Assembly: GCA_903900335.1 (NCBI GenBank)
Contig: CAIUMP010000022.1
Location: forward strand, 62,001 to 126,000
Direction: 5' to 3'
DNA from: an uncultured Ignavibacteriota bacterium
Lineage (GTDB): Bacteria; Bacteroidota; Ignavibacteria; Palsa-1295
DNA length: 64,000 nucleotides
In this document: in pieces, positions 1 through 64,000 of the stretch
How the letters are laid out: the number at the start of each line of letters is the position of its first letter
How positions within the stretch are numbered: position 1 is the first letter of the stretch
Program-made: the position numbers and the translations under genes
Notes under the pieces: generated by a model
The model's input: the letters and a program-made list of their open reading frames with translations, nothing else
Databases searched by the model: none
What the model was told of the DNA's origin: nothing

Positions 1-481
1 TATCTTCCTTCTTGCACCCGATAAGCTCAATGATCTGCTGCGACACCTCATCGATCATCGCAGATTGCAGATCGACCTTATTCAGCACCGGGATGATCTC
101 CAATCCCGCATCAATCGCGAGAAAGAGATTCGCAATCGTCTGCGCTTCCACACCCTGCGACGCGTCCACGACGAGCAGTGCACCTTCGCACGCGGTCAGG
201 CTTCGGCTGACCTCATACGTGAAATCGACGTGACCGGGCGTGTCGATGAGGTTGTAGATGTAATCGCTACCATCGAGCCCCAGATACTTCATCTGGATCG
301 CGTGGAGCTTGATGGTAATGCCGCGCTCCTGTTCGAGCGCCATGTCGTCCAGGACCTGGTTGTTCGACATTTCGCGCGCCTCGATGGTATGCGTTTCCAG
401 GAGGAGCTTATCGGCCAGGGTGGATTTCCCGTGGTCGATGTGCGCGATGATACAAAAATTCCGAATTTTGTCGAGAGTCAA
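1..481 (-). CDS. lepA: Elongation factor 4 (LepA), N-terminal part, cut by window edge
   Basis: LepA is a ribosome-bound translational GTPase that acts on stalled or mistranslocated ribosomes. About 160 N-terminal residues are present and the rest lies beyond the left edge. The G1 motif AHIDHGKST appears near residue 13, followed by the switch region with QERGITIK, the G3 motif DTPGHVDF, and VLNKVDL (G4). No ATG is in frame upstream; the best start is TTG at 481-479 with AAAAGG about nine bases before it, giving [20 protein letters not shown], which matches how the family begins. The family assignment is secure; the TTG start is inferred. Confidence 0.93.
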
Positions 482-603
482 ACGTACCTGCCTTTTGTGT
501 GAGTAGGCGGGTGGAACAGCGAGGCGGCGGGAAATGCTCCAAAAACAAAGGGGTGATTGTATTTGCTCTCATTCGAGGGCTGTCCGACAAATCATTTGAG
601 AGG

Positions 604-716
604 ACGTCATTGCGAGGAGGTCGAAGGCCGACGAAGCAATCCGTAGTCAAGGAACGACTCGCTCCCCAACAACGGATTGCTTCGTCACCCCTATCGGGGT
701 TTCCTCGCAATGACGT
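604..716. repeat. Intergenic inverted-repeat element, family A copy 1
   Basis: The ends ACGTCATTGCGAGG and CCTCGCAATGACGT are perfect 14-bp inverted repeats. Inside them GACGAAGCAATCCG faces CGGATTGCTTCGTC, so nearly the whole element can fold into one long hairpin. Related copies lie at 56611-56722 and 59896-60029. It sits between lepA and the VWA-OmpA gene. No ORF in it is credible. It resembles dispersed REP/MITE-like elements; a transposase was not seen. Confidence 0.85.
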
Positions 717-731
717 AATAATATTTGATCC

Positions 732-2102
732 CTACTTCGTCACTATCGCAATCTCCGTCCTCCGATTCCTCGCGCGGCCCTCTTCCGTCGCATTATCCGC
801 GACCGGGACGGATTCCCCAAACCCGATTGCCTTGATCCGCGACGGTGTAATTCCACCCTTTGCAATAGCCGCCTTCACTGCATCGGCGCGGCGTTGGGAG
901 AGCTTCTTGTTGTAGTCCGGGTCTTTCGTGCTGTTGAGGCTATCCGTATGCCCGCGCAACTCGATTGTCATTGCTGGGAATGCCTTCATCAGATAGACAA
1001 TCCCATCAACCGCCTGCCTGGAGGACGCCGTGATCTCCGCCTTATCAAAATCAAAGTTCACATCGACCAGTCCCGACGTGCCAATGATCGGCGTATTATC
1101 GAACGACTGCACCGCGCTCACCGGATGACCGGGAATACAGACCTTCAGCGAAATCGTGTGCATGCCATACGCGCGCGGCGCGTAGTCGATCTCGTAGTAG
1201 TTCTTCAATTTGCGATAAACATCGCCAAAGACCGGATCGAACTCGTGCGAGCTATACACATTGTTATACGTACCGCCGCATTTGTTTGCAACATCCGGCA
1301 GATAGCCCTTGTCGGTATTGACACCGAAATCCACGCAGCAGATGAGCGTATTCGTCTTCCGAGCAAGCGTGATGACGGAGTCCTTCAGAATGGTTGAACT
1401 GTTATCCAAACCATCCGTGAAGACGATCACCGCGCGGCGGTCATACTCCCTTGCACCCGCAACGATTCCAACACCGGCTGCAATGCCATCGCCGATGGCA
1501 GTGAGTCCACCGAATCCCTCAAGTCCATTCTTGTGCAGATTGGATTTCAGCATCGCCGCATCTTTCGACAGCGGCGCTTCGACCGAGATCTTGTTGTCAT
1601 ACTTGATCAGCGAGATTGCATCCTCGGGTCGCTTGTTATCAATAAAATGCTCGGCAGCATCCTGCACCAAATGCGCGCGCTCTTCTCCCATCGAGCCACT
1701 GTGATCCATCACCAGTGCAATCGCAGTCGGCACACGGTCGGACTCCGATATTTCCTTGACCTTGAAATCCTTGATCTCTGTCGCCTTGCCCTCGATGGAG
1801 TCCATCAACATGCACCAAATCTTCTGCTTCCCCGCACCATAGAGCAAGTTGCCCGTAGAATCAACAATATGCACGAACAGCCGAATGCGATTTGGCTCGT
1901 TCGATTCAATGCGGCTCATATAAAACGCCGGTGTCTCCTTCGGCTTCGCGGGCAGCGGAGCGAGCGCATGGGCATAGACAGGCATGTAGCCCATCGGTGG
2001 CACCGGGTCCGTCTCAGCGGCAGGCTCACCTTTGGTGAGAAGGCTATTGCAACCCTCGAGGAATACGAAACAGAGTAGAACCAGGGATAGGAACGTCTTC
2101 AT
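732..2102 (-). CDS. Lipoprotein with von Willebrand A domain and C-terminal OmpA domain
   Basis: Predicted 456-residue envelope protein. The chosen ATG starts MKTFLSLVLLCFVFLEGC, a lipoprotein-type signal with a cysteine at about residue 18; the box is imperfect (Glu at -2). A VWA domain follows (about 125-300) with an intact MIDAS: DHSGSMG, then GLTAIGDG and FTDGLDN. The C-terminal 110 residues form an OmpA-like peptidoglycan-binding domain (VNFDFDKAEI, LRGHTDS, ARNRRTEI). The open frame extends 48 codons upstream, but that stretch lacks a signal sequence. The combination suggests a peptidoglycan-anchored surface protein that binds a partner through a divalent metal; the partner is unknown. 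Confidence 0.85.
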   Translation of the reverse strand: MKTFLSLVLLCFVFLEGCNSLLTKGEPAAETDPVPPMGYMPVYAHALAPLPAKPKETPAFYMSRIESNEPNRIRLFVHIVDSTGNLLYGAGKQKIWCMLMDSIEGKATEIKDFKVKEISESDRVPTAIALVMDHSGSMGEERAHLVQDAAEHFIDNKRPEDAISLIKYDNKISVEAPLSKDAAMLKSNLHKNGLEGFGGLTAIGDGIAAGVGIVAGAREYDRRAVIVFTDGLDNSSTILKDSVITLARKTNTLICCVDFGVNTDKGYLPDVANKCGGTYNNVYSSHEFDPVFGDVYRKLKNYYEIDYAPRAYGMHTISLKVCIPGHPVSAVQSFDNTPIIGTSGLVDVNFDFDKAEITASSRQAVDGIVYLMKAFPAMTIELRGHTDSLNSTKDPDYNKKLSQRRADAVKAAIAKGGITPSRIKAIGFGESVPVADNATEEGRARNRRTEIAIVTK

Positions 2103-2322
2103 TGCGTTTGTGAGAAAGGAATTGGCGGCCATAAAAGGGGCTATGCGAAATGAGGCAAAGTCAACAGTTATGTAAACCAAAATGCTCCAAGACCCTTCGG
2201 CTGGCGCTGAGGTTGGTACATGGGAGTTGTTTGAACGGATAGTCACGTGTTTTGTGTTCTTCGCCTCACATACTTTTTCTCCCTCTTTTGAGGGGTTCGT
2301 CTAACAATTCCTTATACTTTCT

Positions 2323-2958
2323 ATGGCCATACGACTCGGCGACGACGCACCAAATTTTACCGCAACCACTACCGAAGGCGAGATCAATTTCCACGAATGG
2401 ATTGGCGACAAGTGGGCCATCCTCTTCTCGCATCCGGCGGATTACACCCCCGTCTGCACAACAGAACTCGGCACCGCCGCTAAACTCAAAGGCGAGTTCG
2501 ACAAGCGCAATGTGAAGATGATCGCAGTCAGCGTCGATCCGATTGACTCGCATAACGGCTGGGTCAACGACATCAACGAAACGCAGAACACAACGATGAA
2601 CTTCCCCATCATCGCAGATCCTGATCGTAACGTTGCTACGCTTTATGATATGATCCACCCAAACGCAAATGCGACGATGACCGTCCGCTCCGTCTTCGTT
2701 GTCGGACCCGACAAGAAGGTAAAGCTCACGCTTACCTACCCCGCTTCAACGGGCCGCAATTTCAACGAGATCCTCCGTGTGGTGGATTCACTCCAACTCA
2801 CATCGAAGTTCAGCGTTGCAACACCCGCCAACTGGAATAATGGTGACGATTGCATCATCATGAACTCGGTGACGAACGAACAGGCAGCGGAGAAATTCCC
2901 CAAGGGATTTACACAGATCAAGCCGTATCTGCGCACAACGCCGCAGCCGAATCTGTAA
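2323..2958 (+). CDS. Peroxiredoxin, 1-Cys (Prx6) type
   Basis: Thiol peroxidase that reduces hydrogen peroxide and organic hydroperoxides, cytosolic (no signal peptide). 211 residues, the usual length of the Prx6 group. The AhpC/TSA fold begins at residue 1, with the peroxidatic cysteine C45 in PVCTTELG and the matching Thr/Arg environment (HPADYTPVC). A second cysteine, C177, lies in the C-terminal arm (GDDCIIMNS), so a resolving role cannot be excluded. It is transcribed alone: a hairpin terminator follows before the MFS gene. Confidence 0.93.
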   Translation: MAIRLGDDAPNFTATTTEGEINFHEWIGDKWAILFSHPADYTPVCTTELGTAAKLKGEFDKRNVKMIAVSVDPIDSHNGWVNDINETQNTTMNFPIIADPDRNVATLYDMIHPNANATMTVRSVFVVGPDKKVKLTLTYPASTGRNFNEILRVVDSLQLTSKFSVATPANWNNGDDCIIMNSVTNEQAAEKFPKGFTQIKPYLRTTPQPNL

Positions 2959-2969
2959 AGCAATGTGAG

Positions 2970-3002
2970 AACCCGGCCAGCGCATGTTGCATTGGCCGGG
3001 TT
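2970..3002 (+). terminator. Hairpin downstream of peroxiredoxin gene
   Basis: AACCCGGCCA pairs perfectly with TGGCCGGGTT across a 13-base loop, starting 11 bases after the stop codon. The T run after it is weak (TTACTC), so efficiency is uncertain. Confidence 0.6.
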
Positions 3003-3096
3003 ACTCAGAATCGTTGTCGCCTCTCGTTCTTGGTCCGTCTTGTCTCCATTTGCTCGTCTGAAACTCCTCTCCATAGAATCCGAAGAAGCTCCCAAT

Positions 3097-4398
3097 ATGA
3101 AGTCGCCAAAAGAAAAAATATTTACGCCGTATCAGATCTTCGTGATCGCGATGCTGGCGTTTCTGCAATTCTCTGTGATTCTAGACTTCATGGTTCTCGC
3201 GCCGCTCGGCGTAATACTCATGAAGACCCTCTCGATACCACCATCGAAGTTCAGCATGGTCGTGTCCGCGTACGCGTTTGCAGCGGGGGCGTCCAGCTTA
3301 CTTGCTGCCGGATTTGCCGACAGATTCGACCGCAAGAAACTCCTGATGTTCTTTTACTCCGGATTTATCCTCGGAACTGCACTTTGTGGTCTTGCTCCGG
3401 ACTTCAATACTCTCCTCATCGCACGGATCATCACAGGCATTTTCGGAGGGGTCATTGGCTCAATTGGTTTCGCGATCATCACTGATCTCTTCAAGATGGA
3501 AGTTCGAGGTCGCGTGATGGGGTTTGTTCAGATGTCGTTCGCTGCGAGTCAGGTTCTCGGCATCCCCATTGGATTGCTGCTGGCGAACCGCTTCGGTTGG
3601 CATTCCTGCTTTTGGATGATCGCGGGACTCGGCAGTGTAGCGGGCGTCGTAATGTTTATCTATCTCAAGCCGGTCACAGGCCATCTGCAATACCGGAGTG
3701 ATACGCACCCGCTGCGCCACCTGCTCCGCACTGTCTCCAAACCGGAGTACGCATTCGCGTTCCTGACAATGACGCTTCTCGCATCAGCAGGATTTATGCT
3801 GATGCCGTTCGGAAGTGCGTTCACAACGCACAATCTCGGGCTCTCCATTGATCAGCTCCCAATGATGTATCTCATCACCGGCATTTTTTCGATAGCACTC
3901 GGCCCGATCGCAGGAAAGCTCAGTGATAAAATCGGAAAATACAAGTTGTTCGTTTATGGTACCATCGTCGCGATGATAACCGTTGGGATATACACACAGT
4001 TAGGTGTCACGCCGTTCTGGCTTGCGTGCATTTTTAGCGTTGCGGTTTTTGCATCCTTTACTGCACGAATGATTCCAGCATCTGCGTTGATGACAGCAAT
4101 TCCATCGCCGGAAGATCGCGGGGCATTCATGAGTGTCAACGCTGCTGTCATGCAAAGCTCCGGTGGGTTGTTTTCAGTACTTGCTGGAATGATCGTCACA
4201 CAATCTTCGAGCGGAATGATCGAGCATTACGACATTCTCGGCTACACGGTCATTGGATTAATGGGACTGATGACTGTGATGATGTATCGAATCAATTCGA
4301 CGATCAACAAGAGGCACCTGCAACGCTCCTCCACGGATCCAATTTCCGGTGAAGAAGCGGCCATCGAAATGGAGATCGCCACCGGAGGAGAGTATTAA
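3097..4398 (+). CDS. MFS family drug/sugar efflux-type transporter
   Basis: 433-residue inner-membrane protein with about 12 hydrophobic segments, the standard major facilitator size. The family's loop 2-3 motif is visible as GFADRFDRKKLL, and motif C-like glycine-rich sequence GIFGGVIGSIGF lies in the fourth to fifth segment. The layout resembles the AraJ/Bcr-type proton-coupled exporters, but the substrate cannot be told. The start was set at ATG 3097 (MKSPKEKIFTPYQ); the frame is open further upstream, but that part overlaps the terminator of the previous gene. It converges with the flippase gene. Confidence 0.88.
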   Translation: MKSPKEKIFTPYQIFVIAMLAFLQFSVILDFMVLAPLGVILMKTLSIPPSKFSMVVSAYAFAAGASSLLAAGFADRFDRKKLLMFFYSGFILGTALCGLAPDFNTLLIARIITGIFGGVIGSIGFAIITDLFKMEVRGRVMGFVQMSFAASQVLGIPIGLLLANRFGWHSCFWMIAGLGSVAGVVMFIYLKPVTGHLQYRSDTHPLRHLLRTVSKPEYAFAFLTMTLLASAGFMLMPFGSAFTTHNLGLSIDQLPMMYLITGIFSIALGPIAGKLSDKIGKYKLFVYGTIVAMITVGIYTQLGVTPFWLACIFSVAVFASFTARMIPASALMTAIPSPEDRGAFMSVNAAVMQSSGGLFSVLAGMIVTQSSSGMIEHYDILGYTVIGLMGLMTVMMYRINSTINKRHLQRSSTDPISGEEAAIEMEIATGGEY

Positions 4399-4485
4399 CC
4401 GACCTAGACTTCTGAAGTGATTCAATCCCAATACACAAGCATCGAAGAACTCGGCAACTGACGAGGCCTTTTTCGTTGGCATCAC

Positions 4486-6135
4486 TTATGGATTGACATT
4501 TGATTTCTTCGACCTGAGAAGCGACCGCATTCGATCGAAGACGGCGCGAGCGTCCGGAATCCGGAAGAGGATATATCCTGCGCTCGTCAGCACCAGCATT
4601 ACGATTCCAGCAACTGCAAGTTGGATTAACGCGGCTGTCCCGATCGGCAACAGGCCAATAGAGAGGTAGCTGATCAGAACAGAAATGGAGACTATCGCTA
4701 CGATCGCACTCGCGCGTCCCCAATTGAGACTTGAACCAATCCACCTAGCGGCAAGCATACTTTCCACTACATTTGCGCCCGCATTCGCGAGTTGTGAGCC
4801 CAGCATTGCGCCGAAGCCGCCAAAGTGTTGGATCAAAAAATAGTTAGCGATCAGGTTGAGGATGCCCCAAGCCAGTCGGTTCTTGAATACCACGCTGGCC
4901 TTCCCGATAGCGACAAGTGACGTAACCTGCATCCCGCCGCCAAACACGACCACAGTCGATGCAATAATTCCAAGTCCGAGCATTACCATTGGAGTGGCAT
5001 CGGCAAATTTGGGACCGTACAGGATCTGAACGACGAACGGCGCAAAGACCAGCACAAACGCAAACAAGGGTGCTGTACTAACGGCCTGAAATCCTGCGAC
5101 GTCGAGGCGGGCCTTTCGAAGCCTTGGATAGAGCCCACTTGATCTGGCGCCCTCTTTCTCGTCCTGATGGGAGAGTTCGCTGAAAACGCTAAGCAGTGTG
5201 CCCCCCAATCCAAAGAGGAACACATACTCCGTCATCAGCACCACTCGCGCTGCCGCTTCATAGAGCCCGATGTCGCGAGCATTCTCACCAAGCATCGCAC
5301 GTAGCATGAGGATGTCAGGCTGACGACCGATAACCGTCGAAAGCACGTCCGAGCCCCAGGTAGTGATGCCATAGAGCATGAATGGCAGCCCAATAAAATG
5401 CTTCAGATTCTGCGGCTTCCGTACAAACTCCGTCAGCAATTTCAACAGGCGCGTGAGCTCTACTACAAATCCCGGACTCGTCGTCGGCTCAACGTGTCTA
5501 TTCATCCAATACAGTAGCAATAGTGCATTCGCCACTGCAGCAAGAGCATAGAGTGCTACTGCCCATTCAATGGAAAGCCCACCCGCAACGATCAGCAGGA
5601 GACCCACTCCCAGCATCGTCACCCGAGTGATAAGGCTCGCATAGAAGACCCACTTCACTTGCAGCAAGCCGATGAGCGTGAAGGTTGCAAATGCCACTCC
5701 GCACTGGCCTAGCAGATAAATCACGATCCACGGCCAAAGTAGCCGAATGCTTCCAAGCGCGGGGACCAACGATGGCACAATGCTGGGTAGAAGTCCCAAA
5801 ACAATGGCAACCATCATCGAGAGCAACAGTGTGACGATTGATCGAAACGCCAACAAGTGGATCATGAACGGCCGGACACCATCCACTTTCCAATTCCCGA
5901 ATTCTGCTTCTCCACGCGCAACCCGAGGGATATAGCGAAGCAACACCCCATCAACCGCGAATGCTGAGAGAATTCCGAGAGTACCGGTAATTGCAAGATA
6001 GACGGCGTAGTTGCCACTGATCTCTGGACCAAAGTGCCGGGCTACAAGCACAGCATAAAGATAGACACCCCCGTACTCCACCAATTTATACAGGTGATTC
6101 CAAGCAAATCCACGCGATACGCGCATCGCTGACAT
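4486..6135 (-). CDS. Wzx-type polysaccharide flippase (MATE/oligosaccharide flippase superfamily)
   Basis: 549-residue integral membrane protein with about 14 hydrophobic segments, typical of lipid-linked oligosaccharide flippases that move repeat units across the inner membrane. The N-terminus (RGFAWNHLYKLVEYGG) with a charged first helix fits the PF01943 type. It is the last gene of an operon of Wza-, Wzz- and GT4-type genes. The open frame runs back into the preceding glycosyltransferase gene; ATG at 6135 (or 6126) leaves only a 4-base gap, suggesting coupling. No Wzy polymerase was recognised nearby. Confidence 0.82.
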   Translation of the reverse strand: MSAMRVSRGFAWNHLYKLVEYGGVYLYAVLVARHFGPEISGNYAVYLAITGTLGILSAFAVDGVLLRYIPRVARGEAEFGNWKVDGVRPFMIHLLAFRSIVTLLLSMMVAIVLGLLPSIVPSLVPALGSIRLLWPWIVIYLLGQCGVAFATFTLIGLLQVKWVFYASLITRVTMLGVGLLLIVAGGLSIEWAVALYALAAVANALLLLYWMNRHVEPTTSPGFVVELTRLLKLLTEFVRKPQNLKHFIGLPFMLYGITTWGSDVLSTVIGRQPDILMLRAMLGENARDIGLYEAAARVVLMTEYVFLFGLGGTLLSVFSELSHQDEKEGARSSGLYPRLRKARLDVAGFQAVSTAPLFAFVLVFAPFVVQILYGPKFADATPMVMLGLGIIASTVVVFGGGMQVTSLVAIGKASVVFKNRLAWGILNLIANYFLIQHFGGFGAMLGSQLANAGANVVESMLAARWIGSSLNWGRASAIVAIVSISVLISYLSIGLLPIGTAALIQLAVAGIVMLVLTSAGYILFRIPDARAVFDRMRSLLRSKKSNVNP

Positions 6136-6139
6136 GTGC

Positions 6140-7324
6140 TTAGGAATTGTACTTGTGGTGGCAGTAGCAGATGGCTTCGAAGGCATCCTTCGCAAATCTC
6201 TGCCAACTGTAATCTACCGAGGCTCTGTGACGTGCGATCGAGGCCAAGTGAGCCCGTTCTGCGGAGTTGAGATCGATGGCCCTCCGTAGTTGACGTGCAA
6301 GATCCGCATCGTCATTTTCCTTAAAGACGAACCCAGCCGGTCCAATTACCTCCGGAATCGCACCGGATGACGAGCCAATAACAATCTTGCCAGCGGCCAT
6401 TGCTTCAACCAAAACTCTACCGAATTGCTCGGCCCACATTCCAACTCGACGGCTTGGGAGTACCAAGAAATCAATCGCGTGCATGTAATCAGCCACTTCG
6501 TCGTGTCGTACGGTATCAACGTGCCGTAGCAGATGTGTTACACCTCGACTCTCAGCCAATTGAAGGATCGAAGATTCAGCTTCTCCGCTTCCCAAGAGGA
6601 GCAGCTTCGCCTTTAGCAACGGGTCATCTTGCCGAAGCTTCGAGAAGGCCTCGATCAAGAGATCAACACCTTTCATCGGTATCAATCGTCCTACATATCC
6701 GATCACAAGCTCGCCTGGTTCGATACCCAAGGATTGGCGCAGTAATTCAACTCGCTCATCCCTTTCCAGGCTGTAAGCAGCCGTATCGACCCCATATCCA
6801 ACCGACTTCACAGGACGATCAAATCCTGCTTTTCGGAGCACTTGAATTCCTTCGCTGTTGGCGGTGAGGCCATAGTGCATGTGCGGAAGCGTCCGGCGAG
6901 CAACGTTGCGATAGAAGAGGGATGGTCGATAATCGAATTCCGATAGAGAAAGATTATTCCATGTGAAGAAAACAACCGGAATGCGGGGCGCTAGAAGAGC
7001 CTTGAGGGTCAGAATTTCTAAGGCAAAAACTGAAAACGGCTCCTCCATTAAAAAGAGCACCTCTGGCTTGGACTGGTTGAATGCGGCGACAATTCCTGAA
7101 CGATAGAATCCGCGATTCTCTTTGCCGCGCCAACCGGCTTTGCCGACGATGGTTCGATAGGGAGAGCCGGTCGCCAATTCGTCGAATGGCATTGCTTTCC
7201 CGTTCATGATCCATGAATCCACCGTGAGCATCGTCAGATCCATGCCTGGTATTAGACCAAGTTCGTCCGCGCAACGTCTGTAGAGTGCGTTTGCGAACAT
7301 GGAATTAATGATAAGCGTCCTCAT
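6140..7324 (-). CDS. Glycosyltransferase family 4
   Basis: 394-residue cytosolic or membrane-associated GT-B enzyme that would transfer a sugar from a nucleotide-sugar donor during exopolysaccharide assembly. The C-terminal half shows family hallmarks: IGYVGRLIPMKGVDLLIEAF (donor-domain start) and the E-x7-E motif in EQFGRVLVEAMAAG, followed by SSSGAIPEVIG. The acceptor domain fills about 1-190. The sugar specificity is not readable. It starts 11 bases after the Wzz stop codon and ends 4 bases before the flippase start, so the genes are very likely co-transcribed. Confidence 0.88.
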   Translation of the reverse strand: MRTLIINSMFANALYRRCADELGLIPGMDLTMLTVDSWIMNGKAMPFDELATGSPYRTIVGKAGWRGKENRGFYRSGIVAAFNQSKPEVLFLMEEPFSVFALEILTLKALLAPRIPVVFFTWNNLSLSEFDYRPSLFYRNVARRTLPHMHYGLTANSEGIQVLRKAGFDRPVKSVGYGVDTAAYSLERDERVELLRQSLGIEPGELVIGYVGRLIPMKGVDLLIEAFSKLRQDDPLLKAKLLLLGSGEAESSILQLAESRGVTHLLRHVDTVRHDEVADYMHAIDFLVLPSRRVGMWAEQFGRVLVEAMAAGKIVIGSSSGAIPEVIGPAGFVFKENDDADLARQLRRAIDLNSAERAHLASIARHRASVDYSWQRFAKDAFEAICYCHHKYNS

Positions 7325-7335
7325 TCTCGATCAGA

Positions 7336-8610
7336 TTATGGACGCCACGCCTCTGACAGTGCTTGCCTCGGCTCTTCGATGTTCAATCCAGGATTTGGTG
7401 GAGCAAGAAGCTGTGCATTCTTCCCCATTCGGATAGAGCGAGAAAAATTGACGAATCTATAGTGTGCTTCTGGATGCTGCCGCACATCCTCTATGAAATT
7501 CGAGATCAATACATACAGTACCGCGCCAAGAAGTCCGAAGATGAGGCCAAGGGCCGCAAGCAACTTTCGATTTGGTGATGAGGGCTGAGTGGGTGGCTGC
7601 GCCGGATCAAGTACTTGAAGCGAGGGTAGATCCCGTTGTTCGGAGATTCGCTGTTGCTCAAGTTCTGTACGAAGATAAGCTGTTAACTGCTCATTAACCT
7701 TTGTTTCGCGCAGGTAGTGTGCGAGCTGCCTTGCGAGTTCTGGGGCACTCTTTAGAGCAAGGATGTACTCTCCTGCGCCACCTTCATCGTATTTTGCTAG
7801 CTGACTTTTAGCGGCCTCCAACTGCGCGGTCAGCAGTTTGATGGTGGAAGAACCTGGTCCGAGGTCGTGCTCCTCGACGCTGATCGCTGTTTCAATCTGC
7901 TGAATTTGAGCCGTCAGCTTCGCTGCTGCAGAGACCGTGGCCGAGAGTTGCTCCGGAAGGGAAATGGCCTGGTGAGCATCTTGGAATTCCTGAAGGGCCT
8001 TGTATGCGGAATCTAACTTGAGCATTCCCTTAGCATACTCGGCTTCAAGAAAGATGCGCGTATTTCGCGCGCTCGTCATGAGCCGATCTCGATTGAAACG
8101 ATCCAATGCAGCGACAAACCGGTTTGCAACATAGGCCGCCATTACCCGCGTCGAATCGAGATCGGCAGAGGAGGCGAACCTTCGGCCCTTCAGTGTGACA
8201 GAAACCGTGAACACCCCGGTGCGAACTGCTTCTGTTTGAAGCGCATCCCGAAGTAACTCGGAGTGGCCCTTCGAATTTGTGTCTAACCTCATCAAGAAGG
8301 AATGTATCCGAGGCTCCTCCGCGACCTCCTCTGCAACGCTTCGCGAATCAATAATGCTCTTGAAGAGATCGGTTGCCGGGTTGCCTCCGCCGACATCTCC
8401 TTTCAATAGGTCGCCCACTGGCGAGTTCGAAAGGAATGCTAGCATTCCCCCCATTCCCTGCCGCTCCGGAGGGAGAACAGTCGCTGTAGCCTCGTATCCA
8501 ACAGGAAGTAACCAGGAGCATAGGAATAGAAGAACAGCTCCGGCAAAACTCGAAGCCAGAATCGTTTTCCACTGGCGCGCCAGAAGCACAGATAGAGAAA
8601 GACGTGTCAT
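7336..8610 (-). CDS. Wzz-type polysaccharide chain-length / co-polymerase protein
   Basis: 424 residues. An N-terminal membrane segment (about 15-38, SSFAGAVLLFLCSWLLP) and a C-terminal one (about 355-378, LLAALGLIFGLLGAVLYVL) bracket a long periplasmic alpha-helical region rich in heptads, the layout of polysaccharide co-polymerases. A proline-rich stretch (DPAQPPTQPSSPNRK) precedes the last membrane helix, as in the family. No cytoplasmic tyrosine-kinase domain is attached. The ATG at 8610 was chosen because the signal-like first helix follows directly; 19 extra codons upstream are possible. Confidence 0.85.
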   Translation of the reverse strand: MTRLSLSVLLARQWKTILASSFAGAVLLFLCSWLLPVGYEATATVLPPERQGMGGMLAFLSNSPVGDLLKGDVGGGNPATDLFKSIIDSRSVAEEVAEEPRIHSFLMRLDTNSKGHSELLRDALQTEAVRTGVFTVSVTLKGRRFASSADLDSTRVMAAYVANRFVAALDRFNRDRLMTSARNTRIFLEAEYAKGMLKLDSAYKALQEFQDAHQAISLPEQLSATVSAAAKLTAQIQQIETAISVEEHDLGPGSSTIKLLTAQLEAAKSQLAKYDEGGAGEYILALKSAPELARQLAHYLRETKVNEQLTAYLRTELEQQRISEQRDLPSLQVLDPAQPPTQPSSPNRKLLAALGLIFGLLGAVLYVLISNFIEDVRQHPEAHYRFVNFSRSIRMGKNAQLLAPPNPGLNIEEPRQALSEAWRP

Positions 8611-8718
8611 AAATAAATGAGAAGAGGGAAAGCGTGCTACGTACCGGTTGCCTGGTCCTTCCACCAATTAGCTCAGACGGCTTCGGCTCTCGAATGAGCA
8701 GCCGGTAGCTGCAAAACC

Positions 8719-10428
8719 CTACGGCTTCTTGATGAATAAATAGACACCAGCCACAATTGTTAAAATTTGTGACGTCAGTGCTGTCGCAATTCCCAGATTC
8801 TTCCAGAATTCTGACCTTTCCTGGGGTACGATGATCAGATCTCCAGGAAGAATCTTGTAGTCTCGAATAGAACTCGGGTCAATATAGGATCCTGTCTTCG
8901 GATTCACAACACGCACTCCCGATCGGTTGGCCGTCGAGGTATAGCCCCCCGCTCGCGAGATATACTCATCGAATGTGCCGTTCGGTATGTAAACGACGTT
9001 TCCTTGATTATTTACGCTTCCAGAGACAGTCACATATCCGAGCGCACGCGGAACAAAGACCGAATCCTCCTCGCGGATGAGCAAATTCTGAGACTCGTCT
9101 CCGGCGAGAAGGCTTTTAAAGTCCACCACCATGACAGAGCGGTTAAACTGGTCTGAACGAGCCATCATGTATGTGAACTCTTCATCAGTAATTCCCTCCT
9201 TCCGCAGCGGAGCCAGCGCAAAAATTCGTTTAAATTCTGGATCGTTCTCCCATGTATTCACACCCACCCTCCGGATCAGCATCGCCTGCTCCAGCGACGC
9301 AGTTGGCAGCATCCCCCCAGCTCGCTGCAGCAGGTCCTTTATGCGCGTTGTGCCTGCCTGAATGGGGTACCTGCCCGGATAGTTCACTTCACCTCCAACA
9401 CCCGCCATTTGAGCGACGTGATATTTCAACAAGGATCGAATAAAGACCTGATCACCATCCTGAAGCAGTGGGTTTTCTCCGTTAGCCAGATTCACATATT
9501 GATGCTCCTGATGAGATGGATTGCTTGCCTCGAATCTGGTGATCTCGATTGAATCTGTGATTGCTGCTGGCAAAAGCCCTTTTGATAGCGCAATGGCTGT
9601 GGTTAGGGAATCACCTTCGACAAATTCCATGCGCTGCGGCTGGGAAACGCTACCCATAAGGGTTACAAATCTCTTCGCGGACGGCACGACGATCACATCG
9701 CCACTTTGCACCTCCGGATTTGCAGAAAGGTCGCCCAGTGCGTAGTAACGAAAAATGTCCGCTCTCGCCCGGATGTGTCCACTCAAGTCCCGGATCTCGA
9801 TATTACGCAAGGAAGAAGATGCCTTCATTCCGCCGGCCTTGTCAATGATCTCACTAACTCGCTGCAGAGCAACGGCGGACTGGACACCGGGTGAGAGCAC
9901 ATCTCCTAATAGGCTGATCTTTATCGGCCTTAATCGCCGCAAGGAAAGTGAGGCATCAGGAGATTTGTAATCACGTTTCAGGAAATCAACAACTCGTTTT
10001 TGCGCCTCAGTGACGGTAAGTCCGGAGACCTGAACCGGACCCGCGTTAGGAATCAGCAATCGACCCTCGGGAGTGACAGTAAGATTTTGATCTAAGGAAT
10101 GAAATGCGTAGACCGTCAAATTTAGACCGTCGCCGGGCCCCAGTATGTAGTGATTCGGATCGACGGTTTGTTCCAGCGGCTGTGCATCTTGCGGACCAGC
10201 TGGCTGCCCAACCCGCTGAGCGTAGATCTTGGCCATCGTCGTGTCTACGACATCCATCTTATTCTGATAGGACGAGTACACCTCGCTGGTGCTGAGCTGG
10301 GCCAAAGAGGGCCGCACCCAGCAGGCGATCACGATGCAGGCAACGACCAGTCTATTTGCCGATGCCCCAAATGCAGGTAAGAACCCTAAACTTGGGCTTC
10401 TTCTAGGCTTCAAATCCTTAGCTCTCAA
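8719..10428 (-). CDS. Wza-type polysaccharide export protein with SLBB repeats
   Basis: 569-residue outer-membrane/periplasmic exporter subunit. After an N-terminal hydrophobic signal (about 28-43, ending PSLAQ) comes the Poly_export domain (about 85-170: YILGPGDGLNLTVY, then the plug-type strand-rich section) and four or so SLBB domains (KISLLGDVLSPGV, VTLMGSVSQPQ, VGGEVNYPGRYP, VTVSGSVNNQGN). A C-terminal hydrophobic segment (NLGIATALTSQILTIVAGVY) would anchor it or form the pore. First gene of the exopolysaccharide operon; the upstream 400 bases probably hold its promoter. Confidence 0.9.
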   Translation of the reverse strand: MRAKDLKPRRSPSLGFLPAFGASANRLVVACIVIACWVRPSLAQLSTSEVYSSYQNKMDVVDTTMAKIYAQRVGQPAGPQDAQPLEQTVDPNHYILGPGDGLNLTVYAFHSLDQNLTVTPEGRLLIPNAGPVQVSGLTVTEAQKRVVDFLKRDYKSPDASLSLRRLRPIKISLLGDVLSPGVQSAVALQRVSEIIDKAGGMKASSSLRNIEIRDLSGHIRARADIFRYYALGDLSANPEVQSGDVIVVPSAKRFVTLMGSVSQPQRMEFVEGDSLTTAIALSKGLLPAAITDSIEITRFEASNPSHQEHQYVNLANGENPLLQDGDQVFIRSLLKYHVAQMAGVGGEVNYPGRYPIQAGTTRIKDLLQRAGGMLPTASLEQAMLIRRVGVNTWENDPEFKRIFALAPLRKEGITDEEFTYMMARSDQFNRSVMVVDFKSLLAGDESQNLLIREEDSVFVPRALGYVTVSGSVNNQGNVVYIPNGTFDEYISRAGGYTSTANRSGVRVVNPKTGSYIDPSSIRDYKILPGDLIIVPQERSEFWKNLGIATALTSQILTIVAGVYLFIKKP

Positions 10429-10830
10429 CGATTTTTGGATAATTGCAGAATCAACTCAGCGGATTTGTGATCATCCAGCTGCACGATTAGCAGCAGGGCC
10501 TGATCCGTTCAAAACGGCCCTACTTTAAGCACCCCTCTAAGATTTGAACTCATCCTTCAGTTCCTATTTCGTCCACTGGATGCAGGTCAATTTTTTGTCC
10601 CCCCGGGAGACCGCATCGGTCTTCTTGCAAGTGGATTGTCGCCGATTCCATGGTTGTTACTCCAGTGTCTCCATTGCGCCTTATGCTCCAGTGATCCGCA
10701 ATTCAATATCTTAATAGGGAGGGCTTCCACTGGAAATTGGTGATGGCCCCGATTTGGGACTCTGCTCGATCAACACACTCCTTCCTTAGGTGCTCGAACT
10801 GAACATTTTGTGCTCCAGTTGTTCGTGGAG
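10429..10830. other. Divergent intergenic region between EPS operon and DUF72 gene
   Basis: About 400 bases with no ORF of coding character. It must hold the promoters of the minus-strand EPS operon and the plus-strand DUF72 gene, but I see no clear consensus element or strong hairpin in it. Confidence 0.5.
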
Positions 10831-11766
10831 ATGAAATTTTCAGCCGAGCTCGCCGCTCCGAAATTACGAGAACTTGCTGCCCAGAACATCTATCTTGGAA
10901 CCTCCTCTTGGAAGTATCCAGGATGGATCGGTCAGGTCTACAAGCGGGATTACTCTGGGCCACGCTCCCTTGTGAATAAGCAGCGGTTCGAAGCTGAATC
11001 CTTGGCGGAATACGCTCAAGTATTCCCGACAGTGTGTTTGGATGAAGCGTACTGGAGATTCCCAAATCCAGACGCCCTCGCAAGGTACGCTACCATGGTA
11101 CCCGATGATTTCAGGTTCGCGCTGAAGGTCACCAAGTTCATAACAGAACGAAGGGATCATCAGGGTAAGCTGAATCCAGATTACCTCGATGCCACTCTCT
11201 TTAAGCAGCAGTTCCTAGAGCCTGTTCGTCAAGCGCTCGGACAAAAACTTGGGCCCATTATATTCGAATTCTCTCCGTTCTTCTTCGATCGAGAGTGGGG
11301 CCATAATGATTACTCAGTTTTGCAATTCCTCAAAGACTACCATCGCTTCTTTTCCGCTATTCCAAAGCTGGAGACACAACTCGCCGTAGAGGTTCGTGAC
11401 CCAAAACTACTAGCAGTGCCGAAATATTTTGAAGGCCTGAAATATCATAGGTTGGCGTACACTTTCAACGAGCAGACGTGGATGCCAGAGATCAGCGAGC
11501 AGCTGCAAATTCCAGGAGTGTTTTCGACAGATTTTTCTGTAATGCGACTATTAGTTCGTCCAGGGGTCAAGCATAATGAGGCGGTAGAAGAATTTGCGCC
11601 CTATGACCGGACTCAACTAGTACTTCCGCGACTGCGCGAAGGCTTTGTGGAGGCGATCCGGAAATCACAAGTAAACGGACGTGGCCTCTACGCCTATACA
11701 AACAACCGTGTTGAAGGCAACGCCCCGAACACGATCTGGGCTGTGTTGAAGCTGCTCTTTCCTTGA
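10831..11766 (+). CDS. DUF72 family protein (YecE-like)
   Basis: 311 residues from ATG 10831; a GTG seven codons upstream is also possible. The DUF72 TIM-barrel-like fold is recognisable from IYLGTSSWKYPGWIGQVY, the VCLDEAYWRFP strand, FALKVTKFITERR and the late AYTNNRVEGNAPNTI segment. The family is widespread and its reaction is not established. There is no signal peptide. It stands alone between the EPS operon and the convergent DUF899 gene. Confidence 0.87.
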   Translation: MKFSAELAAPKLRELAAQNIYLGTSSWKYPGWIGQVYKRDYSGPRSLVNKQRFEAESLAEYAQVFPTVCLDEAYWRFPNPDALARYATMVPDDFRFALKVTKFITERRDHQGKLNPDYLDATLFKQQFLEPVRQALGQKLGPIIFEFSPFFFDREWGHNDYSVLQFLKDYHRFFSAIPKLETQLAVEVRDPKLLAVPKYFEGLKYHRLAYTFNEQTWMPEISEQLQIPGVFSTDFSVMRLLVRPGVKHNEAVEEFAPYDRTQLVLPRLREGFVEAIRKSQVNGRGLYAYTNNRVEGNAPNTIWAVLKLLFP

Positions 11767-11837
11767 TAGCGTCCCGGTCGAATAAGAGTGCAAATAGCCC
11801 GAGACCAAGGTATTGCCTGCATCCGCAGAGCTAAATG

Positions 11838-12485
11838 TTAGTCGTGTGCCATGTCTTTCTTCACTGGCTCCGCATAGGAGAACTTAGGGTGCCACTCGGT
11901 TTCACTTGGGAGCAAATCCAGAAAATGCCACAACCCCAAGTACGGATCACCCGGACCAAACCCTGCCTTCGATACATGAAAGATCTTGCCATCTTCGTCC
12001 TTGCGTAGCACAGAGACTCCCGGCCAAAATCTGCCAGGTTCTGGCTCGAATCCTAGATCGTGTTTGAAGCTCGTACCTTTTGTCGACAGCATTCGGAAGT
12101 TCCAGCCACGGTCCCGAGCAAAACGCCGTTGGGTCTCTGGTGCATCCGGCGAGGTGAGGATAAATCCAGCGCGATCTTCCAGATGCTTGGTCAATCCGAT
12201 GAAGCCATCCGCCCACAATGTGCAGTACGAACAGGCCTTCCCCATATTATGCACGACAATAAGTTCGCTCTTGTCGCCGAAGGCATCACTAAGTTTCACA
12301 GTTTCACCAGACCAGCTTGTCAGTTCGTAGTCACGAATCGGCTCAGCAGGAATTTGTCGGCGGAGTGCCGCAATCTTCTTCTGCAAGTCCGTTACCTCCG
12401 TTTCAAGCTTCTCGATTTCTTCCATTGCCGAGCCTGCAAGAGCCCCGACACCCAGCCCATTTTGCCCTACAATCGCCATTTCCAT
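11838..12485 (-). CDS. DUF899 family thioredoxin-like protein
   Basis: 215 residues with a short N-terminal coiled-coil-like helix (about 20-45, EEIEKLETEVTDLQKK) before a thioredoxin-like domain. The conserved section ELIVVHNMGKACSYCTLWADG carries a CSYC motif, and FILTSPDAPETQRRFARDRGW and GVSVLRKDEDGKIFH follow in the order seen in DUF899 proteins. Function unproven; a thiol redox role is plausible. The start ATG has GGAAG six bases upstream, and a TATATTTG promoter element lies about 30 bases ahead. Confidence 0.85.
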   Translation of the reverse strand: MEMAIVGQNGLGVGALAGSAMEEIEKLETEVTDLQKKIAALRRQIPAEPIRDYELTSWSGETVKLSDAFGDKSELIVVHNMGKACSYCTLWADGFIGLTKHLEDRAGFILTSPDAPETQRRFARDRGWNFRMLSTKGTSFKHDLGFEPEPGRFWPGVSVLRKDEDGKIFHVSKAGFGPGDPYLGLWHFLDLLPSETEWHPKFSYAEPVKKDMAHD

Positions 12486-12513
12486 AATTTTCTTCCAAAT
12501 TGTTAAGAACTCA

Positions 12514-12521
12514 CAAATATA
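12514..12521 (-). promoter_or_regulatory. Putative -7 element of the DUF899 gene
   Basis: The minus strand reads TATATTTG, an exact match to the Bacteroidota sigma-A -7 consensus TAnnTTTG, 28 bases before the ATG. No convincing TTTG -33 element at the normal distance was found. Confidence 0.4.
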
Positions 12522-12615
12522 CTTTAATTTCTCGATTTCAGCTTGTTTTCAACTCTTTTCCCACTTCATCCCACCTTGAATATCGGCGAATTTCGCCACT
12601 ATTTCTACCAAACCC

Positions 12616-12646
12616 TTGCATTCTTCCAAAAAAACTCGTATTTTAG
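12616..12646 (+). promoter_or_regulatory. Possible promoter of the Hc1-like gene
   Basis: TTG at 12616 and TATTTTAG at 12639 are spaced 20 bases apart, one mismatch from the Bacteroidota -33/-7 pair. The resulting leader would be about 95 bases. Confidence 0.28.
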
Positions 12647-12747
12647 TATCCAGTGAATCGACTCAGTGTCCTGGAAATGGCAACATTCCGAGGTCATTGG
12701 AGCAGAACTCAATCTACATCAGGACTATTCAGGAGGTTAATTTTTCC

Positions 12748-12939
12748 ATGAACCGATACAAAGAACTACAAGACCTGCTTGCTACCTTTGAAAAGGACTT
12801 TGAGAAGTTCTACGACAAGAGCAATAAGTCAGCCGGTACTCGCATTCGAAAGTCAATGAACGAGTTGAAGCGTAAGGCCCAGGAGATCCGCAAGGAGGTC
12901 CAGGACATGAAGACTTCCGAGCCGGCCGCCGGCGCTTAA
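12748..12939 (+). CDS. Histone H1-like (Hc1-type) nucleoid protein
   Basis: A 63-residue, highly charged, entirely helical-looking protein starting MNRYKELQDLLATFEKDF and containing KSAGTRIRKSMNELKRKAQEIRKEVQDMK. This pattern matches the short Hc1-like proteins of Bacteroidota/Chlorobiota, thought to bind DNA and compact the nucleoid. An AGGAGG ribosome-binding site lies ten bases before the ATG, the strongest in the window, which fits an abundant protein. A longer in-frame extension upstream ignores this site and is unlikely. A strong terminator follows. It is monocistronic. Confidence 0.85.
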   Translation: MNRYKELQDLLATFEKDFEKFYDKSNKSAGTRIRKSMNELKRKAQEIRKEVQDMKTSEPAAGA

Positions 12940-12965
12940 TATTTACTTTTGACCAAAAACCGCAA

Positions 12966-12995
12966 GAGCGGCCCAACATTTTCGCTGGGCCGCTC
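12966..12995 (+). terminator. Terminator after Hc1-like gene
   Basis: GAGCGGCCCA pairs perfectly with TGGGCCGCTC around a ten-base loop; GTTTGCTTT follows. Position 26 bases after the stop codon supports intrinsic termination. Confidence 0.75.
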
Positions 12996-13020
12996 GTTTG
13001 CTTTCCGCTCGTGACAATTC

Positions 13021-13042
13021 CAATTCTACGGAGTGTAGAATT
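13021..13042. repeat. Short inverted repeat upstream of prolyl oligopeptidase gene
   Basis: AATTCTAC and GTAGAATT form an 8-bp perfect dyad with a five-base spacer about 30 bases before the start codon. It could be an operator or a leader hairpin; nothing more can be said. Confidence 0.3.
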
Positions 13043-13074
13043 TTGGTTATCCATACTGGAATCGACGAATCACA

Positions 13075-15183
13075 ATGAAAATCCTCCTCCTAATCGTTTC
13101 TTTCTCAATTATGCTCACTGCTGAAAGCTTCGCTCAATCGCTACACTATCCAACAGCACGCAAGGTCGATCAGGTAGATAATTACTTTGGAACAACGGTG
13201 GCAGACCCGTATCGCTGGATGGAGCACGGCGACTCGGCTGATGTCCACTCATGGGTCGAAGCGGAAAATAGGGTCACCGAGGAGTATTTGTCCAAGATCC
13301 CGTACCGCAAGGAGCTTCACTCTCGCCTCGAGCAATTGTACAACTATCCCCGAATGAGCGCTCCACACAAGGTTGGCAACTATTATTTCTTTTCAAAGAA
13401 TAGCGGCCTTCAGAATCAGGCCGTTGTGTATCGTCAACACGGTCTCAAGGGTAAGCCCGAGGTATTCCTGGACCCGAACACCCTCTCGAAAGACGGCACA
13501 ACCTCCCTCGGCGGAATGCAATATTCCAACGACGACAAGTACGTTGCTTACACGCTGCAAAAATCCGGCTCGGACTGGCAGGAGATATTTGTCAAGGAAG
13601 TCGCTACCGGCAAGCAGCTTCCGGATCACATAGAATGGGCGCGTTACACATCGGCGTCCTGGTACAGGGATGGATTCTTTTACGCACGATACGATGCCCC
13701 AACATCGGGACAATACACTGCTTCAAGTGACTTTCAGAAGATCTACTATCACAAGTTGGGCACCGCGCAAGCTTCCGACACGCTGATCTATGAAGACCCA
13801 ACACATGCTCAGCGCACCTCCGACATCGAAGTAACAGAAGACGAGAAGTATCTTTTGCTCTATCAAAACGAAGGCGGTAAGGTCGGCTCACTCGTGTTTT
13901 GGAAGCGGGCCGATGAACCCCATGCGCCATTCAAGCCTCTTATCTCCGAATATGGTCATCTGTCATTCGTCATTGACAACATCGAGGACAGGTTCCTGAT
14001 GGTCACCGATGAAGGTGCACCAACCAATCGGATCGTGATCGTTGATCCGTATAATCCTGGAGCTGCAAACTATCAGACTCTGCTTGCAGCACGGCCAGAA
14101 AAGCTTGTGGAAGTCAGCGCGGTTGGTGGCAAGCTAATTGCCACCTATCTGAAAGATGCTTCCCATCACGTCTATGTCTATGACATGTCAGGAAATTTGG
14201 AGAAAGAGATCGAACTTCCGGGCATCGGGAGCGTCGGTGGATTTGCTGGCAAGCGCAACTCTGAAGAAGTCTTCTACACTTTCTCAAGCTTCACGACTCC
14301 ACCTACCATTTTTCGCTACGACCTGTTGCAGAACAAATCGTCCTTGTTCCACAAGACCGAAGTGCCATTTGATATCAGCGCCTTCGAAACGGAGCAAGTC
14401 TTCTTTACAAGTAAGGATGGCACGAGGGTACCCATGTTCATCGTCCACAAAAAAGGAATGGTCCGAGATGGGAACAACATCACCGAGCTATCGGCATATG
14501 GCGGATTTAACATCAGCCTCACACCATATTTCAGCCCGTCAATTATAGCCCTTCTCGAACGCGGAGGGATCTATGCGGTCGCCAATCTTCGAGGCGGTGG
14601 TGAGTACGGCAAGGCATGGCACGAGGCGGGAATGAAGCTCAAGAAGCAGAATGTCTTTGACGACTTCTTCGCTGCAGCGGAATATCTATTCCAACAGGCA
14701 TACACTTCTCCGGAATACATGGCGATCGAGGGCGGCTCGAATGGCGGACTGCTCGTAGGAGCCGCAATTTGCCAACATCCTGATTGGTGGAAAGTGGCAC
14801 TGCCAGCAGTCGGCGTTATGGACATGCTACGCTTCCATAAATTCACCATTGGCTGGGGATGGGCCTCCGAGTATGGCACCAGCGAAGATTCTGTTGACTT
14901 CGCGAATCTCTACAAGTACTCACCGCTCCACAATTTGAAGCCCGGTACCTCCTACCCCGCAACTTTGGTGACGACCGCAGACCACGATGATCGTGTGGTC
15001 CCCGCCCATTCCTTTAAGTTCACAGCAACTTTGCAGGATGTGCAATCTGGACCGAATCCTGTTCTGATCGCGGTCGAAACTAAGGCAGGGCACGGGGGGG
15101 GCAAACCTATCTCAAAGTACATTCGGGAATATGCGGATCAACTTTCCTTTCTCCTCTACAACACCGGCTGGAAGAAAAATTGA
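13075..15183 (+). CDS. Prolyl oligopeptidase family serine peptidase (S9A), exported
   Basis: 702-residue peptidase that cleaves after proline in short peptides. A signal peptide (1-20, ending ESFAQ) suggests periplasmic export. The N-terminal PDPYRWME-type segment (VADPYRWMEHGDS) and the seven-bladed propeller (about 75-400) precede an alpha/beta hydrolase domain. Catalytic residues are visible: Ser555 in GGSNGG, Asp in ADHDDRV (635-641) and His673 in GHGGG; ANLRGGGEYG is also conserved. Length matches the family (about 680-710). Complete, no sign of damage. Confidence 0.95.
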   Translation: MKILLLIVSFSIMLTAESFAQSLHYPTARKVDQVDNYFGTTVADPYRWMEHGDSADVHSWVEAENRVTEEYLSKIPYRKELHSRLEQLYNYPRMSAPHKVGNYYFFSKNSGLQNQAVVYRQHGLKGKPEVFLDPNTLSKDGTTSLGGMQYSNDDKYVAYTLQKSGSDWQEIFVKEVATGKQLPDHIEWARYTSASWYRDGFFYARYDAPTSGQYTASSDFQKIYYHKLGTAQASDTLIYEDPTHAQRTSDIEVTEDEKYLLLYQNEGGKVGSLVFWKRADEPHAPFKPLISEYGHLSFVIDNIEDRFLMVTDEGAPTNRIVIVDPYNPGAANYQTLLAARPEKLVEVSAVGGKLIATYLKDASHHVYVYDMSGNLEKEIELPGIGSVGGFAGKRNSEEVFYTFSSFTTPPTIFRYDLLQNKSSLFHKTEVPFDISAFETEQVFFTSKDGTRVPMFIVHKKGMVRDGNNITELSAYGGFNISLTPYFSPSIIALLERGGIYAVANLRGGGEYGKAWHEAGMKLKKQNVFDDFFAAAEYLFQQAYTSPEYMAIEGGSNGGLLVGAAICQHPDWWKVALPAVGVMDMLRFHKFTIGWGWASEYGTSEDSVDFANLYKYSPLHNLKPGTSYPATLVTTADHDDRVVPAHSFKFTATLQDVQSGPNPVLIAVETKAGHGGGKPISKYIREYADQLSFLLYNTGWKKN

Positions 15184-15200
15184 CGACGAAGACAGGATGA

Positions 15201-15395
15201 GGCCCTCTGGAACTGACGCGATTCGCAGAATACGCGGGAGGTATTCCAGCGAACGCCGTTTTCTGCAACGTAGACGATGTCTACGAATATCTCCTTCCGT
15301 CAGTCCGGCGGTTGGCGCTCTTCTTGCTCCTAACTCTAAGAAATCTGAGGAATCTCATGAATAGGTGGCAGCAACATCGTAACTTTGCACTGTGA
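15201..15395 (+). other. Possible small unassigned ORF without ATG, overlapping the MCE gene start
   Basis: One plus-strand frame stays open for about 64 codons and reads like a real protein (contains RFAEYAGGIPANAVFCNVD and a Leu-rich helix). Its TGA at 15393-15395 overlaps the GTG start of the next gene in a GTGA arrangement typical of coupled genes. However, no ATG, GTG or TTG with a ribosome-binding site was found at its beginning (CTG is the only candidate), and an in-frame TGA lies just before it. It may be a remnant or chance. Confidence 0.2.
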
Positions 15396-16348
15396 CTAAA
15401 GAAGAAAAGACTGATATCCGGGTCGGCGTTACTGTTCTCGTAGGACTCGCGCTCTTGCTCGGTGGCATTGTTTGGGCGAAATCGTGGACGGTGGGTGGAA
15501 AAATCGAGACTGCTCGAGCGATCTTCCCTTCGGCTGGGGGCCTTGAGCCGGGCGATCCGGTAACCATAAATGGAGTAAAGAGCGGCACCGTACAATCCAT
15601 TCAGCTCGAACAAGCGGATGTGATCGTGACGATGAACTTCACGAAGCACGTGGACCTTCGAAAAGACGCTAGCGCTTCGATCTCCATGTTGGAGCTAATG
15701 AGTGGAAAAAAAGTAGAACTCGCGCTGGGAAGATCCTCAGAGCCGCTCCCACCACTTGCACTGATTCCAGGTAACTATACTGGCGACATCAGTTCACTTG
15801 TCGGAACCGTCACGGTGCTTGCTAACACGCTGGAAACAATAACCGGACGAACGGACACTCTGTTCACATTCTTGAACAAGATGCTCAAGGACGATTTTGC
15901 TGGAAAGCTTAATCAGACTGTCGATCAGGCACGAAGTGCCTTGGTTTCTCTCGGGAATGTGGCAGATAATGCGAACAATATGATCGTGGAGGACGCGCCG
16001 GCGTTCAAGCGTACTCTCGCTCAGGCGGAAACAGCGACCAATGAACTTTCACTTGCACTTTCTGAGAACAGACCTGGGATTCGGATGTTTATAGATTCTG
16101 GCGCCAGGGCGCTGACCGAGGGACGAGCGATGTTACAGAAAGCAAATACGCTCGTTTCACGGTTTGACAGCCTGATTTCAGGCAATTCAGAACAGAAGAC
16201 AGTGTTCTACAAGTTGATGAAGGATCCTGCGTTCGCTCTCAGAGTCGATAGCGTCGTAACTTCTCTGACGAAGCTTGTCGAACAAATACGATTCCAAGGC
16301 ATCGACGCGAACATTCGCTTCTGGGAAAGCAGCAAACCAATCAAGTAG
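15392..16348 (+). CDS. MCE (MlaD-type) domain lipid-transport protein
   Basis: 318 residues. One N-terminal membrane helix (about 11-30, VGVTVLVGLALLLGGIVWA) is followed by a single MCE domain (about 38-120: ARAIFPSAGGLEPGDPVTINGVKSGTV is cut here to its core GGLEPGDPV), then a long helical region likely to form a hexameric tube. MlaD proteins carry phospholipids between the two membranes as part of an MlaFEDB ABC system. No MlaE permease or MlaF ATPase gene is adjacent, so partners must be elsewhere. The start is GTG at 15392. Confidence 0.87.
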   Translation: MTKEEKTDIRVGVTVLVGLALLLGGIVWAKSWTVGGKIETARAIFPSAGGLEPGDPVTINGVKSGTVQSIQLEQADVIVTMNFTKHVDLRKDASASISMLELMSGKKVELALGRSSEPLPPLALIPGNYTGDISSLVGTVTVLANTLETITGRTDTLFTFLNKMLKDDFAGKLNQTVDQARSALVSLGNVADNANNMIVEDAPAFKRTLAQAETATNELSLALSENRPGIRMFIDSGARALTEGRAMLQKANTLVSRFDSLISGNSEQKTVFYKLMKDPAFALRVDSVVTSLTKLVEQIRFQGIDANIRFWESSKPIK

Positions 16349-16379
16349 TTTTGAAGGTAGAATCCAAGATAACCATCAC

Positions 16380-17414
16380 ATGTTCGGATCAATGACACGA
16401 AAACTCTCCCTCCCGTTATTCCTATTCGTTTCCTTAATTGCACTTGCAAGCTGCAGTAAAAAGCAGGAGGACATGACGCCCGTCCAGCCTGGCGAGAGCG
16501 TGACGTATAAGGATCTTGTGTACCGCTTCAGCTTCAAAGCGCCGAAGGCCTGGGTTGTGGAATCCGTACCCGGGAGGAACACGACCTACTACTCATCGTC
16601 AGCTACAGAGACACGCTTCCAGAAGTTCACGGAGGGCGATTACGGCGCTCGCGTCGGCGTTGCGGTCGTCGAGCACATGACCAAAGAAAAGGCCGCCGAA
16701 GATTTCAAGGGTAGCATGGAGAATGTGAACTTCACTGCTGCAGAAGCAACAACACTTGGCGGTTTGCCCGCACTTAAGATCGGCTATAGCACTTCTGAAG
16801 AAGACGGGCTCACCGGATACCGGATCTTCACAGACAAGGATTCTCTTCTTACTTACTTCGATGCTGCCACATTCGGAGCAGACCGTATGAAGAAGTACGC
16901 TGCCGTGTTTGATCTCGCAGAGAAATCGGTCCAACCGGCCTTCGTCTATAAAGTGACGAACGGGAAGATCGACAGCGCGAGCCTAAGTGCCATGATGGAG
17001 CAGATGAAACCATCGCAAATATTCAGCACCTTCTCAGGCACTGGATTTTCCATTCAATATCCCGATAATTTCTCTGCCTCGGCAATGGCGGCAGGCGTGG
17101 AGATCAAGGGTGAACGCGCGGATGCCATGGTTCGTGTTGACGCAAATCCTGTCGCCAAAGGAATAGACCTAGCGAAGTACGTTGCGGAGAATTCGAAGAG
17201 TGCTATCTATCGAGGTGCCGCCCCGCAAGGTGCCACGCTCTCCGGCCAACCAGCGAAGGTCCTGAGCTACGGCACAAGTGGCGCAACGGCACGGACATAC
17301 TTTGTGATGTCCGGTGAGAAGGTTTACCGCATCACGGTTTCTTGGCCAAACGAGTTGGAGGCGGCGTTCCGCCCAGCGCTTGAAAAATCTGTTCAAAGCT
17401 TTAAGCTAAAGTAA
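16380..17414 (+). CDS. Lipoprotein with two PsbP/DcrB-like repeats (tentative)
   Basis: About 344 residues. The N-terminus [21 protein letters not shown] is a lipoprotein signal (lipobox LASC); ATG at 16392 is an equally good start. The mature protein seems to hold two similar halves (about 40-190 and 220-344): each has a section like [14 protein letters not shown] / [14 protein letters not shown] and ends in EKSVQSF-type helices, the pattern of PsbP/DcrB-like domains. The assignment is by pattern and is tentative. It follows the MCE gene by 31 bases and may be co-transcribed with it. Confidence 0.7.
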
Positions 17415-17437
17415 TCGGGACGCCCCCATTTTCCATC

Positions 17438-17463
17438 GCCCCTCTTCCCCATGGGAGAGGGGC
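17438..17463 (+). terminator. Hairpin between lipoprotein gene and dapD
   Basis: GCCCCTCTT and GAGAGGGGC form a stem with one mismatch around an 8-base loop, ending 13 bases before the dapD ATG. No T run follows, so it may be a translation-regulating or processing hairpin instead of a terminator. Confidence 0.4.
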
Positions 17464-17476
17464 ACCCGACGAGCAA

Positions 17477-18343
17477 ATGACAACTCTTGATCTACATCCA
17501 ACGATAGAGCAACTCCTTTCCTACAGCGCCGAGGAGTTGCTCGTGCACCGTGACATCGCCATCAACACCGTGCTCCGGCTTCGAATGGCATTGAACAAAG
17601 GTGAAGTTCGTGCTGCGGAGCCGGACGTTAGTGCGGTCGGCGGATGGCGAGTGAATTCCTGGGTCAAGCAGGGAATTCTGCTCGGATTTCGGTTCGGAAA
17701 GCTTCGAGAGACAGGTGCACCGCAGAACTGGCACTTCTTCGACAAGGACACGGTGCCGCTGCATGGCTTCAGGATCGAAGATAACGTTCGCATCGTCCCA
17801 GGTGGGAGCACCGTTCGCGACGGAGCTCATCTTGCACCAGGCATCATTATGATGCCTCCCTCCTACGTGAATATCGGTGCGTACGTTGGCTCGGGAACGC
17901 TGATCGACTCCCACGCTCTTGTCGGCTCCTGCGCTCAAGTCGGTGAGCGCGTACACATAAGCGCCGCTTCTCAAATCGGTGGAGTACTCGAACCTGCTGG
18001 CGCACTTCCTGTCATTATTGAGGATGATGTCCTCCTCGGTGGAAATACGGGGGTCTACGAAGGCTGCATCGTCAAGCGTCGGGCGGTGCTCGGGACGGGC
18101 GTTGTACTGACCGGTTCTACTCCGATCTATGACCTGGTCAACTCGTGCATCATCTCCCGTACAAGCGAGAGCGACCCACTGATTGTGCCCGAAGGTGCTG
18201 TTATTGTTGCTGGATCACGTTCTGTCGCAGGCCGCTCTGCGTTTGCTGAAGAGCATGGACTCTCGATCTACTCACCGATCATCATCAAATATAGAGACGA
18301 ACGGACCGACGCGCGTACCGCACTCGAATCGGCGCTCAGATAG
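17477..18343 (+). CDS. dapD: 2,3,4,5-tetrahydropyridine-2,6-dicarboxylate N-succinyltransferase
   Basis: Lysine/meso-diaminopimelate pathway enzyme that succinylates tetrahydrodipicolinate using succinyl-CoA; cytosolic. 288 residues, close to the usual 270-290. The N-terminal helical domain (1-95) precedes a left-handed beta-helix of hexapeptide repeats. Signature sections visible are [44 protein letters not shown], and [12 protein letters not shown]. No other dap gene is nearby. It ends well before the next gene and is probably transcribed on its own. Confidence 0.96.
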
Positions 18344-18722
18344 TAGTTAGAGGCGTTGTATCTCTGCGCTCACAGAATTCTCTACTCCCTGGATTTGACA
18401 GATCCATGAATGACTTGAACCCAAATTCTGGATTTTGCACGAGGTCCGAATAATCTTATTATATTTGATACGATTTCTAGCAAGTCCCACCGCGAATGGT
18501 CGGTCATTCGTGCTTGCGCTTCGATACTTGTTTGCTTTGCCCTGATCGTGTTTGCCATTTCACTCTTGTGAGTTCTGCTCGCTGGAGATTTGACAGCCAT
18601 TGTTGTGGCACCCTAGTAGATGATCGACCATCTAATGTTATTCTCTTTTTCGTGTCAGGATAGTTGCTCGCCCCACGAGTGCTGCTGCCGGACTTTTGCC
18701 AAAGACAAAAATCGTTTTGCCA
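18344..18722. other. Intergenic leader region of the collagen-like gene
   Basis: About 380 bases without a credible gene. The only recognisable element is the promoter-like pair at 18433-18467; if used, it gives a leader of nearly 250 bases. No riboswitch or small-RNA fold is recognised. Confidence 0.5.
18433..18467 (+). promoter_or_regulatory. Putative promoter of the collagen-like surface protein gene
   Basis: TTTTG (18433-18437) and TATATTTG (18460-18467) match the Bacteroidota -33 and -7 boxes with a 22-base spacer, slightly longer than the 19-21 normally seen. Confidence 0.42.
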
Positions 18723-21700
18723 ATGAAAAACCCATTAATGCGTGGTATTCTCACGCTCATATTTGTTTGCATGTACTCGATGAGCATCGTGCAAGCACAA
18801 TCTACAACCGCACCGACTAAACAAGCCCTGCCTCGGATCATATCGTATCAAGGAGCGATAAGTTCGGAGAAAGGAACGGCAGTCCCAGACGGCGAATACC
18901 TTGTGAGGATTCGGTTGTACACGGACCCGTCTGCCGCAACGCCACTCTGGATTGATCAATACAAGGTGCAGGTCACGGGCGGGATCTTTAACGTTATACT
19001 CGGCGCTGGAATTATTCCTTTGCCGTCACTGCAATCTTTGGATCAATCACTGTGGCTTAGTGTCCAGGTCGGTGATGGCCCGGAGCTTCGACCCTTCTCA
19101 CAACTATCGGCGGCTCCCTTCGCGCTGAACGTGGCAGATGGGGCAATTACCAAGGCGAAGATGGGTACGGACTACCTTGGCTCCATTTCCATTAATGGAA
19201 CAAAGGTCAGTGGCCACGGTGCTGATCTGAACCTGGTCTCAGGTCCTGGGATCCAATTCTCTTTCGATCCAGGGACAAATACCGTGATCGTAAATGGCAA
19301 CTCCCCACTGATTCCGGGAAATGGGATGAGTAAAGGTCGAGCTGTAATGTCGGGCTGCGTCCTCGGTGACATGGCGTATGCCGATGAGTACGGATATGCC
19401 ACCCGCTTTGCGTGCAATACCACTACCACGAAGAAGATTTGTACGCAGACCGGTACCGGCTCTGCCGGCTCTTCACCAACCTGGAGTACGATTGACGACG
19501 TTCTCCCCTCACAATCGGGCTGTAGCACGAAGGTCCTGACATCAGACGGTACTTCCTGTGGATGGTCGAATGCGCCGACAGGACCAACCGGTCCTTCCGG
19601 CTGCACAGGTTCGCAAGGTGCGACCGGAGCACACGGTTCAACGGGTGCTCAGGGTGCGACCGGAGCACAGGGACCGACAGGAGCACAAGGCCCGGCTGGT
19701 GCACAAGGTGCTACCGGAGCGCAAGGCCCAGCAGGTGCACAAGGTGCGACGGGTGCACAAGGCCCAGCAGGTGCGCAAGGTGCTACCGGAGCGCAAGGCC
19801 CAGCAGGCGCACAAGGTGCGACGGGTTCACAAGGCCCAGCAGGTGCGCAAGGTGCTACCGGAGCGCAAGGCCCAGCTGGTGCACAAGGTGCTACCGGCGC
19901 GCAAGGCCCAGCAGGCGCACAAGGTGCGACGGGTTCACAAGGCCCAGTAGGTGCGCAAGGTGCTACCGGAGCGCAAGGCCCAGCTGGTGCACAAGGTGCG
20001 ACGGGCGCGCAAGGCCCAGCTGGTGCACAAGGTGCGACGGGCGCGCAAGGCCCAGCTGGTGCACAAGGCGCGACGGGCGCGCAAGGCCCAGCAGGTGCAC
20101 AAGGTGCGACGGGTGCGCAAGGCCCAGCAGGTGCACAAGGTGCGACGGGCGCGCAAGGCCCAGCTGGTGCACAAGGTGCGACGGGCGCGCAGGGCCCAGC
20201 AGGTGCACAAGGTGCGACCGGAGCTCAAGGCCCGACAGGCCCAATGGGACCAACAGGCCCATCAGGTGCCAACGGCCTTGACGGGGCTACAGGTCCCGCA
20301 GGAGCGACAGGACCAGATGGAGCACTGAACGCATGGGCACTTTTGGGTAATGCTGGGACCGTCGCTGGTACGAACTTCCTTGGAACGACGGACAATACTT
20401 CACTCTATCTTGATGTCAATAGCACTCCGACCCTCATCTTTAACACCGACGCCAGCATCCAACGTGACCCTAGTGGAGACGCGCGTGGCGCGGGTGCCGT
20501 TGATTTGCAGATGGATCGCTCTAGCAGTTCCAACGTAGCGAGCGGCCAAGATGCCTTCATCGGTGCAGGCACGAGCAATACCGCTAGTGGATTCGCATCG
20601 GCAGCAATGGGTGCCTATAGCTCCGCTTCCGGATATGCAGCCTTCGTCAGTGGCTATGGTAATACTGCTAGCGGCGATTTCTCAACCAGCATGGGCTCGA
20701 GTACCACCGCAAGCGGCTCCTCGTCAACAGCTATCGGTGTCGGAGCGTCTGCCACAGCATACGGGGCACTTGCGCTCGGAGTTAGCTCGCAGGCCACGGG
20801 TAACTCTTCGACCGCTCTTGGTGTAAGTTCCTTGGCAAGCGGTAGCTACGCGACCGCACTCGGGGTGAGCACGATCGCCAGCGGCGCGGGCTCGACAGCA
20901 CTGGGGGTAAGCGCAACGGCGAGTGGTGCAAATGCCACGGCGCTCGGAACAAGCACACTGGCGTACGGCAATTATTCCACTGCGTTTGGAAATAGCACAA
21001 CTGCTGTTGGTGTGGGCTCCATGTCGATGGGCGTCAGCACGACCGCGTACGGGGCGGCCTCTACAGCAATGGGAAATGGTTCGGTTGCCAACGGAGACTA
21101 TGCGCTTAGCGCCGGGAACAGCAATCTAGCAACGGGCTTTGTCTCCACTGTCTTCGGACAAAATAATACGGCGGCTGGAGACTACAGCTCCATCATCGGT
21201 GGAAATGGCCTAACGCTTTCCGGGAATAACGAACTCGGGTACCTTGCTGGCAATAGCGGTTCGAACGATATGAATGTCAGCGCCTCGAATGTTACATTGC
21301 TTGGTAACAGTGATGTGTGGCTAGCCAACAACGACAACGCAGCACGCGCGCTCTACTTCTATGCACCAAACTCTACGACCGGGGATTTCCCCGCCGGGAC
21401 AAAATACACCGCTTTCAAAGCTGGCTCCCAATCCACAAGTGTAACCTACACGTTGCCAATTGCAGACGGTTCACCAGGACAGGTACTAGCAACGGATGGC
21501 TCTGGTACACTTAGCTGGTCAAGCAACAATATCGGAAGTTACGCGCACGCCGGTTCTGCTGACGCTGGGGTAACTATCAGTAACGTTGCGGTATTCGTGA
21601 TCGATGCGGGAAGCACGACCGGGAATTTCTCCATCTCGCTTCCCTCTGGCATAAACGGGCAAATCCTCTACGTCGTTAATAACGACGCCACCCATGATGC

Positions 21701-21776
21701 CACGAACGCAGCGGGCAACGTGGCACACGGCGGCGCGAAAGCGACATACGTTTTTGGGGGCGGTTCGTGGCACTGA
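18723..21776 (+). CDS. Collagen-like and YadA-head-like surface protein
   Basis: 1017 residues from ATG 18723 (an ATG nine codons upstream is possible). Signal peptide 1-26, ending VQAQ. A beta-rich N-terminal domain (about 35-150, ISYQGAIS) is the type found ahead of fibre-like proteins in this phylum. Gly-X-Y repeats span about residues 284-534, then YadA/Hep_Hag head-like repeats with SxxAxG steps (about 610-830), and a C-terminal section with [18 protein letters not shown]. No YadA membrane anchor or T9SS tail is visible; the end is VFGGGSWH. A trimeric fibre at the cell surface is inferred. Confidence 0.82.
19698..20237 (+). repeat. Fifteen tandem 36-bp repeats encoding a collagen-like tract
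   Basis: Exactly 540 bases, 15 units of 36 bp, each coding a dodecapeptide close to [12 protein letters not shown]. Variation is confined mainly to third codon positions and two Ala-to-Ser changes. Near-identical units suggest recent expansion or homogenisation, and the copy number is probably variable between strains. The wider Gly-X-Y tract runs from about 19574 to 20324. Confidence 0.93.
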
Positions 21777-21842
21777 GTCGGTTACACAACATTGAGAAAT
21801 AACGCTTTGAATTGATCATTTTCTAGCGTCTTGAGAGAGTTC

Positions 21843-21874
21843 ACCGCCTTTCCTCATTCATGGGGAAAGGCGGT
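21843..21874 (+). terminator. Strong intrinsic terminator of the collagen-like gene
   Basis: ACCGCCTTTCC pairs perfectly with GGAAAGGCGGT, with a ten-base loop, followed by TCTTTTT. Textbook Rho-independent form, 66 bases after the stop codon. Confidence 0.9.
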
Positions 21875-22083
21875 TCTTTTTGTATCCTATCACTACTTCG
21901 GCTAGCTTTGTTGGTGCGAGAACTCCCCAAAGCTGGGGAACCTGGTTAGTGCTTCTGATAGACAATTCTCAAGAACGGAATGGACCGTTTCTTGAGCCTG
22001 ATCTCGTCATGCGCAGAATCGAAGACATCCACGACTCGGCAGTTCGAAATTCCCGAATTCAACGGATGAGCGAATTTTATACG

Positions 22084-22091
22084 TATATTTG
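22084..22091 (+). promoter_or_regulatory. Putative -7 element of the NlpC/P60 gene
   Basis: TATATTTG, exact TAnnTTTG. Only a weak TTC is found near -33. The start codon lies about 150 bases further on. Confidence 0.33.
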
Positions 22092-22239
22092 TACAACGTC
22101 CTTCGAAGGATTCCGTAAATAGCCTAAAAACTGCTATTTCCGGGCATCTTCGAAGGCCATTTGAAAACGGACTTTTGCGAGGGGGTTGTCCTAAGTGGAG
22201 TTCGAATTGTTAATTAATAATCAAGCAAGGTAACACCGC

Positions 22240-23229
22240 ATGACCCAAAAGATCATACGGCGTTTCGGAGTCCTGCTGTCGCTGGTACTATTTGCCATTG
22301 TATTAGTCTCTGCGACAACGACGACCTCCGCAGCCCGAAAACACAAGACCGGGCGCCACGGGGCAACCCATGGGAAATCCACGCACGCTGCTAACCGTCA
22401 CCACGGCAAGCATTATGCCAGGCTCTCCCATAACAGCCGAAAGCATTCGGCTCCAGCCCAAAAGGCGCTAACCAGCGAGCAGAAGAAGGAAATAGTCGAG
22501 AAGATCAAGATGCTTGCAAAGGCGTCTGTCGTGGATGACAAGTCGTCCCTCGAGGGCGATACACTTATCGCTCAGGAAGCTATTTCCGCAGAAGTTCAAT
22601 CCCAGATCGCGCAAGCTGCTAAAGAGGAACTTGCCGAGGATGATGTCGATGTCTCTATCGATCAATTCTTTGCGAAGCGCTCTGGTGATTCTACGTTTAG
22701 CCCAGAGCTTCAGCGTCAACGCCAGCAGGATTTCACTCTCTTTGACGAGACCGATCCCGAGCGTGCCGCTCAACGATCCGACGTCATGGCCGAGATCATT
22801 GACTGGATAGGCACTCGCTACTACTTCGGTGGCCAGGATCGCGCTGGAATTGACTGCTCCGCGTTTACCCGTACTGTCTTTCAAAAGGCGTTTGGCTACG
22901 ATCTTCCTCGCACTGCTGTGATGCAGTTCCAATTGGGAGAGAATGTGAAAAAGGATGAGCTCGCCTTTGGTGATCTCGTGTTCTTCCACACGGCCCGTTA
23001 CGCATCTATTACGCACGTGGGTATCTACCTCGGCGAGGGACTTTTCGCAAATGCTGCCTGCTCGAAGGGCGTGACCGTAGCGTCCCTTTCCAGCACCTAC
23101 TGGTCCAAGCATTACGCCGGTGCCAAGCGTCTGTTCTCTAACGGGTCGATTGCCTCGACAAAGGCGACCGCCACTCGCGGAACAATGGCGCAGAACTTTG
23201 TCGGACCGCTAACGGCGGCCTCGAACTAG
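22240..23229 (+). CDS. NlpC/P60 family peptidoglycan endopeptidase
   Basis: 329-residue exported hydrolase cutting gamma-D-glutamyl-diaminopimelate bonds in cell-wall peptides (family role). Signal peptide or membrane anchor at about 8-30, then a basic His/Lys-rich linker (HKTGRHGATHGK), a helical segment, and the NlpC/P60 domain at about 185-310. The catalytic Cys206 is in GIDCSAF and His259 in THVGIYLG; RTAVMQF and FGDLVFF are also family features. AAGG precedes the ATG by nine bases. A terminator follows directly. Confidence 0.92.
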   Translation: MTQKIIRRFGVLLSLVLFAIVLVSATTTTSAARKHKTGRHGATHGKSTHAANRHHGKHYARLSHNSRKHSAPAQKALTSEQKKEIVEKIKMLAKASVVDDKSSLEGDTLIAQEAISAEVQSQIAQAAKEELAEDDVDVSIDQFFAKRSGDSTFSPELQRQRQQDFTLFDETDPERAAQRSDVMAEIIDWIGTRYYFGGQDRAGIDCSAFTRTVFQKAFGYDLPRTAVMQFQLGENVKKDELAFGDLVFFHTARYASITHVGIYLGEGLFANAACSKGVTVASLSSTYWSKHYAGAKRLFSNGSIASTKATATRGTMAQNFVGPLTAASN

Positions 23230-23272
23230 CCTTGACATTGTTCTCGACTTAACGCTTCTCGTAAATGTTATT

Positions 23273-23297
23273 AAACCCCGGCCCACGGCCGGGGTTT
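23273..23297 (+). terminator. Intrinsic terminator of the NlpC/P60 gene
   Basis: AAACCCCGGC and GCCGGGGTTT pair around a five-base loop, followed by CTGTTTTTA. Confidence 0.85.
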
Positions 23298-23387
23298 CTG
23301 TTTTTAGGCGTCTCCATACACTCCCCTTTCCCTGCTCACCTCAAAAATCCGCGACCTTTGTGGAGCAGTTCACGTTTACCAACCCCA

Positions 23388-23867
23388 ATGTCGCAGCAAA
23401 AGCCACCCACCACCACCCCTCGAGTTCAAACGATCAAGCCGATCGCGGACAACCGCCGTGCGCGCTTCGAGTACATGATCACGCAGGAGTTGGAGTGTGG
23501 TATCATGCTCGCAGGGACAGAAGTGAAGTCGCTTCGGCAAGGGAAGGTCCAGCTTTCCGATGGCTACGCCCACCTTTCGGGTGGTGAGTTGTGGCTAGAG
23601 AATGTACACATCAGCCCGTATACGCACGGCAACATCTTCAATCTCGAAGACAAGCGGAAGCGGAAGTTGCTGGCACACGCTCGGGAGATCGATAAGCTCC
23701 GCGTTAAATTGCAGGATCAGGGCGCAACGCTTATCCCACTCAAAATGTATTTCAAGGGCAACAAAGTGAAAGTCCTGATCGGCCTTGCCCGAGGAAAGAA
23801 ATCTCATGACAAACGACAAGCCATTAAAGAACGTGATGCGAAGCGCGACATTCGTAATCTGGAGTAG
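23388..23867 (+). CDS. smpB: SsrA-binding protein SmpB
   Basis: 159-residue partner of tmRNA in rescue of stalled ribosomes. Family motifs are clear: NRRARFEYMI near the start, GIMLAGTEVKSLRQGKVQL, NPY-type element replaced by HISPYTHGN, KRKRKLLAH, and the conserved end of the fold KVLIGLARGKKSHDKR followed by a basic tail. The longer open frame upstream overlaps the previous terminator, so ATG 23388 was chosen. The tmRNA gene is not in the window. Its 3' end overlaps the next gene. Confidence 0.95.
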   Translation: MSQQKPPTTTPRVQTIKPIADNRRARFEYMITQELECGIMLAGTEVKSLRQGKVQLSDGYAHLSGGELWLENVHISPYTHGNIFNLEDKRKRKLLAHAREIDKLRVKLQDQGATLIPLKMYFKGNKVKVLIGLARGKKSHDKRQAIKERDAKRDIRNLE

Positions 23868-24753
23868 CCTGACACTCGGCTTGGCAGGCAATGGTGTCGC
23901 CCAAGAAAGGAGCTGGGAGTTTGCGCTGACGCTAAATGCGTATAACTCTGGGTATGATGAAGTTATGGTCAGCCCGGACAACGGTGCCCTTCTCGACGCA
24001 ACCGGCAACAGCTTCATTGCGCTCGCACCCCAACTCGCGATCACCTTTCGCGCGCGTCAGGATCTCCGACTTCCGCTCTTTCTTACCGTTCAGGGTTGTC
24101 TGCCTCTTATGACCTCGAAAGGCAGTGAAGTAGAGCACGCCACAAATACCGACGGAACAGGTGGCATCACATACAAGACGGAAGCTACACATAACGAGAC
24201 TTTGGGTCGAGGGGTCCTCGGTGTCGAGATCCTGCCCTTTCTTCAACCGTACGTCGCTGTGGAGCGCAGTCAGCTTTCCAGCCGGCGGACCGGGCAGCTC
24301 GATGGAAATGATCAGGGTCAATTCGTACCGGATGCGAATCAGGACTACACCGAGTCGGTAGTCTCTACGGAACTGGGCTTCGGAATACAGGGCACCGCAC
24401 CGTTGACTATCAATGGTGACATCCGCATCCGTTATGACTTTGGATACCTTATCCCGCAGACCGTCAGCGTGTCCAACACGTCGTTCGATGCAGCAAGCTT
24501 CGGGCAAGGGACTACGGGATATACTTTCGGCGGTCGCGTACAACTTGATCTGCCTTTCATCCTCTTCAATCCCTTCACCGATCACGATGGATATTGGACC
24601 ATTGGTGCCACTTTCAGTAAGCGGCATTGGAATGGTGATGGGAGATTAGGCAGAACAACTTCGAGCGATGGACAACCCTCCCAGACTCTGCTATGGCCTG
24701 ATAATACCATGGTGAAAGCGGGCGGCTTTATTGGAATTGGACTGTTTTTTTGA
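23806..24753 (+). CDS. Outer-membrane beta-barrel-type protein, unassigned
   Basis: 315 residues. ATG 23806 has GAGGAAAG seven bases upstream but overlaps the end of smpB by 62 bases in another frame; ATG 23836 would still keep the signal-like segment (VIWSSLTLGLAGNGVAQ). The mature part alternates hydrophobic and polar residues, is rich in Gly, Tyr, Asn and Thr, and ends in Phe, as outer-membrane barrels do. No family is recognised. Its stop lies two bases before the tyrS start, so the two are probably co-transcribed. Confidence 0.7.
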   Translation: MTNDKPLKNVMRSATFVIWSSLTLGLAGNGVAQERSWEFALTLNAYNSGYDEVMVSPDNGALLDATGNSFIALAPQLAITFRARQDLRLPLFLTVQGCLPLMTSKGSEVEHATNTDGTGGITYKTEATHNETLGRGVLGVEILPFLQPYVAVERSQLSSRRTGQLDGNDQGQFVPDANQDYTESVVSTELGFGIQGTAPLTINGDIRIRYDFGYLIPQTVSVSNTSFDAASFGQGTTGYTFGGRVQLDLPFILFNPFTDHDGYWTIGATFSKRHWNGDGRLGRTTSSDGQPSQTLLWPDNTMVKAGGFIGIGLFF

Positions 24754-24755
24754 TT

Positions 24756-25964
24756 ATGACATTTCCACCTCTCAACGAACAGATGGACGCCATCCGGCGC
24801 GGCACAGTCGATCTTATCAACGAAGAAGACCTTGCGAAGAAGATCGAGCGTGCGCGCGTGAAGAACAAGCCGCTCGTCGCAAAGTTTGGTGCTGATCCAT
24901 CGAGTCCCGATCTTCATATCGGTCACGGCGTTGTGCTCCACAAACTCCGCACCTTTCAGGACCTCGGGCATCAGGCAACGCTTATCATCGGTGATTTCAC
25001 TGCAATGATCGGCGACCCATCCGGCCGCCAAAAGACGCGCCCCATGCTCACAGCCGATGAAGTGAAATCGAACGGCGACACGTATGTGGAACAGGTCTCT
25101 CGAATTCTTGATCGAGAGACACTCAAGATACAATACAACTCCGAGTGGCTCAACGCGATGACGTTCTCTGACGTCGTCAAACTGGCGGCGAGCTATACGG
25201 TGTCGCAAATGCTTGAGCGTGAAGATTTTCACAAGCGATTCAATGCCGAGCAGCCAATCTCTCTTCACGAATTCCTCTACCCGCTAGCACAAGGCATGGA
25301 CTCCGTCGCAATCAAGTCTGACATCGAGCTTGGTGGTACAGATCAAAAGTTTAATCTGCTCGTAGGAAGAGAGTTGCAACGGCATTACAATGTTGAGCCA
25401 CAGTGCATCCTCACGATGCCGCTACTGGAAGGTACGGACGGCGAGAAGAAGATGTCGAAGTCCTACGGCAACTCCATCAACTTCAGCGACTCCGCCGACG
25501 AGATGTTCGGTAAGACGATGTCTATCCCGGACACCATGATCTACCGCTACTTCGAGCTTGCTACAAGTGTCGCCGATCTCGCAACAATCAAAACCCAACT
25601 TGCCGACGTAAGCACCAATCCGCGCGATCTGAAGGTGCGACTGGGTCAGGAGATAGCGAGTAGCTTCTATGGTGCTGATGCAGGTGTCGCCGCCTATGAG
25701 CGGTTCAAAGCGATGTTTGTAAAGAAAGAAGTGCCAGATGATATTGAAGAGTGCCTTCTCGCAGCCCCAACATCCCTGGTCGATTTCATGGTCGAGAAGC
25801 AACTCGCACCAAGTAAAGGTGAGGCGCGGCGCCTCATTGATGGTGGTGGTGTTTCGATTGATGGAGAGAAGATAATGGATGCGAAGGCCCCGCTTTCTGG
25901 AAGTCCCTCCGGTGTAGTGTTGAAAGTTGGAAAGCGAAAATTTTTGAAGGTCAAGTCAGCATAG
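24756..25964 (+). CDS. tyrS: Tyrosyl-tRNA synthetase
   Basis: 402-residue class I aminoacyl-tRNA synthetase charging tRNA-Tyr. The HIGH signature appears as DLHIGHG near residue 52 and KMSKS near 229 (GEKKMSKSYGN). The tyrosine-binding section GGTDQKFNLLVGRELQ is present, and the C-terminal 70 residues form the S4 RNA-binding domain (SKGEARRLIDGGGVSIDG). The size and layout fit the TyrZ-like group with a C-terminal S4 domain. Starts directly after the preceding stop codon. Confidence 0.96.
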   Translation: MTFPPLNEQMDAIRRGTVDLINEEDLAKKIERARVKNKPLVAKFGADPSSPDLHIGHGVVLHKLRTFQDLGHQATLIIGDFTAMIGDPSGRQKTRPMLTADEVKSNGDTYVEQVSRILDRETLKIQYNSEWLNAMTFSDVVKLAASYTVSQMLEREDFHKRFNAEQPISLHEFLYPLAQGMDSVAIKSDIELGGTDQKFNLLVGRELQRHYNVEPQCILTMPLLEGTDGEKKMSKSYGNSINFSDSADEMFGKTMSIPDTMIYRYFELATSVADLATIKTQLADVSTNPRDLKVRLGQEIASSFYGADAGVAAYERFKAMFVKKEVPDDIEECLLAAPTSLVDFMVEKQLAPSKGEARRLIDGGGVSIDGEKIMDAKAPLSGSPSGVVLKVGKRKFLKVKSA

Positions 25965-25989
25965 CCTTGACTCTTTGGGAGATTGCGCG

Positions 25990-26020
25990 ATGGGGTCTTG
26001 ATCTCTGATCGAGACCCCAT
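25990..26020. terminator. Bidirectional terminator hairpin between tyrS and M20 peptidase genes
   Basis: ATGGGGTCT pairs perfectly with AGACCCCAT; the genes on both sides converge on it. TGGTTTACTT follows on the plus strand. Confidence 0.7.
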
Positions 26021-26024
26021 TGGT

Positions 26025-27398
26025 TTACTTCGCCTCCTTGGCAAGCTCCTTGTAAAACAACGCAGTCGCTCGAACTCCGTCGTGAAAGCCGGGAAGATAC
26101 ATCTTCTCATTCGGCGAGTGCGCATTTTGATCCGGCATGGTGAAGCCCATGAGCACTGTGGGTGCTTCCAGGATCTTCAGGAATGAGTTGACAATTGGAA
26201 TCGACCCCCCCTCCCGCGTGAGAAATGGCTCGCGACCAAACACTTCCTTGAGTGCCCTACGCGCTGCGCGAACGCCAGCGGAGTCGATCGGTGTAACTGC
26301 TGGAAGACCACCGTGCAAGTCTGTGACTTTGACGATTACTCCAGGAGGTGTTATCTTCTTCACATATGCCTCGAACAGCTTCGCTATCTCCCCCGGCGTC
26401 TGGTCCGGTACCAATCGCATCGACACCTTGGCTCCCGCCTTCGACGGAAGCACCGTCTTCGCACCGGAACCAGCAAATCCGCCCCAGATGCCGTTCGCAT
26501 CCAGCGTCGGTCGTGCCCAAATGCGTTCAAGCGGAGAGTAATCCTGCTCTCCGGTAAAGGTACCAACCTCAAGATCGGCTTTCCGTGCCGCCTCATCAAA
26601 TGGCAATCGCGCAAGCTCCTTCCGCTCCTCTGGTTCTACGGATCGAACGGAATCATAAAAACCATCAATGAGAATGTGGCCATCCTCGCCTTTAAGCTTT
26701 GAGATAATTCTGGAAAGCGCGTTGATCGGATTTTCAACAACGCCGCCGTATGAACCGCTGTGGAGATCGCGGTTGGGGCCGGTCACTTCAAGCTCCATGT
26801 AGCATAGGCCGCGCAGGCCGTAGCAAAGCGAGGGCATCCCGTAATCGTACATCGGTGTATCGCTGACAAGCACGGTGTCACAGGAGAGCATCTCGCGATA
26901 TTTCTCCAAAAATGGTTCAAGATTTGGCGAGCCGATCTCCTCTTCGCCCTCGATAATAACTTTGACGTTGACTGGCAGCTTGCCTTCTGTTTTCAGTAGC
27001 GCTTCGAGGGCCTTGAGCTGCAGAAAGACTTGCCCCTTATCGTCCGAGGCACCGCGTGCGTAGATCTGATCTCCGACGATTGTCGGCTCGAATGGAGGAT
27101 TGGTCCAAAGATTCAGCGGATCGACGGGCTGTACGTCGTAGTGACCATAGAAGAGCACGGTGTGCGCTCCCTCGCCAGCGTCCAGCCGTTGACCGAAGAC
27201 GACGGGGTGACGTGCGGTCTCGTATATCGCAACATTGTCCATCCCTATCCGGCTCAGCTCGTCACGAACAAACTCGGCGCAGCGCCTTGTTTCAGGGTCG
27301 TGAGAGGGCTCTGTTGAGACGGATGGAATACGCAAGAACGAGATGAGCTCGTCCTCATAGCGCGCTTTGTTTTCTTTAATGTATTCGAGGAATGACAT
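26025..27398 (-). CDS. M20/M25/M40 family metallo-dipeptidase
   Basis: 457-residue zinc dipeptidase, cytosolic by lack of a signal peptide. Metal ligands follow the M20 pattern: His in FYGHYDVQP, bridging Asp in GASDDKGQ, the catalytic Glu pair in EGEEEIGSP, an Asp in VSDTPM, and a late His in PDQNAHSPNEKM. The lid/dimerisation domain lies between about 190 and 340 (TGPNRDLHSGSYGG). The start was placed at ATG 27398 (MSFLEYIKENK); the frame remains open 26 codons upstream and overlaps the divergent esterase start. Confidence 0.93.
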   Translation of the reverse strand: MSFLEYIKENKARYEDELISFLRIPSVSTEPSHDPETRRCAEFVRDELSRIGMDNVAIYETARHPVVFGQRLDAGEGAHTVLFYGHYDVQPVDPLNLWTNPPFEPTIVGDQIYARGASDDKGQVFLQLKALEALLKTEGKLPVNVKVIIEGEEEIGSPNLEPFLEKYREMLSCDTVLVSDTPMYDYGMPSLCYGLRGLCYMELEVTGPNRDLHSGSYGGVVENPINALSRIISKLKGEDGHILIDGFYDSVRSVEPEERKELARLPFDEAARKADLEVGTFTGEQDYSPLERIWARPTLDANGIWGGFAGSGAKTVLPSKAGAKVSMRLVPDQTPGEIAKLFEAYVKKITPPGVIVKVTDLHGGLPAVTPIDSAGVRAARRALKEVFGREPFLTREGGSIPIVNSFLKILEAPTVLMGFTMPDQNAHSPNEKMYLPGFHDGVRATALFYKELAKEAK

Positions 27399-27464
27399 GA
27401 ACGCAAAATGGATTGTTAGCTGACAGCCGAGATTCAGATAGTCACCAGGCGACGACACTAACAC

Positions 27465-28601
27465 ATGCCGAGACAAGTTACTTCCAGACTCGACGAAACC
27501 GATATTGACCGTATTGTTACCGCTATTCGGAACTCCGGGTCAGCGGGAGAGGCGCGCAAGCGTGAGGCACCTCTTCGGAAATTGCTGCAACTTACCGGTG
27601 GCCCGATCATTCGTGGCGACGAAGCGCACTTTTTCTTTGAATCGCCCATCGATGGGGTAGTGCGCATCACGGGTGACTGGAACGGCTGGAAACCCATAGA
27701 TAAGCTCGATAAGCTGAACTCGTACTCTCGCTTTTACCATCTTCGCAAGCGCTTCCCCATCGATGCCCGACTTGCGTATCGCCTCCTTCTTGACGGCCAA
27801 CATTCCGTCTTTGATCCCTTCAATCCTTACCGAGAGGAAGAGGTCTTCGGCACGAACAGTGTCATCCGGATGCCCGCTTACAAAAGCGAACCACTGGCGA
27901 ACGAACCTGCTACTGAAGTCCCTCGTGGCAAAATTCGAGAATTTGAAGTGCCCCATTTGAAACACGGCACCGGTGCGAACTTCACCAGAAGCGTCACCGT
28001 GTATGCACCTGCGGACATGCGAACGATCTCTAAACTTCCAATTCTGTTTGTGCATGATGGCCCACAAACGATATCCGTCGGCAAGTTCATCAACATCCTC
28101 GACAACCTGTACAACAAAGAGCCGAATCTCGATCGGACTATCGTCGTATTCGTGCCCCCACGCGAGCGAGACAAAGAGTACATGCTAAATGAATCCTACG
28201 CGTCCTGGCTGGCGCACGTTCTTGTTCCGTTCGTAGAGTCGAAGATGAAGTTGCGACCGGCGTATCGCGGTACTCTCGGCTCTTCACTTGGTGGATTGCT
28301 CTCGGCACAACTGGGTTTCATCTATCCAAAAGTGTTTTCTCGGATCGCGATGCAGTCGCCTGCTCTTTGGGTGCAGAATGAGAAAATCATTCGGTCATTT
28401 AAAAGCGTACAGAAGCTCCCTCTCCACTTTTTCTTGCAAACCGGGACTATACATGACGCCGAAACGGAATCGCGTAAAATGTTGCGTGTGCTTCAAGAGA
28501 AAGCTTATCCAACAGTTTATCGTGAGTCAAACGAGAGCCACAATTGGGGTAATTGGAGAGGGAGTTATGCGGACGTTGTCCGATGGTTTGGATCGGTCTG
28601 A
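27465..28601 (+). CDS. Enterochelin-esterase-like alpha/beta hydrolase with N-terminal CBM48-like domain
   Basis: 378 residues. The first half holds a glycogen-binding-like (CBM48/isoamylase N) domain at about 48-135, with VRITGDWNGWKP. The hydrolase half (about 165-378) belongs to the PF00756 esterase group: VTVYAPADM, LPILFVHDG, nucleophile Ser in GSSLGG, and His in ESHNWGNWRG. The layout is that of Fes/IroE-like proteins, but no siderophore genes are nearby, so the natural ester is unknown. No signal peptide is seen. Confidence 0.87.
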   Translation: MPRQVTSRLDETDIDRIVTAIRNSGSAGEARKREAPLRKLLQLTGGPIIRGDEAHFFFESPIDGVVRITGDWNGWKPIDKLDKLNSYSRFYHLRKRFPIDARLAYRLLLDGQHSVFDPFNPYREEEVFGTNSVIRMPAYKSEPLANEPATEVPRGKIREFEVPHLKHGTGANFTRSVTVYAPADMRTISKLPILFVHDGPQTISVGKFINILDNLYNKEPNLDRTIVVFVPPRERDKEYMLNESYASWLAHVLVPFVESKMKLRPAYRGTLGSSLGGLLSAQLGFIYPKVFSRIAMQSPALWVQNEKIIRSFKSVQKLPLHFFLQTGTIHDAETESRKMLRVLQEKAYPTVYRESNESHNWGNWRGSYADVVRWFGSV

Positions 28602-28606
28602 AGATC

Positions 28607-29224
28607 TTAACCCAAATATTTATTCTGTTCTTTCTGCAACTCCTTAATGAGATACTTCAATCGCGCGTTTTGGGAGCCTTGTGCAAGCGGAAAATAGTGC
28701 TCCTGCGTTTGCATGATGTACTTGATCGGGTTGCGCTTTACATTGAACTCTAAGCAGCGATAGGTATCCAGTCGGTCAGCCAGCTTTAGCATCCGTGCAT
28801 CCTCGCTCGATTGCATTAGCCGCTCGATGTACTCTCGTTCAACCCAATCCTTCATCACTCCCTCAGCTTTTATATCCTTCGTGAGTTTCTGGACCAGATA
28901 ACTCGTGTAGGAGCCAAAATTGAGTTCGATGATCTCCGGAGTCAGTACGTTGGAATCTTCCAACGTATCATGCAAAAGGGCAGCACAGACAATTGAAGCG
29001 TCGTAGTGATTAAGCTCGGTGACGAAAATTCTTGCTACCCGGCTGGGATGCCAGAAGTAGGGTTTACCATCGAGGCGCTTTTGGAATTCATGGACACTCT
29101 CTGCCATGTCGTAGGCATCCATGACCTTCATTAGATCGACCGGAGTTACCCCTCGATCACGAAGCAGCTGTTCCAGCTCTTCGCGGGGAAGGTATGTCTC
29201 GTTGTATTTCGCGTCGGGTAACAC
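28607..29224 (-). CDS. HD-domain phosphohydrolase, RelA/SpoT-hydrolase-like
   Basis: 205 residues, a single HD domain. The ligands are in order: His in YFWHPSRVA, HD pair in ALLHDTLEDS, and Asp in KLADRLDT. This arrangement matches the (p)ppGpp hydrolase domain of RelA/SpoT and small MESH1/SAH proteins. There is no synthetase, TGS or ACT domain. Substrate is inferred only from the fold. The stop is five bases from the convergent esterase stop, with no room for a terminator; ychF lies 62 bases upstream on the same strand. Confidence 0.78.
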   Translation of the reverse strand: MLPDAKYNETYLPREELEQLLRDRGVTPVDLMKVMDAYDMAESVHEFQKRLDGKPYFWHPSRVARIFVTELNHYDASIVCAALLHDTLEDSNVLTPEIIELNFGSYTSYLVQKLTKDIKAEGVMKDWVEREYIERLMQSSEDARMLKLADRLDTYRCLEFNVKRNPIKYIMQTQEHYFPLAQGSQNARLKYLIKELQKEQNKYLG

Positions 29225-29286
29225 TGTTGTGTACTCTGATTACCATTTGTGCTGCAGCGCTTCGCAACACCCCGGACCCGGTTCAG

Positions 29287-30387
29287 TTAAACATTGAACC
29301 GGAAGTGCATGATGTCTCCATCAGCAACAACATATTCGCGTCCTTCGCTTCGCAAAAGTCCGGCTTCTTTTACTGCGGCCTCAGACTTGAGCCTTTTGAA
29401 ATCCGCAAATTTCATGGTCTCGGCGCGGATGAAGCCCTTTTCGAAGTCCGTGTGAATAACGGCCGCTGCTTCGGGTGCCTTCGCACCTTTACGCACCGTC
29501 CATGCGCGGATCTCCTTCGGTCCGACAGTGAAGTACGTCTGAAGCCCGAGCAAATCGTATGCCTCGCGTACGAGAGCGTTCAAACCTGCTTCCTTGAGCC
29601 CAAGCTCGTGAAGGAACTCCGCTCGCTCTTCCTCGGGGACCTCGACTAGCTCCATTTCGATCTTTGCACAGATCGGCACAACTCCGGCTCCCTCCTTCTT
29701 GGCGATTTCCCGGATGGTATCAATGTATGCATTCCCGTTTATCACCCCTGCCTCATCGGTATTTGCAACGAAGAGAACGGGTTTTCCTGTCAGCAGGTGC
29801 ATATCACGAAGCCATAGTGTTTCTTCCTCGTTGTTGAGAGTCAGATAACGGGCTAATCGCCCTTGCACCATGTGCTCCCGCAATCGGTCGTAGAACTCAG
29901 ATTCCGCTCGTGCCTTCAAATCACCTGTTTTCCCCTTCCTTTGGGCAGTGTCCTTCTTCTTGTCAAGTGTCTCAAGATCCTTGATGATCAGCTCGGCTTC
30001 GATCACTTCAATGTCGCGCTTTGGGTCAACGGAGCCATCCACATGTATGACATTCGGGTCATCGAAGGCCCGGACAACGTGTGCAATCGCGTCCACTTCT
30101 CTAATATGAGAGAGGAATTGGTTGCCAAGACCCTCGCCTTGGGAAGCACCCTTCACTAATCCAGCAATATCTACAAACTCGATCGTCGCGGGCATCTGCT
30201 TCTGCGGATTGACAAGTGCGGTCAATTCCTTGATCCTGTAATCCGGCACCGGCACAACACCCGTATTTGGTTCGATCGTGCAAAATGGATAATTCTCGGC
30301 AGCGGCCTGACTCGATGCCGTTATTGCATTAAACAGCGTTGATTTGCCAACATTCGGAAGCCCAACAATACCGCAGCGAATACCCAT
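29287..30387 (-). CDS. ychF: Redox-regulated ATPase/GTPase YchF
   Basis: 366-residue Obg-family P-loop protein that prefers ATP and associates with ribosomes. G1 is [13 protein letters not shown], the switch region [11 protein letters not shown]3 [10 protein letters not shown] followed by GLGNQFL, and the altered G4 NTDE (ANTDEAG) explains the ATP preference. A coiled-coil insertion (about 130-200) and the C-terminal TGS domain ([25 protein letters not shown]) complete the family layout. Length is typical. Confidence 0.96.
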
Positions 30388-30472
30388 TAGGAAGTTTTTT
30401 GTGCAAAGTTTATTATCTGGGTCACAGACCTAGTGTGCCCCAGTCGATCCTGCTCGCGTCGTAAGAGCGAAG

Positions 30473-31045
30473 CTACCGCTTTTGTTCCGCCGGGTGAGCT
30501 TCCGGATGGTCTGGGTGTGGGATCAGCACAGGCGGGGCGACAGTGGGTGGATCCGGGTTGATCAGCGCGATAGAATAAAACTGCCCCTTATCGCTACTCG
30601 TTAACGTGAACTTCTCACCTGGCGATTCCCAGGCGACACTTTGATAAACATTGTGATACTCCTGCGTGGGTTTACCATGCAATTTCTTAAGCTTCTCGAT
30701 GACCTTGCCCAAAACTTTGGCATTGTCCGCAGCGCTTCGCTTCTTCGAGATGAAGCTAACCTGCGTGACCTCCGGCCCCTGTACGGCCACTCGAAATTCT
30801 CCGTTATCCTCAAGAAAGTCTCCCTTGAAGGAAAGTATGCTCGCTCCATCAAATCCCCCCCAGACCATGGTATCGAGGGGTGCGTGAGAATTCAAGATCA
30901 CTTCACGAGTCAACATGCCAGGGCGCACACCGTGTAGATCGAAGCGTTTGTGTAACTGTGCGTGAACGACCAGCGGCCCGAAGGTAAGAAAGGCCAGAGC
31001 GGCAACGAAGTTGCGTTGATTTTTCTGAAGGCTGACTGATAACAT
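30473..31045 (-). CDS. Secreted protein of unknown family
   Basis: 190 residues with a signal peptide (about 10-30: FVAALAFLTFGPLVVHAQ). The mature part starts with a section like a small alpha/beta SmpA- or PsbP-type element (LHGVRPGMLTREVIL), then strands and a helix (KVIEKLKKLHGKP), and ends in a Pro/His-rich tail. No family is recognised. It lies 16 bases downstream of the next secreted gene on the same strand, so they are probably one unit. Confidence 0.65.
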   Translation of the reverse strand: MLSVSLQKNQRNFVAALAFLTFGPLVVHAQLHKRFDLHGVRPGMLTREVILNSHAPLDTMVWGGFDGASILSFKGDFLEDNGEFRVAVQGPEVTQVSFISKKRSAADNAKVLGKVIEKLKKLHGKPTQEYHNVYQSVAWESPGEKFTLTSSDKGQFYSIALINPDPPTVAPPVLIPHPDHPEAHPAEQKR

Positions 31046-31061
31046 AATTCGCTATACTAAC

Positions 31062-32066
31062 CTAATCTAACTTAAAGCTTCTCGCAATTTCACGAAAATA
31101 ATCGTATTCCAATTGCTGATTCGGTTGATTGAACGGTGCAAGCAGTAACAAGATTGCCCTTGGAGTTAGGAACGCCGCAACGTACTCGAGCGTACTGTCC
31201 TGGTTTCGCGCCACAAATTCAAATCCTTCCCGGATAAAGCGGTGCGTTACGCTGTCGTGCACGTTGAAATCATTTTCGCTACTGACAGCGATCCCTTTTG
31301 CTCCAAAGGCGAGCTCTGCTTTCATTTTGAAGTTCTTCCACATCTCGGAGTCGATCTTACCAACAAGCGCCGGACGCAGTGTCACTGACAATTCCAGACG
31401 AGTTGGCTGTCTCGGATCGCGGAAGGTCAGTGCATACGTACCGCTGGAATCGAGTGTTTCGGTGGAGCCCCAACCCGGGTTCGCCTCCAGTGTCAACGGC
31501 AGAAGTGTCGGAATAAACCTTCTCCGCAATGTCTCATTTCCAAGACCGCTTGTTGGCTCGTGGTAGTAGGCCAGTTTTGCACTCCGATATTTCTCGACGT
31601 TCATGTCATACTCGACCGGTCTCGAATCGAGAAGCCTGCCGTCGCGCGACCAGACATCAATGAAGACGAAATATTGTGTTTTCGGAAAGCTCAGGCTCAG
31701 GAGAGGAGTTTTCGACACGAAACCCCGAAGCGAGTCGCCTACATAGAACGAGGGCATCCACGCTGTATCTTCTCGGAGGCCCAGCAATCCTAGCTCAGGA
31801 AAACGCACAGCGATCCGTGTGTTTATCGTATCAAGTACCTGAAGGACTGCAGTAGGACGAGGAAATGCGCCGACAAAATCGCCTTCGCTACTTCCAAGTC
31901 CAGCGATATGGTAGTAGGCCCTTCCTTTCACTTTCAGGTCCGAAATAGTGTCCATCTGCCTCGCAGAGCGGTTGGACTGAAGAAGCGCTTGCGAATTCGC
32001 AGTCGCCGCGGTAACTACCAGGATCAAGAGTACAGCTGTGAGGATTCCAATGGGGCGAGTATTCAT
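31062..32066 (-). CDS. Secreted protein of unknown family
   Basis: 334 residues from ATG 32066, with a signal peptide (MNTRPIGILTAVLLILVVTA...NSQ). The N-terminal 130 residues are strand-rich; the C-terminal 130 resemble PsbP/DcrB-like domains by pattern (SFTL-like strands, closing EIARSFKLD), as in the lipoprotein at 16380. This is a weak structural guess. Probably the first gene of a two-gene unit with the protein at 30473. A longer frame of 34 codons upstream is considered untranslated. Confidence 0.62.
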   Translation of the reverse strand: MNTRPIGILTAVLLILVVTAATANSQALLQSNRSARQMDTISDLKVKGRAYYHIAGLGSSEGDFVGAFPRPTAVLQVLDTINTRIAVRFPELGLLGLREDTAWMPSFYVGDSLRGFVSKTPLLSLSFPKTQYFVFIDVWSRDGRLLDSRPVEYDMNVEKYRSAKLAYYHEPTSGLGNETLRRRFIPTLLPLTLEANPGWGSTETLDSSGTYALTFRDPRQPTRLELSVTLRPALVGKIDSEMWKNFKMKAELAFGAKGIAVSSENDFNVHDSVTHRFIREGFEFVARNQDSTLEYVAAFLTPRAILLLLAPFNQPNQQLEYDYFREIARSFKLD

Positions 32067-32269
32067 CGCGCATACGAACGCACACGATTCTGGCCAGTTC
32101 CGCCAGGTGATCGGATTGAGGTGAAGTTCCAAACCGGAGTTAATTGTCCTTAAGCAGTGAGCAGTCATCCGAAGCCGAAACCTGAACCAGCTTCCCCACG
32201 TTGGTTTGCTACGTGCATACTTGTTCCGTATGCCGCAAGACGAAGTTTGTTCAAATCCTATGACTACCT

Positions 32270-35065
32270 ATGTCTTCCCCCACAAGACATTTTCAAGATC
32301 CGAGAACTATCCAAGTTCGTGAACGCTCAGCTGATCTCGAAACCGGCTCCACCGTTGGCGGCGCTATGAAGATTCAAGAGGCGCTTCCGATGGATGTGCC
32401 GCTCCCAATGATCATATTCGACGCGGTGAGCTTGCGGATTCTGTACGTCAATAAACATGCGTGTGAACTCTATCAATATTCGGAAGATGAATTTCTCGGC
32501 CTGACACTCTCCGATATTCGGCCGGAGGAAAGTAGGGAGAACTTCGTGACGAATGTGGCACCCATCATCGCCGCGAGAGTTGGAGGCCATACCCTGATGA
32601 CTCGCCACATGAAAAAGAACGGCGAGGTAATGGATATTGAGTTATTTACGCAGCAAACCAGATTTGCCGGCGTGCCTGCGAGGGTCATCATGCTTAAGGA
32701 CATGACCCAGCGGATTCGTGAACACACGGAGCTTACCAAGGCCCGCAGTACGCTTCGGTCTGTTCTGGATAGCTCCTTGGCAGGCATAAGCGCTGTAGAC
32801 ACAGAGCATCGCCTGATCGCGTGCAATGCCTTTGTCAGCAATATCATTCGAGAGCATTATGGAGTGGATGTCGTCGAAGGAATGAAACTGCGAGAGTTCC
32901 TACCTGAAGATGTTGGCACATTCTTCCACGAATCCGAAACACGCGCACTTGCTGGCGAGACCTTCACGGCAGAATGGACATTCCACCTGCCCTCCGCAGA
33001 TATGATCGTGGAGTTTTCCTTCTATCCCATGTATGAGGGAAACACGATCAGCGGGGCGTCTTCCTTCGGGAAGGATCTTACTCAAATTCGTAACGCAGAA
33101 GCAGAACAGCGAAAGTTGTTCGATGAAAGCCCAATGCCCATGTGGGTGATCGACACTCATACCCTCAAGTTCCTCCGAGTCAATAAACCAGCGTGTGCCC
33201 TGTATGAATACTCCGAAGCAGAATTTCTTCAGTTGACTCCTTTGGAGTTACGCCAGCCAGCAGACCGCGACGAGTACTATCAGCAGACGATCTCCCAGAT
33301 TCGTCATCTCCCTGATGAAGAGCCGGTGCACACTCGCCACATGAAAAAATCTGGATCTGTGATGGACGTCATTGTCAAACATCACAAGATGATGTTTGAA
33401 GGCCGCGAAGCCAGAATTGCGCTCATTGAAGACATTTCCGAACGGCTGAAGGCTGAGACCGCACTTCGCCTTGCGAACGAGCGTTTTCGACTCGCTACGG
33501 AGGCCGTGAGTTGTGTCATATACGATTGGGATGTCAATTCAGGGTATGTATATAACTCTCCGGGACTGTTGCCGCTCACGGGATTCGATCCCGAGGTCGA
33601 ACCCAACTGCGCTTCCCTTGCCTGGTGGATGGGGCGAATTCACCCCGATGATAAGCAAGAAGCCGCCGCAATAATCGAGCGTGCACTCGCACAGGGTCGG
33701 GAGTTCGAAGCAGAGTACCGAGTGCTTCATAAGCAAGGGCATTACGTGTACGTCTGGGATCGCGGTATCATCTCGCGGGACGAAGCGGGAGTTGCCGTTC
33801 GGGTCGTCGGAAGCACGCAAGACATTACGGCAAGAAAGCGCATGGAAGCTCAACTCGTTGAAGAGCGTAACCATGCACTTACCGCCCAAGAGAGTGCGGA
33901 GGAAATGAGTGTCCTGAAGACCAATTTTTTGGCTAACATGAGTCATGAAATTCGGACTCCGTTGACCGCGATTCTTGGGTTCGCTGAGCTGCTCTCTGCC
34001 AACCCCATCGATCCAGTTCGATCACGACATGCCTCGATCATTCATAGTTCTGCTACGCGCCTTCTTGAGACGATCAATAATATTCTCGACCTTGCTCGCA
34101 CCGAATCACGAAAGATCCTACTCTCGCCAACGGTTGTCTCGATTAATGATGAATTAGAACGACTCGTGGATCTTCTTGAGCCACTCGCGTCTCAGAGGAG
34201 CGTCGGACTCCATTTCATACCTTCTTCGCAGCCAACGGAAGCATTTCTCGATTCGCAGTACCTTAGTCAAATCGTGACGAATCTTCTCGGGAATGCAATC
34301 AAGTTCACACACGAGGGCTTTGTGAATGTGTATTTGCACATGGGAGCCGAGGCGCTGCTCCCGATGACAGAGATTCGAGGATTCCCGGCATACCGAACCT
34401 CCGAAGACCCGCTAGGAGAGCATTTCCGGATCGTGGTGTCCGACACGGGAGTCGGGATCGCCCAGGATCAGCTGTCAATGATCTTCGATGAATTCAAACA
34501 GGAATCCACAGGTTACGATCGTTCGCATGAAGGTAGCGGACTTGGCTTGACCATTAGCAATCGGCTGGTAGCTGCGATGGGTGGAAGCATGGAGGTCCGA
34601 AGCGCGAAGGGCGCTGGCAGCACGTTCATCGTCCGCCTCCCCTACTCGTCCGCGGTCGCCCCAAACGCTACCTTGCCACCAGCTGCGCCAGCTCCGAAGC
34701 GGCGGCTGTTGCTGGTGGAGAACAACCTTGAGACTGCCGAGATGATACGATATATGCTGCGAGCGGAGAATGAGGTCGAACATGCCAGCTCGGCCGGCGC
34801 TGCATTACTAATGCTTGGAAGCGAGCGGCCGGACATGATATTGATGGACGTGAATCTTGGAAGCGGAATGTCGGGGTTAGATCTGACCAGAATTCTGCGA
34901 GGCAAGAAGGAGACAGCAACGATTCCGATCATCGGAATCACAGGATATGCTATGAAGACCGACCAGCGTGCGGTATTGGAAGCTGGTTGCGACGACTACC
35001 TTTCAAAGCCATTCACCCAATCAGAACTGCACTCCGTTGTGGAGAGGAATCTACGCTTAGTTTGA
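32270..35065 (+). CDS. Hybrid sensor histidine kinase with four PAS domains and a receiver
   Basis: 931 residues, no clear membrane segment, so probably cytosolic. PAS domains lie at about 40-145, 160-275, 285-390 and 400-520; the first and third are near-duplicates (both have RVNKPACALYEYSE / YVNKHACELYQYSE and TRHMKKxG). Then HisKA with the phospho-acceptor His559 in MSHEIRTP, HATPase_c with N box LLGNAIKFT, DTGVGIAQDQ and GSGLGLTISN, and a C-terminal receiver with Asp860 (ILMDVNLG) and Lys in YLSKPF. ATG 32366 is an alternative start. No output response regulator gene is adjacent; the receiver suggests phosphorelay. Confidence 0.93.
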   Translation: MSSPTRHFQDPRTIQVRERSADLETGSTVGGAMKIQEALPMDVPLPMIIFDAVSLRILYVNKHACELYQYSEDEFLGLTLSDIRPEESRENFVTNVAPIIAARVGGHTLMTRHMKKNGEVMDIELFTQQTRFAGVPARVIMLKDMTQRIREHTELTKARSTLRSVLDSSLAGISAVDTEHRLIACNAFVSNIIREHYGVDVVEGMKLREFLPEDVGTFFHESETRALAGETFTAEWTFHLPSADMIVEFSFYPMYEGNTISGASSFGKDLTQIRNAEAEQRKLFDESPMPMWVIDTHTLKFLRVNKPACALYEYSEAEFLQLTPLELRQPADRDEYYQQTISQIRHLPDEEPVHTRHMKKSGSVMDVIVKHHKMMFEGREARIALIEDISERLKAETALRLANERFRLATEAVSCVIYDWDVNSGYVYNSPGLLPLTGFDPEVEPNCASLAWWMGRIHPDDKQEAAAIIERALAQGREFEAEYRVLHKQGHYVYVWDRGIISRDEAGVAVRVVGSTQDITARKRMEAQLVEERNHALTAQESAEEMSVLKTNFLANMSHEIRTPLTAILGFAELLSANPIDPVRSRHASIIHSSATRLLETINNILDLARTESRKILLSPTVVSINDELERLVDLLEPLASQRSVGLHFIPSSQPTEAFLDSQYLSQIVTNLLGNAIKFTHEGFVNVYLHMGAEALLPMTEIRGFPAYRTSEDPLGEHFRIVVSDTGVGIAQDQLSMIFDEFKQESTGYDRSHEGSGLGLTISNRLVAAMGGSMEVRSAKGAGSTFIVRLPYSSAVAPNATLPPAAPAPKRRLLLVENNLETAEMIRYMLRAENEVEHASSAGAALLMLGSERPDMILMDVNLGSGMSGLDLTRILRGKKETATIPIIGITGYAMKTDQRAVLEAGCDDYLSKPFTQSELHSVVERNLRLV

Positions 35066-35641
35066 CGAAGAAGTTGTCCCTCTATACAACCGCTTCTGTA
35101 ACTCGATAGCGACATAATGGAAGATAACGGAGTGCACGCTCTCTGAGGTGCACATATCGTTCAGTGGAACGTGAACAGCTGATGCTGCTATCTGTTTCAG
35201 CTTCCCTCCTCCGAACCCCGTCACCCCAACTGTGTGAAGCCCATTCTTGTTAGCCCACTCGATGGCGGTTATCACGTTAGGGCTATTTCCCGATCCAGAG
35301 ATGGCTACGACAATGTCACCGGGCCGCGCGTAGGTGCGAAGCTGCTGTTCGAAGATCGAGGCATAGCCTTCGTCGTTTCCGTATGCCGTCATGAGCGCAA
35401 CGTTGTCCGTCAGCGACATCGCTCGCAACCGTTTTGTTTGGTCCATGGATCGAAGTGTACCCTTGGCCAGATCATTCGCGAAATGGGAGGCGTTCGCAGC
35501 GCTACCACCGTTGCCGATCACAAATACAGTCCGGCCATTCTCATACGCATCGACAAGAAGGTCAAGAAAACTCGAAATCTCAGCTTCATCGAGCGAGGTG
35601 AGCGAATTGTTGAAGTAGCTGAGATATTCGGTAAATGTCAT
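35057..35641 (-). CDS. gmhA: Phosphoheptose isomerase-like SIS protein
   Basis: 194 residues, a single SIS domain. It would isomerise sedoheptulose 7-phosphate to D-glycero-manno-heptose 7-phosphate for LPS core or S-layer glycans. Family features: VIGNGGSAANASHFANDL, MTAYGNDEGY, AISGSGNSPNV, and the C-terminal TSESVHSVIFHYVAIEL with the His typical of GmhA. It ends inside the last nine bases of the convergent histidine kinase gene. ATG 35641 was preferred over 35680. A GT9 heptosyltransferase-like gene lies 5 kb away, which fits the heptose role. Confidence 0.82.
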   Translation of the reverse strand: MTFTEYLSYFNNSLTSLDEAEISSFLDLLVDAYENGRTVFVIGNGGSAANASHFANDLAKGTLRSMDQTKRLRAMSLTDNVALMTAYGNDEGYASIFEQQLRTYARPGDIVVAISGSGNSPNVITAIEWANKNGLHTVGVTGFGGGKLKQIAASAVHVPLNDMCTSESVHSVIFHYVAIELQKRLYRGTTSSSN

Positions 35642-35767
35642 CAAGAATTGGCAATAATCAATGATTGAGGCGTCAGGCACATTCTATTAGCGGCCTAACT
35701 AAGTATGTCTCCCTTTCGGTTCTCCTCACCTCCGTGCGCATTCTAATCGGCCTCGGGGCGGCCGCGG

Positions 35768-36247
35768 TCAGCCTCGACCCTTGCGCACTTTTTCCAACTG
35801 TTCGTGGTGCCGAGCACGCTGAGCAGAGTCCAGCGATTCTTTCTTCTCCCAGGTGCGGGTATCATCGCCCGACTTGAGTGCGACAATGCGCAATAAGTAA
35901 TTGACTCTTCCTTTTGCCTCCGCCGATGCCTCGTGTATCTCATAGGTAAAGGCGAGTTCGTCCTTGACATGATTCGCCAGGAAACAGTCCATTTCCTTCA
36001 CTCCCATCAATCCATTCAAAGACATGCCATAGGCATCCTTAAGGAAACAGCGGTCGGCGTGATCCTTATCGAATTGAATGAACTGCCCATTACTGCTCAC
36101 CGTCTTGATCAGTTTTCCAAGCGAGGAATCACTAACAATTCGATACTCCGAGCTGTGACGCGATCCTTGCATAACGCCATTGAGTGTGCACACGAGAATA
36201 CCTGCGAAGGCAAAGATAACGAGTCGGTTCTCATTGAGCTTCATCAT
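35768..36247 (-). CDS. Small exported or membrane-anchored protein, unassigned
   Basis: 159 residues with an N-terminal hydrophobic segment (8-26, LVIFAFAGILVCTLNGV), then a soluble part containing two cysteines (DRCFLKDAYG, EMDCFLANH) and a charged C-terminal helix. No family is recognised. Its ATG overlaps the TGA of the ABC exporter gene (ATGA), so translation is coupled; a role linked to that exporter is inferred only from this. Confidence 0.65.
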   Translation of the reverse strand: MMKLNENRLVIFAFAGILVCTLNGVMQGSRHSSEYRIVSDSSLGKLIKTVSSNGQFIQFDKDHADRCFLKDAYGMSLNGLMGVKEMDCFLANHVKDELAFTYEIHEASAEAKGRVNYLLRIVALKSGDDTRTWEKKESLDSAQRARHHEQLEKVRKGRG

Positions 36248-38130
36248 GCCGCCTCCAGTGATTCTTCCAGCAGTTGCCGGCGATACAGATCGTAATAGTG
36301 TCCTTCGGCTGCAAGCAATTCCTGATGAGTACCTCGCTCGACGATCTTCCCATGATCAAGCACGATGATCATATCTGCCTCTCGTGCGGTGGAGGTTCGA
36401 TGACTGATCAGGATCGTAGTTCTTCCAGAAGTATTGGACCGGAGATTTGCCAATATTCGTTCTTCTGTCGCGGTGTCCACTGCCGACATCGCGTCGTCGA
36501 AAACAAGGATCCGGGGATTGCGGGCAAGCGCACGAGCGATGGCAGTTCGCTGCTTTTGCCCTCCAGAGAGGGTGATGCCTCGCTCGCCTATCATTGTTTC
36601 GAACTGCTCCGGAAACTCCATCACATTGTCATAGATGTCCGCAGCTTTTGCAGCTTCTTCCGTACCCAACGGGCTGGGTCGGGCCCATCTAGGAAAACCT
36701 TCGATACCTGAGGAGCCACCCAGAAGGTTCTCCGATTCACGCTTCCACGTACCGGAAACTAGAGGCACGTCTTTAAAAGCTCGCTGACCCGATCCCGGAA
36801 TCGAATCATCAACGAACTCTGATGTGCCAAAGGAGATGTTCCCGGAAATGGTCTCGGAAAAGAGGAATGGCTCCTGAGTCACATATCCGATATTCGAGCG
36901 CAACGACTCAAGCGGAATTGTTCTCAGATCATGGCCATCGATCGATATCGAACCTTGCGTTGGGTCGTATAGACGAGCGATCAAATTCACAAGCGAAGTT
37001 TTACCGCTCCCAGTGCGCCCCATGACCGCGACCGTTGTCCCACGTTCAATTCGCAGCGAAATATCTGAAAGTGCCGGCTCCAACTCTGGCCGATAGCGGA
37101 ATGTAACGTCCTTGAAGTTGATCTCTCCCTTAATAGTTGTGATCTTCCAATCTGTGGAATCTGTGTTTTTGATCTCCGGCTCAGTTTCAAAAAGCTTGAT
37201 CAGCCTCGTCATACTCGCAGCGGCCCTCTGCACCATATTGGTTACCCAGCCGAGCGCAATGAATGGCCATGTCAGCATTCCAAGGTACACAAAGAACTGC
37301 GAGAGCTGCCCGATCGAAAGGGTGCCCTTTACGATCATCTCCCCTCCTAGCAGGATCAGAACTACTGTCGAAAGGCCCATAAAAGTGAAGATGATCGGCT
37401 GCATAAGCCCTTGCGTCTTTGCCAGGCGCATGTTCTTATCTCGGTACCCTTTTGTTGCGCGATTGAATACCCCTTGTTCGTATTGCTCACGAACATAGGC
37501 CCTCACGACACGCATACCGGAAATGCTTTCCGTCGTTCTTCCTGTCATATTTGCAAAATGCGCTTGCACTGCATCGAACAAAGGATGCACTCGTTTGCCA
37601 ATCAAGTACACTGCCGTGGACATCAGAGGAAGAGGTAGGATCGCAGAGATGGCAAGTGTTGGGGAGATCGCTACCATGAACCCAAAAGCCGCGACGAAGG
37701 TCGTCAGGGTGTCGGCCGTGTACATGATAGATGGCCCAATGAAGAAGCGGACGGCATCAACATCGTTTGTTGCATAGGCCATGAGCTCTCCGTGGGGTGT
37801 ATTGTTAAAAAAGCGCATGGAGAGTCGCTCAACGTGGGCGAGCAGATCGTTTCGAAGATCATACTCCATCAACCGGCTTGCAACAATGATATTCTGCCGG
37901 ACGAGGTAATAGAAGAATCCGCTTAGGAAGGACAACAGGATGATCAGACCCGCACTCATCATTAGAGACTCGCTGGTCGCTGTTCCCTGAGCTATGCGGT
38001 CTATCCCCCTTCCTAAATACATGGGCCACAGTACCTGGGCAGCCGTCGAAAAAACTACGAGGACGCAGCCCTTCAGGAACATCTTCCTGTAGCGCTTGAA
38101 GTATGGGAGAAGGCGAAGGAGTGATTTCAT
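36244..38130 (-). CDS. MsbA-like ABC exporter with insertion in the nucleotide-binding domain
   Basis: 628-residue half-transporter: six membrane helices (about 20-300) then an ATPase domain. Visible motifs: Walker A GRTGSGKTS, Q-loop YVTQEPFLFSE, signature LSGGQKQR, Walker B ILVFDDAMSAVD and H-loop SHRTS. About 50 residues (near 437-486) are inserted between the Q-loop and the signature, where relatives have only a short link. All catalytic motifs are intact on both sides, so activity is likely kept. Lipid or drug export cannot be separated by sequence. ATG 38130 (MKSLLRLLPYFKRY) was chosen. Confidence 0.9.
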   Translation of the reverse strand: MKSLLRLLPYFKRYRKMFLKGCVLVVFSTAAQVLWPMYLGRGIDRIAQGTATSESLMMSAGLIILLSFLSGFFYYLVRQNIIVASRLMEYDLRNDLLAHVERLSMRFFNNTPHGELMAYATNDVDAVRFFIGPSIMYTADTLTTFVAAFGFMVAISPTLAISAILPLPLMSTAVYLIGKRVHPLFDAVQAHFANMTGRTTESISGMRVVRAYVREQYEQGVFNRATKGYRDKNMRLAKTQGLMQPIIFTFMGLSTVVLILLGGEMIVKGTLSIGQLSQFFVYLGMLTWPFIALGWVTNMVQRAAASMTRLIKLFETEPEIKNTDSTDWKITTIKGEINFKDVTFRYRPELEPALSDISLRIERGTTVAVMGRTGSGKTSLVNLIARLYDPTQGSISIDGHDLRTIPLESLRSNIGYVTQEPFLFSETISGNISFGTSEFVDDSIPGSGQRAFKDVPLVSGTWKRESENLLGGSSGIEGFPRWARPSPLGTEEAAKAADIYDNVMEFPEQFETMIGERGITLSGGQKQRTAIARALARNPRILVFDDAMSAVDTATEERILANLRSNTSGRTTILISHRTSTAREADMIIVLDHGKIVERGTHQELLAAEGHYYDLYRRQLLEESLEAA

Positions 38131-38360
38131 GGTTGGTGCTATGTGAGACACCACCCCGGTGACTCCCGGTTCCCCCGTCCTCGATTCTCGGGAGAATTAA
38201 GCCAGAAGATATTGCCAATTCCTGAATTTTGGACTAATTAAAGTTCACTTTTTTTGGTTTAGCGTCGTCCGTGGCTTTTGGCTAACATGCCGAGAAGAAC
38301 AAGTCACGCGGTGGGAGGCATCTATTGTCCGCAGTCCCACCCATGAACTAACGACAATCT

Positions 38361-40628
38361 ATGCAGGAAGACCTTCAACACGAGAATCTCTCATCCGCGG
38401 CCCCGGGCCAAACAGACCAGCAAGATCTGGCAGTCTCAAATCATTCAGATATTTCGCAATCCCAGACTACCGATAGCGTAAATGAGGGAGAACTCAGCTC
38501 TACTGGAGCTGGGGAGCTTAGTGCTTCACGCGCGCCAGCCGCAACAGCAAGCAGCTACAGAGATATCATTGCCGAGCGCCTAGCTCGCCAAGGACAGCCC
38601 CGCAGCAGCGCTCAATCGCAGGCATCCCGACCGATGGCTCACGCCTCCGACGTAGAGAATTCGCCGAGTCGCCCCACGGCTCCGGTGACCAAGGCAAGCA
38701 AGGCCGCTGGGTCTCCAGAGAGCGAGAGCGGCACCCTTTCCGAAGAAATTGATGCGCAAACCAAGTCGCAGGAAATTTCATCCACAGAGTCAAGTCCAAT
38801 TCAGGAAGCAGGACAAACGGAGTCTGCAGGTCTATCCAGCAGAGAGCGAGCACGCCTGCGCCAGCAGGAGCGTGCCGAGTTGCGTCGCGGCGGCGGTCAG
38901 CGCCGCCCGGCACCGGCCGCGGCCGAGGGTACCGATGATTCGGTCATAGCTGAATCACCCGCGGACGGGTCGCCAATGGCAAAGGCAGAATCCACTGTTT
39001 CGCAACCGAAACCGGAGCTAATCCGAAGGAGCCAGCGCGAAGAGCGCAGCGCTCGTGAAGAAAGAGCCCCAAGAGAAGAACGGGCTGATCGGGAGGAGCG
39101 CACTCCACGCGAAGATCGACAACCGCGTGATGAGCGCCCAGCCCGTGAGCCGCGGCCCGAACGCGAGCCGCGTATCGAGCGTGAACCGCGATCTGAGAGC
39201 GACGCTCGCCCAGAACGTGAAGGTCGCCCAGAACGTGAAGGTCGGCCCGAGCGTGAGCCGCGCGTTGAACGCGAACCGAGACCCGATCGGCCTCAGCGCG
39301 GGGACCGCCCAGCTCGCGGCCCTCGAGAAGATGCACCACTCCAGACGGCAGTTCGCACTCGAGAAGAGCGTCCCCGAGACGCTTCCGAACGACCCCGCGA
39401 TGGGGGGTTGGTAAAGAGATCGGAGATCGGAGCACCGATTCGTAGACCGGATGCAAAGCCCGCGCTTTCCGATTTAAAAGGTGGCGAGCCAAAGCAGACC
39501 GAGCGCGCATCCGAGTCGGCACGCACATTGGCAATGAAGACCGGTATCTCGGTTGTCATTCCGCTCTTTAACGAACAGGATTCACTTCGCGAACTTACTG
39601 CAGCTCTCAAGCAGCAGCTGCTCCGTCTCGCTGGCTCGCGCTATGAGATTCTCTATATTAATGATGGCTCTACGGATCGCTCTGGCGACATCCTCCAGGA
39701 CATCCTTGCGACCAGTTCGCGAGTGACGGCGATAACCTTCCGCCGAAACCAAGGCAAATCCGCTGCGCTTGCGGCGGGATTCGCGGAGGCACAGTATGGC
39801 ATCGTTATTACGATGGATGCTGACCTGCAGGACGATCCTCGCGAATTTTCCAATCTGATTGCCAAACTTGCTGAAGGGTACGATCTTGTAAGCGGCTGGA
39901 AGAAGAAGCGCCACGATCCGATCACCAAGACGCTTCCAAGCAAATTCTTCAATGCTGTAACAGGCATCTTCTCTGGTATTAGCCTCCACGATTTCAATTG
40001 TGGGCTGAAAGCTTATCGCAAGGAAGTGACAGATCGGTTGAATGTCTATGGCGAACTTCACCGCTACCTCCCTGCACTGGCGCACTGGGAAGGATTCCGG
40101 GTAGCGGAGATTCCTGTGGTCCACCATCCGCGCAAATTTGGTAAGTCGAAGTTCGGTTCGAGCCGGTTCTTCAAGGGCTTTCTTGATCTACTGAGCATAG
40201 TCTTTACGAATCGCTACGGCAAGCGGCCGTTGCACTTGTTCGGCACGATCGGCACGCTGCTCTCACTGGTAGGCCTTGGCATTGATGGGTATATCACTGC
40301 CGAATGGGCAATGGGACTGACGGCATTGTCAAACCGCCCGATATTGCAGCTCGGAGTGCTATTGATCTTGGTTGGTGTCCAATTGGTCTCACTGGGTCTC
40401 CTCGGTGAGATGATCGTTAAGAATTCGAATACTCGAGCCAATCTCGCTTACTCGAAGGAGAAGGGTAAACCATCGGCAGAAATGCGCGAGAGACAAGCAT
40501 CACGACGCGCCAACATGGCCGCTGGGGGCCCTCGAACTCCGCGACCAGGCGGACGACAACCTCGTGGACCTCGGCCTGAAGGATCCGCGCCAGCCTCTGG
40601 AGACAGGCGACCGGCCCCCAAGCGATAA
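38361..40628 (+). CDS. GT2 glycosyltransferase with a 390-residue disordered charged N-terminus
   Basis: 755 residues. Residues 1-390 are low-complexity: first Ser/Gln/Glu-rich, then an Arg-Glu-Pro repeat zone (about 222-340) with steps like REPRPEREPR. From Met392 comes a GT2 catalytic domain (SVVIPLFNEQDSL, INDGSTDRS, DADLQDDP, FNCGLKAYR) and two membrane helices near 640 and 680, the DpgS/polyprenyl-phosphate glycosyltransferase layout, and a basic Pro/Arg tail. The normal family length is about 320-350, so this is an added N-terminal extension. No ribosome-binding site precedes Met392. The GT9 gene follows after 20 bases. Confidence 0.88.
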   Translation: MQEDLQHENLSSAAPGQTDQQDLAVSNHSDISQSQTTDSVNEGELSSTGAGELSASRAPAATASSYRDIIAERLARQGQPRSSAQSQASRPMAHASDVENSPSRPTAPVTKASKAAGSPESESGTLSEEIDAQTKSQEISSTESSPIQEAGQTESAGLSSRERARLRQQERAELRRGGGQRRPAPAAAEGTDDSVIAESPADGSPMAKAESTVSQPKPELIRRSQREERSAREERAPREERADREERTPREDRQPRDERPAREPRPEREPRIEREPRSESDARPEREGRPEREGRPEREPRVEREPRPDRPQRGDRPARGPREDAPLQTAVRTREERPRDASERPRDGGLVKRSEIGAPIRRPDAKPALSDLKGGEPKQTERASESARTLAMKTGISVVIPLFNEQDSLRELTAALKQQLLRLAGSRYEILYINDGSTDRSGDILQDILATSSRVTAITFRRNQGKSAALAAGFAEAQYGIVITMDADLQDDPREFSNLIAKLAEGYDLVSGWKKKRHDPITKTLPSKFFNAVTGIFSGISLHDFNCGLKAYRKEVTDRLNVYGELHRYLPALAHWEGFRVAEIPVVHHPRKFGKSKFGSSRFFKGFLDLLSIVFTNRYGKRPLHLFGTIGTLLSLVGLGIDGYITAEWAMGLTALSNRPILQLGVLLILVGVQLVSLGLLGEMIVKNSNTRANLAYSKEKGKPSAEMRERQASRRANMAAGGPRTPRPGGRQPRGPRPEGSAPASGDRRPAPKR

Positions 40629-40648
40629 GGAGAAGCAGGTTCCAGACG

Positions 40649-41797
40649 ATGCACAACTCACTCATATATCATTCGGATTGCCGCTACTTCCGTGGTGACA
40701 TTCCTTGCGCACCGAACAAGCGGGAGGGTGTCCACTGCGACGGCTGCTCTCACTACGATGCCATCACCGAGAACATCCTCGTGATCAAGCTCGGGGCTGC
40801 TGGGGACGTTCTGCGAACAACTCCGATTCTCACCCCGCTTCGTAAGGAGCATCCTCACGCCAGGATTTGGTGGTTGACGCACTCGCCAGATCTCGTTCCG
40901 AAATCCCATGTGGACCGCGTCCTCAAATGGAATTCGGAAAGTCTGGAAACGCTACATGCGATCCAGTTCTCGCGTTTGATCAATCTTGACAAGGATCACT
41001 ACGCATGCGCGCTTGCTTCGCGGCTTACAGCGGAAAGGAAGGACGGCTTTTTACTCGGAAAATTTGGAGAGTCCGAGCCAGCCAATGATCTAGCAAGGGC
41101 AAAATTCCTGACAGGCATTTTCGACGACGTCAGCCTAGCAAACCATCTTGAATTCACCACCGAGCTGTTCGCCATTTGTGGTTATGAATGCGCTGGCGAA
41201 GAGTACATCCTCGACACTCCAAGAGCACTCGAATTTGCCGCGCTGGATCGCTCGCGACCCCTTGCCGGACTCAACACAGGTGCGGGTGCGCGTTGGACTT
41301 CACGTCTCTGGCCTGTAGAACGCTGGGCCGAACTTGCCGAATCCATACTCGACTCCGGCCGAAACGTCATCCTACTGGGAGGACCTGACGAGGAAGAGCG
41401 CAACCGCGAAATCCACGAACGGACCCACGGGCGTGCACAATATCTTGGTTACTTTCCTCTCTCGGAGTTCATCGCACTCGTGGACAATTGTGAACTGATC
41501 GTTTCCGGAGTGACGATGGGTATGCATATCGCGATGGCTCTTCGCAAGAAGCTCGTACTTATGAACAATATCTTCAACCCGTATGAGTTTGGGGATCTGT
41601 ATGGGTTAGGCGAGATCGTGCAACCAAACAAGCAGTGCACCTGCTTCTTCCGCGGGCATTGCATTAACCCGGATTATTTCTGCCTTGACGACCTGCCAGT
41701 CTCGAAGATGTTCGCCGCCGTCGAGCGTGTCTGGAATACTCCGCGCGGACAAATGCAGCAAGAGCCGCTGGTCGTGCCCGGAATGATACTCTCCTAG
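40649..41797 (+). CDS. Glycosyltransferase family 9 (heptosyltransferase-like)
   Basis: 382 residues. The GT9 core runs from about 42 (ENILVIKLGAAGDVLRTTPI) to the end, with GLNTGAGARWTSRLWP and the donor-site stretch ILLGGPDEEE and SGVTMGMHIAMALRK. Ahead of it is a short extension with four cysteines in CRYFRGDIPC and HCDGCSHY; further cysteines (CTCFFRGHC, YFCLDD) occur near the end, so the two ends could share a metal or disulphides. Family members add ADP-heptose or related sugars to LPS core. Probably co-transcribed with the GT2 gene. Confidence 0.86.
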   Translation: MHNSLIYHSDCRYFRGDIPCAPNKREGVHCDGCSHYDAITENILVIKLGAAGDVLRTTPILTPLRKEHPHARIWWLTHSPDLVPKSHVDRVLKWNSESLETLHAIQFSRLINLDKDHYACALASRLTAERKDGFLLGKFGESEPANDLARAKFLTGIFDDVSLANHLEFTTELFAICGYECAGEEYILDTPRALEFAALDRSRPLAGLNTGAGARWTSRLWPVERWAELAESILDSGRNVILLGGPDEEERNREIHERTHGRAQYLGYFPLSEFIALVDNCELIVSGVTMGMHIAMALRKKLVLMNNIFNPYEFGDLYGLGEIVQPNKQCTCFFRGHCINPDYFCLDDLPVSKMFAAVERVWNTPRGQMQQEPLVVPGMILS

Positions 41798-41834
41798 GGC
41801 TTGACAATAAGCCATCGGTACAACTGCCTGATTG

Positions 41835-42077
41835 CTAAATCGGCTTGCGAGCTTGCTCCTGCTCCACCCGCAATTTGACAGCCAGGCCGATCTTCACCAA
41901 TAGAAAGCCCGCCCAGCCAACGAGCCAGAGTGTGAAAAGGATTGGAGAGCGCATGAAGCTCGCAACGAGAAGCGTACCAAAAAAGAGTAGAATACCGCGC
42001 AGCGGCACATGCTTGAGTTTTTCTCGCGGGTGAACTCGCGGCGCTTCGGACGCAGGCTGTGATTCAGGTAGATCCAT
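41835..42077 (-). CDS. Small two-helix membrane protein, unassigned
   Basis: 80 residues. A basic N-terminal section (HPREKLKHVPLRG) precedes two hydrophobic segments, about 28-43 (ILLFFGTLLVASFM) and 46-65 (PILFTLWLVGWAGFLLVKIG), then a charged tail. No family is recognised. It lies between the convergent GT9 gene and the T9SS array, and a terminator sits upstream of it on the same strand. Confidence 0.5.
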   Translation of the reverse strand: MDLPESQPASEAPRVHPREKLKHVPLRGILLFFGTLLVASFMRSPILFTLWLVGWAGFLLVKIGLAVKLRVEQEQARKPI

Positions 42078-42087
42078 ACTGACGCAA

Positions 42088-42117
42088 AAGAGGGAATGAC
42101 CTAAATCATTCCCTCTT
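42088..42117 (-). terminator. Terminator at the end of the ASST-like array
   Basis: AAGAGGGAATGA pairs perfectly with TCATTCCCTCTT; on the minus strand TTTTGCG follows. It ends transcription of the gene that stops at 42154. Confidence 0.82.
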
Positions 42118-42153
42118 GGTCAATTTCAATTCTGCTCGGCCGTTCTGCTTACA

Positions 42154-43959
42154 TCAATGAACTACTGTAAAAGGCACAGTACTGCTCGCCTGGGACGTTC
42201 GTAGAACGCAGTAATACATTCCGTTCGGAAACGTCGATGTTGGGATACTCACCTTCTGCGACGAACCAGTGCTCCTCCCTGCAAAGACTTGTTCGATCTG
42301 CCGGCCTAACATGTCGCGAAGCACTATTGAGACTTCGCTTGTGGCAGCGGTGGAAAACGTTACTGCATATCTATCTGCATTTTCATCAATAGAGCAGCTC
42401 AACAGACCACCAGCAGTGGTCGGACCCGAGGTGGCTACGGATGCCGTGCCTGAAGCAGCAGAGGGATACTTCAGCGTTCGGTAGGAGAAGACAGGCAAGA
42501 AGCTCTCCGCTGTCATTTCAAATAAAAGGCTGTCATCGGGCGTGACCTCACTTGAAATAAGGCTTAGCATATTTCCTACGGAGTCGCTCGTGGAGTTTTG
42601 TCCCCAACCAATGAAGGTATTGCCATTCGGGAGCCTTTGGACAGACCCCATGGAGGAAGCCCACACCGGCGGCTCATGACGATGCTGCCACACCAACCAT
42701 GCCTGCATTTTCTGCTCATCAATGACGTATTCCACGGCTCGACTCTCCGGTTTCGGATTCACGCCATTAGTACCCCGAAAATTACCATTGTCAAAAAGCG
42801 TCATGTGGCCATGTGGGAGCCAACGGGCATCATGCTGATAGCTGAACCCCAGCGAATCATTAGGAAATTGGAACTGGTTGTGTAGGCCTCCGAGTCGCCA
42901 GATGATCGCCCCTGTCTTCCCGTCGATCTTGGTGATCTCACTCAAATTTCTGTTCGACAATAGGTAGTTGCCAAGTGAATCAATCTCGATCGAATTCGAA
43001 TGTTGGAAGTCAATTTGGTGTGTGGATAGATCCTCGTGATTCGCATCAAGAATGCTATAATGATCTATTCCTCGCCACTCGAAGACGAGCGCATCGGACG
43101 CATCAAAATGTTGAATCACATTACTCAGAACCGTCGAAGCCGAATCTCCACCCGAGACCATTTGTCGCATATCTCGTTTCGTCCTGAGCGTGCCGATCAA
43201 CGTATAACTTCCATCGGGGGAAATGAGTAACTCGTGTAGATCCGTTTGTGCTCCGTTCGCACACCCATAGACTCGCACCTGTTGAAAATTCGTATCGACC
43301 GCAATAAACTTGGCGATCAAGCCATCAAAATACGTCCAAAGTCCGTTGGGTTGTTTCTGAAAATCCATTGCCTGCGCTTGGAAGGTCTTCTGGACGAGCC
43401 CGTCCTGATCCAAAACGACCAGGTCACTGAACTGAGGGTTGCCATACGTCGCCAGAAATATCTTCCCGGGCGTTGGGTTGTTGTCAACGGTGACTGTGAA
43501 AGTCGGCAACTCCTGCGCCGAGCCTACTGTAGCACACTTGATTCCAGCGGACTCATCAACCGACTGCATGCTTTCCGTTGTGAATGCAAAAGTATCCCGA
43601 GCCGTGGAGCCCCCTAGCAATCGCACGGACAACCGCACCTGGACACGTTCGCCGAAACTAAATGGGAGGGTTGGATGAAATACTATTGTATTCCGATCCA
43701 ACGACAAGGTAGTTACACCAGCATGTAGACCTGAGAGAGAACCAATCACGTCATAATCGGCATGGGATAGAAAGGCCGGATCAAAGCTCACCGGACTTGT
43801 CACGCCAATAGCCGTAACTCGAGAAACTTCAGTAGCACCTGCCATCGGATACCTCCTGACCACAGAGAAACCCGTGCCCGAACCGGCGGTCGCTGTCCTC
43901 AGCCCAGCGAAGGCCGTCATCGCTAGGACGAAAATTAATACGAGCGTCCGTGACTTCAT
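42154..43959 (-). CDS. T9SS-exported arylsulfotransferase-like protein, paralogue 1
   Basis: 601 residues, signal peptide 1-25. Big_5/SbsA Ig-like domain at about 30-140 (VRRYPMAGATEVSRVTAIGV). The ASST-type propeller (about 165-500, PF14269-like) has HSNSIEIDSLGNYLLSNRN, KIDGKTGAIIWRLGG, YQHDARWLPHGHMTLFDNG and GSVQRLPNGNTFIGWG. The last 75 residues are a T9SS type A sorting tail (IVLRDMLGRQIEQ, FPNGMYYCVL). It would be secreted or surface-bound; sulfate transfer is only a family inference and the characterised ASSTs are distant. Last gene of the array. Confidence 0.87.
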   Translation of the reverse strand: MKSRTLVLIFVLAMTAFAGLRTATAGSGTGFSVVRRYPMAGATEVSRVTAIGVTSPVSFDPAFLSHADYDVIGSLSGLHAGVTTLSLDRNTIVFHPTLPFSFGERVQVRLSVRLLGGSTARDTFAFTTESMQSVDESAGIKCATVGSAQELPTFTVTVDNNPTPGKIFLATYGNPQFSDLVVLDQDGLVQKTFQAQAMDFQKQPNGLWTYFDGLIAKFIAVDTNFQQVRVYGCANGAQTDLHELLISPDGSYTLIGTLRTKRDMRQMVSGGDSASTVLSNVIQHFDASDALVFEWRGIDHYSILDANHEDLSTHQIDFQHSNSIEIDSLGNYLLSNRNLSEITKIDGKTGAIIWRLGGLHNQFQFPNDSLGFSYQHDARWLPHGHMTLFDNGNFRGTNGVNPKPESRAVEYVIDEQKMQAWLVWQHRHEPPVWASSMGSVQRLPNGNTFIGWGQNSTSDSVGNMLSLISSEVTPDDSLLFEMTAESFLPVFSYRTLKYPSAASGTASVATSGPTTAGGLLSCSIDENADRYAVTFSTAATSEVSIVLRDMLGRQIEQVFAGRSTGSSQKVSIPTSTFPNGMYYCVLRTSQASSTVPFTVVH

Positions 43960-44080
43960 CGTGAGAATTCTAAGGTGCACAGTATCACTGCGCCACCGAA
44001 AGGCTCTACAACGAATTGCAACGCTTGAATTTACTGCCCTTTGACCCACCCGGTGTACAATCATAATTCAGGAAGAATGC

Positions 44081-45877
44081 TTACTTGCCTAACAAAATCG
44101 GTCTGACAAGGGTACCTGTACTTGAATTCAATACGCAGTAATACAGACCGTTCGCTAATGCCTCCGTAGCGAAGCTGGCTCCTTGTACTAGCCCCGAAGC
44201 TGCTCCCTCGTAAATCTGCTTCACTTCTCTGCCAAGAATATCCCGGAATGTGATCCGCACCGAACTACCGCCTTCGCTGTGGAATAAAACAGAATATCCG
44301 TCCGAAGTCGGACTGAGCGACAAAGTCAATTCCGCCGCAGATATCAAGGCAGGGTGCGAAGCTGCAACGGATAGCGGTGCGGCCGCTGGATACTTAAGTG
44401 CGCGGTACGAACGGACAACAGGGGTCGCGTCCAGATACATTTCGAAGACCACGCTGTCGTCGGTCGTGACTTCAGTCGCCGCCAAGCTGAGTGATGGGCC
44501 ACCTGCTGCCAATGCCATGTTCTGTCCCCACCCAATGAAAGTATTCTCGTTCGGAAGTCTCTGTACAGAACCCATGGAAGGCGACCAAACAGGAGGGTTG
44601 TGGTGGAATTGCCAGACTAACCAAGCCATCCGATTCTTCTCGTCAAGATAATACTCCGCAGCCCGACTCTCTGGCGGGAGCGGCGCCGAACCGAGACCAT
44701 GAAAGTTGCCATTGTCAAACATGGTCAGATGCCCGTGAGGTAGCAGTCGAACGTCGTGCTGATAACTGAATCCAAGCGTGTCGTTCTGTATGGCGAATTG
44801 ATTGTTGAGCCCTCCAAATCGCCAAAGGATCGCACCAGTCTCTGCATCGATCTTCGTAATTTCGCTCAGATTTCTATTAGACAAAAGGTAGTTACCGCTT
44901 TCGTCCTGGTCGATGGAGTTAGCATGCTCGTAGTCGATGATGGAGCTTTTGAGATCCTCGTGATTTGCGTCAAGCACACTATAGTGATCAATTCCTCTCC
45001 ATTCAAATACCAGCGCATCCGATTTGTCAAATCGCTGAAGGACGTTGCTCACAATGATCGACGCGGAGTCTCCTCCTGCCGCCTGCTGGCGCATGTCCAT
45101 CGTTGTACGAATTATCCCAATCAAGGAGTAACTTCCATCGGGAGAAAGGAGCAGCTCGTGCAGATCCGTGGCAACGCCGTTGGCGCACGCGTAGGTATGA
45201 ACCTTCTTGAAATTCGAATCTACAGCGATAAATGTGCTGCTAATACCGTCAAAATACGTCCAAGTCCCGTTGGGTTGCAGCTGAAAATTCATTGCCTGAG
45301 CTGGAAGGCTCTTCTGCAACTGCCCCTGCTCATTCAGGATCATGAGGTCGCTGAATTGAGGAGAACCGTAGGTGGCGAGGAATATCCTTCCTGGCGTTGG
45401 GTTGTTGTTCACGCTAACCTTTACACCAGGCACGTCGGGTGGATTGTTCAGAGTGCCGATCGGGAAGTTTGGAGGCACAACAAGATGTGCACGCTCCGTA
45501 ACAAAACTGAAGGTGTCCGCGATCTTGGAGCCGCCCACTGCCAATCCAGAAAAGTAGACAGAAACCCGCTCGAACAGTCCAAAGGGCACGACAGGCTTAA
45601 AAATCACGGTCTTGAGATCCGCGGAGTAACTTATCGAACCGGCATGTAGCCCAGAACTCGCCCCAATTACATCATAGCGTATGATCGAGCCCGCGTACTG
45701 ATCAAAGGCAGAAGCGGAGGTTATCCCGATACCTGTAAGAGACGACACCTCAGCGGCACCCGATTGCGGATACGTCCGGATAACGCCGACGGTCGAGCTT
45801 GCGGCTGAGATCGCAGGAACAGTCGAGACGAAGCTCAACGAGAGAAAAAAGACAAATACGTGCCTGAATTGCATTTC
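44081..45877 (-). CDS. T9SS-exported arylsulfotransferase-like protein, paralogue 2
   Basis: 598 residues, signal peptide about 1-24 (HVFVFFLSLSFVSTVPA). Same domain order as its neighbours: Ig-like domain (RTYPQSGAAEVSSLTGIGI), ASST-like propeller (VNNNPTPGRIFLATYGSP, NRNLSEITKIDAETG, FSYQHDVRLLPHGHLTMF), T9SS tail (ITFRDILGREVKQ, ALANGLYYCVL). It is closest to paralogue 1 (shared LATYGxPQFSDL, VDxNFxxVxxYxCANG). ATG 45877 (MQFRH) is preferred because the signal peptide then starts properly; ten codons upstream are open. Confidence 0.87.
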   Translation of the reverse strand, partial: EMQFRHVFVFFLSLSFVSTVPAISAASSTVGVIRTYPQSGAAEVSSLTGIGITSASAFDQYAGSIIRYDVIGASSGLHAGSISYSADLKTVIFKPVVPFGLFERVSVYFSGLAVGGSKIADTFSFVTERAHLVVPPNFPIGTLNNPPDVPGVKVSVNNNPTPGRIFLATYGSPQFSDLMILNEQGQLQKSLPAQAMNFQLQPNGTWTYFDGISSTFIAVDSNFKKVHTYACANGVATDLHELLLSPDGSYSLIGIIRTTMDMRQQAAGGDSASIIVSNVLQRFDKSDALVFEWRGIDHYSVLDANHEDLKSSIIDYEHANSIDQDESGNYLLSNRNLSEITKIDAETGAILWRFGGLNNQFAIQNDTLGFSYQHDVRLLPHGHLTMFDNGNFHGLGSAPLPPESRAAEYYLDEKNRMAWLVWQFHHNPPVWSPSMGSVQRLPNENTFIGWGQNMALAAGGPSLSLAATEVTTDDSVVFEMYLDATPVVRSYRALKYPAAAPLSVAASHPALISAAELTLSLSPTSDGYSVLFHSEGGSSVRITFRDILGREVKQIYEGAASGLVQGASFATEALANGLYYCVLNSSTGTLVRPILLGK

Positions 45878-46113
45878 GAACGTGGGCTCAATTGCGATTC
45901 CTAACAAATACCGCTCTTTGAGTCATGAGTAAAAATGTGAAGAACAGAGAGTACTTCTAAGTGCGCCGCCGCCAAGGTATTTCAATCCATTCCAGACGAT
46001 GCCATGGTAGTGCGTTCAATTTTCGAGACACTCCCTATTGAATTCTCAATAAATGTGCCGAGGTACCGCACCCTTGCCTCAGCGTAGTGGGTCTCCTTCG
46101 CAATACAAGAACG

Positions 46114-46153
46114 CGAATTCATCATCCGGTTACAAAAATTCATGATGAATTCG
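46114..46153. repeat. Stem-loop downstream of the BNR propeller gene
   Basis: CGAATTCATCAT and ATGATGAATTCG are perfect 12-bp inverted repeats with a 16-base loop, 14 bases after the stop of the gene to the right. There is no T run, so it may stabilise the mRNA 3' end instead of terminating. Confidence 0.5.
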
Positions 46154-46166
46154 TATTCTCGCGAAA

Positions 46167-48266
46167 TCATGGAAGTTGGAGCTTGATCGTCTGATAGCCA
46201 GAATTGCTGCTCATTGTCAGAAAATAGCTCCCATTCGCCAATCCTGTGGGCAGTGACATGTGGAAACTGGGGTTGCCCGCCGTTGCGGTCGCTGTTCCAA
46301 CGCGGTTTCCAAGTACATCGGAAAGCGCGAATCTCGCTTCGCCTGAGACTGATGGCGCATACTGAATCCCGAGTTGGTGATCGGCGATCAGCCTTGCACT
46401 GAAACTTCCTGTGGTAGGTGTGGCTGACACGCTCGCCACGCTCGGACGCTTATGACTCCACAGGCCATATCCTATTGTGCCAACGTAGATGTTCTTCGAA
46501 TCCATGGAAACCGTCTCGAGTGCGATACCCGCCGGAAGGGAATCCGCCATCGTCGACCAGCTTCCTCCCCCATCCGTTGAGATCAGCACCGCGCTTTCGA
46601 CTCCAGCCAATACGAGGTCGCCGTCGGAAGCCATTGCAAATATCCTTGATGTAGCAAGCGGCCCATTCACGCTTTTCCACGTCGTGGCTTCGTCGGTGGA
46701 TTCGAAAAGGCCGGAGCTTGATCCAATCACGATTCGCGACGATGTATGAGCAAAGCCCGTCCATTGCATTGAATTGATCGGATCGCCGCTCAGCGTGTCC
46801 CAGCTATTTCCTTCTGAGAGCGTACGGAACACCTTCACATTTCCCACAGCGTATACAGGGCCATTGTCGTAGAACACTTTCGATACGAAGGATGGAATCG
46901 TCGATCCAGTAGATGCTTCCCAGGAGGCACCACTATTGTGCGATTGAAGTGTGCCGGAGGTCCCAGTGATCCCAGCATACAGTACGCGCGGCGTGATGCA
47001 GATGGAGGTTGCATAAGTCGCTGTCGCAGGGAAGCTAGTCGGTGCCCACGTGGTACCGTGATCGGTTGAATGGAGAATGCCTTCGCCACTCGTCGCAGCG
47101 AACAACTCGTCGTTCAGGATGGCCATGTCAGTGATACCACGCTTCGAGCCGCTGGAATACAAATTCCAGCTTTGTCCGGCGTCATCCGAATGCCAGCCAT
47201 AGCCATAATCCGCATCGTTCGTGCCAGCGAGCAGTACGGGTGAGACTCCACTTTGGAACGTCGCTGGCCGAGCCACTGAGACGCTTACCGACGTCACACC
47301 ATTATTTACCGGTTGCCATTGAATATTCGCTCTGTCCGTTCTTACCACGCCGACGATCTGCCCCCCAAGGTAGAGTTTGTCATGATGCAGTGCGAGGGCC
47401 ATATACGAGGACGGGATCGTGCTATCGCTCAAAGATGACCAATGCGCGCCGAGATCGAACGTTCGATATACCTTTTGCCCATTCGCTAAGACGTAGAGTG
47501 TAGAATCCGCCGAGACGAAAGCGTTTCCACTTTCGTCGATCGGCAAGCCGTTCCGAGTTGAGGTCCAGTGATTTCCTGAGTCGTCTGAGCGATATATTCC
47601 ACGGAGCGTCCCCGCGAAGACCGAGCCCTTGAAAAAAGAAAGCGAGAACACATAGCGATCATTGCCAGCGGCAATGCCCGTGTCGCAAGCAGTCCAGTTG
47701 ATCCCATTGTCTGTCGAACGAAATACGCCCTTGCCATTCGAACCGGCGAACATCAGCCCCTCATTTCGTATGATCGCAGGGAATTGTCCATTCGATGGGA
47801 GCCCGGATGCCATCGGAAGCCAGCTTTGACCATCATCTGTTGACCTATAGAGACCTTGCCCGCTAACTGACGCAATTAAGTCAGAATCCGACGCGAGTAG
47901 CGACTGGACTTTCCCACCGGGCAGCGTGCTCCCAATTTGCGACCAGGACGCACCGCTATTTGTTGTCTTGTATAGCCATCTGCCAGTCCCTGCCCAGACT
48001 TCGGAGCCCCGAACGGCAAGCGACAGCACCACATCGTGACGTGGAATTGTAGCGCCTATGGATCTCCAGTTGGCACCATCGTCGGTGGACACGAAGAGAT
48101 CTCCATAAGAGTTGCCCAATCCTGTGCCAGCGAATAGCGTTGTCCCATTAGAGATGATGGCATTCACGGTCGCACCCTCCGGTCCACTTTGGCGAACCCA
48201 TTGTGCGGAAAGATTTGGTGCGAGTAGCAGTAAGGAAAGTGCTAATTGCAGACGGCGGGATTGCAT
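46167..48266 (-). CDS. T9SS-exported BNR/YCF48-type beta-propeller protein
   Basis: 699 residues. Signal peptide 1-21 (ALSLLLLAPNLSAQ). Ten or more repeats of about 45-55 residues follow, with Asp-box/BNR-like steps STDDGANW, TTNSGASW, STDDGQSW, STDNGINW, SDDSGNHW, STDHGTTW and STDGGGSW, as in YCF48/HCF136 or sortilin-type propellers, and the C-terminal 75 residues are a T9SS sorting tail (RFALSDVLGNRVG, GLANGSYFLTM). No catalytic Asp/Arg triad of a sialidase was seen. It lies between the two pairs of ASST-like genes in the same direction. Confidence 0.87.
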   Translation of the reverse strand: MQSRRLQLALSLLLLAPNLSAQWVRQSGPEGATVNAIISNGTTLFAGTGLGNSYGDLFVSTDDGANWRSIGATIPRHDVVLSLAVRGSEVWAGTGRWLYKTTNSGASWSQIGSTLPGGKVQSLLASDSDLIASVSGQGLYRSTDDGQSWLPMASGLPSNGQFPAIIRNEGLMFAGSNGKGVFRSTDNGINWTACDTGIAAGNDRYVFSLSFFKGSVFAGTLRGIYRSDDSGNHWTSTRNGLPIDESGNAFVSADSTLYVLANGQKVYRTFDLGAHWSSLSDSTIPSSYMALALHHDKLYLGGQIVGVVRTDRANIQWQPVNNGVTSVSVSVARPATFQSGVSPVLLAGTNDADYGYGWHSDDAGQSWNLYSSGSKRGITDMAILNDELFAATSGEGILHSTDHGTTWAPTSFPATATYATSICITPRVLYAGITGTSGTLQSHNSGASWEASTGSTIPSFVSKVFYDNGPVYAVGNVKVFRTLSEGNSWDTLSGDPINSMQWTGFAHTSSRIVIGSSSGLFESTDEATTWKSVNGPLATSRIFAMASDGDLVLAGVESAVLISTDGGGSWSTMADSLPAGIALETVSMDSKNIYVGTIGYGLWSHKRPSVASVSATPTTGSFSARLIADHQLGIQYAPSVSGEARFALSDVLGNRVGTATATAGNPSFHMSLPTGLANGSYFLTMSSNSGYQTIKLQLP

Positions 48267-48422
48267 TGCGGATCGGGAATTGGATTAGTGTGGGTCCTTT
48301 CCATACCGACACGGCAAGGTGCGTGAAAGTTACGCCCGTCAATCAGTGGCGCGTTCCGCTATTCCGAGCGAAGATTGTGAAGTTCTCCTCCTGGCACACT
48401 AGGTGAGTACGAGCTACCCTCT

Positions 48423-50243
48423 TTAATGCTTCACCGCAAAACGTCGAATGACCTCCCCGCTGGCCGATTGGATGATGCAGTAATACACGCCATTCGGAAT
48501 TCCGGTAACCGGCAAATGAACCCGCTGACTTCCGCCAATCAACATCCCCTCGAAAAGCGGCACCACAACTCTTCCCAACACGTCCCGAATTGCGACAGAG
48601 TAACGCTCTGGTTCACTGGTCTGGAACAGTACATCATAACCGCCTGATGACTCCTCCACCCTTGGCTCCAGTAAGCTGCTTTGTGCATCGCCGACAGAGG
48701 ACTCCGGCCTTCCTGAAGGCGGAGCCACCCACGCATGCTTGCGGACACGATATGAGTAAACAGGTGCGACTCCATTGTCAAGCGCCAATTCGAAAACGAC
48801 ACTTCCATCCTTCGTCACCTCCGTTGCCGTCACTGTGGGCTCTGTTCCCGGAGCACCAAGCGCCATGTTCTGCCCCCAACCAATGAGCGTGTTACCATTG
48901 GGAAGCCGCTGCACGGAACCCATCGCCGAGGCCCACACGCGTGGTGTGTGTCGATACTGCCACACCAATTCGGCTGTCATCGTAGCTGTGTCGAGCGCGT
49001 ATTCGACCGCGCGGCTCTCGGGCAGCTTTCCATTATATCGGAAATTGCCATTGTCTAAGAACAAGATGTGTCCATTCGGCAGGGTGCGAGCATCGTGCTG
49101 ATAGCTGAATGGAAGCGAATCGTTCAAGAGCGTGAATTGATTGTGAGCACCACCGAATCTCCAAATGATGGCTCCGGTCCGACCGTCGATCTTGGTGATC
49201 TCACTGAGGTAGCGGTTAGAGATGAGATAATTGCCCACAGAGTCAATGTCAATTGAATTGGCGTGCTCGAATTCTACCTTAGGGCCCGTGAGGTTCTCGT
49301 GGACCGCATCCTGCACATCATAGTGATCAATGCCGCGCCATTCGAAGATGAGGTTGTCAGAATCATCGAATCGCTGAAGCACATTACTGATGATAGTCGC
49401 AGCAGAATCACCTCTAATGACAACGCCTCTCAAATCTTTTGTGGTCTGGATCTGACCCATCAGCACATAACCGCCATCGCCAGTGCATCTCAGCTCGTGC
49501 AGATCGGTCAGCGCACCGTTGGAAGCCTGAAAAGAACGGATCCTGGTGAACGAGGAGTCCATAGAGATGAATGTTCGCTCGACATTGCTAAAGTACGTCC
49601 ACATTCCATTCGGCTGTGGCTCGAATCCCCAGGCGTCTGCGGATGTAAATCTCCGAAGTAATCCATCTTCATTCGTCACAAGGAGATTAGTCATTCCGGG
49701 CACACCCATGGAGTTCAGATAGAGGCGACCGGGGGTAGGATTCGTGTCGATCGTTACGACTATCTCAGGCAAAAGCGAAGTGGTGCTCGCGGGCGGCCCT
49801 TTCGGTGGAGGAGCTGGATGGTGCTGCTCGGTGGTGAATTGAAAGGTGTCCAGGATCGCTCCCCCATTCCAAAACTTAATATGCACTTGCACTTGCACCG
49901 TTTCGAGGAGATCGAACGCGGCGAACGGTTGGAAAATGGCGGTGGTCTTATCCGACGACAGGATGATCCGTCCGCTATGGTGACCGGAGCGTGAGCCAGT
50001 CACCTCAAAACTGGACGTATCAGCTACTACCGAAGGATGGAATTTTGCGGTCCCCGTGATGCCGATGTCCGTACTGCACGACACTTCGACCGCGCCCGGG
50101 ATCGGATACTGCCGCAACATCGAATTTCCGGGAAGACAGAGCGGATCACCAACGAGAACGCGTGGCGTTGCCGCGCCTGTAGTGGGACTAACAAGCGAGA
50201 ACGTTAGCGATAGAAACACGCAGAGAAGAGCCCGTAACTTCAT
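48423..50243 (-). CDS. T9SS-exported arylsulfotransferase-like protein, paralogue 3
   Basis: 606 residues from ATG 50243 (MKLRALLCVFLSLTFSLV), signal peptide to about 23. After it comes GDPLCLPG, shared only with paralogue 4, then the Ig-like domain (LRQYPIPGAVEVSCSTDIGI), the ASST-like propeller (HELRCTGDGGYVLMGQIQ, HANSIDIDSVGNYLISNR, FSYQHDARTLPNGHILF) and the T9SS tail (VAIRDVLGRVVVP, GIPNGVYYCII). Histidines in YQHDAR and the HE in HELR are kept in all four copies. A 17-codon extension upstream is open but has no signal character. Confidence 0.87.
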   Translation of the reverse strand: MKLRALLCVFLSLTFSLVSPTTGAATPRVLVGDPLCLPGNSMLRQYPIPGAVEVSCSTDIGITGTAKFHPSVVADTSSFEVTGSRSGHHSGRIILSSDKTTAIFQPFAAFDLLETVQVQVHIKFWNGGAILDTFQFTTEQHHPAPPPKGPPASTTSLLPEIVVTIDTNPTPGRLYLNSMGVPGMTNLLVTNEDGLLRRFTSADAWGFEPQPNGMWTYFSNVERTFISMDSSFTRIRSFQASNGALTDLHELRCTGDGGYVLMGQIQTTKDLRGVVIRGDSAATIISNVLQRFDDSDNLIFEWRGIDHYDVQDAVHENLTGPKVEFEHANSIDIDSVGNYLISNRYLSEITKIDGRTGAIIWRFGGAHNQFTLLNDSLPFSYQHDARTLPNGHILFLDNGNFRYNGKLPESRAVEYALDTATMTAELVWQYRHTPRVWASAMGSVQRLPNGNTLIGWGQNMALGAPGTEPTVTATEVTKDGSVVFELALDNGVAPVYSYRVRKHAWVAPPSGRPESSVGDAQSSLLEPRVEESSGGYDVLFQTSEPERYSVAIRDVLGRVVVPLFEGMLIGGSQRVHLPVTGIPNGVYYCIIQSASGEVIRRFAVKH

Positions 50244-50503
50244 AACGAATTTTAGAGGGCAAAATAATGTCACCGCACACACATGTCGTTGCAACGCGGC
50301 GCGAGCGCGTCCGTTCCTCGTCGATCAGTTGAAAACTAAATAAAGTTGGAGCGGTGAGGCTGACCGAACCGATCACACCTCAGGGAAAGAAGCGCGTAAG
50401 AAAAGTTATCGAAGGTATTGGCTCCATCTTTGCCGGCCCCGAGAGTGCCAGGAAGTAATTGGCGCTTCAACGACGAGAGGAGTCATTGGCGCGCAACAGG
50501 GTC

Positions 50504-52321
50504 TCAGCGTTTGAGCGCGAATCGTCGCACAACCGTGCCGCTCGCCGATTGGATAATGCAGAAGTAGATACCGTTTGCGAGCCCCGCTGTGGGCAACTCG
50601 AGTTTCTGCGGGCCCCCAGCAGACATGCCCTCAAACACAGATTGGACGGATCTACCCAGCACATCGCGTACTGTTACCACGATCCACTCAGACTGAGGCG
50701 TATCGAACCAAACGGCATCACCCTCCTTGTCTGCAAAGATCGTCGGAGCGAACGAGTTCTCCCGTCGTGCGTCAAACGCCGACCATGCGTTCACTCCTGC
50801 GGCAGTGGGATAGGGGTATTTACGAGCCCGATATGAAATGAGTGGTGGTCCGGCGTTATCAAATGCTAATTCAAAAACAACCTGTTTGTCGGCGGTTACC
50901 TCTGTGGTTGTCACAGTTGAACCACCTCCTGTGCCGTTGACGGTGGCGTTCACCCCCCAACCAATGAGCGTGTTCCCGTTCGGCAATCTCTGTACCGATC
51001 CCATTCCCGCTGCGCGCACTGGTGGGCTGTGCCGGTATTCCCACACCAGCCATGCCTTCATGGTGCTGGTGTCCATGTGATACTCAACTGCACGGCTTTC
51101 CGCCTGTCTTCCGGTCTCTCGGTAATTCCCGTTATCAAAGAATGTGATGTGTCCGTTTGGTAGACGGCGCGCATCATGCTGATAGCTGAAGCCGACCGAG
51201 TCGTTCTGGATCGTGAACTGATTGTGTGCGCCTCCAAATCGCCAAATCATCGCCCCCGTTCTGCCATCGATCTTGGTGATCTCGCTCAAAGAACGGTTGG
51301 AAAGCAGGTAGTTGCCATCGGAGTCAATGTCGATCGAGTTCGCATGTTCAAAGTCGATCAACGAACTTGTCAAGTCCTCATGAATCGCATCCTTGATGTC
51401 GTAGTGGTCCAACCCGCGCCACTCAAAGACGAGACTATCCGATGCGTCGAACCGCTGGATCACGTTGCTTTCGATGGTTGCGTTTGAATCTCCACCAGCA
51501 ACGATCGGCCGCATGTCCGCCGTCGTCTTGATAACCCCGAGCATCGTATAGCTGCCGTCTGCAGAACAGATGAAGTCATGAGGATCGGCACTTACTCCGT
51601 TGGTGCATCGGTAAGAGCGAATCGGAGTAAAATTGGAGTCCATCCCCATGTGACCGCTATCAGGGCTGATGAAATACGTCCACTGCCCGTTGGGTTGAAC
51701 TTGAAAATCCATTGTCTCCGTAGGATGATACTTGAGCAGCCTTCCATCCTCATTCAAAACTAAGAGATTACCCAGATCAGGCTGCCCGGTCGAATTAAGG
51801 AATAATCGACCAGGCATCGGACTGTTATCGGCAGTCACAGTAATCAGCGGCAGCAGTGACGAAGGCTGATCCGGAGGAGTGGTCGAGTGATGCGTCAGAT
51901 GATGCTTCTTTGTTACGAACTGAAACGTGTCCGTGACGAGTGCACCACTGATCGATCTTGCTGAAAACACCACCAGGACAGTCTCGAAGAGATTGAACTC
52001 ATTCCACGGGCGGAATATCGCCGTAGCACCGTCACGTGAAAGATATACCCTGCCAGAGTGCTGGCCAGTACTGGAACCCGTAACTGTAAAACAATTTGCC
52101 GAGAGCAGCGCTGGATCGAATTTCTCACTCCCGGTAATGCCGATACCCGTACCACACAGCACCTCTGTAGCCCCCGGGATCGGATACTGGCGGAGCACCT
52201 GATGCTTGGTTAGACACACTGGATCCCCAGCAAATATGTGCGGTTTCGCTGCGCCCGAGATCGGGAGGATTAGCGAAATGGCCAGCACAACGGAAAGAGC
52301 CAGGGTACCCCGAAACTTCAT
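50504..52321 (-). CDS. T9SS-exported arylsulfotransferase-like protein, paralogue 4
   Basis: 605 residues, signal peptide about 1-23 (ALSVVLAISLILPISGA). First gene of the array. Layout is identical to paralogue 3 and the two share GDPVCL, the RQYPIPGA start of the Ig-like domain and IQSASGTVVRRFA at the C-terminus. Propeller motifs: HANSIDIDSDGNYLLSNRS, KIDGRTGAMIWRFGG, FSYQHDARRLPNGHITFF, GSVQRLPNGNTLIGWG. In the first HE motif, the usual DLHEL becomes DPHDF, the only copy with that change. Confidence 0.87.
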   Translation of the reverse strand: MKFRGTLALSVVLAISLILPISGAAKPHIFAGDPVCLTKHQVLRQYPIPGATEVLCGTGIGITGSEKFDPALLSANCFTVTGSSTGQHSGRVYLSRDGATAIFRPWNEFNLFETVLVVFSARSISGALVTDTFQFVTKKHHLTHHSTTPPDQPSSLLPLITVTADNSPMPGRLFLNSTGQPDLGNLLVLNEDGRLLKYHPTETMDFQVQPNGQWTYFISPDSGHMGMDSNFTPIRSYRCTNGVSADPHDFICSADGSYTMLGVIKTTADMRPIVAGGDSNATIESNVIQRFDASDSLVFEWRGLDHYDIKDAIHEDLTSSLIDFEHANSIDIDSDGNYLLSNRSLSEITKIDGRTGAMIWRFGGAHNQFTIQNDSVGFSYQHDARRLPNGHITFFDNGNYRETGRQAESRAVEYHMDTSTMKAWLVWEYRHSPPVRAAGMGSVQRLPNGNTLIGWGVNATVNGTGGGSTVTTTEVTADKQVVFELAFDNAGPPLISYRARKYPYPTAAGVNAWSAFDARRENSFAPTIFADKEGDAVWFDTPQSEWIVVTVRDVLGRSVQSVFEGMSAGGPQKLELPTAGLANGIYFCIIQSASGTVVRRFALKR

Positions 52322-52592
52322 AGCTTAATTCAGAGCGCGAATCAGAAGCAGCGCGCATATCAATAATAGCAACGCTTTAGAAGAATGACCGTTCCATTTA
52401 ACGAGCCTGAAAACTAAAAATATTTAGGAGGACTACTTGCCCATCCGACGTACAAGGCCGCACTCGTTAAGAAATTGCCAACGGAGACTTAATTGGTCTA
52501 TCACGCTTGACCAGGCGTCATGAATTTCGGTCTACAATTGCAGAGTCAAACAGAGGAGCGATTCTCGAAAGAGACAACTTGCATTCGCCATG

Positions 52593-53105
52593 CTACCAGA
52601 GCAGCCCCATCGCTATTGAGAATCCTACCACGGCTTGACCGTACAAAGCACTACGAGCAATGACACTACCGGGACTTCGCATCATCCCAATAGGAGTCCA
52701 TCCAGCCCACGTGATCTGATTGACCTGTAAGTCATTGCGATACGTCCGGTTTGGCCACGGAGAGCCCATGTTTATCCCCAACTGATACCCGTAGAAGGCG
52801 AGATCATCCCCCCACGTCCACCAAATGAGATTGAACGCAATCGCGGAGTTCAGTCCACACGTCTTGTATAAGAAGTAGGAAATAGCCGCCTGCGCAAGCA
52901 CCTGAATGCCTCGGAATATCCAGACCGGATTGTGGTGAATATTGACATCTAGATTCCATCCGATGTAATCGAAAAGCGAAAATGCGATGGTTACGCCGAT
53001 CACACTCTCATAGCGGTTGAGGCGTGTCGAGTCCTGAGCACGCGCAGAAGAATACAAGGCTACGGAGAGAAGACACGCGATCAGGAGTAACTTCATCGCA
53101 CTCAT
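52593..53105 (-). CDS. Membrane protein of unknown family, third in the E1 operon
   Basis: 170 residues with a signal-like start (MKLLLIACLLSVALYSSARA) and about three further hydrophobic segments (GVTIAFSLFDYIGW, ILAQAAISYFLYKT, AIAFNLIWWTWGDD); aromatic-rich. No family recognised. The ATG at 53105 overlaps the stop codon of the methyltransferase (ATGA), so translation is coupled. A shorter start at 53096 is possible. Confidence 0.65.
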   Translation of the reverse strand: MSAMKLLLIACLLSVALYSSARAQDSTRLNRYESVIGVTIAFSLFDYIGWNLDVNIHHNPVWIFRGIQVLAQAAISYFLYKTCGLNSAIAFNLIWWTWGDDLAFYGYQLGINMGSPWPNRTYRNDLQVNQITWAGWTPIGMMRSPGSVIARSALYGQAVVGFSIAMGLLW

Positions 53106-54013
53106 TTCCCCAACACTACCCCAATGACCTGCACCGCCAAATGTTCATCCGTGTCACTCTTCGCGAACCGGCTGGTTAGTCTTAGCGAGCGGAATGCTCG
53201 CATATCCTCCTCCGTCCCCCACCGCACTTCCTCATCAATCAATCGAAGCTTCGCATCACGGAATAACCTGTGGTAATCTGCGTACCGAAGTCGGTTCTGA
53301 TACGATATGGAGGAATTCACAACACTCCAAAACGCATCGGAGTGTGTGAGAAATTCGTATTTGGTAATAGAAGAATCAAAGTAAGAGAAATGATCCTTCA
53401 AATCAACGAAATGACAAGCGATCCCATCAGGAAATAGTAATCGTCGCGTTTCTGGCAAAATTCGAGCAAGCGACTCTGCGGGGATGTGTTCGAGCGTGGA
53501 GTTCGTCGAAATGAAGTCGATACTGTTTGAGGGTAAACCCGTTTCAGAAGCATCCAGTGGTGCACGGTAATCGATCCCGAAAGCTTGGAGCAGCCTCTCG
53601 GGATCCACCGGGAGCTCCCTGGGAATTGTCCTCAACTGTCGACCCGTCGCTGCTTCACACTGCTCACGGTATTCACGAAATTTCTGCACCGTATCAGATA
53701 GCAACTCTGGTCGCAAATTCCGGCGAATGTCGATGACAGTTTGATGCTCAACACCAAACGACCAATAAGCCAGCGGGCCGATCAGATCCCAGCCGGCACC
53801 AAATTCGAAACAGTGTATTTCGTTCAGCGGCTTCGAGTTGCCAAACTTCTCCCACTTCCTCAAACGATCATGCGCATAGCCAACTTTTTCCACGAACTCA
53901 CTCTGCGAAACTGGAAGTCCACCCGTCTTGCGTTGCAGGAGATAGTTCAGTTTGTCACCCTGCGGCAACCCACTAAGCACTTTCTGAACGAGGGCCTTGG
54001 CTATCCATTTCAT
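53102..54013 (-). CDS. SAM-dependent methyltransferase, class I
   Basis: 303 residues. The Rossmann-type SAM-binding section is seen as HCFEFGAGWDLIGPLAYW (motif I, about 68-85) with the acidic IDIRRN after it, then DFISTNSTLEHIP (motif IV region) and LPETRRLLFPDGIACHFVDLKDH (motif V). Substrate unknown. It starts 18 bases after the E1 stop and ends overlapping the next gene, so the three form an operon. The link to a 2-oxoacid dehydrogenase is unusual and unexplained. Confidence 0.75.
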   Translation of the reverse strand: MKWIAKALVQKVLSGLPQGDKLNYLLQRKTGGLPVSQSEFVEKVGYAHDRLRKWEKFGNSKPLNEIHCFEFGAGWDLIGPLAYWSFGVEHQTVIDIRRNLRPELLSDTVQKFREYREQCEAATGRQLRTIPRELPVDPERLLQAFGIDYRAPLDASETGLPSNSIDFISTNSTLEHIPAESLARILPETRRLLFPDGIACHFVDLKDHFSYFDSSITKYEFLTHSDAFWSVVNSSISYQNRLRYADYHRLFRDAKLRLIDEEVRWGTEEDMRAFRSLRLTSRFAKSDTDEHLAVQVIGVVLGK

Positions 54014-54031
54014 TGTTCTTCGTCCCCAGGA

Positions 54032-56395
54032 CTACCACTTCGCCAAACGCCCCATGGCATCCATGATCTTCGCGGGGTTCGGGAGAATCGCATCTTCCAA
54101 CACCTTTGCGAATCCAACCGGCGTGAAGATCGAACCAACGCGCATCACCGGCGCATCCAGCGACTTGAACGCGTGCTCGGTAATGAGCGCAGAGAGTTCA
54201 CCACCAAATCCGCCAGTGATCTTATCCTCATGCACAACGAGTGCACGGCCTGTCTTCTCAACCGATTTCAGAATCGCGTTGAGATCAAGCGGATAGAGCG
54301 AACGCAAATCCAGCACATCGCACTGAACGCCGCTCTCCTTCGCGAGTTCATCGGCAGCCTGGAGCGCGAAGTGCGTCGTTGTGCCGTAGGTAATGACCGA
54401 GACATCGCTGCCCTCGCGGCGCAGACGCGCTTTGCCGAATGGGATCAACTCGTTATCCGCAAGCGGATTCGCCTTTGCCTTCGGGTAATAATAGAGATAC
54501 TTCGGCTCTAAAAACATCGTCACACCACGCGTGCGCATTGCGGTGCGGATGAGACCCTGCGCATCATCAGCATAGCATGGCTCGACAACGCGAATGCCTG
54601 GGATCGTTGTGAACGTACCCTCCAAATTCTGCGAGTGATACAACCCCCCACCGATATATCCACCGCTTGCAAGACGAATGAGAATATTCGGTGAATACTG
54701 CCCGCGTGTGCGCCAATACTCGTGCGAGATCTCGATGAACGCTTCCATCGCCGGCCAGAAGTAGTCGGCAAACTCTGCACCCTCGACGCACACCCAAATG
54801 TGCTGCTGATCGACACGGCAAAAACCAGTCGCAGTGCCGAGAATAAAGTCCTCGGCGATCGGCCCGTTGAATACACGGTCGTTGCCGAACTCCTGCATCA
54901 TCCCCTTCGTCACATTGAAGACGCCGCCCTTGTTCTTCGACGCAACATCTTGTCCCCAGAGGAATGTGTTCGCGTTGAGATGGAATTCCTCCTTCAGTGT
55001 GCGATTGATACCCTCAATGAACTGCATCCCCTCATCCTTCCCGCTCGGGATGGTGAATGGATAGAATTTCGTATCAATATCATCAGCCTGGAATGTGTAC
55101 GAATTCGGGCTGACGATCTGATTTGACGGCATCACGAAATCATACACCGTCGATGGATCGGCTGGAGGCGCGGCCTCGGCCTTGTCTGCGGACTCCGCAA
55201 AGTGCTTCTTGTTCTCCTCGTGGATCGTCTCAAGCTCCGCCGCAGTTGCAACGCCTTGCTTCGTGAGCCAATCGCCAAGAAGCACCAGCGGATCGCGCAG
55301 CTTAACAGCTTCCATCTCCTCGGTCGAACGATAGAGATCGTGACGATCCGAATTCGAGTGCGAACCAATGCGCACGCAATCCGCGTGAACCATCGCCGCA
55401 CCGCGACCGCTCAAGCACCACTCGTACGCTTCCTGCATGGCGCGGTAGCTATCGAGCACATCGGTGCCATCGCAATAGGTGATGAGCAGATTGTTGAAGC
55501 CGCGCCAGTTATCGCCCACGCGGGTGTTCGCAGATTGATCTGTCACTGGGACGGAGATTCCATACTTGTTATTCTGGATGACGAAGATAGCCGGTACTTT
55601 CTCGCGCGTCGCTCCATTGACGGCCTCATAGAAGAAGCCCTCGGAAGTCCCCGACTCACCACCGGAGAAAATCGACACCGCGCCGAGTTTGTAATACTTG
55701 ATCGCTCGCGCGCAACCCGTAACATGCTGAGCATGATTGTTGGTCAGCGACGACCCATTCTGAATACCGATGGACATCTTCGCGAAGTGATTCGACATGT
55801 GGCGGCCGCCGCCAGCAATATCGGTGTCCTTCGAAAGCCCATTCAGCACCAACTCTTCGACGGTAATTCCACCGGCGAGGCAGGTCATCAAATCGCGGTA
55901 ATACGGGAAGAGATAATCCTTCTTTTGGCGGAAGCTGAATCCCATCGCGAGCTGAATGCCTTCGTGTCCTGCGCACGGAGCGTGGTAGCTCCAACCCATC
56001 GCCTTCTTTAGGTAATTCGCTGCGGCAATATCGGTGATGCGCCCCAGATCCATGAGGCGATACCACTCCATCAGCGTCTCTTTCGACACGCCAGACTGCG
56101 CGAACGTACCCTTGAACGAACGCGCACCATCCGCGAGCGGACCGCGAAGCTCCGCACCATTCGGCATCGTTTGCAGCGAAGCCGGGGCGATATGCGGCGA
56201 CAGCGTCTCGGCTAACAGCTCGATCTCGGTATCCATGATCTGCACGGACGAATCCATCGCGCCGTCGCCCGTTGTGGCGGCAACGCCGTTCTTGCCGTTC
56301 ATCGACCCGTTCGTCGAGGCGACAACTGTTCCTTCGGACTGTTCGAGCACAGCCGTACCATTCGATCCATTCTTATTCTTCGCTGACTTAGCCAT
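54032..56395 (-). CDS. Fused E1 alpha/beta component of a 2-oxoacid dehydrogenase
   Basis: 787 residues joining both E1 halves. An N-terminal Asn/Ser/Gly-rich linker (1-90) precedes the alpha part (about 105-405) and beta part (about 450-780). The thiamine-diphosphate region reads SGGESGTSEG (244-253) to NNKYG (275-279), where relatives have GDG...NN; the beta part has EDFILGTATGF, GGLYHSQNLE and LDLRSLYPLDL. Likely branched-chain or pyruvate-type decarboxylation. No E2/E3 genes lie next to it. Lead gene of an operon with a methyltransferase and a membrane protein. Confidence 0.9.
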   Translation of the reverse strand: MAKSAKNKNGSNGTAVLEQSEGTVVASTNGSMNGKNGVAATTGDGAMDSSVQIMDTEIELLAETLSPHIAPASLQTMPNGAELRGPLADGARSFKGTFAQSGVSKETLMEWYRLMDLGRITDIAAANYLKKAMGWSYHAPCAGHEGIQLAMGFSFRQKKDYLFPYYRDLMTCLAGGITVEELVLNGLSKDTDIAGGGRHMSNHFAKMSIGIQNGSSLTNNHAQHVTGCARAIKYYKLGAVSIFSGGESGTSEGFFYEAVNGATREKVPAIFVIQNNKYGISVPVTDQSANTRVGDNWRGFNNLLITYCDGTDVLDSYRAMQEAYEWCLSGRGAAMVHADCVRIGSHSNSDRHDLYRSTEEMEAVKLRDPLVLLGDWLTKQGVATAAELETIHEENKKHFAESADKAEAAPPADPSTVYDFVMPSNQIVSPNSYTFQADDIDTKFYPFTIPSGKDEGMQFIEGINRTLKEEFHLNANTFLWGQDVASKNKGGVFNVTKGMMQEFGNDRVFNGPIAEDFILGTATGFCRVDQQHIWVCVEGAEFADYFWPAMEAFIEISHEYWRTRGQYSPNILIRLASGGYIGGGLYHSQNLEGTFTTIPGIRVVEPCYADDAQGLIRTAMRTRGVTMFLEPKYLYYYPKAKANPLADNELIPFGKARLRREGSDVSVITYGTTTHFALQAADELAKESGVQCDVLDLRSLYPLDLNAILKSVEKTGRALVVHEDKITGGFGGELSALITEHAFKSLDAPVMRVGSIFTPVGFAKVLEDAILPNPAKIMDAMGRLAKW

Positions 56396-56540
56396 CTATC
56401 CTCTAAACGAAATTACTATGCGAGATACACCGGAGCTTTCCCTCTTACCAGCCCAAAAGCGACTAACAGGGCTGATTTTGCGACTACGAAGCGCGTGAAC
56501 ATCCTGGCGGGAGAATTAGTGGCAAGGGACACTCAATGAA

Positions 56541-56587
56541 GGTCAGCCGGGACGGCTGACGGAACAGCAGTCGGGACGACTGCTCCA
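56541..56587. repeat. Double-hairpin repeat, family B copy 1
   Basis: Two adjacent short hairpins, GTCAGCCGGGACGGCTGAC and AGCAGTCGGGACGACTGCT, in the order seen in reverse complement at 63206-63253. Each hairpin is 19 bp with an odd centre. No coding content. Confidence 0.75.
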
Positions 56588-56610
56588 CAATTCAACTACA
56601 CATTCTAACT

Positions 56611-56722
56611 ACGTCATTGCGAGGCCGCACCGGAGGGGCAACGAAGCAATCCGTTGTCGAGGACTGAGTCGCTCCTCAACAAGGGATTGCTTCGTCGGCC
56701 TTCGGCCTTCTCGCAATGACAG
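56611..56722. repeat. Intergenic inverted-repeat element, family A copy 2
   Basis: Ends ACGTCATTGCGAG and CTCGCAATGACA; internal ACGAAGCAATCCG faces GGATTGCTTCGT. The same plan as copy 1 (604-716) with a different middle. Confidence 0.82.
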
Positions 56723-56742
56723 TAAATTCGAGACGAATCAGC

Positions 56743-57051
56743 CTACATCCCTAACGACGGCTTGTCTTCGTTCTTCGTCTTCCTCGGCCCGCGCGCGATC
56801 CCATCATCATCCCCGCTGCCGAAGCCCTGCCCGAAGAACGGACTTTCATCGGCGATCTCGCTCACCACGTCCACGCCAGAGGGCTGCTCGCCGCCACGGT
56901 TCTCGGAGGCGAAAATGTCGTCCTGCTCCACTTCCGGGCCTGCATTGCCAGGGACTTCCGTCTCCAGCACGTCGGCTCCGTGCTCCGCGAAGTATCGCGC
57001 CTGGTTGAATTCGTCTTCCTGCTGGTTGTCACTTCGTGTTTTCGTGCTCAT
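56743..57051 (-). CDS. Small acidic protein of unknown family
   Basis: 102 residues, very acidic and Gly/Asp-rich (SGDDDGIARG, EVEQDDIF), with a basic start (MSTKTRSDNQQ) and end (RGPRKTKNEDK). It looks largely disordered. No family, signal or membrane helix is seen. Open reading frame and composition similar to neighbours give only moderate support. Confidence 0.45.
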   Translation of the reverse strand: MSTKTRSDNQQEDEFNQARYFAEHGADVLETEVPGNAGPEVEQDDIFASENRGGEQPSGVDVVSEIADESPFFGQGFGSGDDDGIARGPRKTKNEDKPSLGM

Positions 57052-57177
57052 AATAGTGGTGATAGTAAATAGCAATTCTTACCGCAAGATTGGTGCCGAG
57101 TTATCATCGGCACCTGAAAAAGGAGGTTGGCGTGGCGATATGGGAAGAAAACTGCACGGCCTGGGTGAAATGTTAGG

Positions 57178-57264
57178 TGTAGTCGTGACCTTTAGGTCAC
57201 GGTCGCGCAGCGTGACGACGTCATTGCATTCTCAACACACCGTGACCTAAAGGTCACGACTACA
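57178..57264. repeat. Element with 25-bp perfect terminal inverted repeats (family C)
   Basis: The left arm (57178-57202) and right arm (57240-57264) are exact reverse complements over 25 bases, each containing the shorter palindrome GTGACCTTTAGGTCAC or its partner. The 37-base centre contains CGTGACGACGTCATTGC, which also resembles the family A end. It lies between the exonuclease gene and the acidic protein gene. Only one copy was seen. Confidence 0.8.
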
Positions 57265-57302
57265 ACGGTTTGCGACTCCTTGAAGTGTACCTTCTTCCGA
57301 AC

Positions 57303-58043
57303 CTAAAACTTCATCAGCGTCAACCACTTCTCATACAGCTCGCTCGTCGCGCGGACATCCCTCATGCAATACTCCGCGATCTCCCTCTGGCGTCCCTCCG
57401 CAAAGAACTTCGGCACCTTGTCCCCCGCAATTCCTTCGGACTTTGGCGAGGCAATCCCAAACGCCTTTGTGTAAAAATCAAGATTGAACTTGCGCGTTGC
57501 CCCGAATTTATCAAAGCCGCCATTGAAGCAGAGTTTATCGAGGAGATCAATGTGCTCGATGCCGCCGTAGCGATCGCTTGAACTACCGCCGACCTTGAAA
57601 TCCCACTTCGTCCCAGCCATCATGTTCACCGATGGGCGAATCCCCAGTGCCGCGCTACGCAGCATCAAGAATGGGCAATCGAATCCACGACCATTGAAAG
57701 AAACGACCGCGTTATATTTGCTCGGCAAGCCCTTCCAGAAATGTTCGAAGAGCGATTCCTCATCCGGGAAGGTCTTGTACTTCACAGTCATTCCGTCTTC
57801 CTCCACAACCTCTTCCTCATCGTCATCCGCGAGAAAAAGCGCGCTGCCCTTCTGCGTCTCATGCACGAGCGTGCCGATGCACACGACCTTCCCCGTCAGC
57901 GGATTGAGTCCGCCCCAGTCCTTGCGCTTCTCGCGTTCTTCGTCGCTCTCCGCGCCGCGAAGGAGATACTCCTTCTGCACATCATCGAAAGACGTTTCAA
58001 AATCGAGCGGGATGGTTTCTATGTCGAAGATGAGGGTTTGCAT
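57303..58043 (-). CDS. Predicted PolB-like 3'-5' exonuclease
   Basis: 246 residues, DnaQ/DEDD superfamily (PF10108-like). Acidic residues in order: FDIETIP (ExoI, D-x-E at 6-8), SFNGRGFDCPFL (ExoII) and YCMRDVRATSELY (ExoIII, with Asp at the end). An acidic loop (ADDDEEEVVEEDG) lies between the first two motifs. Likely single-stranded DNA or RNA 3' trimming; partner proteins are unknown. No polymerase domain is attached. Confidence 0.85.
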   Translation of the reverse strand: MQTLIFDIETIPLDFETSFDDVQKEYLLRGAESDEEREKRKDWGGLNPLTGKVVCIGTLVHETQKGSALFLADDDEEEVVEEDGMTVKYKTFPDEESLFEHFWKGLPSKYNAVVSFNGRGFDCPFLMLRSAALGIRPSVNMMAGTKWDFKVGGSSSDRYGGIEHIDLLDKLCFNGGFDKFGATRKFNLDFYTKAFGIASPKSEGIAGDKVPKFFAEGRQREIAEYCMRDVRATSELYEKWLTLMKF

Positions 58044-58110
58044 TGGTCTGAACTGTGATGAATGGGATTTAGCGGATTATGGGGATGGGGATTCGAATCG
58101 AACTGATGAT

Positions 58111-58470
58111 TTAACTAATTCCGAACAATGCTCGCTGGCGTATATCGAATCGAGTTACAACTGTCAAGTAACCTTCGATTTCACACTCGTTGAATAGGTC
58201 AAGCACGATTCGTGCGGGCTCTTCGGAGGACAACTGGTCGAAGCGAAGATAAATGACACCAATTGGCGCTGGCAACTTCTTGTTGAAGAGGAGGTCGCCA
58301 AAGTCCCTATCGAATGTCAGTAGTACGCTCTCGCTTTGAACCGCTCGCGCAAGTACCTCGACATCGGAAATGGTAGGGCAACTCTCTTGGATGGAATCGA
58401 CATCATGTCCTTCCTCGCGTAAAATTATCACGCTATCAATCGGGACATTCTCATCCGCGACGATCTTCAC
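58111..58470 (-). CDS. DUF5615 PIN-like toxin candidate
   Basis: 119 residues starting at GTG 58470 (VKIVADENVPIDSV). The family pattern is clear: ADENVP at 4-9, a mid DVEVLARA, LLTFDRDFGDL and IGVIYLRF, the acidic set proposed for PIN-like nucleases. The start lies inside the stop of the DUF433 gene (GTGA, 4-base overlap), as in type II toxin-antitoxin pairs. Toxic activity is not shown; function is inferred from the family and context. Confidence 0.83.
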   Translation of the reverse strand: MKIVADENVPIDSVIILREEGHDVDSIQESCPTISDVEVLARAVQSESVLLTFDRDFGDLLFNKKLPAPIGVIYLRFDQLSSEEPARIVLDLFNECEIEGYLTVVTRFDIRQRALFGIS

Positions 58471-58700
58471 GAGGACACCATCGGGATAAAATTCTCCGCC
58501 ATGAGTCCATCGGCAGCATACGCGAAGACGGCTCGCAGCGATTCGGGGGTCAAGCCGATATAATTCCGAAGTATCTGCTCCTCTGTCCAACCGTTCGACA
58601 TCAGCTTAAGGATAAACTCGACGGAAAGGCGGGTGCCTTTGACGACGGGCCGTCCCGAAAGGATGCCCGGATCGGAGTGAATGTAATTGTGCCAGTCCAT
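58467..58700 (-). CDS. DUF433 antitoxin-like protein
   Basis: 77 residues. It has the DUF433 layout: YIHSDPGILSGRPVVKGTRLSVEFILK (strand, basic turn), LMSNGWTEEQILRNYIGLTPESLRAVFAYAAD (helix-turn-helix-like). These proteins are usually paired with DUF5615 partners, as here, and thought to neutralise them and bind DNA. It is the upstream gene of the pair; the promoter should lie in 58701-58884. Confidence 0.85.
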   Translation of the reverse strand: MDWHNYIHSDPGILSGRPVVKGTRLSVEFILKLMSNGWTEEQILRNYIGLTPESLRAVFAYAADGLMAENFIPMVSS

Positions 58701-58884
58701 GTGTTCTTGAACGCCGATTGCATTAGAGGAAGTGCCGGGATTCCATGTCTATACCATCGGAATTTCACGCCACACTTTTAGTCCGAATCCATCTTTCCCA
58801 ATTCGTAGTTAGCACCCCGCACAATTAACGTGCAGAATTCCCCTCAGCGTAATCCTTCCTTTGCAGAGTAATCCCGGTTCACCA

Positions 58885-59865
58885 ATGGAATACAAAAATC
58901 TCGGCCGCTCTGGTCTTAAAGTTAGTCGCCTGTGCCTTGGCACGATGAACTTCGGTTCGCAGACCGATGAGCAGGAGTCTTTCCGCATTATGGTTCGCGC
59001 GCTCGAGCTCGGCATCAATTTCTTCGACACCGCGAATGTCTATGGTCGTCCCGCGCCAGTCGGCACGACCGAATCCATCATCGGGCGCTGGTTTGCGCAG
59101 GATGGCGGACGGCGCGAGAAAGTCGTGCTCGCTACAAAGCTCTTCGGTCAAATGGATCCCTGGCCGAACAACGCGCGGTTCTCCGCGCTCGGCATTCGCC
59201 GCGAGTGCGAGGCAAGCCTCAAGCGGATGCAAACCGATTACATCGATCTCTATCAGATGCACCACATCGTTCGCGAACTGACGTGGGATGAAGTGTGGCA
59301 AGGATTCGAGCAGCTTTTCGCTTCGGGCAAGATCGTCTATAACGGTTCGTCGAATTTTGCGGGATGGCACATCGCGCAAGCGAACGAGGCAGCAAAGCGC
59401 CGCAATTATCTCGGGTTGATTTCGGAGCAAAGCCTCTACAATCTCGCAGAGCGTACCGTTGAACTGGAAGTGATACCCGCTTGTCACCATTATGGTCTCG
59501 GACTCATCCCGTGGTCGCCGCTCTCCGGTGGGTTGCTTGGCGGCGTATTGAAGGGCGTTGATGGCGGACGACGCAGTTCGGAAGCGATCAAGAATCGGCT
59601 CGCAAATGATCTCGAAATCCGCCCCAAGTTGGAGGTGTACGAATTGTTGTGCAAAGAGATCGAGGTGAAGCCCGCAATCGTCGCGCTTGCGTGGTTGCTA
59701 CATCAACCCGCTGTTACTGCACCGATCATTGGTCCACGAACGGTGGAGCAACTCGATGATGCGTTTGTTGCGCTCTCAACAACCCTTTCGAAAGAGACGC
59801 TTGATAAGCTCGATGAGATCTTCCCCGGTCCCGGTGGTGCAGCGCCGGAAGCGTATGCCTGGTAG
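58885..59865 (+). CDS. Aldo/keto reductase
   Basis: 326-residue NADPH-dependent oxidoreductase of the (beta/alpha)8 fold, cytosolic. Catalytic tetrad: Asp in NFFDTANVYG, Tyr in the same stretch, Lys in VVLATKLFG, His in YQMHHIV. The C-terminal nucleotide-binding loop SGGLLGG and APIIGPRTVEQL are conserved. The group resembles YajO/YghZ-like reductases; the substrate is unclear. The start was set at ATG 58885 (MEYKNLGRSGLKVS). Confidence 0.93.
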   Translation: MEYKNLGRSGLKVSRLCLGTMNFGSQTDEQESFRIMVRALELGINFFDTANVYGRPAPVGTTESIIGRWFAQDGGRREKVVLATKLFGQMDPWPNNARFSALGIRRECEASLKRMQTDYIDLYQMHHIVRELTWDEVWQGFEQLFASGKIVYNGSSNFAGWHIAQANEAAKRRNYLGLISEQSLYNLAERTVELEVIPACHHYGLGLIPWSPLSGGLLGGVLKGVDGGRRSSEAIKNRLANDLEIRPKLEVYELLCKEIEVKPAIVALAWLLHQPAVTAPIIGPRTVEQLDDAFVALSTTLSKETLDKLDEIFPGPGGAAPEAYAW

Positions 59866-59895
59866 GATCCCACCCCATTCCCACCACCAATAACA

Positions 59896-60029
59896 GTCAT
59901 TGCGAGGAAACCCCGGAGGGGTGACGAAGCAATCCGTTGGGAAGGAGCGAGTCTTTCCTTCCCAACGGTTTGCTTCCAGCGCCCCTTCGAAGGGGGAGCT
60001 TCGCTCCACTGCGTTACGCTCGCAATGAC
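59896..60029. repeat. Intergenic inverted-repeat element, family A copy 3
   Basis: Ends GTCATTGCGAG and CTCGCAATGAC; the internal GACGAAGCAATCCG is kept, while the right half is longer and more diverged than in copies 1 and 2, containing CCCTTCGAAGGGGGAGCTTC. It sits between the convergent aldo/keto reductase and hemerythrin-like genes. Confidence 0.78.
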
Positions 60030-60048
60030 GGTGGGGTGATGACGTTAC

Positions 60049-60750
60049 TCAATCACTCCCCGCAAAGTCCGAATTAGCTGCACTCTCTTCGGCGGGGGGT
60101 GTGGCGGCGCTATACTGAATAGTGTAATTCGCATTCGTAAAATGCGCCTCGCCGAACTGCGGCATGGGCGTCATCGCTTGATTATCATAGACCGCCCGCA
60201 ACGCATCGGCGATCTGGAGTTTATCGCGGCCTGTCAGCACTTTGTCTCCAACCGAATACACTTGCGTCTCCTCCGTAGCAGCGTGCTCGCGATAGAGCCG
60301 CGCGAGTTCCGTGCCATCGGCGATGAACTCCGCATCTTCGATCTCGTGCGCGGCGTGTGACTCTACAACATCCGAGGGATCGCGCTGCTTCTTCCGAAAC
60401 TCGTCCCAATCGCGTACCAACTTTATCATCGCCTTTTGCAACACTTCATGACCCTCGATGAGGAAGCGAATAGTTGCACCGGGCTGTTGGAATCCGACGC
60501 GAGGCACTTTCGCAGCGATCATCGGGAAGAGGAATTTCTCCTCATCGCGCTCGTGAAGCGGTGCCTCTTTGAGGAAGAACTCGAAGACAGAATTCCACTC
60601 GGGCTTTGCTGCAAAGCTTGCGAAGACGCCGCTGGTCTTCGCATCGGTTAAGAGCAGTTCAAGCTCCGCGCAGAAGTGCAGGACAACCTTGTGGGAATCG
60701 CGAAAATATTGTACACCATCGGTGTAATTGGAGGGCTCGGGCAGGTTCAT
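60049..60750 (-). CDS. Hemerythrin HHE domain protein
   Basis: 233 residues. A four-helix HHE-type domain spans about 10-185, with metal-ligand candidates in [35 protein letters not shown] and [13 protein letters not shown]. The spacing of His and Glu fits a di-iron site, as in hemerythrin-like proteins linked to oxygen, NO or iron. A C-terminal tail of about 50 residues is less ordered. ATG 60750 (MNLPEPSNY) gives the usual start. It is divergent from dut. Confidence 0.86.
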
Positions 60751-60811
60751 TGCGTTATTAAACGAAATGCGTTCGGGAATATATTCCGCGAGAAAAAGAT
60801 TAAAGGGAGCT

Positions 60812-61255
60812 ATGACTGAACTTCTGATCAAACGACTGAGCGAAACGGACGCCGATATTCCGCTTCCAAGCTACGCAACCGAACACGCCGCCGGACTCGA
60901 CATCCGCGTCAACACCGACATCGAAATCGCGCCCGGAGCTGTTTTGCTCGCACCAACGGGCATCGCGATGGAAATCCCCGAAGGTTACGAAGGCCAGGTG
61001 CGCCCCCGCAGCGGACTCGCCGCCAAGCATGGCATCACCTGCCTCAACTCGCCCGGCACCATCGACGCCGATTATCGCGGCGAACTCAAGATCATTCTCA
61101 TTAATCACGGCAAAGAGAGCGTTCGCTTCGAGCGCGGCACGCGCATCGCGCAGCTTGTCATCAGCAAGTACGAGCGCGTGAATATTGTCGAGACGGAGGA
61201 GTTAGCGGATAGTGTGAGGGCGAGCGGTGGGTTTGGGCATACGGGTATTCATTGA
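60812..61255 (+). CDS. dut: Deoxyuridine 5'-triphosphate nucleotidohydrolase (dUTPase)
   Basis: 147-residue trimeric dUTPase; hydrolyses dUTP to dUMP and keeps uracil out of DNA. All five motifs are present: [36 protein letters not shown] and the C-terminal arm [15 protein letters not shown] precedes the ATG at the right distance. Confidence 0.97.
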
Positions 61256-61273
61256 TCGGCATCCTCTCAAACC

Positions 61274-62137
61274 ATGCTGAATCGTACTCTTCTTGCGCTA
61301 CTGGCCGTGTGTCCTTTGATGATCGGTTGTGGCAAGAAAGTGTCACAACCCGCTCATCGTATGGACTCGACTACGAGCATTGAAGACAGCGATTATCATT
61401 GGATCACGTTCGATGATTCATCATCAGGGATCCACATCCTTTTGCCAGAGGGCTATCACGAAGGCGAGGTTGATTCATCCGATATAGGCTTGCCCTGGAT
61501 CGCACTGATTCAAACAAGCGATTCGACTTCTCTTCTCCGACCGGTCGATGTTGTATTCTCTCGTGTGGTTGATGAGCTATTGTCAACCGAGGACTCACTA
61601 AGCGCGTGGGATGTTAAACCTAAGTCGAAGGATTCCATTTTGTTTCTGCTTTCTGGCACTGACATTAAAAATGGGGAGTATTACGGTCGATCATTTGTGA
61701 ACGTTCCACTATCGTTTGATAGCATCAGGAAGAATCGCTTCAATGTCTGGATTGAACACTTTGTACTCCTAGGCATTCGATATGAGGTTGTGACACGGTT
61801 CATGGATACAATGATCATCAGTGTTGATTCCGATAGGTTCAATAAGACAGTGTACGTTGACAGCCAGCAGGCCATCCGGCATCTCACCATCGACCTTATG
61901 AGAGTTTCCTCAAGTGGTGAAGAGCATCAGATGCTGGTCAACCAGGAAAATGGAGATATCGACGGACTTCCCCGGTTGCTCTGGGCTGGCGATGTCGATG
62001 GCGACGGCAAGCTCGATGTAATCCTCGATGTAACCAACAATTATGATCTGAGTCTTCCTGCACTCTATCTTTCATCACGAGCAAAGGGCACAGGATTAGT
62101 CCATGAGGTAGCACACAGATCATCCGTGGGGTGTTGA
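61274..62137 (+). CDS. Lipoprotein with FG-GAP-like C-terminal repeat
   Basis: 287 residues. Lipoprotein signal with lipobox MIGC (LLALLAVCPLMIGCGKK). The middle 180 residues match no family I know. Near the end, LLWAGDVDGDGKLDVILDV is an FG-GAP/VCBS-type calcium-binding motif followed by a short strand. It sits 18 bases after dut and 41 before fbp, so it may be in their transcript. Confidence 0.7.
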   Translation: MLNRTLLALLAVCPLMIGCGKKVSQPAHRMDSTTSIEDSDYHWITFDDSSSGIHILLPEGYHEGEVDSSDIGLPWIALIQTSDSTSLLRPVDVVFSRVVDELLSTEDSLSAWDVKPKSKDSILFLLSGTDIKNGEYYGRSFVNVPLSFDSIRKNRFNVWIEHFVLLGIRYEVVTRFMDTMIISVDSDRFNKTVYVDSQQAIRHLTIDLMRVSSSGEEHQMLVNQENGDIDGLPRLLWAGDVDGDGKLDVILDVTNNYDLSLPALYLSSRAKGTGLVHEVAHRSSVGC

Positions 62138-62178
62138 AAATAAGCCTCATTAGACGCAATAATATATCAAGAGATTAC

Positions 62179-63195
62179 ATGCCACTGGTTCACAACAAAG
62201 TCATCACCATCGAGCGCCACATCATCGAGCAGCAGGAGCGCTCCGATGGTGCCACCGGCGATTTCTCCGCGCTTTTGCGCGACATGGCGCTCGCCTTCAA
62301 GATCATCAACCGCGAAGTCATGCAAGCCGGACTCGTCGATGCGCTCGGCGCGACGGGACAGGAGAACGTGCAGGGCGAGATCGTGCAGAAGCTCGATGAG
62401 TTCGCCAACACCGTTATCTACCGCGCGATGGACCACGGCGGACATCTCTGCGGCATGGCCTCGGAAGAGAACGCGGAGATTCTCCCGATCCCGAAAGAGT
62501 ACAGGTGCGGCAAGTACGTGCTGCTCTTCGATCCGCTCGATGGTTCATCAAATATTGATGTGAATGTATCCATCGGCACGATCTTCTCCATTCTTAAGCG
62601 CGTAACGCCGGAGGACACACCCGGCGAACTCCAAGACTTTCTCCAACCCGGATACAAGCAGATTGCAGCGGGCTATACGATCTACGGGCCATCCACCATG
62701 CTGGTTTATACGGCGGGACGGGGCGTGTATGGATTCACGTATGATCCTTCCGTCGGTGAGTTCTTGCTCTCGCACGATGACATTCGCATCCCAGAGCACG
62801 GCTCGATATACAGTGTCAATGAAGGCAACTACCACAAGTGGGATGCCGGGATGAAACGCTACATCGACTGGGCAAAGATGGATGTTCCCGAAGAAGATAA
62901 GAAGGCTTACAGTTTGCGCTATATCGGCTCGATGGTCGCGGATGTGCATCGCACACTACTCTATGGCGGTGTCTTCCTCTACCCTGCTGACATCAAGAGT
63001 TACAAAGGCAAACTGCGCTTGCTCTACGAGGCCAACCCTATGTCCTTCGTAGTGGAGCAAGCTGGTGGGCGCGCCAGTAATGGACAAAGCCGCGTCTTAG
63101 AAATTCAACCAGAGAAGCTGCACCAACGGACGCCGCTTATCGTCGGAAGCCCGAAGAATGTGGATGAGGTGGAGCGCTTCTTAAACGCGACCTAA
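62179..63195 (+). CDS. fbp: Fructose-1,6-bisphosphatase, class 1
   Basis: 338-residue gluconeogenic enzyme, hydrolyses fructose 1,6-bisphosphate. The metal and phosphate site reads FDPLDGSSNIDVN, preceded by the substrate-side SEENAEI and followed by GYTIYGPSTMLVYT, RYIGSMVADVHRTLLYGG and the sugar-binding LLYEANPMSFVVEQAGG. ATG 62179 has AAGAGA upstream. The longer frame of 16 codons has no ribosome-binding site. Confidence 0.97.
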   Translation: MPLVHNKVITIERHIIEQQERSDGATGDFSALLRDMALAFKIINREVMQAGLVDALGATGQENVQGEIVQKLDEFANTVIYRAMDHGGHLCGMASEENAEILPIPKEYRCGKYVLLFDPLDGSSNIDVNVSIGTIFSILKRVTPEDTPGELQDFLQPGYKQIAAGYTIYGPSTMLVYTAGRGVYGFTYDPSVGEFLLSHDDIRIPEHGSIYSVNEGNYHKWDAGMKRYIDWAKMDVPEEDKKAYSLRYIGSMVADVHRTLLYGGVFLYPADIKSYKGKLRLLYEANPMSFVVEQAGGRASNGQSRVLEIQPEKLHQRTPLIVGSPKNVDEVERFLNAT

Positions 63196-63205
63196 TCAAA
63201 ACTTT

Positions 63206-63253
63206 TGGAGCAGTCGTCTCGACTGCTGTTTGGTCAGCCGTCCCCGGCTGACC
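63206..63253. repeat. Double-hairpin repeat, family B copy 2
   Basis: AGCAGTCGTCTCGACTGCT and GTCAGCCGTCCCCGGCTGAC, the reverse complement order of copy 1 at 56541-56587. It lies between the convergent fbp gene and the orphan gene on the minus strand and could act as a two-way terminator. Confidence 0.75.
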
Positions 63254-63266
63254 TATCTCATTAATA

Positions 63267-63893
63267 CTAGTTATCCCCGGCTTTATCCATAAGGCTCAGG
63301 CCCTCTGCGCACTTTTCCAGATGGAGATCTCGCACCAACTCGTTTATCACGCCTCGCTCGCTCTTGTCGAGCATATGAAGACTGATCATATGCGAGCTTC
63401 CAGCACGCGCAACGCTAAGGATGGCTTTGGATATCTCGGTTCGGACATCATGAGCATCGGCCTCCGACAGGCGCGGAAGCGTGCCGCCAAGAATTCTACG
63501 AGCAGCGAGGAATCGAGGATTATCCCACGTACTCTTAAGCATAGGGAGTAGCCCCATATCAGTGCCAATATTCTCGATGTCACTTCGTGTGGCAAGTTCG
63601 AATGAGCGCTCCATTGTGGTGACAAATCGCGACACTGCTTCGAACTCCGCTGTCGTCGTGGCGTTGTCCGCCATGACAAGTTGCATGATCGGCGAAAGAA
63701 TCAGCCCAGCATAGGCCAGCTTTGCTGGCGTCGTGTGAGACTCGTGCCATAAGCCAAGCTCGCGTAACCCGCTGATTTCATCGGGAGTAAAGAATGGGGG
63801 GGTGTCGAGAGAATTCAACATTCTGTGATCATTTGATAAGTGAAGAGGTAGTAACCCAACTTTTGGCAAAAGGAATTCATGGGAAGCGGCCAT
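63267..63893 (-). CDS. Uncharacterised helical protein
   Basis: 208 residues (or 184 from ATG 63821), almost all helix-forming, with no signal peptide or cysteine pattern of note. It resembles no family I can name with confidence. Regular hydrophobic heptads (EFEAVSRFVTTMERSFELAT, cut to core AVSRFVTTM) suggest a bundle. The longer start lies close to the divergent gene at 63934, so the shorter one may be the real one. Confidence 0.55.
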   Translation of the reverse strand: MAASHEFLLPKVGLLPLHLSNDHRMLNSLDTPPFFTPDEISGLRELGLWHESHTTPAKLAYAGLILSPIMQLVMADNATTTAEFEAVSRFVTTMERSFELATRSDIENIGTDMGLLPMLKSTWDNPRFLAARRILGGTLPRLSEADAHDVRTEISKAILSVARAGSSHMISLHMLDKSERGVINELVRDLHLEKCAEGLSLMDKAGDN

Positions 63894-63933
63894 ACTCCCA
63901 TAACTTTAGTCGGGAAATCGTGTTAGTCTTAGT

Positions 63934-64000
63934 ATGAGAACCCAACGGAACAGACTCAGCATTGCCGTCGCAGCAAGCCTGCTGACGCTGCTGTTCAGCG
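63934..64000 (+). CDS. Start of an exported protein, cut by window edge
   Basis: ATG at 63934 begins MRTQRNRLSIAVAASLLTLLFS, a basic start then a hydrophobic run typical of a signal peptide. Only 22 residues are inside the window. Confidence 0.5.
   Translation, partial: MRTQRNRLSIAVAASLLTLLFS

Follow-up and report, generated by a model that had tools for sequence, protein, structure and literature searches.

A disordered N-terminal arm with a candidate docking motif on an ArnC/GtrB-fold glycosyltransferase from Ignavibacteriota

The gene at positions 38361–40628 (+) of the window (the whole 64,000-nucleotide stretch of DNA that was analyzed) encodes, stop codon included in these coordinates, a 755-residue protein in which a long N-terminal arm precedes an ArnC/GtrB-like GT2 glycosyltransferase and a basic C-terminal tail. 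The enzyme is of a known kind; new are the conserved arm and the motif that it carries. Across family f1 the arm is fast-evolving and variable in length, yet present in every gene read, and a conserved arm with a near-invariant motif suggests a tether that grips a partner rather than junk. The reading that we prefer, at somewhat less than an even chance, is that the disordered arm, with its motif for docking, serves as a tether, is laid out much like RNase E and recruits a cytosolic partner to the enzyme; the comparison behind it shows the arm as translated and, outside the motif, free to vary. Solved polyprenyl-phosphate glycosyltransferases show the compact enzyme only, and the present gene offers a clear case of a docking-motif candidate conserved, in a bacterial membrane enzyme, inside a disordered region that otherwise changes fast. 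A search of the open-licence literature returned no paper on the arm, which is weak evidence of novelty.

The reading frame and its translation

The first-pass annotation had proposed an extension of about 390 disordered residues in front of a catalytic part complete from Met392, and this extension is real: the frame runs from ATG to stop, and the 391 codons ahead of Met392 (residues 1–391, 38361–39533, +) are open and low-complexity, with pLDDT below 50 across most of the arm. Given the base composition of the stretch, the probability of 391 stop-free codons is about 1.4e-5; each of the other five frames across the arm holds 6–18 stops. Family f1 comprises 13 genomes, so that the conservation described here is shallow; the enzyme is found in 12 of them, the genome without the gene being 67% complete. 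The gene studied here comes from a Kapaibacteria-like MAG, and one f1 member (L038) belongs to Candidatus Kapaibacterium sp. Chersky.7_45, which among the named records of the genome collection is the nearest. All 11 f1 genes readable from start to core (including G003, whose catalytic domain is interrupted by a scaffold gap) have an arm, of 206–391 residues. The G006 gene is split between two contigs, and its N-terminal part carries the same motifs and is open to the fetched end. The homologue search proposed earlier thus found the arm in relatives that keep the same downstream GT9 gene, at 11/11 loci, and on sequence comparison the arm is old within f1.

Translation from Met392 (39534–39536, +) had been named as one outcome that would overturn the extension, and we consider such a misread start, with the arm left untranslated or made as a separate product, highly improbable. 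Met392 does lie just ahead of the first beta strand, where the solved relatives begin, but within f1 the column holds Met in only 2 of the 11 aligned genomes and Ser, Thr or Asn in the other 9; no in-frame ATG, GTG or TTG occurs within 120 codons upstream of the core in G001, G002 and G010, and we rejected this start on both grounds. The initiator Met of the arm, on the other hand, is aligned in all 11 genomes, and codon-position bias and motif conservation extend along the arm. Differences in the arm are commonest at the third codon position in 8/8 genome pairs (for example, 75/70/188 at positions 1/2/3 between G001 and G002), and this excess, together with synonymous-only variation at seven of the nine motif codons, supports translation of the arm as judged from sequence. 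Arm dN/dS is 0.09, 0.21 and 0.23 in the three computable pairs, against 0.02–0.07 for the core where computable, all of these values being rough because dS is near saturation. Possible starts lie no more than 30 codons from the core in G005, G007, G008, G011 and G012, and a GTG lies 25 codons away in G004, so these six genomes may also make a second, shorter product. In several class homologues (5' ends of the type of L048, L065, L078, L087 and L129) the codon directly following the stop is TTG, and TTG starts may therefore be common for this glycosyltransferase gene.

Composition and predicted structure of the arm

The arm had been characterized throughout as an Arg-Glu-Pro repeat of mixed charge, a description that fits about one-third of it: residues 221–345 (39021–39395, +) form an Arg/Glu/Pro polyampholyte repeat that is 60% charged, with 16% Pro and a net charge of +3, and make up a length-variable spacer between motif and enzyme, whereas residues 1–160 are rich in Ser, Thr, Ala, Gln and Glu and net acidic. 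A local basic block, net +4, covers residues 161–180. Tandem Repeats Finder over 37000–42500 gave three weak rows, the best being an 18-bp array of 2.8 copies (39206–39256, +), a sign of recent slippage; since the rows are few and weak, the R/E/P repeat is degenerate. No Pfam family matches the arm, and no RNA-binding domain was found in that search. AlphaFold gives pLDDT below 50 for 322 of the 755 residues, and going by the listed segments all but 18 of these (residues 738–755) are in the arm. Arm helices are predicted at residues 63–77, 129–135, 160–176, 218–233 and 378–394, and in the L038 model a motif helix at 61–72, a basic helix at 139–162 and a pre-core helix at 301–318, in both cases from alignments that cover the arm with only two rows. 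The basic/charged helix SRERARLRQQERAELRR (residues 160–176, 38838–38888, +; pLDDT block 88), repeated in the L038 model, is conserved at genus level, and the alignment has Arg/Asp-rich stretches at that place in other genera. The helix that runs into the catalytic domain (residues 378–394, 39492–39542, +), predicted in both models, has a sequence like [SQ]RA.[AS]LA[ST] in most f1 members.

The R/E/P tract appears to be particular to this gene. A protein search of its own genome returned no other tract of the kind, the matches being the tract itself, its antisense and an off-frame reading of the collagen-like gene, and two DNA patterns for the tract gave 14 hits against 18 for the control and 32 against 28, the clustered hits lying in the glycosyltransferase gene. 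A genome-wide habit was rejected on these at- or near-control counts, which refer to searches for that tract arrangement. Uniqueness of the tract by these searches speaks for the tether, as does the presence of long charged arms outside f1 in two genomes of a second family, f22.

A composition of this kind could also belong to an Arg-rich tail that binds RNA or ribosomes, or forms condensates, thereby concentrating the enzyme, or its mRNA, at the membrane and leaving the motif a secondary part. The arms contain 9–18% Arg and R/E repeats; Arg/Tyr clusters recur in short tails elsewhere, for example in seven f22 genomes; and the non-catalytic region of RNase E is described (PMC4435900) as long and disordered, with an Arg bias and REE repeats, as binding RNA, and as bearing microdomains whose partners are the membrane, RNA and proteins. 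We nevertheless think this explanation unlikely, given that the f1 arms are close to neutral in charge (net –10 to +1) and contain only 2–6 Phe, Trp, Tyr or His residues, that their strongest conservation is in an acidic/hydrophobic/basic 9-mer and not in an Arg block, and that Pfam finds no RNA-binding domain in the arm. For the tether, the likeness to RNase E is one of putative working only: both are membrane-associated enzymes with a biased, disordered region that has repeats and a conserved microdomain, which is the layout expected of a scaffold, and partner binding by the arm is proposed by analogy. The two enzymes are unrelated, the arm here is N-terminal, and the only Pfam domain of the protein is PF00535, the RNase E/G domain being missing.

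A near-invariant motif within the arm

The strongest conservation in the arm is a motif that the first-pass annotation had not mentioned, RD[IV]IAER[LM]A, here RDIIAERLA at residues 67–75 (38559–38585, +), a docking-motif candidate that occurs in 12/12 f1 genes and lies in the predicted helix 63–77. Among 177 well-filled arm columns 12 are invariant, and 7 of these fall in the one 9-column window of the motif, a clustering reached by 0 of 10,000 column shuffles. All nine motif codons vary, seven of them synonymously only, the two replacements being a Val for Ile (G010) and a Met for Leu (G007). Between motif and core lie 166 to 320 residues in 11 genomes, and four of the 12 genes (G003, G004, G005 and G006) have a second, weaker motif-like copy further on. 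The motif helix is predicted amid surroundings of pLDDT below 50 in two proteins, with a modest pLDDT of its own (65–72, and 52–66 in L038). Its hydrophobic moment is reached by 76–87% of shuffles, so a membrane-binding amphipathic helix was rejected, and a specific docking site fits better than a membrane anchor.

Within the loci and genomes compared, the motif is confined to this gene family. It was absent from the N-terminal frames of all 122 homologous loci outside f1 (119 distinct genes, with two frames cut by the locus end), and a pattern search allowing one mismatch over the 13 f1 genomes gave 20 sites, of which 13 were exact. All 13 exact sites and one one-mismatch site (the second copy in G005) are at glycosyltransferase genes; the other six differ by one base. 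Sharing of the motif with other proteins of the f1 genomes was rejected on this result, and no shared docking code is visible, because the exact motif occurs only in the glycosyltransferase gene. A similar RDIIEER in an open frame of contig C7 of the same genome was not accepted as a relative.

The conservation also bears on the view that the arm is mostly a passenger, that is, tolerated low complexity born of slippage and with no selected role except perhaps in solubility or expression. The weak tandem array with its fresh copies and the 206–391 residue spread of arm lengths are in keeping with such an origin, and repeated elongation in f22 could mean that the N-terminus is simply permissive. 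The motif is nevertheless kept in 12/12 genes through synonymous change, every f1 gene read has the arm, and in the three computable pairs arm dN/dS stays far below 1; we rate the passenger view as rather unlikely.

The catalytic core and the C-terminal part

The enzyme part is complete and ordinary, as seen from its Pfam domain, its match to the ArnC/GtrB fold and its invariant DxD. The Glycos_transf_2 domain (PF00535, 104 bits) covers residues 397–558 (39549–40034, +), and the DxD metal site D486-A-D488 (39816–39824, +), whose role is described for GtrB in PMC4728340, has both Asp invariant in 46/46 aligned sequences. Two C-terminal membrane helices, residues 623–650 and 660–689 (40227–40427, +), are predicted from the AlphaFold model and the fold alignment, and the predicted helices 600–619, 623–650 and 660–689 align with ArnC and GtrB up to residue 690–704. 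The protein thus has the GT-A GT2 domain with DxD of its fold class and, by prediction, a juxtamembrane region followed by the two C-terminal membrane helices. By analogy it is probably a polyprenyl-phosphate glycosyltransferase of the ArnC/GtrB/DPMS fold, for which sugar transfer to polyprenyl phosphate and a tetramer are predicted.

Comparison with ArnC, the undecaprenyl-phosphate 4-deoxy-4-formamido-L-arabinose transferase (PDB 9bhe, 9asc, 8vxh and 9hwj), gave sequence E values of 7e-47 to 2.6e-46, and 9bhe matched the AlphaFold model with a Foldseek E of 2e-24 and a Z of 25.8 over 289 residues (rmsd 5.1, 32% identity). For the polyisoprenyl-phosphate glucosyltransferase GtrB (PDB 5ekp and 9nyd), which shares the GT-A domain, the juxtamembrane region and two transmembrane helices at the C-terminal end, Z was 23.5 to 9nyd over 282 residues. 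NCBIfam places ArnC and PgfS nearest, both well under cut-off; the score of 173 bits against the curated cut-off of 529 for the ArnC equivalog (PRK10714) implies, by this test, a substrate other than that of ArnC.

The claim that the arm is unusual on such an enzyme is borne out among solved structures: the ArnC chains, of 307–327 residues (363 with tags in 8vxh), have no long N-terminal arm, and solved ArnC and GtrB match the model only from about residue 379 onward, the structure-alignment list (VIA-align) spanning residues 379–695. GtrB, according to PMC4728340, has its catalytic domain right at the N-terminus and a short hairpin at the other end, whereas the enzyme described here is extended at both ends. 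Its C-terminal tail (residues 690–755, 40428–40625, +), correctly called basic in the first pass, is Arg/Pro-rich and found in f1 only. Where the claim of unusualness needs narrowing is within the class, in which shorter tails are widespread.

Tails and independent arms across the class

The enzyme is encoded in 187/197 class genomes. N-terminal tails were surveyed at 78 of 80 loci, leaving out L038 (an f1 member) and L103 (cut at the start), and counted as Arg/Lys-rich if at least 20 residues long with at least 6 Arg or Lys in 15; starts were set at the first ATG, else GTG or TTG, a rule that tends to overstate tails. On this definition such a tail occurs at 23/37 loci from records named Ignavibacteria, Kapaibacteria, Chlorobi or Kryptonia, at 6/15 named only Bacteroidetes or Bacteroidota and at 1/26 with other names. 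Outside f1 the tail is usually short, mostly 20–130 residues, rich in Arg and Lys (and in some cases Tyr) and placed directly before the catalytic domain. The orthologous GT2 enzymes of Ignavibacteria and Kapaibacteria are the same enzyme with short, basic tails lacking RDIIAERLA, and GT9 lies inside the fetched stretch at 17 of 37 loci outside f1.

The position of these tails would suit binding of anionic membrane lipid, or gathering of undecaprenyl phosphate near the active site, with the element stretched in f1. Consistent with this, the short basic tails at 23/37 named in-class loci directly precede the catalytic domain, the arm has its basic block at residues 161–180 (net +4), and the active site of GtrB is placed about 15 A from the membrane and relies on basic juxtamembrane residues (PMC4728340). 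Whole f1 arms are neutral to acidic, though, the amphipathicity of the motif is not above chance, and a spacer of 166–320 residues would be superfluous for a lipid role, all of which makes this explanation, in our estimate, quite unlikely.

Long arms are not exclusive to f1. Of the nine f22 genomes examined, seven have Arg/Tyr clusters in short tails; in the other two, G148 and G182, the arms are long and charged, contain R/E or R/D repeats and measure up to about 427 residues (L159) and up to about 217 residues (L157), respectively. The recurring Arg/Tyr cluster, of the type RRYY..RRR.Y, stands immediately before the catalytic domain in L172–L178. In a tree of 50 cores f1 and f22 each form a single group with 100/100 support and short-tailed families lie in between, and by this comparison long arms arose at least twice; G148 and G182 are not sisters within f22, where branch support is limited. 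The remaining class genomes were screened by open-frame length alone, among the matches listed. Long open frames in G173 and G096 (L156 and L158) are not low-complexity arms and were judged chance frames, and L090, L075 and L102 were likewise dismissed, L102 reading as a fused epimerase-like frame. Neither the f22 arms nor the short class-wide tails contain RDIIAERLA, so that any general role of the tail would be independent of the motif. This recurrent growth of a charged tail on one orthologue makes it testable whether selection keeps the physical tail or the motif. A paralogous GT2 in the same genome as the gene studied here (L002, C7:72739–76602) has a frame that runs on for about 350 residues, acetyltransferase-like by eye.

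A tether and a possible assembly hub

In the tether that we favor, a long, disordered and presumably cytosolic arm would stand at the N-terminus of an ArnC/GtrB-fold glycosyltransferase; its motif would dock on a cytosolic partner and, in doing so, fold into a short helix, and its R/E/P stretch would act as an extended, charge-balanced spacer. Because enzymes of this fold are tetrameric, as known for GtrB (PMC4728340), the arms would be multivalent and could form a hub at the inner membrane face, carrying the partner, which might be the neighboring GT9 or a donor-sugar enzyme, to the site of lipid-linked sugar synthesis. Such a layout would do for a sugar enzyme what the non-catalytic region with its microdomains does for RNase E. 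Against the tether speak the small size of f1, at 13 genomes, the modest pLDDT of the motif helix with only two alignment rows over the arm, the motif search, which yielded no partner protein, and the motif-free tails and arms outside f1. More tentatively, and with doubts that outweigh our confidence, we propose a lineage-specific hub for glycan assembly in this Kapaibacteria family: a membrane-anchored scaffold whose multivalent disordered arms would collect cytosolic envelope-glycan enzymes through the helix-forming RDIIAERLA, a sugar counterpart of the RNase E degradosome derived by lengthening of the class-wide basic tail, with similar charged arms arising separately in another family. As a bait peptide, the near-invariant 9-mer gives a handle on how lipid-linked sugar synthesis is organized at the membrane.

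Gene neighborhood

The setting of the gene suggests envelope glycan or LPS synthesis. The heptosyltransferase-like GT9 gene (PF01075; 40649–41797, +) is the downstream neighbor kept at 11/11 f1 loci. Its N-terminus (40649–40790) has a conserved Cys-rich stretch, C..FRGDIPC.PNK..GV.C..C..Y, resembling a small metal-binding knuckle, which occurs also in L040, L120, L125 and L126. A SIS-domain, GmhA-like gene (35057–35680) lies near the glycosyltransferase gene. Upstream, a divergent ABC transporter gene (36244–38154, –) adjoins it at 3/11 f1 loci, all of one genus; the nucleotide-binding domain of the transporter contains, ahead of the AAKAAD helix, a length-variable insertion of about 40–50 residues that is shorter in G004 and almost missing in G001 and G002. 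Further downstream, 42154–44064 (–) encodes an arylsulfotransferase-like protein (PF14269) with a weak, below-cut-off match to a C-terminal secretion tail (PF18962). Elsewhere in the window, the gene at 18696–21776 (+) encodes about 20 collagen-like G-A-Q repeats and, after them, YadA-head repeats (PF01391 and PF05658), a trimeric-adhesin-like fiber outside Proteobacteria.

What the first reader, a model, noticed from the sequence alone, without database searches (positions are those of the whole stretch)
42154..52321. Tandem array of four T9SS-exported arylsulfotransferase-like paralogues
Four neighbouring genes in one direction share signal peptide, Big_5-like domain, ASST-type propeller and T9SS tail, at 598-606 residues each. 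Family knowledge: PF05935-type ASSTs transfer sulfate between phenols; the PF14269-type members to which these look closer are mostly untested. Such a local expansion of one exported enzyme suggests a set of related substrates or a variable surface coat.
Basis: partly seen in the sequence, partly recalled or inferred. Interest (0 to 1): 0.75.

Follow-up and report, generated by a model that had tools for sequence, protein, structure and literature searches.

The report
Tandem surface-exported arylsulfotransferase-type enzymes
A bacterium carries four neighbouring copies (eight in the genome) of an exported enzyme that very probably moves sulfate groups between molecules at the cell surface, in a genome where we found none of the usual genes tested for making activated sulfate or for cutting sulfate off.

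Summary
All four proteins (597-606 aa) pass the Pfam cut-offs of both ASST families (PF14269, PF05935). The propeller model of one superposes on Streptomyces Cpz4 (TM 0.86) and E. coli AssT (TM 0.79), and all four keep AssT's His252, His356, Asn358, Arg374 and His436 (the sulfated nucleophile). The T9SS tail is supported, and the genome encodes SprA and PorU. The Big_5-like domain is sub-threshold or absent by profile in these four, but is supported by the fold and by half of the relatives.

The array is not unique. A congener has a quartet at the same place; two of its genes are one-to-one orthologues, the other two were remodelled in each lineage. Tandem growth recurs: 27 of 45 genes in the taxonomic family.

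Beyond the finding, the genome has no detectable sulfatase (PF00884), APS kinase (PF01583) or PAPS sulfotransferase of PF00685/PF13469. Most likely these are surface PAPS-independent sulfuryl transferases fed by aryl sulfates from outside. The acceptor is unknown; sugar hydroxyls are as plausible as phenols. New variant of a known kind.

The parts
50504..52321 (-). Gene A: exported ASST-type protein, 605 aa (signal peptide, Ig-like domain 42-137, propeller 157-505, T9SS tail 527-603)
   Evidence: one-to-one orthologue in G003
48423..50243 (-). Gene B: exported ASST-type protein, 606 aa (open frame extends to 50294)
   Evidence: one-to-one orthologue in G003
46167..48266 (-). Interrupting gene: BNR/Sortilin/Ycf48-like protein, 699 aa, sub-threshold T9SS tail; not an ASST
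   Evidence: absent from the quartet of G003
44081..45874 (-). Gene C: exported ASST-type protein, 597 aa (open frame extends to 45907)
42154..43959 (-). Gene D: exported ASST-type protein, 601 aa (open frame extends to 44064)
50807..51853 (-). Gene A ASST-type propeller (residues 157-505)
51176..51178 (-). Gene A His382, counterpart of the sulfated nucleophile His436 of E. coli AssT (B His383, C His373, D His376)
52371..52395 (-). GGAAC-N16-CGTT element 49 bp before the ATG of A; resembles an ECF-sigma promoter (inferred)
   Evidence: conserved before the G003 orthologue
50293..50317 (-). GGAAC-N16-CGTT element 49 bp before the ATG of B (inferred promoter)
   Evidence: conserved before the G003 orthologue
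46114..46143 (-). Conserved hairpin element upstream of C (ATGAATTTTTGTAACCGGATGATGAATTCG), also upstream of the third gene of the G003 quartet; role unknown
   Evidence: the core ATGAATTNTTGTA occurs in the 84 loci only upstream of ASST genes
42090..42115 (-). Inverted repeat GAGGGAATGA-N6-TCATTCCCTC followed by TTTT just after D: likely terminator of the run
   Evidence: Sequence read; a similar imperfect hairpin follows the last gene in G003. Not listed by the consensus scan
54032..56395 (-). Fused dehydrogenase E1 gene: conserved landmark beside the array in G003 and G002, not itself part of the system

Best explanation
The four genes encode surface-exported, PAPS-independent sulfuryl transferases of the ASST superfamily. 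Each is made with a signal peptide and passed across the outer membrane by the type IX secretion system, which trims or anchors it through the C-terminal domain (inferred from the tail and from SprA and PorU in the genome). At the surface, the propeller's histidine (His382 in A) takes a sulfuryl group from an aryl-sulfate donor and hands it to a hydroxyl acceptor in a ping-pong reaction (inferred from the fold and from conservation of the AssT active site). Because the genome appears to lack APS kinase, the two PAPS-sulfotransferase families tested, and sulfatases, the donor most likely comes from outside the cell, for example phenolic sulfates of the environment (inferred). The copies arose by repeated tandem duplication and probably differ in donor or acceptor preference; acceptors may be phenols or sugar hydroxyls (inferred).
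For: Profiles: both ASST Pfams over their cut-offs in all four and matched in 50 of 50 relatives. Solved relatives by sequence profile: Cpz4 E 2.5e-65, E. coli AssT E 7.8e-18. Fold: propeller model pLDDT 92.9; Cpz4 TM 0.86, rmsd about 3 A; AssT TM 0.79; first non-ASST match TM 0.59. Active site: AssT His252/His356/Asn358/Arg374/His436 (named in PMC13426309) align with A His248/His326/Asn328/Arg343/His382 and are present in A-D; 60 of 67 relatives keep all five. Export: TIGR04183, SprA_N 178 bits, PorU 687 bits, over its cut-off. Donor: no PF00884, PF13469, PF00685 or PF01583 in a genome rated 100% complete, with positive controls. Constraint: dN 0.11-0.13 in the propeller between orthologues with synonymous sites near or at saturation.
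Against: No activity has been shown for any member of this clade. The Thr501 counterpart of AssT could not be fixed. Other PAPS-sulfotransferase families (PF03567, PF09037, PF17784, PF19798) and the rest of sulfate assimilation were not searched, and absence rests on draft assemblies. No partner gene recurs beside the arrays, so the neighbourhood gives no substrate clue. One G003 copy has lost the nucleophile (His to Arg).
Confidence: 0.66

Rival explanations
1. Narrower version on acceptors: the enzymes sulfate the cell's own surface glycans or lipids, as Cpz4 sulfates a sugar hydroxyl, with scavenged aryl sulfates as donors; the copies serve different positions.
For: Closest solved relative is Cpz4, which prefers sugar hydroxyls (PMC13426309). 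GT9 and GT2 glycosyltransferase genes lie next to gene D and polysaccharide export and flippase genes lie in the window.
Against: Those glycosyltransferases are on the other strand and are not beside the matching quartet of G003. Identity to Cpz4 is about 26%, too low to read acceptor choice.
Confidence: 0.3
2. Narrower version on acceptors: the enzymes modify environmental phenols (peat or soil phenolics) by moving sulfate between phenols, the copies covering different phenols.
For: Most characterised ASSTs act on phenols with broad range (PMC13426309). The nearest named relative comes from a palsa sample, an environment rich in phenolics (general knowledge).
Against: A swap between two phenols gives no net sulfation, so the benefit is unclear. 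No phenol-handling gene recurs next to the arrays.
Confidence: 0.3
3. The fold has been co-opted as a surface binding or adhesive propeller, with catalysis lost or irrelevant.
For: No donor-making or sulfatase genes found; one G003 copy has His to Arg at the nucleophile; secreted Ig-plus-propeller proteins are often binders (general knowledge).
Against: All five catalytic residues are kept in 60 of 67 members, and the propeller is the best conserved part of the protein.
Confidence: 0.12
4. The array is a rapidly varying surface coat with antigen-like diversification.
For: Tandem copies; lower identity in the N-terminal domain and linkers than in the propeller.
Against: A and B keep one-to-one orthologues in another species, divergence is old (synonymous sites saturated), and no recombination or inversion feature was recognised beside them.
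Confidence: 0.04

Closest known systems
Cpz4 of Streptomyces sp. (caprazamycin sulfotransferase; PDB 9kf4, 9kf6)
   Same: Same propeller (TM 0.86, about 26% identity) and same motifs LHD, HxNS, SxR, QHD
   Different: The 472-residue Cpz4 chain aligns from the propeller on: no counterpart of the N-terminal Ig-like domain was aligned and no T9SS tail; it is one enzyme of an antibiotic pathway, acting on a sugar hydroxyl
E. coli AssT (PDB 3elq, 3ets, 4p05)
   Same: Propeller with N-terminal beta-sandwich; His252, His356, Asn358, Arg374 and His436 all conserved here
   Different: About 17% identity; periplasmic homodimer (PMC13426309) with a DsbL-made disulfide (general knowledge); no conserved cysteine pair in A-D; here T9SS-tailed and in tandem copies
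ASST of Bacteroides vulgatus (BvAST)
   Same: ASST from Bacteroidota with histidine sulfation reported (PMC13426309)
   Different: Sequence not available here, so not compared; B. vulgatus also has a predicted PAPS-dependent sulfotransferase
Arylsulfotran_2 (PF14269)
   Same: All four pass its cut-off, with slightly better scores than for PF05935
   Different: No paper in the open library links arylsulfotransferase with T9SS

Membership tests
ASST superfamily (PF14269 / PF05935) | Profile match over curated cut-off | tested here: met
   all four, both families
ASST superfamily (PF14269 / PF05935) | Propeller fold like solved ASSTs | tested here: met
   (gene A): Cpz4 TM 0.86, AssT TM 0.79; first non-ASST 0.59
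ASST superfamily (PF14269 / PF05935) | Catalytic His436 and sulfuryl-binding His252, His356, Asn358, Arg374 | tested here: met
   by profile alignment; spatial geometry not measured
ASST superfamily (PF14269 / PF05935) | Thr501 counterpart | tested here: inconclusive
   Falls in the MGSVQ loop of A (440-442); a Ser is near but the register is unsure
ASST superfamily (PF14269 / PF05935) | PAPS-independent sulfuryl transfer from aryl sulfates | not testable with these tools
   Needs enzyme assay
E. coli AssT-type enzymes | Structural disulfide | tested here: not met
   No cysteine pair conserved in A-D; DsbL/DsbI genes not searched
Type IX secretion substrates, type A | C-terminal sorting domain TIGR04183 | tested here: met
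   Over cut-off in A and D, 1.5-3 bits under in B and C; 36 of 50 relatives match
Type IX secretion substrates, type A | Secretion machinery in the genome | tested here: met
   SprA_N and PorU; other components not searched
Type IX secretion substrates, type A | Signal peptide | tested here: inconclusive
   Hydrophobic N-terminus, helix 2-18; no predictor run
Big_5 Ig-like domain (PF13205) | Profile match over cut-off in these four | tested here: not met
   A 17.3 and B 15.3 bits against 23.6; none in C, D. 25 of 50 relatives match at E <= 0.01 and the region folds as a beta-sandwich in A

The most novel reading that the evidence does not exclude
A lineage that makes no PAPS and has no sulfatase performs sulfation entirely outside the cell, by displaying a tandem-expanded set of ASST-type enzymes that draw sulfuryl groups from environmental aryl sulfates and place them on its own surface glycans or on surrounding phenols.
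Probability: 0.2. Interest if true: 0.7.

Novelty: new variant of a known kind. Interest (0 to 1): 0.42.

Why it matters
The natural donors and acceptors of most ASSTs are unknown (PMC13426309). A clade in which the enzyme carries a T9SS tail, has been multiplied in tandem again and again, and sits in a genome without detectable APS kinase, common PAPS sulfotransferases or sulfatases is a clean place to ask what these enzymes are for: any sulfation seen would have to draw on outside donors. The paralogue sets, with constant catalytic residues and differing loops, are also useful for mapping acceptor choice.

Tried and rejected
Contiguity: rejected, a BNR gene interrupts. Conserved partner gene beside the arrays: all-against-all comparison of neighbours found only locus-specific synteny, no shared partner. 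Promoter and terminator scan: no excess over shuffles. Rfam on the whole window: nothing. Literature on T9SS with arylsulfotransferase, and on soil Bacteroidetes expansions: no papers in the open library. PDB code 9KF4: no paper. Whole-protein fold search gave rmsd of 15-18 A to the ASSTs, presumably from domain orientation, so the propeller was folded and searched alone. The fungal aryl sulfotransferase paper PMC11677658 concerns PAPS-dependent PF00685 enzymes, not this family. Weak APS-kinase matches in G003 and G004 (about 21 bits over two thirds of the model) were judged probably other P-loop kinases, not followed up.

Full report
What is there. On the minus strand, in order of transcription, are A (50504-52321), B (48423-50243), a BNR/Sortilin/Ycf48-like gene (46167-48266), C (44081-45874) and D (42154-43959). 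A-D are 597-606 aa and clearly homologous (46-54% to D over full length; propellers 55-66%). Gaps are 121-292 bp, and a strong hairpin with a T run follows D.

Domain make-up. All four pass the cut-offs of PF14269 and PF05935, PF14269 with slightly better E-values. TIGR04183 is over its cut-off in A and D and just under in B and C. Big_5 is sub-threshold in A and B and not seen in C and D, but 25 of 50 relatives match it. The AlphaFold model of A (pLDDT 88) shows an N-terminal beta-sandwich (42-137), a propeller (157-505) and a C-terminal beta domain (527-603), joined by linkers of lower confidence.

Fold and active site. The propeller alone folds at pLDDT 92.9 and superposes on Cpz4 with TM 0.86 and rmsd about 3 A, and on E. 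coli AssT with TM 0.79; the first non-ASST match is at 0.59. A profile of 50 relatives aligns with both in sequence. Reading that alignment, AssT His252, His356, Asn358, Arg374 and the sulfated His436, named in PMC13426309, fall on A His248, His326, Asn328, Arg343 and His382. A-D have all of them. Of 67 relatives 60 keep all five; the exceptions are a G003 copy with His382 to Arg, three with Ala at His248, two with Pro at Arg343, and one fragment with a gap. Limits: residue pairing comes from a profile alignment, not from measured geometry, and the Thr501 counterpart is unresolved.

Export. The genome encodes SprA and a PorU sortase well over its cut-off, so T9SS export is plausible. Signal peptides were judged by eye.

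Origin of the array. The genome holds eight family members: four here, one on contig C4, two in tandem on C19 and one on C17. In the tree, A and B each pair with one G003 gene (support 99 and 100), while C and D group with the C4 copy (97) and apart from the two remaining G003 genes. The array therefore existed before the two species split, and its second half was remodelled in each. Elsewhere in the taxonomic family, G008 has an independent quartet, G007 a triplet, and several genomes pairs: 27 of 45 genes are in tandem. In a sample of the class, 55 of 119 genomes have PF14269 members, with eight the highest count seen, shared by three genomes. Recurrent tandem growth is thus a habit of the lineage, not a peculiarity of this locus.

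Selection. Between orthologues A and B of the two species the propeller is 80-81% identical while the N-terminal domain is 50-61%. Nonsynonymous divergence is 0.11-0.13 in the propeller and synonymous sites are near or at saturation. The catalytic part is under strong constraint. Forty-four propeller positions are fixed within each orthologue pair and differ between A and B, several clustered at 178-184, 194-205 and 434-439; these are candidate specificity positions, inferred only.

Cell context. In a genome rated 100% complete there is no match to sulfatase PF00884, PF13469, PF00685 or APS kinase PF01583, although the controls rang. Across seven genomes of the genus only one short sulfatase match and two marginal APS-kinase matches appear. 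If the enzymes are active, the donor is therefore likely external; this is inference and rests on absence in draft assemblies and on four families only.

Upstream elements. A and B carry GGAAC-N16-CGTT exactly 49 bp before their ATG, and the G003 orthologues carry it 54-57 bp before theirs; no other family member in hand has it upstream. It resembles an ECF-sigma promoter. The motif was noticed after looking at the sequences, and three matches in the window against 0.47 expected is modest; conservation between species is the stronger point. A different 30-bp hairpin element upstream of C (46114-46143) is kept, with one base changed, upstream of the third gene of the G003 quartet, and its core ATGAATTNTTGTA also lies before the second copy on C19; in the 84 fetched loci the core occurs only upstream of ASST genes. 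Its role is unknown.

Mechanism. Shown by computation: family, fold, catalytic residues, tail, part of the secretion machinery, history. Inferred: ping-pong sulfuryl transfer through the histidine, surface location, outside donor, division of labour among copies. Unknown: acceptor. Cpz4 prefers sugar hydroxyls and most other ASSTs were tested on phenols (PMC13426309), so both remain open.

Verdict. Real, correctly identified in kind, not unique in its lineage. New variant of a known kind: T9SS-tailed, Ig-fused, tandem-expanded ASSTs in a genome in which the usual sulfation genes tested were not found.

Noticed in passing
L063:13905-15722 (G003 C11, fourth copy): The catalytic histidine is replaced by arginine (SYQRD for SYQHD) while the rest of the site is kept: a possible pseudoenzyme, or an assembly error.
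   Followed up: partly
L050:9644-12685, L051:4905-7940, L054:2-2812: A small related clade has Ala in place of the His252 counterpart; two others (L033:1324-3885, L052:1832-4789) have Pro in place of the Arg374 counterpart.
   Followed up: no
window 46114-46143 (-), L063:11980-12009, L065:11080-11092: A hairpin-forming element (core ATGAATTNTTGTA) is conserved upstream of three ASST genes, the loop more strictly than the stem, despite diverged surroundings; found nowhere else in the fetched loci.
   Followed up: partly
window 38361-40628 (+): A GT2 glycosyltransferase preceded by nearly 400 residues of charged, repetitive sequence rich in R, E and P (EREPR-type repeats).
   Followed up: no
window 18696-21776 (+): A 1026-aa open frame with collagen-type triple-helix repeats and YadA head repeats: a likely surface fibre or adhesin.
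   Followed up: no
window 52593-54013 (-): A 170-aa protein without a Pfam match and a methyltransferase lie between gene A and the E1 gene; in G003 the E1 gene is directly followed by the array, so they were gained here or lost there.
   Followed up: partly
window 46167-48266 (-) and L067:18721-19998: The BNR-type protein that interrupts the array has a relative about 5 kb from another ASST pair in G003.
   Followed up: no
window 4486-10428 (-): Polysaccharide flippase-like and SLBB/Poly_export genes: an exopolysaccharide export region about 32 kb from the array.
   Followed up: no
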